Part shown: positions 1 through 64,000 of the stretch, in pieces
How the letters are laid out: each line of letters starts with the position of its first letter
Numbering within the stretch: position 1 is the first letter of the stretch
DNA from: Odiellus spinosus
Taxonomy: Eukaryota > Arthropoda > Arachnida > Opiliones > Phalangiidae
Reading direction: 5' to 3'
NCBI GenBank assembly: GCA_963920705.1
Contig: OY987226.1
Span: 33,593,686 to 33,657,685, forward strand
Length of the DNA stretch: 64,000 nucleotides
Notes under the pieces: model-generated
What the model saw: the letters and a program-made list of their open reading frames with translations, nothing else
What the model was told of the DNA's origin: nothing
Database searches by the model: none
Position numbers and translations under genes: made by a program

Positions 1-1
1 C

Positions 2-1734
2 ATTGATATTGAAGCATCAAGTACAAATAACGAATTAACGGTAACTCAGAATCTAAATGACACTTTTTTCATAAAAACTGAATGCGAGAGTAATGACAAT
101 CAGACTAGCGTTTCCATCGTTAAATCGGAAAAACACTTAGCTGGGAACGAAGATAACTCTTCGCCATTCCAGGATTATAACTCTTTCAGCGAACCTAACG
201 TAACGCAATCACTTTGGCCCGCTGCTCGGATAGAATGTGAACCATCCGTTACTTTTCCTAAGAAATTCGCGCCTCGTAACTACGGGCGGAAGTTAAATTT
301 TATTAAAATCAAACCCAAAACTATTGACAATAAGTGCGAAGAACTGATTGAAAGCTTCGTGGTTAGTAAAAAAAATACCATCGTAACGATAAAGCGTAGT
401 TCCTCAAATTTAACGCCAGCAATAGACAGATCAAACGAAATTATTACGAAACCTATTGTTCCATTGAAGAAAATACGTCCAAAAACTGTAGCCCCAAATC
501 AAGCGGTAACGCGCGTACCGTCAGTATTAAGAACTTCCGATACCAGTCCTGGCCTTATATCAGAAACTGGATTATCTTACCTATCGCAAGCGCTAGTGGA
601 ATTAAACCATCAAGCCGCTACTTCTCTTCAAAATCGTGAGTACAACAACTTTATTTTCTTCTCTCGAAGTATGTTACAATGAAATTTAATACAAATTTAT
701 CCTTTAATGTTAAGTAATTTATTTGAAAGTGTAAGTTACTGCAAGGTATCATTGTACTGACGATTATAAATACACGGTTAACAAAAACAGGCCAACTAAG
801 GTCCCACCTGAATAGGTTAATGGTCCACGTAGACCGTAAAGTAAAAGGAAGCAATATTTCAGACTGTGATTTTTGGTGTTCACCATCTGTCGGCTAAATC
901 ACCGATATCGGAATTCGGTCTTCTTGAAAATGAAATTAGACCTTAGGAAAATTATAATTGACATATTAAAATTTCTAATTTACTGCCAGAAGTATTCTCC
1001 AATTTTTTTCATTTATTTTTAGTTTAAATTTTAAAAGTTGACACACGCAGCGTCATGATTTGATTAGAAAAATACGTGAAAGTTTTTATTTTAGACTAAC
1101 ACCAAAGGTTTAAGTATTATATATTTTTTACGAGATTCAAAGTTAATTGATAACTTTTCATGAGGAGAAATTAACACCCAATAGAGTAGCATTTTTGTAT
1201 ATTAAGTCGCAGAGGTTGGAGAATGGATACAATAATCCACAAATATAGATTTAATTATTTTTTATTCCATCAGAAACTACGCCTGAAGTTGGAATGAAAT
1301 CTGGAACAACACCGATGACATTAACGGAGCTCATACGGGAAAATCAATACGAGTTATGGGATCCCCCGCGCTACGCACCGCCACCAAATTTAAGTCGGGA
1401 AGATGAGGTTTGGATGCAGCCTGGTATTCCCGATAATCTCGCGATACCATTACGATTAGGTTTCGTACGGGAAATTAGACTCAGACGGATAATTACCTCT
1501 AAGCAGAAAATGGACGTTTATTATTTCGCTCCCGTCGCCTATCGCAAAGGTGGCAAATCAAAATTTAGATCATCGGTAGAAATTAGAGACCACTTGGACA
1601 AACATAACATTACCCAGCTATCGGGCCGTGACTTTTCGTTTCGTGGCGTTATCATATCAGCTCCACCCTGGGAATTCGTAAGGCTCGCTGGCGAAAACTT
1701 CCGCAAAGCCACAAATAGTAAGGATTATTATTAA
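2..1734 (+). CDS. MBD (methyl-CpG-binding domain) protein, 3' part
   Basis: Two exons join in phase. Exon 2-635 is open from the window edge and ends at a GTGAGT donor. Exon 1274-1734 follows a CAG acceptor and ends in TAA. One base left over from the first exon plus AA gives Gln and continues without a stop. The upstream part is Ser/Asn/Lys-rich and looks disordered. The last exon encodes an MBD/TAM-like fold: a Gly-Phe-x-Arg-Glu strand, a VYYFAP strand, a basic RKGGKSKFRS loop, an EIRDHLDKHNI helix and a final DFSFRG strand. This resembles MBDs of the BAZ2/MBD5-6 type, which bind DNA or chromatin in the nucleus. Whether it binds methyl-CpG cannot be told. The N-terminus lies outside the window, so the subfamily is unknown. 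The MBD call is fairly sure and the joined structure is inferred from phase. Confidence 0.75.
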
Positions 1735-2385
1735 ATTTCATTGTATGAGAATTGCGTATTCTTTACTTTCCTTGACGCAAAGAAAAGAACAAGCTTTAAA
1801 AAGGAATATCGGAAAATCGAGAATAAGACGGGCCTTCCAACTTCCGCTCGTACAAAACCCTTTATGAAGGATACGAATGGATAAAAATTTGTTCGATACG
1901 GAAACCTTTCTTGGGGTATAACTTTATAGTTGAAGACTCGCAGTATAGTGTAGGCATAGCAAGGAAAGCTTTATCTTTTCCCCGCACCCTCAGACAAACT
2001 ATTTTTGATATGACCTAGTTTTCAGCAAATAGGCACGAGGGTGTTATAGTTACGCGCGTTTCAATGGTAAACGTTTATAAAAAACTAGTTTATTATTATC
2101 TCTACAAGTTTAATCGCGACATTCTAGTTCCTCTTCCCACTCGTGACCTCGCTTACGTATTCGTCACACCTCCTATCGTGGAGTATGTTAAGTTAGCAGT
2201 GCCCATGTCGGTGCCAGCAATATTCAATATTTACAGGGGGGGATGAAACAAATTTTATGAAAGTGGTGTTTTTTCACTCGCAGAGGCTTTTTATCGTAGA
2301 CTTTGGTTTTTGCCATTTATTTTAGGTGAAACTGACGTTTTTAGGAAAACATTTTAACGAAGCTTATTCTTACTTTCCAAAGCCT
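1735..2385. other. intergenic, no gene seen
   Basis: AT-rich spacer downstream of the MBD gene. Short open frames here, such as 2064-2246, have no family resemblance, domain or splice context. Confidence 0.4.
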
Positions 2386-2515
2386 CCCTTACGGAAAAAA
2401 GTTAGTCTGATCTGAAGAGGTCTTCCAGAACACTACAGAAGTCTTGGGGAAGTCTTTAAGACATCCCCAAGACTTATTGACATAATGGAAGACTTCCCCA
2501 AGACCTCTTCAGACA
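2386..2515. mobile_element. MITE family A, copy 1 (right end decayed)
   Basis: Begins CCCTTACGGAAAAAAGTTAG and contains the family core: GAAGAGGTCTTC, GTCTTGGGGAAGTC, then the complementary GACTTCCCCAAGACCTC. The right terminal repeat is eroded. Related copies are at 3798-3977, 5092-5250 and 10888-11036. It is non-coding and would need a transposase supplied elsewhere. Confidence 0.65.
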
Positions 2516-2737
2516 TAGGTATGGTATAGGCTATATTTTACTAACCAGACATTTATAATTTATTTATTTTCAGGTAATTAAAATTTTCTTGTACAAACGG
2601 TAGTCTTTTTGGGTGACTGTAAAGGTCAGGATTACTACAAAGTTTGATCCGTATTTTACTCGCGATTAAAGTTAAAAATTTTGAAGGAAAATTTGATATA
2701 GTGACGTAGTGAAATTTGTTAATACCAACCCTCGCTT

Positions 2738-3128
2738 CCTTAAAGGGAGAATGCAACCTAATTCCGTATCGTTTAAATAGGCCTAATCCACCAATGAAAA
2801 AATTTACAAAACAAATATTAAGCTAGAAATAAAACTTACCCTGAAAATAGACTTAGCGGGATTCGTGGAGATCCTGAATTGCCTCCGTATAAGGTCTAGC
2901 GACCAGTGAGCAAACCTGAGATCTCCGCGAGACTTACAATCACATTCGATTAGTCACTACACCTTCTACACGAGAAAATCAGCTGATCTCCATGAATCCC
3001 GCTAAGCCTATTTTCGGGTAAGATTCAAATTTATTTCTAGTTAAATATTTCTTTGTAAATTTTTTCACTTGTTGATTAGGCGTATTTAAACAATAAGGAA
3101 TGTTGTTAGGTTACATTCCCCTTTAAGG
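2738..3128. mobile_element. Fold-back element with long arms, copy 1
   Basis: The left arm starts CCTTAAAGGGAGAATGCAAC and the right arm ends in the near-complement finishing CCCCTTTAAGG. Long inner matches (TTTAAATAGGCCTAAT against ATTAGGCGTATTTAAA, CTAGAAATAAA against TTTATTTCTAG, TAGCGGGATTC against GAATCCCGCTA) show that most of the 390 bp can fold back. A diverged second copy is at 62448-62836. Confidence 0.7.
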
Positions 3129-3797
3129 CCTTAGTTCTGGAAAAATGGCAACAAGGAGATGAAGTCACCATCGCGATTAACAAAAAAAAAAAGAAAAAGG
3201 AGCGGAGAATGCCATTTAAACTTCACAGTTAGGGTTCTATATTGTTATTTGTTTCCTAAGAGATACGGGAAGCTAGTTTAATGGATTTTTCATCTTTAAA
3301 AATAAGATTTAAATCAATATAAAAGAATTTGTACCGTCATTGGTTTAACTTGGGATAATATAAATTTATTGTAATTCATTTTCTGTGAAATCTTTTTCGT
3401 ACTAGCATTTGGAACCTTTTTATTTTTGAAAGTAAATGATAAAACGGTACCTAAAAGAATTTTGTACGTATAAACAAAGATCAATTCAAAAGGGTTTTTA
3501 ACATTTATTGTCAATAATTTTCTTTGTAAATTACGTACCCTACACCTTGAACTAATCCAGATTCTAAATATCTTTTTCCTAATTCAAGAAAAGCTGACAA
3601 CCGTGTAGGCCTAGTCGCTCTTTTTTTACCCCTATTGTTTTTCACTCCTAAGAGGTTTAAACCTGGTCTATCAATCCGCATCAGCTTAAATCATTAGGTA
3701 ACCTCGAGGGATTGGTCATTCGGAAAAAATCAGCACGTTTTAAAATTGCCACATGGCAGAATTCATTTCCCCGAAATTTTTAAGATGCCATTTATAA

Positions 3798-3977
3798 CCC
3801 TTACCAAAAAAAAGGCATTCTTAAAAAATTTTGGGTAAGTCTTTCGGATGTCTTACGTAGTCTTAAGAGTTCTTTCAATATGCCAAGAAGTCTTGGGGAG
3901 GTATTAAGGACTTCCCCAAGGCTTTTGTAGTGTTCTTGAGGACCTCTTCAGATCAGACTAACATTTTTTGGTAAGGG
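3798..3977. mobile_element. MITE family A, copy 2 (both ends kept)
   Basis: Starts CCCTTACCAAAAAAAA and ends TTTTTTGGTAAGGG, a clear terminal inverted repeat. The core is in the opposite orientation to copy 1. It lies between the MBD gene and the 3' end of the sulfotransferase gene. The target-site duplication is not obvious. Confidence 0.75.
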
Positions 3978-4205
3978 AATATTTTACTGCTATAATAATA
4001 TAAATATTACTAAACCTTTTTTTCTGTCTAACTTTCTCATAATCAATACTTAAGAGAGATTATGTTGGCGTAGTTCAATGAATTATTTCCAAAAGTATAT
4101 CTCTCTGGGTTTCGTAATTGAAAATTAACATTTAACCCAAAATTAATAGCATTTTTATTCGTATATTTGAAGGCTAATGAAACATCCATTTATTAGCGCG
4201 TATGT

Positions 4206-5888
4206 TTAGAGACAACCTTCCGAAAGCCAGAATTGATACATTTCGGTGTCAGAGAGCCTTTTCCTAATCTCTTCGTCTAAGCGTTGATTCATTTCGGGTG
4301 TCAATGTAGCTTTCCCGTCCCCAACGATTCCTTTGCGCACGAGACTGATGCTATCGGAGTTGTTCGAGTTTTTAGCACGCGCTTTCATCATATGTTTTAG
4401 ACCCGATGGCAAATCCAACGAATCGATATCAATATTGTCACGCGCGAGTTTTAAGTGAACATCGTCTATTAAGTTGTTCGTATTGGCTTTCATGTACTCG
4501 AAGCCGCTGTATTCCACAATGTCATCCAAAATTTTAGGATCTTTCACTAGATCGGAGTACTCTTTACCGAGAAACTCGGCTATTTGAAGAATGGCGCCTC
4601 TATGATCTTTCTTAATTTTTTCGTAGTAAAGAAATAGGACGTTAGGGTCGTTGCGACGCTCGTAGTAGCTCAGCACGTGATCAAAATAACAGCCGTATCC
4701 TAGCTCTCCGGTCATAAATGATTCAAATGTGGATTCGAACCTTAACAAATAAATGATACGATGAAAAATAACGAAATATAGGCCTTATAACTAATTGTAA
4801 GCTCTTTCAACTGCGGATGTATTTCGAGACACGGAAACAGCGTATTAAAACCTATTGTACTTACAAAACTAGGCTGCGTGTGTTAGGAAAGGGAGTTTTC
4901 ATGGGGGAAACTCTAGGGAGTTTTCATGGGGGAAACTCTAGGGAGTTTTCATGGGGGAAACTCTAGGGAGTTTTCATGGGGGAAACTCTAGGGAGTTTTC
5001 ATGGGGGAAACTCTAGGGAGTTTTCATGGGGGAAACTCTAGAGTACACTGGCCCTTGAAAATGATCTTCACCCAAAAGGTCTTTATATCCTCCCTTTAGG
5101 AAAAAAGTTAGTCTGATCTGAAGAGGTCTTCAAGGACGCTACAAAAGTCTTGGGGAAATCTTTAAGACCTCCCCAAGACCTCTCAAGACTACATAAGACA
5201 CCCGAAAGACTTCCCCAAGACCTCTTAAGACTAACTTTTTTTGGTAAGGGCTACTCCTGATAAAGTTTATACGCGTATTAATTGGCCAATCAACTAAACT
5301 TTTATAAGCGGATATTTCCCTTTTTAATTTTATAGTTACGAACAATTTATTGCAAACTTCCTTAAAAATATAGATATGATTCCAAGTAAATTGGCCCTCT
5401 GGCTGCCGTATTCAGTTTTGCCAAAAGGGTAATTTCGCGTCATTTTGGTAGTCAAAGTTTTAATCTTACTTCATCGTTTGTATTCCAGAAACGCTTTTCG
5501 TGAAATGGTACAATGATACCAGACAGTCCTTTGGATTGCGCACCACTACGACGTACTTGGCCTTTGGATTTTTATCGATGGTCTCGTAGTCAAAATGCGT
5601 CATGAAAAACTTTGATTTTGACTGATGTTTTAAGGCGTCGACGCCAAGCTGTTCTAAGAAGGGGCAGGCGTACGTCATTTCCAGGCCATCGGTATACGGT
5701 TGACCATTATTGCGCAAGAGTTCGATTATTTGCTTCACCCAGTTGGTGCCACATTTTGGGTAAGTACACAGAGCGATATCGTCATCTTGGATTTTGTAGT
5801 CGATAGCCGATTTGATCGCTTCCGCCAAGAATGGTTTGGGAAATTTTTTACCATTGATGATCTGATATGGTTTAAATTGGGCGGCCAT
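4206..5888 (-). CDS. Cytosolic sulfotransferase (SULT family), two exons
   Basis: Exon 1 is 5888-5470, ending at a GTAAGA donor. Exon 2 is 4740-4206 after a TTGTTAAG acceptor. Phase 2 joins AA+G (Lys), giving 318 aa, close to the usual ~295. SULTs transfer sulfonate from PAPS to small hydroxyl or amine substrates in the cytosol. Visible landmarks: the 5'-phosphosulfate loop TYPKCGTNW (residues 42-50), the likely catalytic His98 in FMTHFD, the 3'-phosphate site RNPKDCLVSLYHF (from 117), the FDHVLSYYERRNDPNVLFLYYE block, and the C-terminal RKGIVGD loop. Oddity: the last motif, usually GDWKNxFT, reads GDGKATLT, so the conserved Trp is lost. The start ATG at 5888 precedes a normal SULT N-terminus. 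The intron carries a minisatellite and a MITE. The substrate cannot be predicted. Confidence 0.9.
4891..5040. repeat. 25-bp minisatellite, 6 copies
   Basis: Six perfect head-to-tail copies of a 25-bp unit containing GGGAGTTTTCATGGGGGAAA followed by CTCTA, inside the sulfotransferase intron. Perfect identity suggests recent expansion. The unit holds GTTTTC...GGAAAC, a small inverted repeat. Confidence 0.95.
5092..5250. mobile_element. MITE family A, copy 3
   Basis: Left end CCCTTTAGGAAAAAAGTTAG, right end CTAACTTTTTTTGGTAAGGG. The core has GAAGAGGTCTTC and paired CCCCAAGACCTC blocks. It lies in the sulfotransferase intron just after the minisatellite. Confidence 0.75.
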
Positions 5889-6943
5889 GATTTAAGCTGC
5901 GAACTAAAGTCAAATTAGAATTATATCATATAAATTTTATAACTAATTATAGCAAACCAAACATTCCTCTTAAACAAGATAAGAAATCATTTCCCCCTGT
6001 GAAACTTATTCCTCGTAAAATAAATTTAACTTACCAGTCCTCTTAAACAAAGAAAACCTTTAAAACCAAAAAAAATTCTAAAAGAAACGCTATCAAACAC
6101 TCCCCCGTAAAATCCTTTAGATTATAAGATTATTTCCTCCGTTATACAAGAGGTTTGCGTAACAGCTTTGTTAATCTCTTTTCGCGGTGCCTCTCATCCG
6201 GTTTACGTAATAGAAACTCATAATTTTATCTTTAAAGGGCAAGTCTCGTTTAAATGTAGATTTAGACTATTACAATGTTAAAATTAAAAATCGCAAAATA
6301 TAGAGATACAACTAAATGAGACAGCAAAAATGGATCACTGATAACCAATGATTTTAGTGACAACTTATTCAACTTTATATTCGCAGTATAAAACTAGTTG
6401 ACAGTACTAAGTCAAGTGACAAAAAATACACCATAAATAAAAACGTTAGAAATTAACTTCATCAAAGATATGAAAGGTGGCCCTTTCTCAAAATCTCTTT
6501 AGATTCTTACGTAAGCATTCTAGCTACAAGACCCCAAACTCGCCTATGTAAATGTTTTCACTGAGCAATGTTTTGCCTTTGTAATAATTTATTAAATATT
6601 ATATTTCGAATCAAGTGAGCCGACACATTAAATTAATATAGGGTCACGTGATGCTGGCCTGTAACCACGGAGGAGGCCCTGCCCTCTCCTTCTAACATTT
6701 TATATTGCTCCGGCTCTAATTGCTAGAAGTGATATAGAAATTTTAACTAAAAGGCTCTGCTTACGCGTTGTTTGATCCCAAAATGTCTACTAACCCAAAA
6801 TTATACGACTTTATAGGACAGTTTGCGTGCCTTTTGGGCATGGATGAAAATGTATCCTGGGTATCTCCACTGAAAGAGGCGTAGACAACTGCGAGCCAGG
6901 GCGTGTATCTATCGTATCTCAGAGTTATAATGGATTTTTTCAT
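5889..6943. other. upstream region of the sulfotransferase, no gene seen
   Basis: AT-rich sequence holding the presumed promoter and 5'UTR of the minus-strand sulfotransferase. I see no convincing TATA or initiator and no supported exon. Confidence 0.35.
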
Positions 6944-7300
6944 CAGGGCTGCCACATTTTTTTCAGATTCAAATTCCCTGACTTTTCCAGGTTTTTCCCT
7001 GAACTTTTCCAACGATTTTCCCTGACCGTTTCAGCTAATACTACCCAATTTTTAACCTTTTATTTTTTATATAATTGCGTTCGCCAAACTTTCTGCACGC
7101 GTATCTTTGTTCTAATCTACATGTATACAAATGACACTGTCAGCTTCAAATCTTTTCTGCAGATAATGATTACAATTTTTCTTCTTGAGAGATCTTTAAA
7201 TTCCCTGATTTATTAAAATATCTTTAAATTCCCAGACCTTTTTGGTTCATATTCAAATTCCCTGACTTTTCCCTGTTTTCCTTTACCTGTGGCAACCCTG
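6944..7300. mobile_element. MITE with CAGGG(C/T)TGCCACA ends, copy 1
   Basis: Ends CAGGGCTGCCACA and TGTGGCAACCCTG form a 13-bp terminal inverted repeat with one mismatch. TTCAT is shared at both junctions. The interior is rich in the phrase TTCCCTGACTTTTCC. Such CAGGG termini are typical of hAT-like elements, but the 8-bp duplication expected for hAT is not clear. A truncated copy is at 59783-60010. Confidence 0.7.
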
Positions 7301-8460
7301 TTCATTCAATTGTTTAAATAGATGAGACTCGAACTTGCCATGATACGAGCAACTCGAATAAAAGTATATTTTAGGCACAGCTTCTATTATTAATCTTAAA
7401 CAATCTATCAAATTTTATCATCGACTTTTCCTTGGAAATATAACCTCGCGGAAAAGTAGATATTTAAAGGATATTAAAATACAAATTTTTCAAGGTTTAC
7501 AAAAATGCAATATCGTAAATGGCACATCCGCGTGAAAATATAAAACTCCCGAAGATCACTGCAATTTAAAATTTTTAATATCCTTAGAATTGAATGACAC
7601 ATCGAAATAATTAAAATTCTACAATAATACCTTTACATCAGATATTTTTGCTTACAAACTTTGAACGGGTTTATAGGCAGTTCTCGTAAAAAATCCCGCT
7701 ATTCGGATAGACTTCGAGATTAACTTCAAAATCAGCCCGGATGAAGTATATGAAAATCAGAAATTTGTAATAACATTCTCGCGCAGTCTCAAAGGAAAGA
7801 GAACCCCCTCTAGCAAGCTTAAGTGATTTGTTAAGGGGGTGTGGGGTCATCGCTAAAAGCACGGGGGGGACTTTCCAATTGCTCCTAAGGAATGCCTTGT
7901 AAATTATATTACCTTTGAACTTGTCATACAGCTAGATAACTAGTGCGAGAGTATTTTTGATACCAAGGAATAACGAGTTAAGTCTCGTGCCAAATTTGAC
8001 GCTACATTATCCAGGAAGTTGAAAAGTTGTCAAGGGAAACTTCTCGATTCAGCGTTTCGTTTCTCGCGCGTAGAAAAAGATTCAAATAAAACCAGTTTTG
8101 CTGGAAAGTAAGTGAAATCCGCTTTCAACTAATTTCGCGTTAAATGAAATTTTCACGAACTCGTAATTGTAAAACTACGTGACATCAGTGTTGACAAAGG
8201 CCCACCGACTGCGAATAGCGGTGGCCAAGGAAAGGTTATCGTAAATCACGTTCTAAATAGAGAAACAAAAACCTACGTTGTTGCGTTTCACAAACACCAA
8301 AATGGTTAGCATTTTTAAATTTGGCATGAATGGTCTCAATTTAAAGCTTCAATCGAGATCATAACGAATGATAGGATTGATCACGAGACTCCTTCATTAG
8401 TAATAATAATACTAATAATATTGTTTCATGTCCACGAGACAGAAAATACGCGCGTGCATG
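7301..8460. other. intergenic, no gene seen
   Basis: AT-rich spacer between the MITE and the 3' end of the first Cys/Trp-family gene. No supported coding exon was found. Open frames on the plus strand further on (8428-9772) mirror the minus-strand gene. Confidence 0.35.
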
Positions 8461-9723
8461 TTATTCGGGAGTATTTCGAAGGGAAATCACTGTGGGCCTT
8501 TTCAAGTTGGGACCACCCGCGCCTTTAGCGTTCTCGATATTAAAGTTCTGATGGTAAATTCGGCGATACATGTGTTGTTTCACTTTAAGGTCAAGGTTGT
8601 AATTACAATTAGCGAACCAGGTTTCGTATTGCCGATACATTTCCGTCACGTTCAACGTGTCGTCCTTCTTATTGGGACTAGGATTGGGGTTGTGTTCCAT
8701 GCTGCCCATAAAACTACCCACGTAGAAGGCGATGTGCGTCTTCACGATATCGATGCTTTCCGGTTTCGTCTTGTTAACGGGGACGCGCTTCGTTTCGGGA
8801 GCCGTAAAAATGGACAGAGCTTCGATTTCGCAAGCGTCGTGAACCATGCGATCGGAAATATCCAAAGTATTGAGGAAGAACGATTTGCAAACTTGGATCC
8901 TTTCTTCGTTAATCTCGAAGTAATAATTGTACGAGAATTTCCGTTCGCGCTGTCCCGTGCTAAAAGTTGTCGTTTTCTTCCAAAAACGACTAACCCTAGC
9001 CGCGAGGTACGATCGACGTAAGGCCAGCGACCCCATGGCCCAGAAATTCGCATTGATTATATCTTGTTGCATAGGGCTAATATTATGACCGCATTTCAAT
9101 CGACATTTGTCCAAGGCCGCGCAAATACCTCGAACTTTTCTGGGTCGAATGTTGCCTCTCAAAGTTTTAATCATCCCCAGATTATACTCGCGAGAACGAT
9201 CTCTTTTAGAAGCCGCCATTAATAATTTTTGGGCTTCGTCGATGGAAGAGGCGCTAGCCGTAGCTTCTTCACCGCGATCGGTAACGTCGATACCGCAATT
9301 AGACGTCGACGGTTGAGTAGTGGAATTCTCCTCATCGTTATTAGAAGCTTGGGAAGTTTCCGAACCCGAAGATTCGCCGCTGGACGCGTCTTTTTCGGCT
9401 CTGATAGCCGCGGCGCTTTTGACCGCCGCGGCTCTTTTGACGCCCGATCGCATAAACATCTGAACTTTGCCAGAGTTGAAGGAAGTTTTCATTCCTCCGG
9501 TAACTTTGTTTTTTCCACGAGGAGTGGAAAACTTTTTGCTATTCGACGATGGGTTCTCTACTCCGTCGGAATCTGATGAACCGTTAGAATTAGCGTCGTT
9601 GTCGTTTTCAGTCTCAGATCCTGATCCTTCGGATTCTTCGTTACGATTTTTCGCTGCTGAGGAACTTTTTTTAGGAGTAGAAGTTTCGGCCGGCTCATTG
9701 CTATCAGCATCTTTCGTTTCGAG
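8461..9723 (-). CDS. Arthropod-type Cys/Trp-motif family protein, paralogue 1 (main exon)
   Basis: A long exon runs from a TTTGATTGCAG acceptor (first base 9723) to a stop at 8461, about 420 aa. The first ~170 residues are Ser/Asn/Glu-rich and look disordered. Then comes a conserved module: YNLGMIKTLRGNIRPRKVRG, a CxxxxxCxxxC cluster (CAALDKCRLKC), a FWAMGSLALRRSYL helix, a basic strand, INEERIQVCKSFFLNTLDIS, and later MYRQYETWF and MYRRIYHQNFNI. The same module in the same order is in the neighbour at 11564-12648, so these are tandem paralogues. I recall similar proteins from many arthropods, often with a transposase-like C-terminus. That part is absent here. Function is unknown; DNA binding by the Cys cluster is a guess. 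The 5' exon and start codon were not found. Confidence 0.7.
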   Translation of the reverse strand, partial: LETKDADSNEPAETSTPKKSSSAAKNRNEESEGSGSETENDNDANSNGSSDSDGVENPSSNSKKFSTPRGKNKVTGGMKTSFNSGKVQMFMRSGVKRAAAVKSAAAIRAEKDASSGESSGSETSQASNNDEENSTTQPSTSNCGIDVTDRGEEATASASSIDEAQKLLMAASKRDRSREYNLGMIKTLRGNIRPRKVRGICAALDKCRLKCGHNISPMQQDIINANFWAMGSLALRRSYLAARVSRFWKKTTTFSTGQRERKFSYNYYFEINEERIQVCKSFFLNTLDISDRMVHDACEIEALSIFTAPETKRVPVNKTKPESIDIVKTHIAFYVGSFMGSMEHNPNPSPNKKDDTLNVTEMYRQYETWFANCNYNLDLKVKQHMYRRIYHQNFNIENAKGAGGPNLKRPTVISLRNTPE

Positions 9724-10400
9724 CTGCAATCAAATAAAAATAATACTTATTTCGCCTCTAAAATGGAGTTAAATCGACTATTATCATCTAAAATTAGATT
9801 ACTTTTCAAAGTTAATTAAGTACCATCTTGTAAAAAAATCGAAGTTAATTTACTTGAGATTAACTGAACGTGAGTTTAATGTTAAAAGAAATTATGGGTA
9901 GCAAAACTCAGACAAGGGTTACGCGGAACCTTTCGCATATAAATAATAAAACTCTACAAAAAGGTATAATGTCTAAGAGACAAGAGACATTTTTCTTCTA
10001 TCAGGCAGAAGTTTCCTGATAACCCTTTTTAAAAAACTCATTTAATTTTTTCTTTTCAGGAAATTTGAACCGAAAAATTATCATTTCAGCTGAAACTGAC
10101 TCAAACAATCACGTCAACTCAATCACTTTATCTGAAAATTTTCCACAAAAAAATCATTTCATTTGAAAATTTGATTGATAGATTTCATTTGAAAAGGGCC
10201 TAGCCGGATAAGATAGTGAAAATTGCCTTTGAACGAATCGAAACGAAAAAAATAGACCCATAATCAGCGTGACAAAAGGTGGTTATATGTAAATTTTCAG
10301 CTCAAAAGCGCCCAAAACCCCACAAAACCATATTTATTGGTGAAAAAATATTTTTTATATAAATTTGAATGAATCATTTGTTTCAAATGACCTGGTCAAA
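9724..10400. other. spacer, 5' exon of the neighbouring gene not located
   Basis: It should hold the intron and perhaps the first exon of the minus-strand gene at 8461-9723. I see no clear ATG exon of matching phase and no other gene. Confidence 0.3.
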
Positions 10401-10719
10401 CCATGGATGTGTAAAGAACTAACGTTCATGGATATTGCACTCGTACCTTCTGTAAGGCATTTTCCATAGATCGCGATTTCGGATAATTTCGTCCGCTATC
10501 GACGGGGGAAGTGTGGCGCTTTTTGGGAAATTTTTGCGAAACGAATTTTTTGTTTTACAAATTGTCGTCTGCACGTTCTGCAGTTTTTCAATTTCAAATG
10601 TGACGTAATGCCACACTTCTTGTATATGCGCCAGTGAACATCGCGAATTCTGTTTACGCGTTTTTCTCGGAGTGCAATATCCATGAACGTTAGTTAGTTA
10701 GTTCTTTATACATCCATGG
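10401..10719. mobile_element. MITE with CCATGGATGT ends
   Basis: The left end CCATGGATGTGTAAAGAACT and the right end are inverted repeats for about 45 bp, continuing through AACGTTCATGGATATTGCAC, with GTTAG triplicated in the right arm. TCAAA flanks both ends, a possible 5-bp duplication. Open frames inside follow from the element and are not genes. Confidence 0.75.
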
Positions 10720-10887
10720 TCAAACTAAATAATAAAGAGCCTAGGACTATTAACGACGCGCACATATCTTTAATCGATAAAGATAGCATTGATAAGTGTC
10801 CTCTAATACATAATTTTCGATAAAGGGGGAAAGAAAATTCTACCCCTCTTTCAAAGCTTTACTTTCATCGCAGGGTTGCCAGGAGCT

Positions 10888-11036
10888 TTCTTTACCGAAA
10901 AAAGTTAGTCTTGTCTGAAGAGGTCCTCAAGAACGCTACAATAGTCTTGGGGAAGTCCTTAAGACCTCCCCAAGACTTCTTGACATATTGAAAGACTTCC
11001 CCAAGACCTCTTAAGACTAAGTTTTTTTGTTAAGGG
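10888..11036. mobile_element. MITE family A, copy 4
   Basis: Left end TTTACCGAAAAAAGTTAGTC, right end GACTAAGTTTTTTTGTTAAGGG, with the family core of paired CCCCAAGAC/GTCTTGGGG blocks. It lies between the two Cys/Trp-family genes. Confidence 0.75.
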
Positions 11037-11096
11037 TTGGAGTGCAGTTCAAAACAGATCAGTTCCAAAATTGACAGCTTGAGTTTGAACTCACAA

Positions 11097-11203
11097 ATGG
11101 TTGGCAACACTGGGGAATATTTACCCCCTTTAGTAAAACTATGTATACATAGTTTTCACTGGTGAGGGTAAAGGCCGTTCCACGCGTGTTGCCAGCCACT
11201 TCT
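11097..11203. mobile_element. Small fold-back centred on a 22-bp palindrome
   Basis: TGGTTGGCAACAC at the left pairs with GTGTTGCCAGCCA at the right with one mismatch. The centre (11135-11156) is a perfect palindrome around CTATGTATACATAG. The whole ~107 bp can form a hairpin, probably a minimal inverted-repeat element. Confidence 0.6.
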
Positions 11204-11563
11204 GAGAGCAAACGGAAGAGGAGAGGCTGGCTAGCAGTTCAGTTATAGAACTGATTCTGTTCCGAACTGCGCAATGAAAGGAAAGTTGTGAAAGTGACGT
11301 CAAACTTTCTTTCGGTCCTTTATCGAAAACTACGTACGGAAAACAGTGACAATAGTAGAAAACAACGAAACCACATGCGTAGCAGCTTGGTAAATTAAGA
11401 GGCTTTTTTAGTTTTTCTACTTTTGCCTGCGCACTGTTTGAGGCCACTTACGAACGTTCCCCTGATTTTCTTATTCATCTTGACCTATTAAGATAGGGTG
11501 TGGCCATTGTTAATTCAAAAGGGATTACCAGGTCCCTTTGGGGTGTTTGATTTAAATTACGGT

Positions 11564-12648
11564 TTAGTTTGAAGGGTGAAAGAAGTTACGCACCTTTTTG
11601 GGCAAAGGTCCCATGACGTGAAAACCCATCTTAATACCTTGCAGAAATATTTTGCGATACATGGGTTTCCCGACTTTTCCGCTGTCGGCGTAATTTCGAT
11701 CTTTAAACCACGTTTTGTAGTTGCGATACATATCGGAAATGGTCAAATGAGGCTCTTTATCTTTAATTTTAGGGCTTCGATTGACCGTTCCCACTAAATA
11801 TTTCTGGATGTGCAATTTCGTGGCGTTACGCTGTTCTTCGGTCGGAGTATCTTTTGGCTGGCGTTTAGGCTTTTTAGCGCCTGGCACGACCATTGAAGTG
11901 CTTCCGCAATGAACCATGCGATCCGAAATGTCAAAAGTGTTCAAGAAAAATTGTTTGCAAACTTGAATTCTTTCGTCGTTTAACGTGACGAAATATTTAT
12001 AAGTGTATTGTCGGTTGCGTTTTGAAATGTGATACAAGGATCGCGCCCGGTTTTTCTCGAATTGGAAAACGTGAGTGTTCAAATATTCCCGTCTTTTAAC
12101 GAAAGACCCCAGCGACCAAAACGTGTTATTCAAAATCTCCTGTTCGGTCGCCGTTATCTTGGACGTGCATTTGATTCGACATTTGACAGGATCCATGCAC
12201 GTTCCTTTAACTTGCCGTGGTCTAACTTCTCCGTTAAGTTTCTTCATTTTACCCAAATTATAATTTTTTGATTTAATAACCCTCGTCCAGCCTTCGGGAT
12301 TTCGTTGACGTTTTTTAGGCGGGCCGTCACCCGGTTTGCGTCTATATCTTTTGTTTTTAGGCTTAGGTTGCGCCACCGGGTCGTTGGTTGGCAACGGAAC
12401 GTTGTTACTGGTCGCGGTATTTCCTTGAATACTCGCTGTTTGCTGGGGGACCACCGTTGGCTGATGAGAAGGGGCCACCAAGTTCTGTACAGCATTGTGA
12501 CTGCAGTTGGCCGCGTTATAGTAATTATGCCACTCGTGATTGTTTATGGCTTCGAGGGCAAACCCAGCTAGCGCATCTTCGGTAGCGTAAGTTTGATGAC
12601 GAATTCCATTACTAATAGCCGAAGCGCACGCGGTAACTGGTTCCGTAC
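11564..12648 (-). CDS. Arthropod-type Cys/Trp-motif family protein, paralogue 2 (main exon)
   Basis: An open exon runs from a GTTCTACAG acceptor (first base 12648) to TAA at 11564, about 360 aa. A GTGCGT at 11590-11585 could be an earlier donor. The N-terminal ~150 residues are Asn/His/Pro-rich and end in a basic patch with GDGPPKKRQR. The shared module follows: YNLGKMKKLNGEVRPRQVKG, a CxxxxxCxxxC cluster (CMDPVKCRIKC), FWSLGSFVKRREYL, LNDERIQVCKQFFLNTFDIS, then MYRNYKTWFKDRNY and MYRKIFLQGI. Order and spacing match paralogue 1 (8461-9723) on the same strand, so a local tandem duplication is likely. Divergence is large outside the motifs, so the duplication is old. The first exon was not found and function is unknown. 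Confidence 0.7.
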
Positions 12649-12975
12649 CTGTAGAACGTAAGGTAAATTTTATTTATTAATGAACAAAATGTAAATCTAA
12701 TTACTCAATATCTTAAAAACAAGCCTAGGAAACGTACGAAGAACAACATTACCAGGTATTATTGATGACGTTGGAGTGAAAGTTGAACCGTAATGATTAA
12801 TTAGTAATGATTCCCCCATGCCTATAGTTGAATTACAATATATATTTAATTTAATATTAACTGGTGTGAATCAAAAATGAAATTAACGATTTAGTGTCGC
12901 CATATTTGTTTTGATCAGAGCAAGGAGACGTAACAATTGCCATAGGAGTCGAATCCCAAACAATCCAGTCAGTTA
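12649..12975. other. spacer, tRNA-like boxes on the minus strand
   Basis: No protein exon seen. On the minus strand around 13005-12935, TAGCTCAATGGG resembles a Pol III A box and GGGATTCGACTCC a B box. The stem pairing of a real tRNA does not work, so at most this is a tRNA pseudogene or tRNA-derived SINE head. Confidence 0.25.
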
Positions 12976-13353
12976 ATGGCGTTTCCCATTGAGCTACTCC
13001 GAGCACTCCGGGAGTGCTCTAAATATTTTTTGTCTTCCATTGGGGAAAAAGGAGCACTCCCGAGATGAAGTAACGTCTTCCATTGGGCCGCTCACTCTCT
13101 CGCGTAGTACTTCAAGCGGCTCCAGCTAGAGAGACGGAGTAATGATTTCGGAGTACTCCGATCTCTAACGGAAGATAGAAGAAATGAGCCACCGGCAGCC
13201 AGGTGCCTCTGCGTGAAAAGAGTGGCTCTGAAAAACATGTCTTCCTTTGAGAGGTCGTTTCGAGACCACTCCAAGGCCCTCGGAGCGCGAGCGTTGACGT
13301 TACAAGAAAATCTGGAGCACTTTCGGTGGAGTCGGTGTAGTCCCAATGGAAAA
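12976..13353. mobile_element. MITE with GGCGTTTCCCATTG ends
   Basis: Left end GGCGTTTCCCATTG and right end CAATGGAAAACGCC form a 14-bp inverted repeat with one mismatch. Inside are repeated GGAGTACTCCGA/CTCCGAGCACTCC blocks and a second CTTCCATTGGG. No clear target duplication. Confidence 0.55.
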
Positions 13354-13789
13354 CGCCATAAGGTTGACCGCTCTCCGAGTTATTTACTCCCGGTAACGAG
13401 TGGTGCCCTTTTGGGAGTGTGCTCTGTCCTCCTCTTTGAGCTATACATAACGAACGTTATCTCCTAGATCTACATTGCGCATGCAGTCATTTCAGCAAAT
13501 ATTGATAATGGCGCGAAATTTGAAAATCTTTCACAAATACGTAAATTTCAAACATCGCACCATTATAAATAGATGCTATTAGCAATTGTTATGTATATAT
13601 TTTTTGCTAATTATATCAAGGTTTTGGATTTTTTAAAGTCATTATGTTATATTGAATTTCCCTAATATCGCATTTTTTTTTGGTCTTCTTACCCTTTTGC
13701 CGTTTTTTGAGGTTAAAATTACCCTCATCCTGGCATCACTGCTAGAACTCTGGAGACTCTGGTTAGAATAACTTAAAGTGGTATTCGGG

Positions 13790-14045
13790 GAATCGCTCAA
13801 GAAAAAAGCACGGTCACTAAAGGGACTATCTGCCTGACTTTTGAGGCCCATTTAATGCAAGGTCAGTAAAAAATTCATTTAATGTCGACTTCTTTTCTAG
13901 CTTAGCAGACGACATATACCATACAAAATTGTACAGTCAAAATAAGGCTATGTGGGTACATAAGGGTTGATGATTTTAAAAGGCCAACTTTCACAGCAGA
14001 TAAGTTCTTTAAAGAAATTTCCAGACACATTATTTAAATAAAAAC
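13790..14045. mobile_element. Inverted-repeat element family D, copy 1
   Basis: Contains AAGGGACTATCTGC at one end and GCAGATAAGTTCTTTAAA at the other, with the family interior CTAGCTTAGCAGACGAC and AAATTGTACAGTCAAA. Related copies are at 15667-15980, 24808-24957 and 52730-52880. Confidence 0.6.
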
Positions 14046-14128
14046 TATTGAACTTCTAGAGAGTTGGGTTATATAAATATTGGGCGTAGATATCATTTTA
14101 ATTTAGCAACATTTTTAATTTTAAGGCA

Positions 14129-15172
14129 TTATTTCTCTAAAGGAAACACTTGCCTAACATTAATGTTAATTCGTGAAAATTTCAAATACATTTTTAATTT
14201 TTTACTATCTTCATCCAAAGTTTCGTCAAAGTTTTCAAATACGCAATCTTCGTTCCGTTTCATTGGTAAAATTTTTGGCACGCCGTGATAGCACAATCTC
14301 GAATGCCCCGTCATGACCACCATATCGCCGCTTTTCAAATACATCGCTAATGGCGCGACAGATTTTGTTAAGCCTCCGATCATAAAAATTGCGGTTGAAC
14401 CGAAACTTAAAGAAAATAGCGGAGCCGTACGATCAATCTCTGAATGATCCGTGTGTCCGTTCAAAGTAGAGTTTAAATTATAATAATTGACTATCGCCGC
14501 TTCGGGTTGAAATTGATGAAATGACAAACACGCGGCCATATGTTTAGTCAAATCTTTCAAACAAGAGGGAAATTCCGTTTTACGGTCGCGGCTGTATACT
14601 TTCGTATCCCAATCGTGATGATATCCTAAGGTAGCCCATCGTAAATTTAACATTTCATTCTGATTCGGTTCATCCTTGAAACGTTGCCATAGGTTCTTAA
14701 ATTTCTCTTCAGGTTTACGGTTTAAATCCGAATGCAAATTAGTTAGATTTGGATATTCTACGTAATTTTGAACGCACTTTCGAATCCAATATCTTTGACC
14801 CTGTTTAGTAAACGGATTTGGCACAAAAAGAAAGCCCGGTACGGAATCTAAAGCAAAAATACGCCACAAAGAGTGAGGTACTAAACCCAGTTTATTGCAG
14901 TTTTCGCAACTGTTCGATGTTAATTGGTTTGGAGAGGATAGTAAACGGACTGAGTTTTGGTTAGAGTTCGAGGCATTAAAGTCAATAACGTCGGAATAAT
15001 CTGGCGGAGGCACCTTTCTTTTTAAAACTTTGAACATGGTTTTAAAATTATCAAATTCTTCACTGGGAGCTTTACTTTCAAGATTCATTTTAAATTTGGA
15101 AGAAAAAATTCGGATTGAGAAACGTTTTAAATTAAATGCGCATTTTGAAGTTTTAATTAGAGCTCTATTCAT
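14129..15172 (-). CDS. ALKBH1: ALKBH1-type Fe(II)/2-oxoglutarate dioxygenase, intronless
   Basis: A single uninterrupted 347-aa frame. ALKBH1 proteins are AlkB-fold oxygenases. Human ALKBH1 acts on tRNA modifications and methylated bases in nucleus and mitochondria. Visible: FLFVPNPFT (113-122), LRWATLGYHHDWDTKVYS (177-194), the iron ligands His240 and Asp242 in NGHTDHSE, His296 in RLCYHGVP, and the 2-oxoglutarate-binding arginines 334 and 340 in SRININVR. The catalytic set is therefore complete. Length is close to the usual ~390 but shorter at the C-terminus. The first ~28 residues are rich in Arg, Lys and Ser without acidic residues, fitting a mitochondrial presequence; Met29 is a possible shorter start. 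The lack of introns, in a region of multi-exon genes, may mean intron loss or retroposition. No poly(A) tract was seen. Confidence 0.93.
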   Translation of the reverse strand: MNRALIKTSKCAFNLKRFSIRIFSSKFKMNLESKAPSEEFDNFKTMFKVLKRKVPPPDYSDVIDFNASNSNQNSVRLLSSPNQLTSNSCENCNKLGLVPHSLWRIFALDSVPGFLFVPNPFTKQGQRYWIRKCVQNYVEYPNLTNLHSDLNRKPEEKFKNLWQRFKDEPNQNEMLNLRWATLGYHHDWDTKVYSRDRKTEFPSCLKDLTKHMAACLSFHQFQPEAAIVNYYNLNSTLNGHTDHSEIDRTAPLFSLSFGSTAIFMIGGLTKSVAPLAMYLKSGDMVVMTGHSRLCYHGVPKILPMKRNEDCVFENFDETLDEDSKKLKMYLKFSRININVRQVFPLEK

Positions 15173-15300
15173 TACGTCATTAAAGGTAGTAAAAAATTTT
15201 AACTAGACCATTGAGCAGACGATTCTTTGGAAAATGAAATTAAGTAAGCAGTGCACACTTGGAAAGAAGATTTTAACCTGGACATGTGGCCACTAGCCTC

Positions 15301-15540
15301 CAGGGACGGAAATAAGAAATTTTTCTTATTGGACAATTGTCCAGTAACCTCCCTTAAAAATTCAAAGTTATCGGACATTTAAAAAAATTACCGGACAATG
15401 CTACATTTCCTGTATTAAAAAGTAATTATTTTTTTATCGGACATTTGTCCAGTGACCCCCTCTTAAAAATAAAAAGTCATCGGACATTTGGAAAATTTAT
15501 CGGACAAATGACCAGTGATTTGTGTTTATTTCCGTCCCTG
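15301..15540. mobile_element. hAT-type MITE with near-perfect 8-bp target duplication
   Basis: Exactly 240 bp, ends CAGGGACGGAAATAA and TTATTTCCGTCCCTG, a perfect 15-bp inverted repeat. Flanks are CTAGCCTC (15293-15300) and CTGGCCTC (15541-15548), an 8-bp duplication with one mismatch. CAGGG ends plus an 8-bp duplication are diagnostic of the hAT superfamily. The interior repeats GGACATTTG/GGACAATTG motifs. Confidence 0.9.
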
Positions 15541-15666
15541 CTGGCCTCTATACATTCGGGTTTAAATAAAAAATTAAAAGATATCTAACCGCGCTACAAC
15601 TCTTCTACAACCTATAAATATAACTATTATTTCATTAGAACGAAATTTTTGCGTATTAGAGGCATA

Positions 15667-15980
15667 TTTGCTCTGAAATTTGCCCCTTTAAAATGATCTT
15701 CCCTTAATCACAGAGCCTAGCTTTGCCTGTACAATTTGTGACTTTCAACGTCGTCTGATAAGCTGGAAATGAAGGCGACTTAAAAGGGGATTTAAAAATG
15801 GAGAATAGTCTTTTTAAAGGGACTATCTGCGGTTTTAAAATCTCCTTTAAAGTCGCCTTTTTTCCTAGCTTAGCAAACGACGTTGTACTTGACAAATTGT
15901 ACAGTCAAAGCTAAGCTGAGTGCAGAAGGGAAGAGCATTTTAAAGGGGCAAATTTCAGAGCAGATAAGTCCTTTAATGGT
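15667..15980. mobile_element. Inverted-repeat element family D, copies 2 and 3 as a head-to-head pair
   Basis: The left half contains CTCTGAAATTTGCCCCTTTA and the right half the complement TAAAGGGGCAAATTTCAGAG, with GTACAATTTGTG / CAAATTGTACAG and GGCGACTT / AAGTCGCC mirrored around about 15820. The two copies form a fold-back of ~310 bp. The right half continues into the duplicated 5' flank of the dehydrogenase cluster. Confidence 0.75.
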
Positions 15981-15984
15981 TGAG

Positions 15985-17006
15985 ATTTTTTTTTCTCTGG
16001 ATTGCCAACTTGTCTTTTGAGGGTTGGCCGATATTTCTAATTTCCCCTTTGTCTTTATTCTTTGAATATAAGTATGGATGAAGACGAAAAAAGTGATTTT
16101 TAAAAAGCGGACACTTGGCTTAGATATTCCATTATCTAAATGGATTAAATGCTGCGATTTCAATCTTTTCATGCAAAATATAGAGATTCTTCCCGAATAT
16201 TTTAATGGCTCGTAAATTCTAAACAGTTTAGAGATGGATTGATAATTGAATTAAACTTCTGAAAACTCAATCCAATGAAACGTTTATTTAATAAACTATA
16301 CCACGAAGAATAAGTCTCTTAAATCATTAAAACATAATAAACTCCAATGTCTTCACATCCGTCTGTCAGTTAAAGCCCCGCTTTCAAATAAGATTTTTCA
16401 AGCTTTTGCTTTCGCTTTTTTTATCGATTGCTGCCGAGCTTCGAATGCAAAAAAAATTAAATATCAAACTCATTTATATATCCGCTTCTCCGGGTAAAAA
16501 AAGCTCATTGAAAAGGAAAGCCGAGATTCGAATCTTATTTGAAAACAACGAAAAGTATAAGTCGAGATTTATTAAGCTTTTTTTAAAGAAAAGGGATTTT
16601 TATCGCAAAAAATCTCTTTTGAAAACGGGGCTTTAAAGTTTTTTTTTCCCCCTCACCCAGAAAAGTCTGGAGAGGTCTAGGAAATTCTGGAAAGTGCTTG
16701 AAAGTTTTCATGATTTTTCACGAGTTTTGGCTAGTTTAATAATAATTTTATTCACCATGGTCATTCAATTTTGTGTAATGGACCAATTTTGTAGTTATCT
16801 CTGAACTATAATTATTTCCTGGCCTCCGTTTAATAGACCCGTTACGCTTTTTTACGTGTATTTACAATTTTTTTCATTTATTTCGTTATTTTATTATTTT
16901 TTTTAAACTTCCTTAAACAATCAAGCCTGCATACAGCCTCCTTTGATATAGTACTACCCGTTTTATTATTTTATAATAACGATAATCACATTATTATTAT
17001 TATCAA
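15985..17006. repeat. Duplicated 5'-flank block of SDR cluster, unit 1
   Basis: Shares long stretches with 24808-25636, 28500-29104 and 35515-36259: a GTATGGATGAAGACGAA block, CGATTTCAATCTTTTC, ATTCACCATGGTCATTCAAT, GGACCAATTTTGTAG and AATCAAGCCTGCATA. About 16365-16645 is private to this unit and contains an A-rich open frame with no recognisable product. Confidence 0.7.
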
Positions 17007-17653
17007 CAGAAGCCGATGAAACCCTCCTTTGAAGTCTACTGTTCTAATGTTCCATATAGCGCTCCTCTCTGTATTGGTACACGGACCGTGTATATACCGG
17101 ACGAGAAAAGCAAGCGTTTTTCTGCCCCGTGCACCGACTCTCAATAGAGCCCAGAAAATAATCGTACAAGGTCATTTATTAAATTCAAATTGGCGCAAGT
17201 CTTTAAGTCGCTATGATAGCCCTTTTGAAATTTCGCTCTCACGTGACACAAGAGTCACGAGAAAAAATAAAAAATGACCTTGTACCACTATTTTCTCTCT
17301 CGCTTCGGAGCCCAATGCTCGGGGAAGTTTTTTTGTACTGTGGAAGGCTGGCGAATTCTCGTCCGGTATATACACGGTCCGTGATTGGTAAAATTCTCAA
17401 TTTTACGAAATCGGAGGGGTCCTACTTCATACCCCTCTGTCTACGGAAAATTGGAAATTCTCTCTCCACAAACGACGACGTTTGGTTGACGAACTCCAAG
17501 GTTGCTAGAGATATTCGCTGGACGAACTCCCGCTCCGAAAATATCTACCGTTAGGAGTCGTACGAATCGCACTTTTTGAGACTAACCCATACAGAGAGGG
17601 GTAGACAAGACCCGGGAGTAATATACTTCAAAGGAAGGTTTCATCGGCTTCTG
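17007..17653. mobile_element. MITE family B (CAGAAGCC ends), copy 1, carrying a nested MITE
   Basis: Ends CAGAAGCCGATGAAACCCTC and GGTTTCATCGGCTTCTG are inverted repeats. Without the nested insert (17080-17383 plus one 7-bp duplication) it is about 336 bp, matching copies at 22803-23141, 50108-50444 and 56385-56713. Flanking duplications at this copy are not preserved. Confidence 0.9.
17080..17383. mobile_element. MITE family C (CACGGACC ends) nested in family B, 7-bp duplication
   Basis: A perfect 28-bp terminal inverted repeat begins CACGGACCGTGTATATACCG. Direct repeats ATTGGTA at 17073-17079 and 17384-17390 are the exact 7-bp target duplication, and other family B copies lack the insert at this spot. 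A deleted reverse copy is at 19510-19598. Confidence 0.93.
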
Positions 17654-18052
17654 CTGATGGCAACCACAAGAAGTTTATACCTCTCCGAGTGAACAGAGAG
17701 GTACTGTCTTCAACTTAAGTGTGTATGCTGTTAGCTGAGTTCGAAAGAAAACGTCATCACCCACGGCGTTCGAATTTCCAATAAAATTCGTATTTGTGTG
17801 CCTATTTTTTTTTCCTCCAAGAAAAAATAAATAAATAAAAAATAAAATCTTAACATAGTTTACTTGGTTTTATTATTTTCTTGTTTAGCTTTAGATTCGG
17901 TACGAGGAGAGATAATATTTTGGTTTCCCAACTTGTTAATGATTACTATTATCGTGATTCGAGGTTAAGAAAATTATAAATTAATTTTCTGTGGCTTTAA
18001 AAGGAAAAGGCAAATTGGCTTATTTGATTCAGAAGTGCGAGATAAAACTAAG

Positions 18053-21991
<3,939 letters not shown>

Positions 21992-22802
21992 AACATTAAT
22001 CAATCGACCATCTCCGAAGCAGTTTTTGTTTAAAAAAGCCTATTTTTAATCATATTAATTTCATAAGAAATCAAAATAATAAAAACAATTTAAAGAGGAT
22101 GTAAAAGGGTGTATTTTGTTAGTTTAAGAAATTGTCCAAAAATTTAAAGAAATGTGACCGTTTAATACCAGTTTGAGGTGGCAGCACGCGCTAAGATGTT
22201 TTACATATATTATTTAGTCCAAAAAGCAAAGGTATAACGGGCCGTATAGGCTTAGTCTTCCTGCTAACTTGGGGTGGATTCAAGAATCTAAATAAAGGCG
22301 CGTTTACACGGGTATCCAAGATAGAACCGACATTATTTAGACAAGAGATAAAGGCGCGTTCACAGAGAGATGATTATATTACATGGACATTGGAAATCCG
22401 CTTTATGTACCGGGATAAACTGTTACCTTCTAGCGAAGTTGGAAACAGTGTATTTTGACTTATTTATGAAATCTCCTAATTTCTAAAATAAATTTTTGCG
22501 TGTAAAACCCTCTAAGCTTCAATTTTGCAAAGCTTTTAAGCGTAATAACGTCATTTAAGCAAAGGAGGATATGTGTATTTGTGACACGCGTAAAATCGAG
22601 TTCGCCAGCACTAGATTATGTGTAGCCTACTAAATTTGAAGTCGGAAATCACTTTACTCGCAAACAGTAGCGTAAGAATTTTGTTTTAGAATTCTCGCTC
22701 GTTTCTCAGCGCGTGTGTGCATGCGCAGATCGAACCAGGTTATTCATGCCACAATTTACAGTTGACGAATTTTCAACTTTATTCGTGTTTTATTTGGTAA
22801 AC
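21992..22802. other. 3' flank of SDR copy 1, no gene seen
   Basis: The first ~50 bp after the stop match the 3' flanks of copies 2 and 3 (ATTAATCAATCGACCATCTC and on), then similarity is lost. A block around 22130-22290 recurs at 26430-26590 (AATACCAGTTTGAGGTGGCA, TGGGGTGGATTCAAGAATC). No coding exon seen. Confidence 0.45.
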
Positions 22803-23141
22803 CAGAAGCCGATGAAACCCTCCTTTGAAGTCTACTACTCTAATGTTCCATATAGCGCTCCTCTCTGCATGGGTAAAATTCCCAATTTTACGAGATCGGA
22901 GGGGTCCTACTTCATACCCCTCTGTCTAGGGAAAATTGGAAATTCTCTCTCTCCACAAACGACGACTTTTTTTTTGACGAACTCCAAGGCTGCTAGAGAT
23001 ATTCGCTCGACGAACTCCCGCTCCGAAAATATCTACCGTTAGGAGGCGTATGAATCGCGCTTTTTGAAACTAACCCATACAGAGAGGGGTAGACAAGACC
23101 CGGGAGTAATAGACTTCAAAGGAGGGTTTCATCGGCTTCTG
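22803..23141. mobile_element. MITE family B, copy 2
   Basis: Full-length, ends CAGAAGCCGATGAAACCCTC and GGTTTCATCGGCTTCTG. Flanks GGTAAAC and GTACTAG no longer match, so this insertion is older or rearranged. The long frame inside is produced by the element. Confidence 0.92.
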
Positions 23142-24138
23142 GTACTAGGGGTTGTGTAGGCCAAGTCGATGTCATAAGTTGATTTCGATCAAAATTGTGC
23201 CTAATGGCGTTACTTGGTCTACAAATACTCTTGGCTTTTCTAAACGCCGATATGTTTTTACTGAGGGACCTTGACCTTTCTAATCTAAATTTTATATTGC
23301 ACTTTAAGTCATTTCATTCTATTGAAATCTTTGACGAAGCCGGTTCTCTAGACAGAAATTTTAAATTAAGTTTGATTCGTTTGAAGACTATTTATTGGTA
23401 AGGAAGTATTTTTGAACTTGTATTATTTTTTTATGCGTTTATTATTTGTTTGAAATATTGTTATTCGGACATTTTTCGTATATTTTCAATGACTTGAATA
23501 ATTATTTTTATTACTGAATTGTGACTGAAATATAAGTTTGATAATTAATAGGTATTTTCTAATTCATTTTTCTCTGTACTCATTTTTCGCTTTCGTAAAA
23601 AAGTTATTTTACGATTTACCGATCTGATATATTTTGATTACCGACTTCACGAGTTTTATACTTCGAATATTTCCTAGTTTTCTTTATTTTTTTAACACAA
23701 TCCTAGGATTGCCGCGTTGAATTAATTCAAAATTAATTTGAGTTATTTATTATTGAGTTGGTGTTTTATTTACATTAAAAATTAAAATATTAAAAAAAAA
23801 AATGGAAGGACACGAAGGTATAATTAAAGAGGAAATGAAAAAGCGTAAAGCTAGAGAGAAAATGAAAGAGCGCGGAGCTGATCCAGAGTATCGTAGCTAG
23901 GAGTGAAAATGAAAGAAGGAAAGTTTTAGCAGCCCAAAGGAAAGCCAGTATGTCATCGAATGTAGTTAATACTCCTGTTACTAATATACCAGCTAGTTTA
24001 GGGTTGTGTTGGTATATTGAAGCCACGCATAAGTTCAACATGATATAACATTTAACCTATTCACGTTACTTGGTCTACAAATACTCTAGAACCTTCAAAA
24101 TTCTGATATTGTTTTAAAAGAAGAACAATGACCTTGCT

Positions 24139-24623
24139 CAGGGTGACCATTTTTCCCATATTTCCTATTTTTTCCTATATTTTCACCTCCTTCCTATTTT
24201 CTCCTATAATTTAATTGCAATTCCTATAATCTCCTATATTTCTACTCAAAATCTCTAGTTAAGGGTAAAGTTCTAAATCATACTGTCAGTTGTGGCTGTA
24301 TAAGATGATTTTAGCTTAACTGTACATTTTCCAGTTAAAATAGTCTGTAAAATTCCATACTATTTAAGCAATTGGATCATATTAATACCACGTTTAAACC
24401 GGTGGCGAGAGTTGTGACGCGATAATAAACATGGTTTCTACTTCTAATTAATTATTTTCTTATTTTATCCTATATTTTACACTTATTTCTTCCTATTTTA
24501 TCATATATTTTACAGTTATTTCTTCCTATTTTATCCTATTAACATAAAATTCTTCCTATATTTTCTTATATTTCGCAGAGAAATTTCGTATATCGGATTT
24601 TCAAATTTTCAGTGGTCACCCTG
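24139..24623. mobile_element. CAGGGTGACCA-ended MITE inserted in the dispersed repeat
   Basis: Ends CAGGGTGACCA and TGGTCACCCTG form an 11-bp inverted repeat. The interior is a low-complexity run of TTCCTATTTT-like phrases. Paralogous uninterrupted sequence near 28012 reads GACCTTGCTTATTTT. Here CTTGCT occurs on both sides, so at least 6 bp were duplicated on insertion. Confidence 0.8.
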
Positions 24624-24807
24624 CTTGCTTATTTTCCTCGATATGCATTTATATTAAATTAAATTCATTATAAAGCAAATTTTTGCTGTCTCTCTTTCTC
24701 AAAATTCGTACCCTCGTTGGAATTTTGAATTAAGTGTGATTCTTATTCAACTTTATCTTGGTTAGAAGTATATTTTTGATATGAATTATTGGTTTATTAT
24801 ATTTAGG

Positions 24808-25636
24808 AAATCTCCTTTAAAGTCGCCTTTTTTCCTAACTTAGCAAAAGACGTTGTACATAACAAATTGTACAGTCAAAGCTAAGCTGAGTGCAGAAGGG
24901 AAGAGCATTTTAAAAGGGAAAATTTCAGAGCAGATAAGGTCTTTAATGATTAAGACTTTTTTTCTCTGATTTGCCAACTTGTCTTTTGAAGGTTGGCCGA
25001 TATTTTTAAATTCCCCTTTGTCTTTATGTTTTGAATATAATTTTGGAACTTTTAAGTATGGATGAAGACGAAAAAAAGTGATTTTTAAAAAGCGGAAAAT
25101 TGGCTTAGATATTCCATTATCCGATTAAATGCTACGATCTCAATCTTTTCTTGCAAAACTTAGAGATTCATCCCGAATATTTTAATGGCTCGTAAATTCT
25201 AAACAGTTTAGAAATGGATTGTTAATTGACTTGTACTTTCGAAAACTCAATCCAGTGAAACGTTTAATTAATAAACTATACCACGAAGAAGTCTCTTAAA
25301 TTATCAAAACATGATGAAGTCCAACGTCCGCACGTCCGTAACCTTTTTCCCCCTCACCCAGAAAAGTCTGGAGAGGTCAAGGAAATTCTAGAAAGTGCTT
25401 GAAAGTTCCCTTGATTTTTCACGAGTTTTGGCTAGTTTTATAATAATAATATTCACCATGGTCATTCAATTTTTCGTACTGGACCAATTTTGTAGTCATC
25501 TCTGAACTATAATTATATCCTGGCTTTTTACGCGTATTTCCAAATTTCAGATAGCCTTTTTTTTATTAAAACTTCGTTAAAAAATCAAGCCTGCATATAG
25601 CCTCCTTGGACATAGTACTAGCTGTTTTATTATTAC
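24808..25636. repeat. Duplicated 5'-flank block of SDR cluster, unit 2 (orphan)
   Basis: Matches 15838-16970 closely: family D element interior, then ATGGATGAAGACGAA, CACGAGTTTTGGCTAGTTT, ATTCACCATGGTCATTCAAT and AATCAAGCCTGCATATAGCC. It lacks the segment private to unit 1. No dehydrogenase exon follows; the next sequence is the hairpin repeat at 25637. It is therefore a promoter-proximal block without its gene. Confidence 0.75.
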
Positions 25637-25740
25637 CTCCCCGACTGAACTTTAGTTCAGGGGGAGGTTTTACACTGGTCGTGTCTGTCTGTGTGTGTGT
25701 GTATGTGTGTGTGTGTGTATGTGTGTGTGTGTGTGTCCCT
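25637..25740. repeat. Hairpin plus (TG)n repeat head
   Basis: CCTCCCCGACTGAAC pairs with GTTCAGGGGGAGG as a hairpin (25638-25667), followed by CACTGGTCGTGTCTGTCTG and a (TG)n run. The same plan with a different hairpin (CCTCTCCGAGTGAACGGAGAGG at 28389-28410, and near 17683-17704) precedes further TG-rich sequence. A second GGGGAGGT with an ATTATT flank at 28307 may mark the far end of an insertion, but this is uncertain. Confidence 0.55.
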
Positions 25741-27294
25741 TCCTGTGTAACCGGATATCACGTGACCTAGCTCGTGGAGCAAAAATCTTGGGTAACAAGA
25801 CGTAATCATGCCGTCATATCGTTCAATTCCGTTCAACGGGAATTCCTATAATCAGGCTGCCACATTAATGAGCTTCAAGTGTCGTGCAATATTATGCAAC
25901 CGGACGTCTTCCATTGCATATTATCGCCTTCCACCATCAGCATCATGGTTGAACCTCGATGCTGGACAGTTGAAGGCGATTATAGCCAATGCCTCCCACT
26001 GTTATAATCACCTCCGACCATCCTCACGCGCCAAGGTCCAACCTCCAGTTTCCGCGGGCCATACTAGCGAGGCGTCCCTCACTAATATGGTCCACATCAA
26101 CCTTCCACTCTCCAAACATCGCCCCCCAAGGGTAAATTGGCCGACAGTGGCACTCAGGGTTACGAGAAACGTCTGAGCATTTATCAGGTGAGAACTTCAC
26201 AAGATTTTATCACAATCGGTTACTATATAATGCTAGTCGAACCCCTTATATAACCCTTTTTGGAAGTGTAGTATCATTTGGCGTTATGGCGTGATATCTT
26301 TTAGTAAATTTAAACGTAATAATTATTTAAGGTATAATTAAAAATATTCAAATTGTTTCACTTAATCTAATTAAAAATGTAGCTGAAAATTAAATTTGAA
26401 ATTGGAAATAGTTTAGAAGATATTTAAGAAATTGTCTAAGAATTTTGAGAAATTTGACTGTTTAATACCAGCTAGAGTTGGCAGGACGCGCTAAGCTATT
26501 TTCCATACATCATTTATTCAAAAAAGCAAAGGTATCACTGGCCGTATATGCTTAGGCTTGCTGCAAACTCGGGGTGGATTGAAGAATCTTAATAACAGTT
26601 CTACGCCAATTTCTATAAACTTGTTTTTTATCTATTTTAATTGATTGATTTAATTTTTTAGCTTAGCCTCAGTTATTAAAATGTGTAGGTGTTTTTTTTT
26701 ATTTTGTTTATCGCATATATAAAAGCGTGAAATACTATTTCGGCCGTCAGAGAAAAAGCTGGGATCGAAGAGCTGGTTACCTTTTCGCTCGCCGTACCAA
26801 TTCACTAGTGTGATGGTAATTCGACAGCGGCTCTTAGCTGCTTCGACTGGCGTTTCTCTCCTTGGAGTGATACCTCCTTTACCTCGGTGTCGAGGAGAGC
26901 TAATACACGTGTGTTTGGGCTTCGTACTTGTACATAACCTTAAGGCCTGCGTAAAAGCCTCATATAATGTAAGGTCTTATGGGTGATTTGCACTTGACTT
27001 TTGGAGCGAATGTACCCGTACATCTAACTTAAACTTCTCCATTACCTACTTTGATTTCCGTGACTGGAATGTGCTTTAAACCCAATCTTTAATAATTCGC
27101 CATTGAATAACAAACCAACTATTACCACGTAGGATAGGAGACATGATAATTGAGGTCTACATGTTGAATAACCTGCCACAAACTTGTTAATGCCTACTGT
27201 CGTTTATTTTCGGTGACGTTTTAGCTAGTGTGTAGTCACGTAAAATAACGTTTGTTTCACAACTTGTGTTGTACACTAAAGCCATGTATAGGTT
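25741..27294. other. no supported gene
   Basis: A 122-codon open frame at 25808-26176 is uninterrupted but has no domain, no splice context and no paralogue here. I do not call it. The rest is AT-rich with the 26430-26590 block that recurs at 22130-22290. Confidence 0.3.
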
Positions 27295-28499
27295 CAATTT
27301 TATATAACATTTTGCCTTTTCACGTTACTTGGTCTACAAATACTCTACAACCGTCAAAATTCTGATATGGTTTTAAAAGAAGAACCTTGACCTTGTGTAT
27401 TTAATCTCATATCGAGATTAAATGTTTTTCGCATCTAATTTTAATTGGTTTATCAATATGTTATTTGTATAGATATTTTTTTAAGATTTTATATTTTTTA
27501 GATTAAAATAAATTTATTATTCAGGAAGATTTTGTAGAATCTAGTTCTCAGGATTACCGGTGTTGAAAATTTATTTTGCTAATGTTATCTTGATGTCTGT
27601 GTTTTCTGCCCGCTATTTGGTAGTGGTAAGATTAATATTTTTCATTTTAATTAATTGACTTATTTGGCGTTTATTTGATAATTTGCTTTACTTAAATTGT
27701 TCGTGTAAGGGCTATTTTACATATTACCAAAGATTGCTAATTTCAGTTGTCTTAATTCTGATTTTTTTGTTTTAATACTGAATTATGGACTGGATTATTT
27801 ATCTTGAAATCTATGTGGTTATATCTTATTTATTTTCCTTTTTTTCTCTAGTTAGGTTTGGTTTTAAGTAGAGAATTATTTAGGGTTTTGTTGGTATACT
27901 GAAGAAATGCATATAGGTTCAATGTGATATAATATTTTGCCTATTGGCGTTACTTGGTCTGCAAATACTCTAGAGCCTTCAAAATTATTATATGGTTTTA
28001 AAAGAAGAACCTTGACCTTGCTTATTTTACTCGATACGCATTTATATTAAAATTAATTCATTATTCAGCAAATTTTTTTTCCGACTCTGGTTCTCAAAAT
28101 TTTATTTTGAATTAAGTTTGATTCTTTTGCATTCAAATTTATCTTGATAAGAAGTATATTTTTGATCTGAATTATTGGTTTAATATATTTAGTGTTTAAT
28201 TGAGATATTATTTCTTTTGCTTTCAATCTTCGTCTTCCACAAATGCCATAAATTTTAATATTTTAGGTAAGGTTAGGTTAGTTAACATCACGTGGTTGTC
28301 GGGGAGGTATTATTTTGGTTTCCCAACTTGTTTTATAACAACCTTAGTTATATTATTATTATTAATGGCATCCCCAAGACGTTTTTACCTCTCCGAGTGA
28401 ACGGAGAGGTTCTGTGTCCGACGTCAGTGTGTGTCTGATGTCCGCGGTGTTCCGAAGAACACTTCATCACAGACGCCGTTCGAAAATTCGTATCTAATT

Positions 28500-29104
28500 T
28501 TGATTTGATTCTACAAAATTGAATGATACGATCTCAATCTTTTCTGTTTTTTCCCCCGCAAAATTCGGAGATTCTTCTCGAAAGTTTTAACGCGTATTGG
28601 GTTGATAATGTACGAAAGCTCATCCAGAAACGCGCTTTATTTAACAATCTGATTCTCTTAAGCACGAAGTATTAGTCTCCTTAATTAATTTTAAAATAAT
28701 ATATGTTATTCACAGTGGTCAGCAAATTTCGTGTAAAGGCCTATATGAACGTGTTTATTTTGAATAAAAGCGAAAGGAATTTTTCTACACATTTAAAAAC
28801 TCGAAAAGGACCAATTTTGTAATTATCTCTGAACAAGAATTAATTCTTGGTCTCCCTTTAATAGAACCATTACTTTTTTTTACGTGTATTTCACTTTTTA
28901 TTAGCTATATACTTCCTTAAAAAAAGCAACCCCGCATATATTCTCATTGAATGTAGGTACTTTTATATTCCATTCACCCAATTACGAGATAAATTATTAA
29001 TAATTTTAATGATTATTATTATTTTAATTCGAGGTTAACATTTTGGTGTATAAAAAAAGGGAGAATTTGATTTATTTGATTTAGAAGTGCGAGATAAAAC
29101 TAAG
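28500..29104. repeat. Duplicated 5'-flank block of SDR cluster, unit 3
   Basis: Matches the blocks before copies 1 and 3: GATACGATCTCAATCTTTTC, GGACCAATTTTGTAATTATC, CTTTAATAGAACCATTAC and the last ~80 bp before the ATG (AGTGCGAGATAAAACTAAG). It leads directly into SDR copy 2 and probably carries its promoter. No TATA box of note. Confidence 0.7.
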
Positions 29105-29856
29105 ATGACACTGTGGTGGTTTCATTTCGGAGCCGTATTAACGTTTCTGATATTAGGGATTAGATTCATTCCATTTCTAAAATATTTAATTCGTCTGGTA
29201 GGATTTTATTTTATTCTGACACAAACCGCGTCTCATTTAGCATATCATTTTCGAACTAAATTTGCCGGACGCGGCGTCGTTGCGACCACGAGCAAAGCGG
29301 TTCTCATTACCGGTAAGATTTCAAATATACCAAACCTGGTTGCGCTTCGCGGTTCGAAAAATTGCGTTTATAAGAAGGATTTTCAAAATGGATGTAATTG
29401 TTCCGTTTGACGTTTTCTTGCTTACGCGATCGAGGTTTATTTTAGTAGGTACTTGAAAAATTAAAAAATTAATCCATAAGCATCATTTTTAATTATTAAT
29501 AATTAATCCATCTTCAGGTTAAAAGTATATGATCTTGCGGGTCCTTGTCAATTTAATTAATAATGATGTATCAAACCAGCAATAAGAATAGGGAGCAGAG
29601 ATAAAATAACTAACGTAAATAGATTGGAAACTTCAATGGAGCAAAGTGACTCCAGCGCGATCGCGGCGATCCTGGTGGCTGGAGCCGAACACTAGTGGCG
29701 CGTTAATATCGTATTGGCCTTGTCGCGAATTTACCCGCTTCGGCCAAAAAATGTTTTCTATTAAATATTATTTGAGAAGAGGAAATTAAATCGGCTTAAA
29801 ACATGTTAAAAAAGTTGTACTCTACACGAAACGTCAATTTTCAAAAGGTAAAAATA

Positions 29857-29907
29857 ACATTTACATCATTGTAACATTTACATCATTGTAACATTTACAT
29901 CATTGTA
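29857..29907. repeat. 17-bp direct repeat, 3 copies
   Basis: Three consecutive copies of AACATTTACATCATTGT in intron 1 of SDR copy 2. Confidence 0.85.
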
Positions 29908-30449
29908 AAAAATTAAAACTTATTTAGCTCGCTAAGCCTTGGTCCTACTAAACTAAATGGGTTACTATTTTGATTTATCGGTCACTTGAAAATGGAAATA
30001 AATTTTCATCCCCCCTCTCTTCGTTCTCCCGCGAGTGAAGAAGCGAGTGGAATGATTCAGAAATACATTTTTAGCTAGACCCAACCCTAGTGGGGTCTAG
30101 GTACTGTATTCACTGCGGCGTTGGCGATGGCGTGGTCGTTGGCGTTGTCGTCGTGCAAGAAGACTAAGTACGTCATCGAATCGAAAAAACTTCGTCTCTT
30201 ATATATGTAACGAGTGTTTTTATCGATTCGATATAGGCCTATACAGAAATCTCGAGACGCCATTCAAATTGTTTAAAGAGCGTTTGTGCATGCACGCTCC
30301 TCCTATAGCATTATTTTTTACAGCCTCTTTTACAATGTCGTGGGTCTAGCTATTCCTATGGGCTTGACTATCTCGCGGCATTTAAATTCTGATTAAACGG
30401 AAAGCACTCTCCCCTCCCTCTCGCGAAACGAAGGAGCGTGTCTCGCCCG

Positions 30450-31200
30450 CTTGTCTACCATTCGACCGAATCCCATTGGACCGAACTCTTATCAAGGTCA
30501 ATCCCTATTGACCGAATAGTTTTATCATTTCCCATTCGACCGAAATACATTAAAATGCGTATTTCGGTCGAATGGGAATTTTATAAAAGGCTTCAAATAG
30601 TAAAGTATAGTATAGTAGAAACCAAGTAGGGAAATATGCTATTTCGCGTTGATTCTGGCGTAGTTGTTTAACCTAACCTAACCTATCCTAGCCGAACCTA
30701 TCCTAGCCAAACCTATCACAACCTAACCGAATCTAACAGTAACAATTTTTTAAAAATAATTTATATAAAATTGTTATTGTTAGGAAAGGGTAGGGTAGGT
30801 TACGTTATGTTAAACAAATTGGCCAGAAGAAACGCGGAATAGCACACTCTCCAACTCGGGATCTACTATACTTCAAAGGATATTTTGTGTGCTTAAAGAA
30901 ATCGTACCTTTACCTCAACTAATTTTATGCAGCTTCTTTATTAGTGTTGTTAATTTACCAGAAATTCAGGACACATGCTCTAGCACACGCGGCCACAGTT
31001 GCTCGACAGAAAAAAGTTTATATCTTATTCTTAGATTGCGGTCTAAAGGGACTATTTTCAATGGGATGTATATTCATTCATTTTTATTAAGAAAAACATT
31101 TTTCGGTCTATTGGGATTCGGTCGAATGGGATTTCGGTCGAATGGGATTTCGGTCGAATGGGATTCGGTCGAATGGGATTCGGTCGAATGGGAGAATACC
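30450..31200. repeat. Phrase-repeat fold-back (CCCATTCGACCGAAT) with telomere-like core
   Basis: The left part repeats CCATTCGACCGAAT-like phrases and includes a perfect 20-bp-arm hairpin (30529-30548 with 30559-30578, 10-base loop). The middle has CCTAACCTAACCTATCCTAG and, inverted, GGGTAGGGTAGGTTACGTTA, with matching arms TGCTATTTCGCGTTGATTC / GAAACGCGGAATAGCA. The right part (31108-31190) has five copies of TTCGGTCGAATGGGAT. It lies in SDR copy 2 intron 1. Confidence 0.8.
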
Positions 31201-32877
31201 GTCTCGCCCGGCCTTCGCGATTTCGAGCCTGATTTACTCTAGAAAGAATATAATGGGCCTGGCCGCCTTTCTGTACAAATTTCGGAATACTTAGGGTGAA
31301 ACCATGAACTGAGGAAATCGGACTCACTTCATTGTCACTCGCAGTATGTCGTCTTATAAACTTGAAGGATGATTTACTTGTGATAAAAGTTATACAAATT
31401 CCGAGCTCTTTTGTATGTACTAAAATTTTGAATGTACTAAAATAATTAGGTAACTTACTACTTTTTTAGCATTACCAAAGGCTGTAATTAGTTACGTAAC
31501 CATATAATCAGTGTATAGATTTTACGAAAACTTGTTAACCTCCCGAGATTGTTGGGGACAATAATATACTTACCTTATATTTTCTTCTTCTACTCGAAAG
31601 GCGCGCTCGTAATGAGCGTCACGTAACCTCTCTTTCCATCAACCTTTCACAATAGTGCCATAAAAGCGGTAGATAAACTAAATCAATATGGATATATAGT
31701 AACGATACATAGGAGAGGGCAAATCCTCTACAATTTGTTCAAATTGTTGAGCCAGACCGTACCGAACTTTATCCGTTCTAATAGATCATAAAATACCTTC
31801 TTTTACGGTTTTCCCCTACTTTTTCTTCATTGACTCTCATAAGACGAACGACCTTTAGGGGATAAAGGAGATTTTTCTCTCCCTTCCTTTACGTATAAGG
31901 GAGTCTTAGCCGCGTAATTCAATACAATAGTCAATTAAATCTTTACACGGGATTTTGTAAATGACTTTTGCTATATTAATTTTAGGATTTTTATTTTTCA
32001 GTATATTTTTGGGGGATTTATAAAAAATTCGGTAAAAATTATTTTGATTTTATGAGCAATTATTATATTTAGGGGGGGGGGGGTTGAGCTGTCTTTCCAA
32101 TATTTCACTTTTATTATCCGAATAAGTTTTAATTTTACACCATTGGATATTAGAAGTTGATCTAGGGTAGTGTCTCCTAATTCTGAACGCTTTTTAAGAA
32201 ATCTTAGATCTCGTTTGCTATGAAAATTTTAGCGACGAAGTAAACTATCTAATGTCAAGTTGAAATAGTCGCGGACACGTTGCGCTAGTTTTCATCATTC
32301 CATGACGCGTACTTTTGACGCAAACGCGGTTTTAAAGACGGTAGTAGTGGCTTCTAATTCTGAACGAACGATTCTAATTCTGAACGCCCTCGATCTTTCG
32401 AAACGTACGGTCTTGTGTAGCTCGATGTAGAATGTAGTCTGTCTGGGTATGTGCCTCATGCTAGTACTTAAAATTACTTTATTTTAATAATTAGTATTTT
32501 AAAATACTTTAAGTATTTTATTTTAAATACTTTATCGTTGGAGTATTTAGCATTTTATTTGAAATTCTGAAAGTATTCGAAAAGTCGATGTTTCCGGGTG
32601 ATATATACATTTTTGAACACACCATCAGAATGACATAAGGCAGACCTTTCAAATGATATCATAATATTTCTATATATTGGCTTTTATAAATGTTTTAGGG
32701 GAAGCCTTAACATTATATAGGGCTATTTTAAAGGATAATTAAATGTTAATGCTAATTTTTCTCTCTCGGGGAATTTACGCAACCATATCTGATACAGTAA
32801 ACAAAAAGACCTATATTTATATACTATTTAGTGAAGTTTAAGGTAAGACGTGAGATTCAGTCGAACCTCGACACTCA
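31201..32877. other. intron 1 of SDR copy 2, nothing further recognised
   Basis: AT-rich intronic sequence with a G10 run near 32072 and a short repeat CTAATTCTGAACG (32178, 32351, 32370) that recurs at 35240 downstream of the gene. No exon seen. Confidence 0.35.
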
Positions 32878-32985
32878 ATCTAAAAATATCTACCGTTAGG
32901 GATTTTTGAGACTTACCGCTTCGGACATGGTTATAAACTTGACCCGAGAGTATTAGACTTCAAAGGAGGGTTTCATCGGCTTCTG
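32878..32985. mobile_element. MITE family B, solo right end
   Basis: AAATATCTACCGTTAGG through AGACTTCAAAGGAGGG to CATCGGCTTCTG matches the right third of family B. The left part is missing. Confidence 0.85.
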
Positions 32986-34347
32986 CTAAAAGTAGGCAAT
33001 ATGCATTCTATCAGTTGTGATTTAAATATTATTAATATTACAGGTTGCGCTACAGGATTCGGTCACGATTTGGCTAAACGATTGGATAAATTGGGTTTCT
33101 ACGTTTTCGCCACTTGTCGAACTCTCAATTGCGAAGGGGCGAAAAAGTTGCGTTCCGAATGCAGCAGTAACGTTCGAGTTCTGCAATTGGACGTTACCAA
33201 TGACGACGACGTTAAACGAGCTCTAAAAGACGTTACGTATAATCTGATCGACAAAGGTTTCGTATATCGTATCAATCTTATCTAGAAAAAAATCAAGTTT
33301 CCATGGGAATTTATTAGGATCGTTGGGGGACAGCGTTCAACTTGGAATTGTGGGAGTTTCTCTCAAACCTCCTTTGATAGGATTTTATTGAATATGTTTC
33401 CAGAATGGTGTCTATGGGCAAATAAGAATTCCAAGCGTAACTTTCTATCCTTTCTTAATCTTATACGAATTGTGGTCTGATATATCTGGAAATCTCCGGC
33501 TCAGAAATATTTTTGGGGTATTTTATTTAATCCTTAAGATCTTAAGTCTGACACTTCCCATTGTTTTAACGCTCAATTCTTAACGAGACCAGCGTAGTTG
33601 GCTAGAAATGCGCTAGAGATAAGAATGGAAAGACCATGACGTTACGCGCTAATTGACCCAAAAGGAGATAGGGCGTCCCTTTTGATTGACTTTTCAATAT
33701 TTACAGAGCTATGGGCTATCGTAAACAACGCCGGTGTATCTTGCGCATCCGAGGTGGAATGGGTTCCTTTATCTTTGTACAAAAAGATTTTAGACATAAA
33801 CTTTCTCGGCACCGTTCGAGTGACGCGTGCCTTCTTGCCGCTTCTTCGAGAGAGTAAAGGAAGGATCGTCAACGTCACCAGCGCCTTGGGTCGACTGGGA
33901 GTGTTTGGAGGTTCGGGATATTGCTCGTCGAAAAGTGCTTGTATTACGTTTACGGAATCTTTACGGCAGGAAATGAGACGTTGGGGCGTGAAGGTCTGCG
34001 CTATTGAGCCATGGTTTTACGCGTAAATTATTTAACCCATTGTATAAAATATTTGGCATAGACAAAGCGAAGGAAATAAAAGTTACTTCTAGTCGACGCG
34101 TGAATATGGGCTTCGACGAGCTTAAACTCAAATTAGACGAGCAGCTGCGGCTGCCAGATCTGTTGGGAATCCTCAGACCATTAAGAGAGAAAAACAAACG
34201 CTAAATTGTAGATTTTCAGGTCATAAACCTTCCCTAACCAGTTCCATCACTGGATGGCGCTTTCTTCGAATACGCGCGAAGCCCATACTCTCGTTCGCTC
34301 GAAGTAACTTCGCCGTTCCACGCTTTTTCAAATCCAAATGGCTTAGG

Positions 34348-34515
34348 TCCATTTGATCGACAAGGAATCCATTTGATCGACAAGGAATCCATTTGATCGA
34401 CAAGGAATCCATTTGATCGACAAGGAATCCATTTGATCGACAAGGAATCCATTTGATCGACAAGGAATCCATTTGATCGACAAGGAATCCATTTGATCGA
34501 CTCCCGTTCGATTGA
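34348..34515. repeat. 20-bp tandem array (TTTGATCGACAAGGAATCCA), about 8 copies
   Basis: Seven complete units and a partial one, nearly identical, within the phrase-repeat fold-back of SDR copy 2 intron 3. The right end of the fold-back is at about 34677-34703 (GGGAGTCGATCAAATGG, ACCCAAATGG). SDR copy 1 has a single equivalent unit. Confidence 0.95.
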
Positions 34516-35125
34516 CTCCCATAAGAAGTTTATATCTAGAAACACGACCAAAAAGATGCGGTATGGCGAATCACCGATCTAGAACTTGACATCTCTGCGA
34601 ACATTCTCGGGATTTAAAAATCCATTGGGATACTTTTAAAGCAAAGTCGATCAACTGAAGTCTTAAGTCGATCTTTTGGGAGTCGATCAAATGGACCCAA
34701 ATGGTAACTAATATATTCTACCATTCAGATATTAAAAACATTTTGTTGACAATTTTTAGAAGCACTATGACGGATGAAAAAAATTATGTAGCGGTGGCTA
34801 TTTCGCAGCGGTTAATGAGAATTGGGCGAATTTGTCAAACGAGGTTAAAGAGGCTTACGGATTGTCCTATTTCGATCAATTAATCGATTATAATAAAAGA
34901 ACACTAAAAGAAAACGTTCGAAGCCAATCTTACGAGGTTTTAGATTGCGTGGAAGACGCTATTACCTCCGGAGATCCGAGCGAAATCTACTCACCAGGGG
35001 ATTTTCTAACAAGGATAAAATTAGCTATGTGTAGAAGCTTTCCGGAGCCATTAAAAGATCTAGCTATGGAGCGTGCAAGCGGGTATCACGAGTTAGTTCC
35101 AAATATGGCAGCGAAGCGAAGGTAA

Positions 35126-35514
35126 AACATTAATCAATCGACCATCTCCGAAGCAGTTTTTGTTTAGAAAAGCCTATTTTTAACCATATTAAGATAATGA
35201 AAGCTTGTATTTTCTTAAAAACAATACTATGATAAGGTTGCCTAATTCTGAACACTTTCATTTAAAAATGTACAACTTAACTTTGATTGGATCTATTTAA
35301 AGGTGGAAGAGCTCATTTTGTAGATAAAGAATTAATCTACAAAATGAGCTTTTAAAATTTTAAAATAGTCCGTATTGGGCCACCGTTTTTGGGTTAAAGG
35401 GGAACAAACCGTTGTAACGTACCAAATCAAAAATTTAGACGACAGGGAGCATTTCAATTTAAATAATTTAATATTCGGCTGAAGCGAAGAAATCCCGATT
35501 CATTCATACATATT
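35126..35514. other. 3' flank of SDR copy 2 with a hairpin
   Basis: No gene. A perfect hairpin with 16-bp arms AGCTCATTTTGTAGAT and ATCTACAAAATGAGCT (35310-35325, 35335-35350) and a 9-base loop is present. It is probably an element remnant rather than a terminator. Confidence 0.5.
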
Positions 35515-36259
35515 TCTAAATTCCCCTTTGTCTTTAAGCATCGAGTATAATTTTGGAATTTTAAAGTGTGGATGAAGACGAAGCTAAAGTTATTTTAAAT
35601 GGAAAACACTCGTTAAAAAAAACAGACAATTGTAAGGAAAACACCCTCCAATATCTGAGTGAATGCTACGATCTCAATCTTTTCCCCCGGAAAATTCAGA
35701 GATTCTTCCCGAATGTTTTAATGGCTCGTAAATTCTAAGAAGCTTAGAAATAGAAAGGACGTCCGAAAAATGGTATATTTCTGTACCATTAAAAATCAGT
35801 CTAATTTTAATTTAATTTTATAAGTTATTCACCGTGGTCAGCAAATTTCGCGTAAAAAACTAACGCGATTTTTTGGAATAGAAGCAAAGAAAATGTATGT
35901 TTTTGCACATTTAAAAACTCGGAAACATATTTTGCGTAAAGGACCAATTGTGTAATTATATCTTAACTATAATTAACGTTTTGCCTCCCTTTAAAAGAAC
36001 CATTACGCTTTGTTTACGCGTATCTACAAATTACACATTGTTTATTTTTTTTTTTTTTCTACAAACTTCCTTTAAAAAACAAGCCCGCTTACAGCTACTA
36101 ACTGCTTTATATTCCATTCTCTCAAGGAGCGAAATTAAGATAATTTCAATGATTATTATTGTTGTAATTCGTGGTTAAGAAAATTTAAATAAATTTTTCT
36201 TGTATAAGAAAGGGAGAATTTGTGATTTATTTGATTCAGAAGAGCGAGATAAAACTAAG
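35515..36259. repeat. Duplicated 5'-flank block of SDR cluster, unit 4
   Basis: Matches units 1-3 (TTCCCCTTTGTCTTTA, TGGATGAAGACGAA, CTACGATCTCAATCTTTTC, GGACCAATTGTGTAATTA, GCGAGATAAAACTAAG) and leads into SDR copy 3. Confidence 0.7.
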
Positions 36260-38665
36260 ATGACACTGTGGTGGTTTCATTTCGGAGCCGTATTAACGTT
36301 TCTGATATTAGGGATTAGATTTATACCATTTCTAAAATATTTAATTCGTCTGGTAGGATTTTATTTAATTTTGTCACAAACCGCGGCTCTTTTAGCATCT
36401 TATTTTAGAACAAAATATGCCAGACGAGGCGTCGTTGCGACCACGAGCAAGGCGGTTCTTATTACCGGTAAGATTTCAAATATACAAAAACTTGTTTCGC
36501 TTCGCGCTTCGAAAAATTGCGTTTATAAGAAGGATTTTCAAAAAAGGTGTACGCTTAATTGTTCCATTTGACTTTTTCTGGGATACGGTCAAGGCTTATT
36601 TTTGTATTACTTGAAAAAAAAAAAAAAAAAAAAAAAAAATTAAAATCAATTTTGCCAAAAGAGGCCTTTTCAAATCGTCTAATTAACTGATTAAAAATTA
36701 ATTGTAATTTTCGTGTTTCGGGTCAAATCGGCAATACCTTTAAGCTCATTTTAAGGTAGTCCTCGACCGAATCTGATCAGTCTTCCAATTGTACCATTGA
36801 GTATTGCGAGCCATAATTTATGGAAAAACAACTTCTTCACCATAACTACGTCTAAATTAAGTTTTGAATCCAAAAATTTGAAACCGCACAAATAGACTAA
36901 AATAGAAGCTAAGATGATCTTTGACTATAGATAACTTTGATAATTTATTGCTATGTGGCGATAGTGAGGTGGTGAGTAGGCTAAATGTAGGCAATATGTA
37001 TTCTATCAGTTGAAGTTTAAATTTTATTAATATTGCAGGTTGCGCTACAGGATTCGGTCACGATTTGGCTAAACGATTGGATAAATTGGGTTTCTTCGTT
37101 TTCGCCACTTGTCGAACTCTCAATTGCGAAGGGGCGAAAAAGTTGCGTTCCGAATGCAGCAGTAACGTTCGAGTTCTGCAATTGGACGTTACCAATGACG
37201 ACGACGTTAAACGAGCTCTAAAAGACGTTATGGATAATCTGGTCGACAAAGGTTTCGTATATCGTATCAATCTTATCTAGAAAGGATTCAAGTTACCAAG
37301 GGAATTTATTAGGATCGTTGGGGGACAGCGTTCAACTTGGAATTGCGGGAGTGGCTCGCAAACCTTACTTGAAACATCATTTGGCAAAAGTCCTTCATTT
37401 ATAACGTTCCGTTTATGGTACGAGTTCATTGAACATGTTTCCAGAATGGTGTCTATGGGCAAATAAGAATTCCAAGCGTAACTTACTATCCTACGAATTG
37501 TGGTCTGAAATATCTAGAAATCTCCGGCTCAGAAATATTTTGGATATTTTATTTAATTCTCAAGGTTTAAACGCTCAATTTTTTACGAAGCTAGCCTAGA
37601 TGGCTAGAACTGCGCTAGCGGAGTAGAAAGACCGTAACGTTACGCGCCGTTAATTGAACTCGTAATATTTCCAGAGCTATGGGCCATCGTAAACAATGCC
37701 GGTATATCTGGTACATCCGAGGTGGAATGGAATCCTTTATCTTTGTACAAAAAGCTTTTAGACATAAACTTTCTCGGAACCATTCGCGTGACGCATGCCT
37801 TTTTGCCGCTTCTTCGTGAGAGTAAAGGAAGGATCGTCAACGTCATCAGCGCCTTGGGTCGAATGGGAGTGGTTGGAGGCTCGGCTTATTGTTCGTCAAA
37901 AGGAGCTTGCACTATGTTTACGGAAAGTTTACGACGGGAAATGAGAAGTTGGGGCGTAAAGGTCTGCGCTATTGAGCCATGGTTTTACGCGTAAATTATA
38001 TAATTGATAGTATAAAATATTTCGCGAAGACAAAGCGAAGAAAGGAAAATTACTTCTGGCCGTCGCTTACCTATGGGCTTCGTGCTTAGTTTCAAGTTAA
38101 ATAACCATTGGTGGCGGCTAGATCTGTCCGTTTTTTAAACGAGAAAAACAAAGGAACGAGAAGCACCTTTTTTTTGGCAATCATTGGACGACTCTTTCTT
38201 CGATTACGCGCGAAGCCCATACTCGCGTTCGCTCACAATTCCTCGCTTTTTCCGCAACAAATTTATTCTACCATTCTATTTTCAGATATTTAAATCATTT
38301 TAACATTTTTTAGAAGTCCTATGACGAAGGAAGAAAATTTTTTCGCAGCGGTTAATGAGAATTGGGCGAATTTGTCAAACGAGGTGAAAGAGGCTTACGG
38401 AACGTCCTATTTCGATCAATTCATCGAATTTAATAAAAGAACTTTGAAAGAAAATGTTCGAAGCCAATCTTACGAGGTTTTAGATTGCGTGGAAGACGCT
38501 ATTACCTCCGGAGATCCGAGCGAAATCTACTCACCGCGGGACTTTCAAACAAGGATTAAATTAGCTATGTGTAGTAGCTTTCCAGAGCCATTGAAAGATC
38601 TATTTATCGAGCGTACAAGCGGGTATCACGAGTTGGTTCCAAATATGGTAGCGAAGCTAAGGTAA
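36260..38665 (+). CDS. Short-chain dehydrogenase, SDR9C type, copy 3
   Basis: Exons 36260-36467, 37039-37251, 37675-37990 and 38314-38665 give 362 aa with the same phases as copy 1. TGCATGFG, LDVT, NNAG, the Ser of VISALGRMG and YCSSK (here SAYCSSKGA) are present, so it should be active. Differences from copy 1 cluster around the active site: GISGTSEVEWNPLSL for GVSCACVVEWIPISL, NVISALGRMGVVGG for NVTSALGRMGVFGG, SKGACTMF for SKSACITF. These may change substrate preference. It is the most compact copy, with the shortest introns (570, 423 and 323 bp) and no recognised element in them, and has lost the fold-back found in intron 3 of copies 1 and 2. The KpnI satellite begins about 270 bp after the stop. 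Confidence 0.92.
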
Positions 38666-38937
38666 AGCATTAATCAATTGACCAATCTCCGAAGCGGGGC
38701 TAGAAAAGCCTTTTTTTAATCGTTGTAATTTCATGAGAAAAAAAAAAATAAAAAAAAAATTAAGGAGGAAGTAATAAGATTTGTATTTTGTAAAAACAAA
38801 AGCAGTTCTTGAATCTTGTCTCTTAAAAATATTTGAATTTCAATTCGCTATGCAATTAAAAAGTGAAAGATATGGAGTCAAAAACACACGAGATGGCGTA
38901 AATTAACTCTAAAATAAAATAAACAAGAAATGAATTT

Positions 38938-39773
38938 ATTTCAAGGGGTACCCCTTGTAAAAAAAATCCAAATATAAAATGAAATTTTTACAAGGGGTAC
39001 CTCTTGTAAAATTTTTGATTATTTATTTTACAGGGGGTGTATTTATTTTTTTTTTAAAGGGATACCCCTTGTAAAAATTAAATTAGTTATTTCGATTTTC
39101 TTTTACAAGGGGTACCCCTTGTAAAAATTTAATTACAATTTTTGATTATTTATTTTACAAGGGGTACCCCTTGTAAAATTTTGGATAATTTATTTTACCT
39201 TGTAAAAAAAATCGAAATAACTAATTTAATTTTTACAAGGGGTACCAACTTGTAAAAGAAAATCGAAATAACTAATTTAATTTTTACAAGGGGTACCCCT
39301 TTTAAAAAAAATAAATACACACCCTGTAAAATAAATAATCCAAAATTTTACAAGGGGTACCGCTTGTAAAAAAAAAAAAAAATACACCCCCTGTAAAATA
39401 AATTATCATAAATTTTTCTAGGTGTACCACTTGTAAATACACACCCCCTGTAAAATAAATAATCAAAAATTTTACAAGGGGTACCCCTTGTAAAAAAAAA
39501 AAAAAAAAATACACCCCCAGTAACATAAATAATAAAAATTTTTACAAAAAATCGAAATAACTAATTTAATTTTGTAAAAGATAATCGAAATAAATAATTT
39601 AATTTTGAAAAGATAATCGGAATAACTAATTTATTTTTACAAGGGGTACCACCTTGTAAAAGAAAATCGAAATAACTAATTTAATTTTTACAGGGTGTGT
39701 ATTTATTCTTTTTACAAGGGGTACCCTTTGTAAAAATTAAATTACAATTTTTGATTATTTATTTTACAGGGGG

Positions 39774-39817
<44 letters not shown>

Positions 39818-42669
39818 AGGGGTACCCTTTGTAAAAATTAAATTAGTTATTTCGGATTTCTTTTACAAGGTGGTACCCCTTGTAAAAATTAAATTAATTA
39901 TTTCGATTTTCTTTTACAAGGTGGTACCAATTGTAAAAATTAAATTAGTTATTTCGATTTTTTTAACAAGGGGTACCCATTGTAAAATATTTGATTATTT
40001 ATATTATAGGGGCTGTATTATTTTTTTACAAGGGGAACCCCTTGTAAAATTTTGGATTATTTAGTTTACAGGGGGTGTATTTATTTTTTACAAGGGGTAC
40101 CCCTTGTAAAATTTCTGATTATTTTTTTTTTACAAGGGGTACCCCTTGTAAAAATTAAGTTACAATTTTGGACTATTTATTTTACAGGGGGTGTATTTTT
40201 TTTACAAGGAGTACCCCTTGTAAAAATTAAATTAGTAATTTCGATTTTCTTTTACAAGGTGGTACCCCTTGTAAAGTTTTTGATTATTTATTTTACAGGT
40301 GGTGTATTATTTATTTACAATAGGTATCCCTTGTAAAATTTGGTTTTATTTATTTTACAGGGGGTGTATTTATTTTTTTTTTTTTTACAAGGGGTACCCC
40401 TAGTAAAAATTTTGATTATTTATTAATCAGGGGGTGTATTTATTTCTTTTTACAAGAGGTACCCCTTGTAAAATTTTTGATTATTTATTAATCAAGGGGT
40501 GTATTTATTTTTTTTACAAGGGGTACCCCTTGTAAAATTTTAGATTATTTATTTTATAGGGGATGTATTTATTTTATTTACAAGGGGTACCCCTTGTAAA
40601 ATTTTTGATTATTTATTAATCAGGGGGTGTATTTATTTTTTTTTAGAAGGGGTAACCTTTGTAAAAATTAAATTAGTTATTTATTTAGATTTTTTTTACA
40701 AGGAATACCCCTTGTTAAAATTAAATTACAATTTTGGACAATTTATTTTACAGCGGGTGTATTAATTTTTTTACAAGGGGCACCCCTTGTAAAATTTTTG
40801 ATTATTTATTTTACAGGTGGTGTATTTTTTTTTTTTTTTTACAATTGGTAAACCTTGTAAAATTTTCTTTTGTTTATTTTACAGGGGGTGTATTTATTTT
40901 TTTACAAGGGATACCCCTTGTAAAAATTAAATTAGTTATTTCGATTTTCTTTTACAAGGTGGTACACCTTGTAAAATTTTTGATTATTTATTTTACAGGG
41001 GGTGTATTTATTTTTTTTACAAGGGGTACCCCTTGTAAAAATTAAATTACAATTTTGTATTATTTCTTTTACAGGGGGTGTATTTATTTTTTTACAGGGG
41101 GTACCCCTTGTAAAAATTAAATTAATTATTTCAATTTTCTTTTACAAGGTGGTACCCCTTGTAAAAATTAAATAAGTTATTTCGATTTTCTTTTACAAGG
41201 TGGTACCCCTTGTAAAATTATCTATTTTACAGGGGGTGTATTATTTTTTTACAAGGGATATCCCTTGTAAAATTTCTGATTATTTTTTTACACCCCTTGT
41301 AAAATTTTGTTTTATTTATTTTACAGGGGGTGAATTTATTTTTTTTACAAGGGGTACCCCTTGTAAAAATTAAATTAGTTATTTAGATTTTTTTTTACAA
41401 GGGGTACCCTTGTAAAAATTAAATTACAATTTTGGACTACTTATTTCACAGGGGGTGTATTTTTTTTTTACAAGGAATACCCTTGTAAAAATTAAATTAG
41501 TTATTTCAATTTTCTTTTACAAGGTGGTACCCCTTGTAAAATTTTTTATTATTTATTTTACAGGGGGTGTATTTATTTATTTTTACAAGGAGTACCCCTT
41601 GTAAAAATTAAATTAGTTATTTCGATTTTCTTTTACAAGGTGGTAAACCTTGTAAAAATTTTAATTATTTAATTTACAGGGGGTGTATTTTTTTTCTTTA
41701 CAAGGAGTACCCCATGTAAAAATTCAATTACAATTTTGGACTATTTATTTTACAGGGGCTGTATTTATTTTTTTACAACGGGCACCCCTTGTAAAATTTG
41801 GGATTATTTCTTTTACAGGGGGTGTATTTATTTTTTTTTACAGGGGGTACCCCTTGTAAAATTTTTGATTATTTATTTTACAGGGGGTGTATTATTTTTT
41901 TACAAGGGGTACCCCTTGTAAAACTTTGGATTATTTATTTTACAGGGGTTGTACTATGTTTTTACAAGGGGTACCCCTTGTAAATTTCTGATTATTTTTT
42001 TTACAAGAAGTACCCATTGTAAAAATTAAATTACAATTTTGGACTATTTATTTTACAGGGGGTGTATTATTTTTTTTTACAAGGGGTACCCCTTGTAAAA
42101 TTTTGGATTATTTATTTTACAGGGGGTGTATTTATTTTTTTTTTTTTTAACAAGGGGTACCCCTTGTAAAATTTTTGTTTATTTATTTTACAGGGGGTGT
42201 ATTTATTTATTTTTTTTACAACGGGTACCCCTTGTAAAAATTAAATTAGTTATTTCGATTTGCTTTTACAAGGTGGTACCTCTTGTAAAAATTAAATTAG
42301 TTATTTCGATTTTTTTTACAAGGGGCACCCCTTGTAAAATTTTGGATTATTTATTTTACAGGGGATGTATTTATTTTTTTTTACAAGGGGCACCCCTTGT
42401 AAAATTTTGGATTATTTATTTTACAGGGGGTGTATTTATTTTTTTTTTTTTTTTAACCAGGGGTACCCCTTGTAAAAATTAAATATCAATTTTGGACTAT
42501 TTATTTTACAGGGGGTGTATTTATTTTTTTTTACAACGGGTACCCCTTGTAAAAATTAAATTAGTTATTTCGATTTTTTTACAAGGGGTACCCCTTGTAA
42601 AATTACTTATTATTTTTTTTTTGACAGGGGTACCCCTTGAAAATTTTTGATTATTTATTTTACAGGGGG

Positions 42670-42705
<36 letters not shown>

Positions 42706-44165
42706 TGGGTACCCCTTGTAAAATTTGGATTATTTATTTTACAGGGGGTGTATTATTTTTTTACAAGGGGTACCCCTTGTAAAATTTTGGATTATTTATT
42801 TTACAGGGGGTGTATTATTTTTCTACAAGGGGTACCCCTTGAAAACCTTTTGATTATTTATTTTACAAGAGGTGTATTTTTTTTTTACAAGGGGTACCCC
42901 TTGTAAAATTTGGATTATTTATTTTACAGGGGGTGTATTATTTTTTTACAAGGGGTACCCTTTGTAAAATTTTTGATTATTTATTTTACAGGGGGTGTAT
43001 TATTTTTTTACAAGGGGTACCCCGTGTAAAATTTGGGATTATTTATTTAACAGGGGGTGTATTTATTTTTTTACAAGGGGTACCCATTGAAAAATTTGGG
43101 ATTATTTATTTTACAGGGGGCGTATTTATTTTTTTTTACAAGGGGTACCCCTTGTAAAATTTTGGATTATTTATTTTACAGGGGGTGTATTATTTTTTTT
43201 CAAGGGGTACCCCTTGTAAAACTTTGGATTATTTATTTTACAGGGGGTGTACTATGTTTTTACAAGGGGTACCCCTTGTAAATTTCTGATTATTTTTTTT
43301 TACAAGAAGTACCCATTGTAAAAATTAAATTACAATTTTGGACTATTTATATTACAGGGGGTGTATTATTTTTTTTTTACAAGGGGTACCCCTTGTAAAA
43401 TTTTTGTTTATTTATTTTACAGGGGGTGTATTTATTTTTTTTTTACAACGGGTACCCCTTGTAAAAATTAAATTAGTTATTTCGATTTGCTTTTACAAGG
43501 TGGTACCTCTTGTAAAAATTAAATTAGTTATTTCGATTTTTTTTACAAGGGGCACCCCTTGTAAAATTTTGGATTATTTATTTTACAGGGGATGTATTTA
43601 TTTTTTTTTACAAGGGGTACCCCTTGTAAAATTTTGGATTATTTATTTTACAGGGGGTGTATTTATTTTTTTTTACAACGGGTACCCCTTGTAAAAATTA
43701 AATTAGTTATTTCGATTTTTTTACAAGGGGCACCCCTTGTAAAATGTTTGATTATTTATTATCTGATTACTTTTTTTGCCAGGGGTACCCCTTGAAAACT
43801 TTTGGATTATTTATTTTACAGGGGGTCTATTTATTTTTTTACAAGGGGCACCAATTGGAAAATTTTTGATTATTTATTTTACAGGGGGTGTTTTTTTTTT
43901 TTTTAACATGGGGTACCCCTTGTAAAATTTCTGATTATTTTTTTTTGCCAGGGGTACCCCTTGAAAACTTTTGGATTATTTATTTTACAGGGGGTGTATT
44001 ATTTTTTTGCAAGGGGCACCCCTTGTAAAATTTTGGATTATTTATTTTACAGAGGGTGTATTTATTTTTTTTTTACAAGCGGCACCCCTTGTAAAATTAC
44101 TTATTATTTTTTTTTTTTGACAGGGGTACCCCTTGAAAATTTTTGATTATTTATTTTACAGGGGG

Positions 44166-44198
<33 letters not shown>

Positions 44199-46861
44199 GT
44201 AAAATTTGGATTATTTATTTTACAGGGGGTGTATTATTTTTTTACAAGGGGTACCCCTTGAAAACCTTTTGATTATTTATTTTACAGGAGGTGTATTTTT
44301 TTTTACAAGGGGTACCCCTTGTAAAATTTGGATTATTTATTTTACAGGGGGTGTATTATTTTTTTACAAGGGGTACCCTTTGTAAAATTTTAGATTATTT
44401 ATTTTACAGGGGGTGTATTATTTTTTTACAAGGGGTACCCCGTGTAAAATTTCTGATTATTTTTTTTTTTGCCAGGGGTACCCCTTGAAAAATTTTTGAT
44501 TATTTATTTTAAATGGGGGTGTATTATTTTTTTACAAGGGGTACCCCTTGTAAAATTTTTGATTATTTATTTTACAGGGGTGTATTATTTTTTTACAAGG
44601 GGTACCCCTTGTAAAATTTCTGATTATTTTTTTTTTGCCAGGGGTACCCCTTGAAAATTTTTGGATTATTTATTTACAGGGGGTGTATTTATTTTTTTTT
44701 TTTTACAACGGGTACCCCTTGTAAAAATTAAATTAGTTATTTCGATTTTTTTTACAAGGGGCACGGCCCCTTGTAAAATGTTTGATTATTTATTTTACAG
44801 GAGGTGTAATTATTTTTTTTTTACAAGGGGTACCCCTTGTAAAATTTCTGATTACTTTTTTTGCCAGGGGTACCCCTTGAAAACTTTTGGATTATTTATT
44901 TTACAGGGGGTGTATTTATTTTTTTACAAGGGGTACCCATTGAAAAATTTGGGATTATTTATTTTACAGGGGGCGTATTTATTTTTTTTTTACAAGGGGT
45001 ACCCCTTGTAAAATTTTTGATTATTTATTTTACAGGGGGTGTATTTTTTTTTTTTTTTTTCTACAATGGGTACCCCTTGTAAAATTTGGATTATTTATTT
45101 TACAGGGGGTGTATTATTTTTTTACAAGGGGTACCCCGTGTAAAATTTCTGATTATTTTTTTTTTTGCCAGGGGTACCCCTTGAAAACTTTTTGATTATT
45201 TATTTTACAGGGGGTGTATTTTTTTTACAAGGGGTACCCCTTGTAAAATTTGGGATTATTTATTTTACAGGGGGTGTATTTATTTTTTTACAAGGGGTAT
45301 CCCTTGTAAAATTTGGGATTATTTATTTTACAGGGGGTGTATTTATTTTTTTACAAGGGGTACCCATTGAAAAATTTGGGATTATTTATTTTACAGGGGG
45401 CGTATTTATTTTTTTTTACAAGGGGTACCCCTTGTAAAATTTAGGATTATTTATTTTACAGGTTGTGTATTTATTTTTTTTTTTTTTAAGGGGTACCCCT
45501 TGTAAAATTTTTGATTATTTATTTTACAGGGGGTGTATTTTTTTTTTTTTTTTTCTACAATGGGTACCCCTTGTAAAATTTGGATTATTTATTTTACAGG
45601 GGGTGTATTATTTTTTTACAAGGGGTACCCCGTGTAAAATTTCTGATTATTTTTTTTTTGCCAGGGGTACCCCTTGAAAACTTTTTGATTATTTATTTTA
45701 CAGGGGGTGTATTTTTTTTTACAAGGGGTACCCCTTGTAAAATTTGGGATTATTTATTTTACAGGGGGTGTATTTATTTTTTTTACAAGGGGTACCCCTT
45801 GTAAAAATTAAATTAGTTATTTCGATTTTTTTTTACAAGGGGTACCCCTTGTAAAAATTAAATTACAATTTTGGATTATTTATTTTACAGGGGGTGTATT
45901 TTTTTTTTTTTTCCAAGGGGTACCCCTTGAAAAATTTTGGATTATTTATTTTACAGGGGGTTTATTTATTTTTTTTACAAGAGGTACCCCTTGTAAAATT
46001 TTGGATTATTTATTTTACAGGGGGTGTATTATTTTATACAAGGGGTACCCCTTGTAAATTTCTGATTATTTTTTTTACAAGAGGTACCCCTTTTAAAAAT
46101 TAAATTACAATTTTGGATTATTTATTTTACAGGGGGTGTATTTATTTATTTATTTTTTTTTGCAAGGGGTACCCCTTGTAAAATTTGGGGTTATTTATTT
46201 TACAGGGGGTGTATTTATTTTTTTTACAAGGGGTACCCCTTGTAAAAATTAAATTAGTTATTTCGATTTTCTTTTACAAGGGGTAGCCCTTGTAAAAATT
46301 AAATTAGTTATTTCGATTTTTTTTTACAAGGGGTACCCTTTGTAAAAATTAAATTAAAATTTTGGACTATTTATTTTCAGGGGGTGTATTTATTTTTTTT
46401 ACAAGGGGCACCTCTTGTAAAATTTGGATTATTTATTTTACAGGGGTGTATTATTTTTTTACAAGAGGTACCCCTTGTAAAATTTCTGATTATTTTTTTT
46501 TGCCAGGGGTACCCCTTGAAAGTTTTTGGATTATTTATTTACAGGGGGTGTATTTATTTGTTTTACAAGGGGTACCCCTTGTAAAATTTGGGATTATTTA
46601 TTTTACAGGGGGTGTATTTATTTTTTTTACAAGGGGTACCCCTTGTAAAAATTAAATTAGTTATTTCGATTTTCTTTTACAAGGGGTACCCCTTGTAAAA
46701 ATTAAATTAGTTATTTCGATTTTTTTTTTTTTTTTTTACAAGGGATACCCTTTGTAAAAATTAAATTAAAATTTTGGACTATTTATTTTCAGGGGGGTGT
46801 ATTTATTTTTTTTACAAGGGGCACCCCTTGTAAAATTTTGGATTATTTATATTACAGAGGG

Positions 46862-46896
<35 letters not shown>

Positions 46897-47665
46897 GGGG
46901 TACCCCTTGTAAAATTTTTGATTAGTTATTTTACAGGGGGTGTATTTATTTTTTTACAAGGGGTACCCCTTGTAAAAATTAAATTAGTTTTTTCGATTTT
47001 CTTTTACAAGGTGGTACCCTTTTTAAAAATTAAATTACAATTTTGGATTATTTATTTTACAAGGGTGTATTTATTTTTTTTGCAAGGGGTACGCCTTGCA
47101 AAATTTTTCATTATTTATTTTACAGGGGGTGTATTATTTATTTTACAGGGGGTGTATTATTTTTTTTACAGGGGGTACCCCTTATAAAATTTTGGATTAT
47201 TTATTTTACAGGGGGTGTATTTATTTTTTTTACAAGGGGTACCCCTTGTAAAATTTGGATTATTTATTTTGCAGGGGGTACCCTTTGTAAAAATTAAATT
47301 AGTTATTTCGGTTTTCTTTTACAAGGTGGTACCCCTTGTAAAAATTAAATTAGTTATTTCGGTTTTCTTTTACAAGGTGGTACCCCTTGTAAAAATTAAA
47401 TTAGTTATTTCGATTTTTTTTTACAAGGGGTACCCCTTGTAAAAAGTAAATTAGTTTTTTCGATTTTCTTTTACAAGGTGGTACCCCTTGTAAAAATTAC
47501 AATTTGGACTATTTATTTTACAGGGGGTGTATTTATTTTTTTTACAAGGGGCACCCCTTGTAAAATTTTTGATTATTTATTTTACAGGGGTGTATTTATT
47601 TTTTTTTACAAGGGGTTCCCCTTGTAAAATTTTTGATTATTTATTTTACAAGGGGTGTATTTATT
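38938..47665. repeat. KpnI-palindrome satellite array, about 8.7 kb
   Basis: A continuous array of units of roughly 45-70 bp, each built on the palindrome ACAAGGGGTACCCCTTGT (KpnI site GGTACC at the centre) flanked by AAAA/TTTT. Long units continue TTTGGATTATTTATTTTACA then GGGGGTGTATTTATTTTTTT. Short units continue AAATTAAATTAGTTATTTCG then ATTTTCTTTTACAAGGTGG. A third type joins the two with AAATTACAATTTTGGAC. By length this is well over 100 units. Units vary in poly-T length and point changes in the palindrome arms. Open frames repeating GVPLVKF/RGTPCKI are by-products of the repeat. A segment at about 39190-39690 runs in the opposite orientation. Confidence 0.97.
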
Positions 47666-47797
47666 CAAATATTTGAATAGGCGGGTAAAAACTAGTGTCG
47701 AGCTGAAGCGTGGACAAATTATACTGTAGAGGAACCCACGACAAAAATCGCAGGCGCCGTAGGTTTTTGCTTGAGGAATAGAATTCCCGGCTATAAT

Positions 47798-48032
47798 CAT
47801 AGAGACTTTTAACGTAGGGAGTGGAAAGTAGAGGCGAAGATGTAGCTCAAAACAATTGTTGTAAAAGGCCGGGTCGATTTCCGGTATAGCTTCCCTCTAA
47901 CGCGGGTGATGTCATGTGACCGGAAGTTGGCCAGGCCAGTTATTAGCATTGGCAAAGGTTGCTTGGGAGCGACATCTCGTTTTGCCGTGCCAAAGGCATG
48001 AGTTTCCATTCCCTATGTTAAAAGTCTCTATG
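47798..48032. mobile_element. MITE family E (CATAGAGACTTTTAAC ends), exact 7-bp duplication
   Basis: 235 bp. Ends CATAGAGACTTTTAACGTAG and the complement of CATAGAGACTTTTAACATAG are inverted repeats. CTATAAT flanks at 47791-47797 and 48033-48039, a perfect 7-bp target duplication. No coding content. Confidence 0.93.
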
Positions 48033-48688
48033 CTATAATTTAATTTGCTGTAAGACATGGCGCGACGCTCTCGGTATGTAGACGTAGCTAAGATAGTAGT
48101 TCAGTGTAAAACGAACTAGAGGGCCTCAGATCTAAGTGCCGGGAATTTTGGCGCCGTCGTCGAGGGTTCCTGTACAGCATGCTTGGTCCATGGCTGAAGT
48201 AGCTCAAAAATCATCCACTTAGGTGAGACATTCACACTGGCTTATCCAGAGCCGCCAGTTGCTTTAACCATTATTACTATCGTAATTTTCATTTGAGTTT
48301 CGGTTATTCAAAAATTACGTTAAATGCTTCAATAATTCAAGCTTTAAATAGTAAAAACCGTTATTTTTCGCTAACTTGCCTATTCAAATTTTCACGTATA
48401 GTTTTCCAAGCGTTTTGGAGTTTTCATTACAACTTACATATTGTTGAATGCGCCACCGTCGTTGAGACTCGTTAGTTTCATTAAACGAAGAATTGTACAA
48501 CCATATTGATTGTACTGCAAAAAAAACAAGATATTTATTTATTTTTAAGCTAAAACATAAATCAATGTAATTAATATATGAACAAAAATATTTTTTCGAT
48601 GGTTATGAGTAAAGTTAGATTCACTACGAACTTCTTAAATCATAGTCATATGGTTAATTTACGCGTTAATTTACTAAACGCGTGTGAC
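48033..48688. other. spacer downstream of the selenium-binding protein gene
   Basis: No exon seen. Around 48534 the minus strand reads AATAAATA, a possible polyadenylation signal about 150 nt past the stop of the minus-strand gene. Confidence 0.4.
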
Positions 48689-51600
48689 TCAACACCAAAT
48701 ATCGGAGGTACAATCCCCTCCTGGATATCGCATTTCATGAGCCAGAACTGGGCCATCAGGTTCGCGCCCGAAATCCACCAAAAAGTTTTCGTTGAGTTTC
48801 AGTCCACCAGTTTCGGTATTGACATCAACCTGCAACATCATGGCGCCACCCCTGTATAATACAACGCGAATTAGGCAAATAATCACAAAGAACAATGCAT
48901 TTATTCCATCCGTGAGAGAGAGAATGAATAAATTGAGGCAAATTCTTACGCAAAAATTCTATAATTTGACCGGGAAATAACTTAAGTATTCTCGAACAAT
49001 ATCTCTACAATTTTAAATTAATTTTTAAGGTGAAACTTGGGCGATCGCGTCACGCAGTCACGGATGAAACCAAGAGAAATACATTCTCGTTGCATTTATA
49101 ATTCTGAGGGTATGAATTCCTACAAGGCCGTTTGTGGGTAGAATTGCTTATCCCAGGGCGAGAAAAGCGATGTTGTAACGTAGAGTCGTTTGCCATCCAA
49201 ACTCAACTGCATCATTTGAGGTCCTCCGCGAATTGCTCTCCCCTTAGCCGAAAGCTGCTTTCGTTGATGCTATAATTTCGTACAATGGTTTATTGAAATG
49301 CTGGGTGTAGGATGCCCTCTAAAAAGCGTAAATACAAAATTTAACCCAACCGTTATTTGGCAAAAATGATTTGAAAACTGCTTTTATTTCCAGAAAAGCC
49401 AATCTTGATTTCATTCATTTTTACGATAAAAAGGGGAAAATGTGGCAATATTTCAGATTTTTTCCGCGCGATAGGGAAACTTGGGTGCCTATTTGAAATA
49501 GACACGACACAGAATTTCACGGAGCAAGCTTTCAGTTTGAAGGTAAAAAACGTGTTTTAAATATACTATATCAATATAATTCTATATTGATTTTTCCGCT
49601 CCATCATTTGGTAAAAATATTTTTTAAATAGCTGTTAATCGCCCTTCAAAGGCCTAGAATTTCTTCCAGGGTGGCAGACGGAAGAAATCCTAGGTCTTTA
49701 AGTAGATATTAATAAGCTAAATTTGCCAATTAGTTACCCCATCCTTTGGTACCACTGCTGAGCCTTCTACCATACTACCACCGAGAAAAAGCTAGTGAAA
49801 AAGAAACATTTCATTACGAATATTTTAATTTTAAAGCTTAAAAAATTGAGGATATTTTGGGTTTCAACTACGTACTTGTCCTTTGAGTACTGGATTATTA
49901 GGATCAGACACGTCATATTGTCGAATATCGCCTTGAGCCCAGTTAGGGAAATACAAGTACTTGTCATCCATAGACAGAATAATCTCGGTGATTAATCCTG
50001 TATTTTAAAATTTGATTTATATTGTTATTTTTTCCTGGGCTGCTGAATGTCTACCACAGTAATCATCTTAGGCTTCGCGAAACAATAACTTTTGTAATGA
50101 CCTTAATCAGAAGCCGATGAAACCCTCCTTTGAAGTCTATTATTCCCGGGTCTTGTCTACCCCTCTCTGTATGGGTTAGTTTCAAAAAGGGCGATTCATA
50201 CGCCTCCTAACGGTAGATATTTTCGGAGCGGGAGTTCGTTGAGCGAATATATCTAGCAGCCTTGGAGTGTGTCAAAAAAACGTCGTCGTTTGTGGAGAGA
50301 GAGAATTTCCAATTTTCCGTAGACAGGGGGTATGAAGTAGGACCCCTCCGATCTCGTAAAATTGTGAATTTTTCCCATACAGAGAGGAGCGCTATATGGA
50401 ACATTAGAGTAGTAGACTTCAAAGGAGGGTTTCATCGGCTTCTGCCTTAATTTAAAATTAATAAATCATTTGTGCACTATCAGACTACGGTAAAAAATTA
50501 CTTTGGCAACTGCTACTGCACAAACTACGGTAACTAGAGATAAATGGCTAATGACTTTTGGCTCATTGGATTGAGAGCTTCGACACATTTGTTAATACCA
50601 ATAAAATCTGTAGAACGAAAAAAATCACCTGGCATCTGCGGCAAGATCCAGTAGTCACAATCAATAGCTTCAACCGAAATTATCTTTTTGACGTCCCATT
50701 CTCCCTGGAAAGACACGAATGAAATTAAATTAATTTCGCGTCTAATTCTGTAGAGGAGAACGTAATAACTTACATCAATTAGTTGGAACTTAAATATCGT
50801 AGATGAAAGGGCGCATCCAACGAATCCGTAAGGCTTATCGGGATTATGCGCGAACCGAACTTCTAAAGGACAAAAACCGTCTGACCCCAAATCGACAGAT
50901 TTCAGCAAGGTTCGTTCCTTCCAGTTCCAGAAATGAAGACGATGTCCGTACTCCGCTGAATTGAGATTCATCAAAAGTATAATAAGCGCTAGTTATTTTT
51001 TATAATGAAAGATAATTTCAAGCCTATGGTCGTACCATCCGCGAGTAAAATAGAAGGACCTCTGACCCTTTGCTAGTGGTCTTAAACATTGATTTCTAAA
51101 AGTGCGTACAATTTATCTAAAGAATCATAGCTGTCTGAATGCTGGCGCCGAGTTTAAGGTTCTTATTTTCTTGTTTGTAAGAGTAACCTACAGTATGCCT
51201 ACAGTATGCCTTTTTGATTTACCGGTGTTATTATATATGTCGTATTAGATTAAGAATTTACTTTTTAATTTCTTCGATATATGTATTTAACACTAATAAC
51301 GCAAATAAATAGTGGCGGCGACTTACACGCTTTGGTCGGGTCGAAGCCTTTCTTGAACTCTTTGGGCTCTCCCCACTCGGTGCTGACCATAATGTTGAAA
51401 CGAGGCTGGTACCAAAAGTCGTATCCCATTTCCGCTTTCCCTTCCCGCTCCCAGATGCCGATGATGTCGAACGTCTTTCCGTCTAACAAGAGGAACGAAC
51501 CTTTCCCGTTGCCATCCTTGTCCCCCATCGCGCTGATCATGACCTCTCCCGACGCTAAACAATGCACAGTGTGAGGGGCGCTCAGGTTGAAGCCATCGCG

Positions 51601-52049
51601 AAGAGTCGATCCTTCAATTACCTACAACGCGAAACGTATCGGGTGTTTATGAGCCAAATATAACGTCTCTAGTCAGACTTAACACAAACGGTTCTGGTTT
51701 AGTATACTTTAAAGAGAGACGGAGCGTTAGGTTTTGTCATCGTATCGACAACGTAAATTCTGTCGCTGTTGAGGCAAGGCATGATAAGTCTATCCCGGCA
51801 AAGTGGTTTCCCGTGACAACTACTGCACACGTTCCATCCCGTATGGTGCAATTCGTCCCCAATATTCGTAACGTAAAGTCGATGAATGATTCGACAATAA
51901 GTAGAAGAACTAGGATCCACGTCCACCGTCGACAAGTAGTCCGGTTTTTCGCTACACATTGGGTAAGGCTGGACGCAAGTGACGTAAATCAATTTCTCCT
52001 TGGGTCCTTTCATGGCGTCCAATGGGGTGGCGTAACCGGGTCCACACAT
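48689..52049 (-). CDS. SELENBP1: Selenium-binding protein / methanethiol oxidase
   Basis: Eight exons join in phase: 52049-51708, 51621-51327, 50955-50774, 50704-50629, 49997-49876, 49791-49738, 49254-49124 and 48851-48689, giving 454 aa against ~472 in vertebrates. The human family member oxidises methanethiol to formaldehyde, H2S and H2O2. Landmarks: [15 protein letters not shown] at the start, [112 protein letters not shown], and the C-terminal [17 protein letters not shown]. Conserved His, Cys and Glu positions are therefore kept. The frame opens MCGPGY after a possible ATGATGTAG acceptor. The usual first residues with an extra Cys were not found, so a short 5' exon is probably missing from this call. 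A family B MITE lies in the fourth intron (50108-50444). Confidence 0.92.
50108..50444. mobile_element. MITE family B, copy 3, exact 7-bp duplication
   Basis: Full-length with CAGAAGCCGATGAAACCCTC ends. CCTTAAT at 50101-50107 and 50445-50451 is a perfect target duplication. It lies in an intron of the selenium-binding protein gene, between the exons ending 50629 and starting 49997. Confidence 0.95.
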
Positions 52050-52729
52050 CTCTACATCATATTCGTTTTTAAATAATTATTTTAATTTCTAGTATTATAA
52101 ACAGTTTCCACGTCATTGCCCTTAAAGAGACCTGGAAACGTTTGTTAAATAATTTCGAGTTAAACAGACTTTTGGGTAGAAAATACCGTAATAAAAATTA
52201 ATAAAACAGTAATTTTGGTAATAAATATACCTGCTTGATGTTCAAAAGTAGTTTTTAATGTAAGCCTATTTTTGTTATTTTAAAAAGCAATTCAAATGCC
52301 AATGACCGAACTGGGTTAGTCACAAGGGTTTAGACCATTTAATTTCAAGATATTTAATCATAAATAAACATTAACTATATAATAAAATGACTTTCCGAAG
52401 CAAAAATGATATTATTCTAGCTAAATTAACGATAAAATATTTAATTTTTATTCTCGGAAAAGCTTTTTATGGGGGTTATATACGTTAAGCCTAATTCGAA
52501 ACTAATTCCGTTGGATTTGCGCGCTTTTGTCCCTTGGTTACACTGTGATGGAGTTGGCACCTACAGTGCGCCAGAACCTAATTGGTTTGAAACTTTTAAT
52601 GGTGATTGGACATTGAATTGCGTGGAGATTTAAATAGTTTTGCCAGGGTTTTTACGTATTGACAACTAACAATTATTTGGAGATTAGACCAGGCCTAACT
52701 ATATAAAGGGGAATGAGAAAGCTAAATTG
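52050..52729. other. 5' flank of the selenium-binding protein gene
   Basis: Expected to hold its first exon and promoter. I could not identify either. AT-rich, no other gene seen. Confidence 0.35.
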
Positions 52730-52880
52730 TTTCTAAATCCCTTTTAAAGTCACCTTCTTTTCTCGCTAGCAGATGACGTTAACCATAGCAAATTGTACAG
52801 TTAAAGTTAGGCTGCGTGCGTAAGGGTCGAGCATTTAAAAGGGGAAAATTACGGAGCAGATAGGGCCTTTAAAAAGACGT
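52730..52880. mobile_element. Inverted-repeat element family D, copy 5
   Basis: AAATCCCTTTTAAAGTCACC, CTCGCTAGCAGATGACGTT, CAAATTGTACAGTTAAAG and GGAGCAGATAGGGCCTTTAA match the family interior and right end seen at 15824-15980. Confidence 0.7.
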
Positions 52881-53258
52881 TTAAAAAGATAAAATTTTAT
52901 AATTGTCATTCTTACTATTTTCTGGTGATTCCGATTCCATTATTTCCGCAATAACGAACTCCGCGTAACTTAATCCTTCGTTTAAAATTACTTCTACTCG
53001 GTCTACAGGAACGCTAATATAGATAAGTTATTGTCAGTTCTTTCAATTAGAGGTGCTATTATATAATAGAGGTTATTCCAATTTAACTTCTTCAATAAAA
53101 TTAAAATAGAAAAATATATTTTCATCGAAACAATATATAATTTGTTGAAAAGCCCTTATTTCATTAGTATTACGATAATACTCACGGCTATTAGCTGGGC
53201 AACCGAAATTTATCGTTACACGGTGCTCGCCCAGACGATCGAAGGTCGACTGATAAAC
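52881..53258 (-). CDS. Two possible exons of an unrecognised minus-strand gene
   Basis: Exon 53258-53186 (after GCTTGTAG, ending GTGAGT) reads VYQSTFDRLGEHRVTINFGC and on. Exon 53002-52881 (after CCTGTAG) continues in phase 1 with HRVEVILNEGLSYAEFVIAE and ends in TAA. Both have good splice sites, matching phase and protein-like composition, but together they encode only about 64 aa and I recognise no family. The stop falls at the edge of a family D element, so the end may be element-derived. It could be the 3' end of a gene whose upstream exons I missed, or chance. No function is offered. Confidence 0.3.
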
Positions 53259-53586
53259 CTACAAGCAAAACGTATTTCAATTCTAGAGATACGCTTAAAA
53301 AATAACCTTGATATATGAATTATTACTACGAAGACAGCGCTCCAAGATGGTTCGTGTATTTCCTATCGTTTGAAATATGTTAGGACGGATTTCAATGTAC
53401 AGTATTATCGCGTAAAACTCCGTAAAGAGACACAGAAAACTTTTTTAAACGTATCTTTCTTCTTATTTTAATAAGATCGGGTCATTTGATACAGATCTTA
53501 AAATATCAAAATATCAAAAAAAAAAAAAAAAACAATAAAAAATCTATTTAAATTTAAATGCAATTCAGTGGCCATTAAAATTCAAC

Positions 53587-54116
53587 CAGAAGCCGATGAA
53601 ACTAACCTTTGAAGTCTACTACTCTAATGTTCCATATAGCACTGGGTAAAATTCCCAATTTTACGAGATATGAGGGGTCCTAATTCATACCCCCCTGTCT
53701 ACGGAAAATTGGAAATTCTAATTTCTCTCTCTCCACATACGACGACGTTTGGTTGACGAATAGAGCTCGGCGTTTGGACAAGATTATTCATAAATAACGG
53801 TTAATCATTTATTTATAAATAAAAATCGATATTATTCAGTAAATTATTCGCGATAACATGCTTTTATCATAGGCTCCCCGTGGATAATTTCAAATTATGA
53901 ATAAAGATAAAACAAACGGATATTTTCTTGTCCAAACGCCGAGCTCTATTGACGAACACCAAGGTTGCTAGAGATATTCGCTCGACGAACTCCCGCTTCG
54001 AAAATATCTACCGTTAGGAGGCGTACGAATCGCGATTTTTGAGACTAACCCATACAGAGAGGGGTAGACAAAACCTGGGAGTAATATACTTCGAAGGAAG
54101 GCTTCATCGGCTTCTG
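53587..54116. mobile_element. MITE family B, copy 4, with a nested hAT-type MITE
   Basis: Ends CAGAAGCCGATGAAAC and TTCATCGGCTTCTG. Flanks ATTCAAC (53580-53586) and ATTCAAT (54117-54123) are a 7-bp duplication with one change. It is interrupted by the element at 53761-53948. Confidence 0.9.
53761..53948. mobile_element. hAT-type MITE (TAGAGCTCGGCG ends), exact 8-bp duplication, nested
   Basis: 188 bp. Ends TAGAGCTCGGCGTTTGGACA and its complement are perfect inverted repeats. TTGACGAA at 53753-53760 and 53949-53956 is an exact 8-bp target duplication. Uninterrupted family B copies confirm the empty site. TAGAG-type ends with 8 bp fit the hAT superfamily. Confidence 0.95.
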
Positions 54117-54123
54117 ATTCAAT

Positions 54124-54961
54124 TAAAGAATTTTCGCGCACTCGAAGCGCCCGTTCCATTGATCAGAGAGTAACCATAGTAATACGTTTATCTGAAATAG
54201 GTTAAGGTGTTAATTTAGATTTCAACCTTCAGCAGCGCTATCATTAATAGAATAGGCCGGCGTTTGATGCTCAAGAACGTGACGAATGAAAAAATAAATA
54301 CATTTAAGTTAGGTTAGGATAAATTTGAACATGTAGGGTGTGGCTACGGGCTTGACCATCTTGTTTACCTTAAAATGCGTTTAAAGTGTAACTGAATAGC
54401 TTAAACCCGGGATTTCTTGATAACTTTAAACTGCAGATTATAAAATTTATCTATTAATAGACGGCTTAATTTTGTGAAATTGTAAAACTACAATTGAATT
54501 AATTAAGGGTAAGGTACAATAGGATAATAAACGCGACTGTGAATTTGTTGGACTCCACACTTTGAACAAGTTTTTTGAGAAAAGAAGAATGTTAGTACTA
54601 GATAACATTCATTTTTCTATCTGAGGAAGAGACAAGTTCTATTCGTGCTGAAGCAAAACATTTATTCGCGAGAGTGATAACCAGAATTCAAATTACTCTC
54701 TAAAAAGTGGACCGTCTAATATTTAACTCTAAACACTAGGTGGAAGCATGGATTAAATAAAGTTTATTTAATCCATGGTGGAAGAGAGACTAATTGACTA
54801 AAGCTTTTCAATGTATTCACTTAAAAACATTCAACAGTTTTCTTGAGAAGATTTGAAATTACGATGTTTTTAAAGAAGACTGCTTGCGGGATTAAAAATA
54901 CCGTACAAGCTTCTCAAAAGCGCGTTGTTAGAATATGGCCCGCGTATCTTATAAAGCGGAA
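54124..54961. other. spacer downstream of the receptor gene, with a cruciform
   Basis: No exon seen. 54747-54777 is a near-perfect palindrome: arms CATGGATTAAATAAA and TTTATTTAATCCATG with a one-base centre, probably an element remnant. Confidence 0.4.
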
Positions 54962-57900
54962 CTAAATTCGAAAATCGTTTTCTTTGAACTTTGAAAGATC
55001 GAGAGTCTTTGGTTTAAAGATTAGTTCGGCGAGAAATTGGAGAATGGCGAGACACAGCAGACAAAGCCACATTACAAAGACGGCTTTGAGATCGGAGAAA
55101 CCTAGAGTTCTTTCGACGTTCGAAGTATCTATTCCGCTGGTGCAACGCGTGCTGTCGTCAGTAATCTCGTCTTTCCACTTGTCTTTCAGTCCCGTTTCAA
55201 CGACTTGATATAATCTATTCGAGGAAAAAAGTTACGAATGTATGGTTTGTTCCCATTTCGCCCAAATATTTCGCCCAAAATTATCTATTCCCATTTCGCC
55301 CAATCCTACTTCACCCAAACGTATTATCATTTGGCCCAAAATTATCGATTCCCAATTCGCCCAAACCAAAATTTCCTTGCCCCAATTCGCCCAATCCCAC
55401 TTCGCCCAATCGTTTTATCAGTTAGTAAAGAATTATCTATTCCCATTTCGCTCAACCTAAAATTCCTTTTCCCGTTTCGCCTAAAATTGTTAGGTTGGGT
55501 TAGGTTAGGTTAGGTTAGGTTAGGTACAAATAATTAAACAGGACGAAGGAACCGATCAAGAGGATTTTGTTCGCATATGCCTTGGGTGTGGATTGGGCGA
55601 AATAAGAATAAATTGGGCTGATTGGGAATTGGGCCAGTTGGGATTGGGCCAGTTAGGATTGGGCCAATTGAGTTTGGGCCAATTGAGTTTGGGCGAATCG
55701 GGGTAGAACCGAAGGCTCCCTAACTTGAAAAATATGTCCTAACTTGGTAAAGGTTTCTCTAAAAATTCGTAACTTCAGTTTGAGTAGCTCGAATTAAGCT
55801 GCCTAAGGCTCGTTTTGTAGACGTCATATCGGGCTATTCGGAAAAAATAACTTGGACACTCTAGGAAAATATCGCGAGAAGATACGAGGCTATTTAGCTC
55901 AACCCCCAAATTTGATTCATCAATTATATGGGAATTTTAGGGAAAGTCTCCTTTTTGGGACCTCAGAATTGGAACAACGTGACATACGCTCATTTCACGC
56001 ATCCAACAGCCTCGCTAACGAAACTAAAACTGATACTAGGCGTAGTTATTATAATTGTTTGTTACTTTTTGTCGATGGCGTCGCGCGTTTCCTTCGAGAA
56101 CCTTTTGGTGTATGGGAAATAGGAGTGAATGGCGTAGATGACCTCCTTTGCCAAGTGAATTTTCGTGTCTGGGGCGATGGAACACATGAGGCCCAAGAAA
56201 TAATCGAATATGGTGGTCTCGCACATGAAGGCTGCTTTGCCGTTCACGGTGTCCTCGTAGTTCTCCCAAGTATAATAGTCGCGTACGCTAATGAAGCCGC
56301 CATTCTTGTCAGCCTTATTTTCGATGTTGTTATACGCTGGTAGATCTGTCGTCTGAAAGAAACAGACCCGTCTTTAGATATCATCAGAAGCCGATGAAAC
56401 CCTCCTTTGAAGTCTGTTACTCCCGGGTCTTGTTTACCCCACTCTGTATGGGTTAGTTTCAAAAAGCGCGATTCGTACGCCTCCTAACGGTAGACATTTT
56501 CGGAGCGGGAGTTCGTCCAGCGAATATCTCTAGCAGGCTTGGAATTCGTCAAAAAACGTCGTCGTTTGTGGAGAGAGAGAATTTCCAATTTTCCGTAGAC
56601 AGGGGGGTATGAAGTAGGACCCCTCCGATCTCGTAAAATTGGGAATTTTACCCATAGAGAGAGGAGCGCTATATTGATTACTAGACTTCAAAGGAGGGTT
56701 TCATCGGCTTCTGATATCATAAACATCTTTACGTAAAGAGCATAAAAAAAACCGTAAACAGTTTAAAAGTAGGCCTAGTGATGTACCTTTAGTTAGTCCA
56801 TTAACCTTTATGAATTATAGGACAACTTTTCATTCAGCGATGTAGAGGATAACGGCTAAGAACCTCAAAAATTTCAAGGTTGCAGTTTAGCAGTTTGTAA
56901 TGGTCTAAATAAACAACATTCCCAAAAATTAAAGAACCAAATTTTAAATATTCTCTGTGGCCATAATCCTTAATTCCACTTCTTTTTCTGTGAGTTCCAA
57001 TATGAAGTATGACTCCGCCTTTGCTTTGAGTCAATACTTCAACATTTAATTTTTTAAATTACCAATCAATATTAGTCACCCCCCTCCAACAAATTGGGCG
57101 GTTTAAAAAGTTGGAAAGTGGAGATTGGCACCCAGTCTGACATACACACTCCTTTGAGTACGATTTCAGTGTTTTACTAAAGCATCTGACCACTGCACTA
57201 TAGCTAATTCCTCTGAAGATGACTTTGACCCTCCAATTCGATCATTTAACGCGCCTTATAAAAATTCGATCAAATGACCATTCGATCAAACGTCGCACGA
57301 TCACGCCGTTCGATCAAATTAATTTGGATCCAACGTCACCACCAAATCAACTTATTAATGAAACAAGTTCGTGTAATTGGATAAAAAGCACTATCTTACC
57401 CTAACGAAAACCTCGAAAGATGAACCGCTCCAAATCATGACCCTAAGGTCATCAGGCTCTTTGGCCAGGTCATCGGCATTTTCTATTTGTTTGGGTTCCG
57501 TCACGATGGTCAACTGACTTTTAAAATGTCCTGTGAAGGCGTTCATTAACGTCAGAACCGCGATGCACCACACGAACAGAAGCCATTTATTGATTCCCCG
57601 TTTCACCTCTTTAGGGGTGCCTAAATATATATAAACATTATTATTTGAAATATTGCATTTTTTTTATCACTTTTATTTGCCAAAATATTAATCAGCTAAT
57701 GGTGACATTTTTGGACCCTGTCCTGCATACAATGTGTCAAACTCTGATTTAAATGGGAAATTCAAGAGCAAATAAAATTTCATTCATCCATTAACTGATT
57801 CATGAAGCGCGTAAACTAGCGCAATAACTTTTATTTTTTCTTTTGCGACTTGTAAGTAGGCCTAGTTAATTCTTTCGGTAATTGTCTTGTATTTTATATA

Positions 57901-60235
57901 TTTTTTTAAAGATTATTTTTTCAATTTGATATCATTTGTATAATCTTCGTTTGTGCGGCTCTAATTTAAAGGATATTTGTGAATAGATGCGTAAAAAGGT
58001 TGCAAAGGTATTCAACAACAGCGCACCGTGTTGTTTAAGGCGAAAAACTACATATCGGAATGAACATGGTTTTTTTTTATTAATTTTCATAATTACCTTC
58101 TGAGAAAAAAGCAGCCAGATAATTCCAGAAGTAATCCGAGATTAATTTCGCTTTTTTAATTTTAACTCCTAAAACCCCACCAAGAGCAATATCCACGAAT
58201 AGACTAAGTACAGTCAGCAATACTATAGAAAGAAACACTCCAATCCAAACCTAAAACAAGTTGGAAAACCCATAAAATTAACTTTCCTTGTGTCAGCAAC
58301 ACTATTTGTTAGGTAGAGGACTAGAATTAACGCAATTTAAATTAATAATAGGTTTCCAAAGAGAAGATGCGAAGGACCCCTAGGAAAATATCTTTCGGGA
58401 ATTTGGATATTTTATAGAACTTGCCTTGCTTATTAAAACTTGTAAATTACCGTGAACCGATGAATTACGCGGCAAATTACCGTAAACCGATGAATTACGC
58501 GGGAAATTACCGTAAATCGATGAATTACTCGGTAAATTACCGTAAACCGATGAATTACTCGGTAAATTACCGTAAACCGATGAATTACTCGGTAAATTAC
58601 CGTAAACCGATGAATTACTCGGTAAATTACCGTAAACCGATGCATTACTCGGTAAATTACCGTAAACCGATGAATTACTCGGTAAATTACCGTAAACCGA
58701 TGAATTACTCGGTAAATTACCGTAAACCGATGAATTACTCGGTAAATTACCGTAAACCGATGAATTACTCGGTAAATTACCGTAAACCGATGAATTACGC
58801 GGCAATTCCGTAAACCGATGAATTACGCGTTTAATTAGCGTAAACTGATGAATTACCCGCCAATTTCCAAATTGGTAGCGTAGTGCAAAACAATGAATAC
58901 ATTAAAAATATTTTTGATTGTTTTTATATCTTTGGGACCCGAGGAACGTCACATAGACGTCAATATTGTACGGGGGAAATAATTAACTACGACTGCCGTT
59001 GATTTTATTGACTTTATAAGGCTGGGCGTAAATTATATCGGATGATGAAAACCAGGGCAAAAATAATTTCAATCTTATCATTCTATGATGAGATTAAAAA
59101 AAATTGGATTACCTCAAATTTGAAGGTGGCGAAGAGACCCCAATAGTTTTGGTCAATTTGCGTTTTGAGAGCTGTGGCGATCCTAAAATAACTGGTATGG
59201 ATTGGGCACGAATAATAGACTATTTCTAATCGCTCAAGATCTGTCGCGATTGGAACTCCGAATATGTCCGCTTCCTAATTAACAAATTTTATAATTACTT
59301 TTAATTCAAATGGAATTAGTACTCGCTTTTCTTCCGAATTACTTACCCCTCTTTGAATGGATCCCATAATTCCCGTCCAATTACCGTCAGCTTGTTTAGT
59401 CCCGAAAAGGCCGTCAGGCGCGTTTACTAACTCGTAGCTATATAGAAAAACAAATCAGTATTTTAAAGTAGATATTTAATAAAAGGTTAAGGGTTTGCTT
59501 GTGCAGCTCATTGTTAGCTTCAAACTGAGAGCAACTACAACCAAATCGCGGCCAATATATAAGACCGTTTTTAATTTTCAAAGTTCAATAAAATATTTTT
59601 TATAACGAGAGATGGCGCTAGAGCGGCGTCCGTTTTCCTAAATCTAAATGTTAGGTCTCATTTTAAAGGTATCAGAGAGACCGTGATTTTCCCTTAAGTA
59701 ATTTAATAACGTAACCTAAAATATAAGGCCCTCAGAGAGAATGAATTGAATCCTCTTTGGGACCTTGTTTTTGTTCCATCCCCAGGGTTGCCAGTTTTTT
59801 CAGATTCAAATTCCCTGACTTTTCCAGATTTTTCCCTGACCGATTCAGCTAATACTATCCAATTTTTAACCTTTTATTTTTTATATTACAGTACCTAAAA
59901 ATAAATATTTTCAATAACATGGTATTCGTTTAGGTTATGTTTTAAATCTTTGGTTCAAATTTTTTATGCAGATAATGATTGTAATTTCTTGGCTTCTTAA
60001 CAGATCTTTAAAATAAACTGGGTTTTTCCGCGAGGTGGCGTAGAGCTTCAGATTTACCTGTATAGTGCTGAATACGAAGGGCTCTATGGGGAACTCAAAC
60101 TTACGGACCGGCTTATGAAGATACTTAATTAAGAAGAGTTTACCTGACATTGAAAGATTTGGATAAATGTCGAATAATGTTCGACGATAACCCGTGTAAA
60201 TTGCCATCATCGTCCACCGTCAACATTGGCTCGAA
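54962..60235 (-). CDS. Ionotropic (IR-like) glutamate receptor, ligand-binding and channel core
   Basis: Seven exons join in phase: 60235-60144, 59437-59347, 59274-59113, 58250-58097, 57620-57400, 56352-56066 and 55214-54962, 419 aa plus a missing N-terminus. IR-like receptors are chemosensory or modulatory cation channels in the plasma membrane. Order seen: S1 lobe (DGNLHGLSSNIIRHLSKSF, then YELVNAPDGLFG, NWTGIMGSIQRG, EADIFGVPIATDLERLEIVY), TM1 (VWIGVFLSIVLLTVLSLFV), pore (SDYFWNYLAAFFSE), TM2-3 (WLLFVWCIAVLTLMNAFTGH then FKSQL), S2 lobe with VETGLKDKW, and last TM (FVMWLCLLCLAILQFLAEL). A likely upstream exon is 60684-60547 (open, phase 0, GTAATT donor), but the exon between it and 60235 was not resolved. 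Introns hold a phrase fold-back, a family B MITE and a 30-bp minisatellite. The S1 glutamate-binding Arg is not evident, so the ligand is unknown. Confidence 0.88.
55245..55700. repeat. Phrase-repeat fold-back (CCCAATTCGCCCAA) with TTAGG tract
   Basis: The left part (55249-55485) repeats CCCATTTCGCCCAA-like phrases over ten times. The right part (55590-55695) has the complement as TTGGGATTGGGCCAG and GAGTTTGGGCCAATT. Between them 55489-55525 reads TTAGG repeats. It lies about 30 bp upstream of the last exon of the receptor gene, within an intron. Confidence 0.85.
55489..55525 (+). repeat. Interstitial (TTAGG)n telomere-type tract
   Basis: Five tandem TTAGG units preceded by TTAGGTTGGG. TTAGG is the telomere repeat of most arthropods. 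Here it is the core of a fold-back, not a chromosome end. Confidence 0.9.
56385..56713. mobile_element. MITE family B, copy 5, exact 7-bp duplication
   Basis: Full-length with CAGAAGCCGATGAAACCCTC ends. ATATCAT flanks at 56378-56384 and 56714-56720. It sits about 25 bp upstream (in gene sense) of the receptor exon that starts at 56352. Confidence 0.95.
57226..57322. repeat. Short phrase repeat (TTCGATCAAA)
   Basis: At least four copies of ATTCGATCA(A/T)-like phrases, related in style to the CCATTTGATCGAC fold-backs in the SDR introns. Intron of the receptor gene. Confidence 0.6.
58432..58858. repeat. 30-bp minisatellite, about 14 copies
   Basis: Head-to-tail copies of TAAATTACCGTAAACCGATG followed by AATTACTCGG. 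The central ~9 copies are almost identical and the edges diverge (TTACGCGGCAA). The unit length is a multiple of three and lacks stops in frames of both strands, so long false open frames appear. It lies in an intron of the receptor gene. Confidence 0.96.
59783..60010. mobile_element. CAGGGTTGCCA MITE, copy 2, right end missing
   Basis: CAGGGTTGCCAGTTTTTTCA, TTCAAATTCCCTGACTTTTC, CAGCTAATACTATCCAATTT and GCAGATAATGATTGTAATTT match 6944-7190. The right third is absent. It lies in the first receptor intron. Confidence 0.8.
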
Positions 60236-60684
60236 CTGAAATTAGTTTTAAAGGCTAGTTGTAGAAAAACACATTATGGCGCCTCAAACGGAGTCCGGTG
60301 TTCTGAGAAACGGGAGTCTATTCTCTAACTTGGTAGAAAGATATAATAATTTTTACGTTTTATTAACGTTAAGGGGTCAAGCGCGCATGATTAATTTCGT
60401 AACTCTTAAATGGCGCCCCATACGACAAAACGTCATAGATAATTTTCGTCTTAAAAAGACCCGTAGAAATGGTAGAACCCACTGCAGCTCGGCCCTACCA
60501 CCATTTTCAAAACATCCTGTACACAGATAAAACGGCTCCAAATTACCTGAAGAATACCAAAGCGCCAAGTATTATCAGACGTCATGCTTAAAATTGAAGC
60601 TTCTCTTTCTTCAAACCTCTCGATAATTATTACGTTAAAGTAGAATGGATAATCCTTCAATATATCCAGAATATTATGAAAATC

Positions 60685-61960
60685 CTTATTGTATACTAGT
60701 CCAACTAGTACCAGTCTCCGCGATACAAAATTAATATTTTCCCATAATTAGTAATTTCGTAGCGTGGGAAAATGATGACAAAAAGTTTGAGTACACATTC
60801 GATAACACGACCAATTCTTTTTAACTAAATAAATACCAGTAATTGATATCGGATTTCTCGCGGGTACATACACTCGTATTATACAAAAAAAGAGGCTGCT
60901 TCGCACCCTTAAAAAGGCCTCTTTATCCGATTCGGGTCAAACCCGTGAAGGGACACGAATTAATTGTTAGCGAAAGATAAATTTAAAGATTAAAAGTTTA
61001 AATAAAAATGGTTTCGCAGGAGCAAGCGGTTGTCATTGGTTAAAAAGATAAAATAATAATTAGTATACGAAATAAAGGTATGACTCGAGTAAATAGATTA
61101 TATCAAAATGTTTAATAAAATAAACTTGGGGCTTAACCCTTAAAACCACTATGGGCCAAATAAATAATATCAACAATAATCTAATCCCGCGATCAAGATA
61201 TTTTTCAAGACTTGTCCGAAACTCGGGTCCAAAGGTTCTCCTTCTTAAAATCGTTTCTTCAAGGCTCCCCCCCCCCCCCCAATAAAGCTTGTTAAAAGCT
61301 TGACTTCTGGGAAGCGACCCATTAAGAAAAGGACGTGGGCGCTATCCCTTGATGAATTTCAATGATAGGGTACCCGGTGAAAATTATTTAAAGATGTGTC
61401 CCTCGCGCGCGTGGCGCAATGGACTTCGCGAACGTGAGCTACACACAAAAGATCAGGGGATTCCAACCTTCGGGTACCAGAGAAGAAATAAAAATATAAT
61501 TGCTACCATGCCGCTGTACGTTACGATGGTCAACTGACCATCACCCAATGGTATATTCTCATCAACCCTCTAGAGTAGTCTAAAACAAGGACCTATATTT
61601 ACTCGAAATCAATCAATTTACGACTCCCCATAGAATAACGTACATAGTACGGGACTGCCCTTAAAATACGTCACATGATTTAGGGGGAGTGGTTAGTCTC
61701 TCTGTGACGGACTGTGACGAGAGGGAGGTAGGGGGTATAACGGTCTATGACGTCCCTTTTTTCTTTTTTGTTATACAAAAATATTTTCTATCCTCTTTAG
61801 AAAAATGTGTTCCCACAGTATCCTCCCATTACGCGTGGCAAAGGCGTCGTTTTTATTATTAGTTTGTAGGTCAGGAATGTATCCCCTAGGAAGACTAAGG
61901 GGGATGGAATGACGACCAGTATAGCTGAACCCGTCCGTGGAAAGTCTAAATCTTATAAAA
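60685..61960. other. region between the two receptor genes
   Basis: No firm exon. N-terminal exons of the receptor at 54962-60235 may lie here. A C10 run sits near 61267. At 61412-61490, TGGCGCAATGGAC resembles a Pol III A box and GGGATTCCAACC a degraded B box, a possible tRNA-Arg-like pseudogene or SINE head. Confidence 0.3.
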
Positions 61961-63532
61961 TCAAAAGTCACGGGGTGGCGATTCTTTGGAGCAATAAACT
62001 CCCAATTGTTTCGCGACAATCTCGAAGATTAGACAGAAACAAGCTACGGTGATTCCGGACAACCAGATATAGAACATGATGGACAGTTCGTCGACGGTCA
62101 TGGCGGTGGCTGCGTTCATCTCAGTACCCGCCTCCTTTGCTAATAAGGGTCTAATTTTAACACGAATAGCTGAAGTAATTGTAACGTATTGTCCAGTTTC
62201 CACGTATCTTAGACTCCTATAAAAGAATTTCTAATATTTTAATCTGTTCCTTGGCGTGGATCGAGGAGCGAAACCAGCAGCGAGGGACCGAAAAGCGGAT
62301 CAAGTAGGAGTCTGGATCTGGAACTTGTCAGCTATTCCTACCGAACCCACATCCGGCGTCTTCTCTCAAGATTAAAATTTTAAGGAAGAAATATCGATCC
62401 TCTCGCAAGAAAACTGAATGTGGTCAGACGTAGGAATAGCTTCCGCCGGGAGAATGCATCCCAACAACGAGTGAAATTTTATCCCTTTCCTTATCGCTTA
62501 AATAGGTCTAATACACCACTAAAATAATTAACAAACAAATATTAAACTAGAAATAAATTTAAAACTTAACCGGAAAATAGGTTTAGCGTGGAGATCCGGA
62601 ATTTCCGCTCATTGATGGGTCAGCGACCAATTAGGAAAGGCGAGATCTCCACGAGACTTTCAATAACATTCGATTGGTCACTGACTGTTCAAATTCAGGA
62701 TCTCCGTGAATCCAGCTAAGCCCATTTTCTGAGTTTATTATTTGACTGTAAAACATTTTAATGGAGGACTAGGTCTATTTAAACGAATAAAGATTCGATA
62801 AAAATCAATTGTTGGGGTTGCAATGTCCATTTAAAGAGTTTGAAAAGCAAAATTATAGCCAGTGTGCGCTCGAAAAGATGTTTCCGCGTTTCCAAAGTAA
62901 GGAGATAGCGAAGTTTCGTATCTATTTATTGGTGGTTTGACGGAACTGCCTCTTGTCTAGCACACGTGGCGATTCAAGGTTTAAAATTTCTTACAAATAA
63001 TCAACTCGTTGCAAGATTCTTTTCGGTAGCTTAGAATTAAACATTAATGATAAAAAAGTTTCGAAATACGTCTTTTTCCCGAAGTATAATCTTCGGCCCG
63101 TTTTTTCCAACTTGTTCCGGATATCAGTTTTCTTAAGGATTTTATTCTTTAATACATCTTCGCCACCTATTATGGCGTATTTCGCGTAGCCGTTTGGGAA
63201 AGAATCAAATAAATCGGAATTGTACTCTTCAAAGATTAGCGTATTTTTGTATATTTCATCCATAACTGAGGAAATTTTACGAGAATGATTAACGAAATTT
63301 AGGAAAGCGCCGGAATTTTTATGAATGGCGGGTCTCATTCCGGGATATTTCTTGATATCTTCGAGGGTGTTTACTCGAACCGCGTTGGACACCATCATCT
63401 CGCTCTTCAAGATGCCGGAATAGGCCTTGATCAAGACAGACGTCCCCAGTAACCAACCGCTCAACATCAGCTTCGCCGAAAGTCGCCTCGGGTAAACATC
63501 CGCCGCTATGGGGTCAAGATTGAATTTCATTC
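61961..63532 (-). CDS. Divergent ionotropic (IR-like) receptor, C-terminal two exons
   Basis: Exon 63532-62995 (after ATAATCTAAG, ending GTAAGA) and exon 62216-61961 (after TTTTATAG) join TT+G (Leu) and end in TGA, about 264 aa. The first exon begins near TM3: RRLSAKLMLSGWLLGTSVLI then KAYSGILKSEMMV, the IR equivalent of the YTANL gate region, followed by an S2 lobe (VNTLEDIKKYPGMRPAIH, GYAKYAIIGGEDVL, FNSKLPKRILQRVDYL). The second exon has LAKEAG..TVDELSIMFYIW and the last transmembrane helix LSGITVACFCLIFEIVAKQLG. TM1 and the S1 lobe must lie upstream, beyond 63532 and probably outside the window. It shares strand and architecture with the receptor at 54962-60235, so the two may be an old tandem pair, though their sequences are very different. 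A long fold-back lies in the intron. Confidence 0.82.
62448..62836. mobile_element. Fold-back element with long arms, copy 2
   Basis: Left arm GAATGCATCCCAACAACGAG, TCGCTTAAATAGGTCTAAT and ACAAATATTAAACTAGAAAT; right arm GACTAGGTCTATTTAAACGA and GTTGGGGTTGCAATGTCC. The centre has TAGCGTGGAGATCC / GGATCTCCGTGAATCC. Matches 2738-3128 along most of its length. Confidence 0.75.
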
Positions 63533-63753
63533 CTTAGATTATTTTTCCTAGTTTTTCCTCGCAATGAGCGTGTATTAATTAATACGTGCCCTAAGGATAG
63601 ATAGCGCGGGAACATCTCTTCACTAACGAATCTAAAACTAATCGTAACGAAATTCGAAGAGTTTATTTATATTGGAGCAAACATCTTTTACGATGCCGGC
63701 TTCGAGCGAAAGACAAAAGGTGGGGTCGCCCCAAGAAGTGAATACAAAGACTT

Positions 63754-63820
63754 TTACGTGGAGTGATGACGTCATCACTACACGCTATTACGTGGAGTGA
63801 TGACGTCATCACTACACGCA
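63754..63820. repeat. Tandem pair of CRE-like palindromes
   Basis: ACGTGGAGTGATGACGTCAT then CACTACACGC occurs twice, 34 bp apart. Each copy contains the perfect palindrome AGTGATGACGTCATCACT with a TGACGTCA (CRE) centre. It could bind CREB/ATF-type factors, or be a short element end. It lies upstream of the last two exons of the second receptor, possibly in an intron. Confidence 0.7.
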
Positions 63821-64000
63821 AGAATCCATTCAGGTTCCATAAGAATATGGGAGCATAGCTTTAGCCTCTGGTACCATCCTCCCAAACTTTGTAACAAAAG
63901 TTCGTCCGCAATTTTCGCAACATTTGTACGCTTAGATCTTTTTTCGGTCGGCTCCATTTTTATTACCCAAAATATTATGTCAAGGTCGTTAGTGGCGCGG
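63821..64000. other. window edge, no gene seen
   Basis: A minus-strand open frame starts with ATG at about 63959 but stops after roughly 67 codons inside the palindrome pair. I do not recognise it. Confidence 0.25.

What the first reader, a model, noticed from the sequence alone, without database searches (positions are those of the whole stretch)
38938..47665. Large satellite whose every unit is a KpnI-site palindrome
The array has more than a hundred units carrying ACAAGGGGTACCCCTTGT, extended by TTTT/AAAA to a 26-bp dyad. Each unit can form a hairpin, so single strands would fold into serial cruciforms. Two linker types alternate irregularly, GGATTATTTATTTTACAGGG and AATTAAATTAGTTATTTCG, suggesting a higher-order repeat. 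The palindrome arms vary more than the GGTACC core. It could be a centromere-like or heterochromatin satellite, or tandemly amplified ends of an inverted-repeat element.
Basis: partly seen in the sequence, partly recalled or inferred. Interest (0 to 1): 0.75.

Follow-up and report, generated by a model that had tools for sequence, protein, structure and literature searches.

The report
Dispersed palindrome-bearing satellite DNA family
A real 8.7-kb stretch of non-coding tandem repeats, one of many arrays of the same family scattered through this animal's genome; the repeats carry a short mirror-image sequence, but nothing found here shows that the mirror symmetry is kept for a purpose.

Summary
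The array is real: 137-141 palindromic units at 38941-47665, 39 exact. The genome (443 Mb; (CCTAA)n at two contig starts) holds 5136 exact palindromes, reversed control 0, in arrays from one or two units to a block of about 130 kb judged from spaced samples. So it is a dispersed satellite family.

Corrections: four forward linker types, not two, plus six inverted units at the left edge; no regular higher-order repeat, only irregular internal duplications; 40 of 119 ungapped palindromes are perfect dyads.

The linker holds a half-palindrome that also forms arrays of its own, so the palindrome looks like two half-modules head to head (inference). The dyad shows no sign of selection: compensatory changes do not exceed shuffles, and the palindrome is no more conserved than the linker. 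Against that, its GGTACC centre beats the arms in 17 of 20 loci. No common carrier element was found beside sampled arrays. The centromere reading is not supported here: the array lies between two genes and another satellite has more copies. New family, known kind.

The parts
38941..47665 (+). the satellite array: 137 (ungapped) or 141 (gapped) palindromic units with A/B/C/D linkers
39190..39700 (-). block of units in inverted orientation at the left edge; one further inverted unit starts at 38941
42210..42390 (+). 181-bp stretch repeated exactly at 43437, 1227 bp downstream
44994..45165 (+). 172-bp stretch repeated exactly at 45488, 494 bp downstream
37041..37250 (+). exon of a short-chain dehydrogenase gene, left neighbour (context, not part of the array)
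   Evidence: Pfam adh_short, E 2.9e-07
37677..37991 (+). further exon of the same dehydrogenase gene (context)
   Evidence: Pfam adh_short, E 2.8e-27
48689..48868 (-). last exon of a selenium-binding-protein gene, right neighbour (context); stop codon included
   Evidence: Pfam SBP56, E 1.7e-23; frame

Best explanation
It is one array of a non-coding satellite (minisatellite) DNA family spread over the genome of an arthropod-like animal. Shown: tandem units of about 40-78 bp, most with a 26-bp palindrome or its decayed form; local block duplication; arrays at many sites; palindromic arrays and half-module arrays side by side; no covariation between palindrome arms. Inferred: arrays grow and shrink by unequal exchange and replication slippage; new sites are seeded by pieces copied from other arrays; the palindrome arose where two half-modules (TTTTACA[A/G]GGGGT) met head to head and is now carried along by copying of whole units rather than kept by selection. 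I think this array has no dedicated function and is an unstable spacer between two genes.
For: 5136 exact palindromes, reversed control 0; 7062 exact half-modules; 99 places of one linker variant on 16 contigs, 21 of them in this array; exact internal block duplications; compensatory changes 2 against 1.3 expected in the window, 46 against 55.6 in 1567 palindromes and 17 against 32.7 in 353 distinct ones; palindrome and linker equally conserved, 0.933 and 0.936 in type A, 0.946 and 0.971 in type B; half-module arrays without palindromes.
Against: The GGTACC centre is better conserved than the arms in 17 of 20 loci, which plain drift does not predict. Clusters of one linker variant lie in the outer fifths of large contigs in 14 of 21 cases, P 0.012, which is unexplained. 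In all 1567 palindromes the true pairing gives more compensated cells (44) than pairings slid by 1 or 2 (15-30), although 26 of them are one change and the excess nearly vanishes among distinct sequences (15 against 7-14). Units within an array (0.888) are hardly more alike than units of different arrays (0.876; 16 loci), so local homogenisation is weak. The direction half-module to palindrome is not shown.
Confidence: 0.8

Rival explanations
1. The arrays are the inner tandem repeats of a mobile element (Helentron/HINE, pearl-type MITE or foldback element) that carries them to new sites.
For: Such carriers are known in oyster (PMC7492417, abstract and one section). 22 of 61 sampled edges share sequence with another edge. 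Two loci, L033 and L034, share about 390 bp at 85% starting 8 and 24 bp from the edge.
Against: No flank is common to the arrays: 39 of 61 edges share nothing with another at this cut-off, and by my reading most shared ones are other minisatellites. In the window 135 of 141 units have one orientation, unlike foldback arms. Target-site duplications were not tested.
Confidence: 0.1
2. The dyad is a working sequence, for example a binding site or a hairpin used at centromeres or in outer chromosome regions, and is kept by selection.
For: Core above arms in 17 of 20 loci; outer-fifth enrichment of one variant, 14 of 21; published proposals link dyads to centromeres (PMC9070824 abstract).
Against: No excess of compensatory change over shuffles; palindrome not better conserved than linker; non-dyad variants such as the GCCA...TTGA form (8 of 119) have been copied within the array; the locus lies between genes.
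Confidence: 0.07
3. The array in this window is an assembly artefact.
For: Long tandem arrays are prone to mis-assembly (general knowledge); no reads could be examined.
Against: The same family recurs at many separate sites with different flanks and unit mixes; this array is internally diverged, 47 distinct 18-mers among 119. Its exact length remains unverified.
Confidence: 0.02

Closest known systems
Dispersed euchromatic satellite DNAs of animals, e.g. in Tribolium castaneum, Drosophila, Crassostrea gigas (review PMC10048060, passages read)
   Same: Short to medium satellite arrays scattered over the genome, some beside genes, several repeat families next to each other
   Different: Palindrome within the unit and a half-module that also makes arrays alone; sequence not found in the held papers
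phBglII400 satellite of a clam (PMC5139131, abstract and passages read)
   Same: Satellite unit with a palindrome, arrays with abrupt edges at scattered sites
   Different: There 13 of 16 junctions map to the longer palindrome and the rest to the shorter; here 15 of 35 edges fall in the 26-bp zone against 11.7 expected, not significant
Cg_HINE Helentron elements of oyster (PMC7492417, abstract and section on elements read)
   Same: Satellite-like arrays dispersed over the genome, in some loci beside short-period repeats
   Different: No conserved left and right flanks found here
Macro-dyad satellites of Tribolium madens (PMC13081366, abstract only)
   Same: Satellite arrays that reverse orientation, e.g. 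L010 and the C1 half-module sites at 458-474 kb
   Different: Here the dyad is inside the unit; the sampled arrays mostly keep one orientation (20 switches among 2386 neighbouring module pairs) and are far below megabase size

Membership tests
Satellite / minisatellite DNA | head-to-tail tandem units | tested here: met
   137-141 units, 135 of 141 in one orientation
Satellite / minisatellite DNA | many copies in the genome | tested here: met
   5136 exact 18-mers, reversed control 0
Satellite / minisatellite DNA | non-coding | tested here: met
   no ORF of 150 aa or more overlaps the array; no Rfam or tRNA match in the window; expression not testable
Centromeric satellite | association with CenH3 | not testable with these tools
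   needs ChIP or CUT&Tag
Centromeric satellite | one large block per chromosome | tested here: inconclusive
   the largest block seen, about 130 kb on C1, lies amid non-array samples; other sampled arrays are smaller or run off the stretch; no whole-chromosome map was possible because lists are capped at 100 places
Helentron / HINE element | conserved left and right flanks around the array | tested here: not met
   22 of 61 edges share sequence with any other edge; none common to the arrays
Helentron / HINE element | subterminal inverted repeats and a 3' palindrome in the right flank | not tested
   no common flank to search in
Foldback element | two long inverted arms made of tandem repeats | tested here: not met
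   135 of 141 units in one orientation in the window
Selected hairpin | compensatory changes between arms | tested here: not met
   2 against 1.3; 46 against 55.6 and 17 against 32.7

The most novel reading that the evidence does not exclude
The palindrome is the junction element of a modular satellite: half-modules joined head to head make a hairpin-forming unit that promotes birth, inversion and spread of arrays, giving a family concentrated in the outer parts of chromosomes, where the arrays help to organise chromosome arms. The well-conserved GGTACC centre, the 6 of 35 edges within 2 bp of the dyad centre (seen after the fact) and the outer-fifth enrichment would fit; the planned junction and switch tests were not significant.
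Probability: 0.08. Interest if true: 0.55.

Novelty: new member of a known kind. Interest (0 to 1): 0.3.

Why it matters
Dispersed satellites are common, but a family with palindrome-only, half-module-only and mixed arrays side by side in one genome is a good test case for how satellite units are born and spread. It also warns against reading function into a repeated palindrome: symmetry copied with the unit looks conserved without being selected.

Tried and rejected
Arm covariation as a sign of selection: not found against shuffles. Palindrome better conserved than linker: no. Orientation switches enriched at palindromes: no, 10 of 20 against 9.8 expected. Array edges enriched in the palindrome: not significant. 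Common carrier element: not found. Regular higher-order repeat: no. Sequence in print: three stretches of the repeat searched anywhere in the words of the held papers, 0 papers; five phrases for palindromic satellites, 3 papers, unrelated by their titles; broader term searches gave listings only, apart from the papers named. Viral contigs: 26-mer, 0 matches. Long gapped alignments between arrays (stopped by its time limit after printing) mix general array likeness with true block copies and were not used. The serpin-like look of the flanks of L011 and L015 is recalled from the translation and was not tested. The species was not identified; 'arthropod-like' rests on (CCTAA)n at the starts of C10 and C14 and general knowledge. 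The genome counts of the type B linker, of (TTAGG)n and of the CTCAAT repeat never ran, because the genome machine did not answer.

Full report
OBSERVATION. An ungapped scan for ACAAGGGGTACCCCTTGT with up to 5 mismatches finds 137 units between 38941 and 47665 and none elsewhere in the window; 39 are exact and GGTACC occurs 106 times in the array. A gapped scan finds 141 units. Perfect palindromes with arms of 7 or more number 49, against a mean of 2.7 in 50 Markov shuffles of the array. From 40 to 48 kb the strands are unequal: AT skew -0.24 to -0.33, GC skew +0.21 to +0.27.

ANATOMY. The forward linkers fall into four types: A (72 units, median period 64), B (29, 50), C (20, 76; B-left joined to A-right) and D (14, 41.5); six units are inverted, at the left edge; four assignments are weak. 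The type string has no regular higher-order period: the best of 40 lags has z 3.2. Exact blocks recur irregularly: 181 bp at 42210/43437, 172 bp at 44994/45488, 113 bp at 45717/46561. Of 141 palindromes 119 have no indel, with 47 distinct 18-mers, and 40 of the 119 are perfect dyads.

SURROUNDINGS. On the left is a short-chain dehydrogenase gene on + (exons tested: 37041-37250 and 37677-37991), on the right the last exon of a selenium-binding-protein gene on - (48689-48868). The dehydrogenase is the third of three copies in the window; likeness between copies one and three ends at 38791, before the array, and the array matches the rest of the window only in A/T runs. The window is C2:33593686-33657685 of a 34489198-base contig, within 0.84 Mb of its end.

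THE FAMILY. The genome (443 Mb, 286 contigs) holds 5136 exact 18-mers, 0 for the reversed control. The 27-base half-module TTTTACAGGGGGTGTATTTATTATTTA has 2514 + 4548 exact copies, control 0. One type A linker variant has 99 places on 16 contigs, 21 of them in this array. In 26 loci a fuzzy scan finds 1571 palindromes, 372 exact; scaling 5136 by that ratio gives roughly 21,700 palindromes, about 1.3 Mb at 60 bp each. That is an extrapolation from loci chosen through exact matches. Sampled loci show four array styles: alternating palindrome and half-module (as here), half-modules alone, palindromes alone, and mixtures with orientation changes. Sizes run from one or two palindromes (L022, L026) to a block on C1. 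There, 69 of the 100 listed sites of another variant (346 in all) run from 3.771 to 3.881 Mb, all on one strand; 7 of 7 half-kilobase samples from 3.795 to 3.9005 Mb are array, those at 3.768 and 3.915 Mb are not, and one at 3.975 Mb is again. Continuity between samples is assumed. Seven of 30 loci also hold CTCAAT-type minisatellite arrays.

HALF-MODULE AND PALINDROME. The type A linker contains TTTTACAGGGGGT, which matches the palindrome arm TTTTACAAGGGGT in 12 of 13 positions (direct reading). Half-modules also form long arrays without palindromes. The palindrome can therefore be read as two half-modules head to head. This is inference; half-modules as decayed palindromes are not excluded.

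TESTS. (a) Covariation: in the window 138 pair-cells changed on one arm, 11 on both, 2 compensated, against 1.3 expected. In 1567 palindromes from 26 loci 46 were compensated against 55.6 in shuffles; in 353 distinct ones 17 against 32.7. Against pairings slid by 1 or 2 positions, all 1567 give 44 against 15-30; 26 of these cells are one A-T to T-A change, and among distinct sequences the figures are 15 against 7-14. (b) Conservation: palindrome 0.933 and linker 0.936 in type A (P 0.85), 0.946 and 0.971 in type B (P 0.20); but the core GGTACC exceeds the arms in 17 of 20 loci. (c) Folding: the 26-mer -9.0 kcal/mol, two variant forms -2.2 and -7.0; in both two-unit stretches arms pair with a neighbouring unit or the half-module. 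(d) Orientation switches: 20 among 2386 neighbouring pairs; 10 have a palindrome between, 9.8 expected. (e) Edges: 15 of 35 in the 26-bp zone against 11.7 expected, P 0.15; 10 of 35 in the 18-bp zone against 8.2, P 0.30. The 35 are those of 43 edges with at least 4 palindromes inside; one edge counts twice through overlapping loci L013 and L014; A/T-rich flanks make some breakpoints uncertain; 6 of 35 lie within 2 bp of the dyad centre, not tested. (f) Carrier: 22 of 61 edges share sequence with another edge in 19 pairs; I judged most of these to be other minisatellites by reading, not by a test. (g) Likeness of type A units within arrays 0.888, between arrays 0.876 (16 loci, samples of up to 15 units); within the window it falls from 0.878 to 0.855 with distance.

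CHROMOSOMAL PLACE. For the type A variant, clusters lie in the outer fifth at either end of contigs in 23 of 30 cases (merging within 50 kb, P 5e-5) or 14 of 21 (within 1 Mb, P 0.012). Other cut-offs with 1-Mb merging give P 0.052 (5%), 0.043 (10%), 0.009 (15%), 0.039 (25%) and 0.20 (30%). I entered 45 of the 99 places, leaving out near neighbours of entered ones and contigs C10, C113 and C274; the window's own cluster is included, and contig ends need not be chromosome ends. A different 23-bp satellite has 19770 exact copies of a 34-mer; only the first 100 places are listed, on C8, C11 and C16 near their starts. C10 and C14 begin with (CCTAA)n.

COMPARISON. Dispersed satellites near genes are well known (PMC10048060, passages). 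One clam satellite has its junctions in palindromes (PMC5139131, abstract and passages); here that was not significant. Oyster satellite-like arrays sit in Cg_HINE elements with conserved flanks (PMC7492417, abstract and one section); such flanks were not found. Tribolium madens satellites form macro-dyads (PMC13081366, abstract). Non-B structures are discussed for fly centromeres (PMC9070824, abstract). Three stretches of this repeat were not found in the held papers. I file it as a new family of a known kind, dispersed satellite DNA.

VERDICT. Observation confirmed with corrections; satellite reading supported; centromere, serial-cruciform and element-end readings not supported. The conserved core and the outer-chromosome enrichment are facts that my explanation does not account for.

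Noticed in passing
window 22803-23141, 50106-50444, 56383-56713: About 339-bp repeat with inverted ends of about 38 bp, copies 91-96% alike, looks like a MITE; also found in the flanks of L013, L015, L016 and L017.
   Followed up: partly
window 20499-22119, 32985-35192, 36980-38791: Three tandem copies of a short-chain dehydrogenase gene region.
   Followed up: partly
window 4890-5041, 34348-34501, 58442-58856: Other tandem repeats: 25 bp x 6 and 20 bp x 7.7, both 100% matching, and 30 bp x 14 at 95%.
   Followed up: no
G000 contigs C8, C11, C16: A 23-bp satellite (AAGTATAGATTTACAAATTTCCC) with 19770 exact copies of a 34-base stretch; the 100 listed places lie near the starts of these contigs.
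   Followed up: partly
L012, L015, L020, L021, L023, L036, L038: CTCAAT-type minisatellite arrays in the same stretch as the palindromic or half-module arrays.
   Followed up: partly
G000 C1:458064-473704 (part in L010): Long half-module array; listed exact sites are + up to 461235 and - from 461551, so it reverses once among the listed sites.
   Followed up: partly
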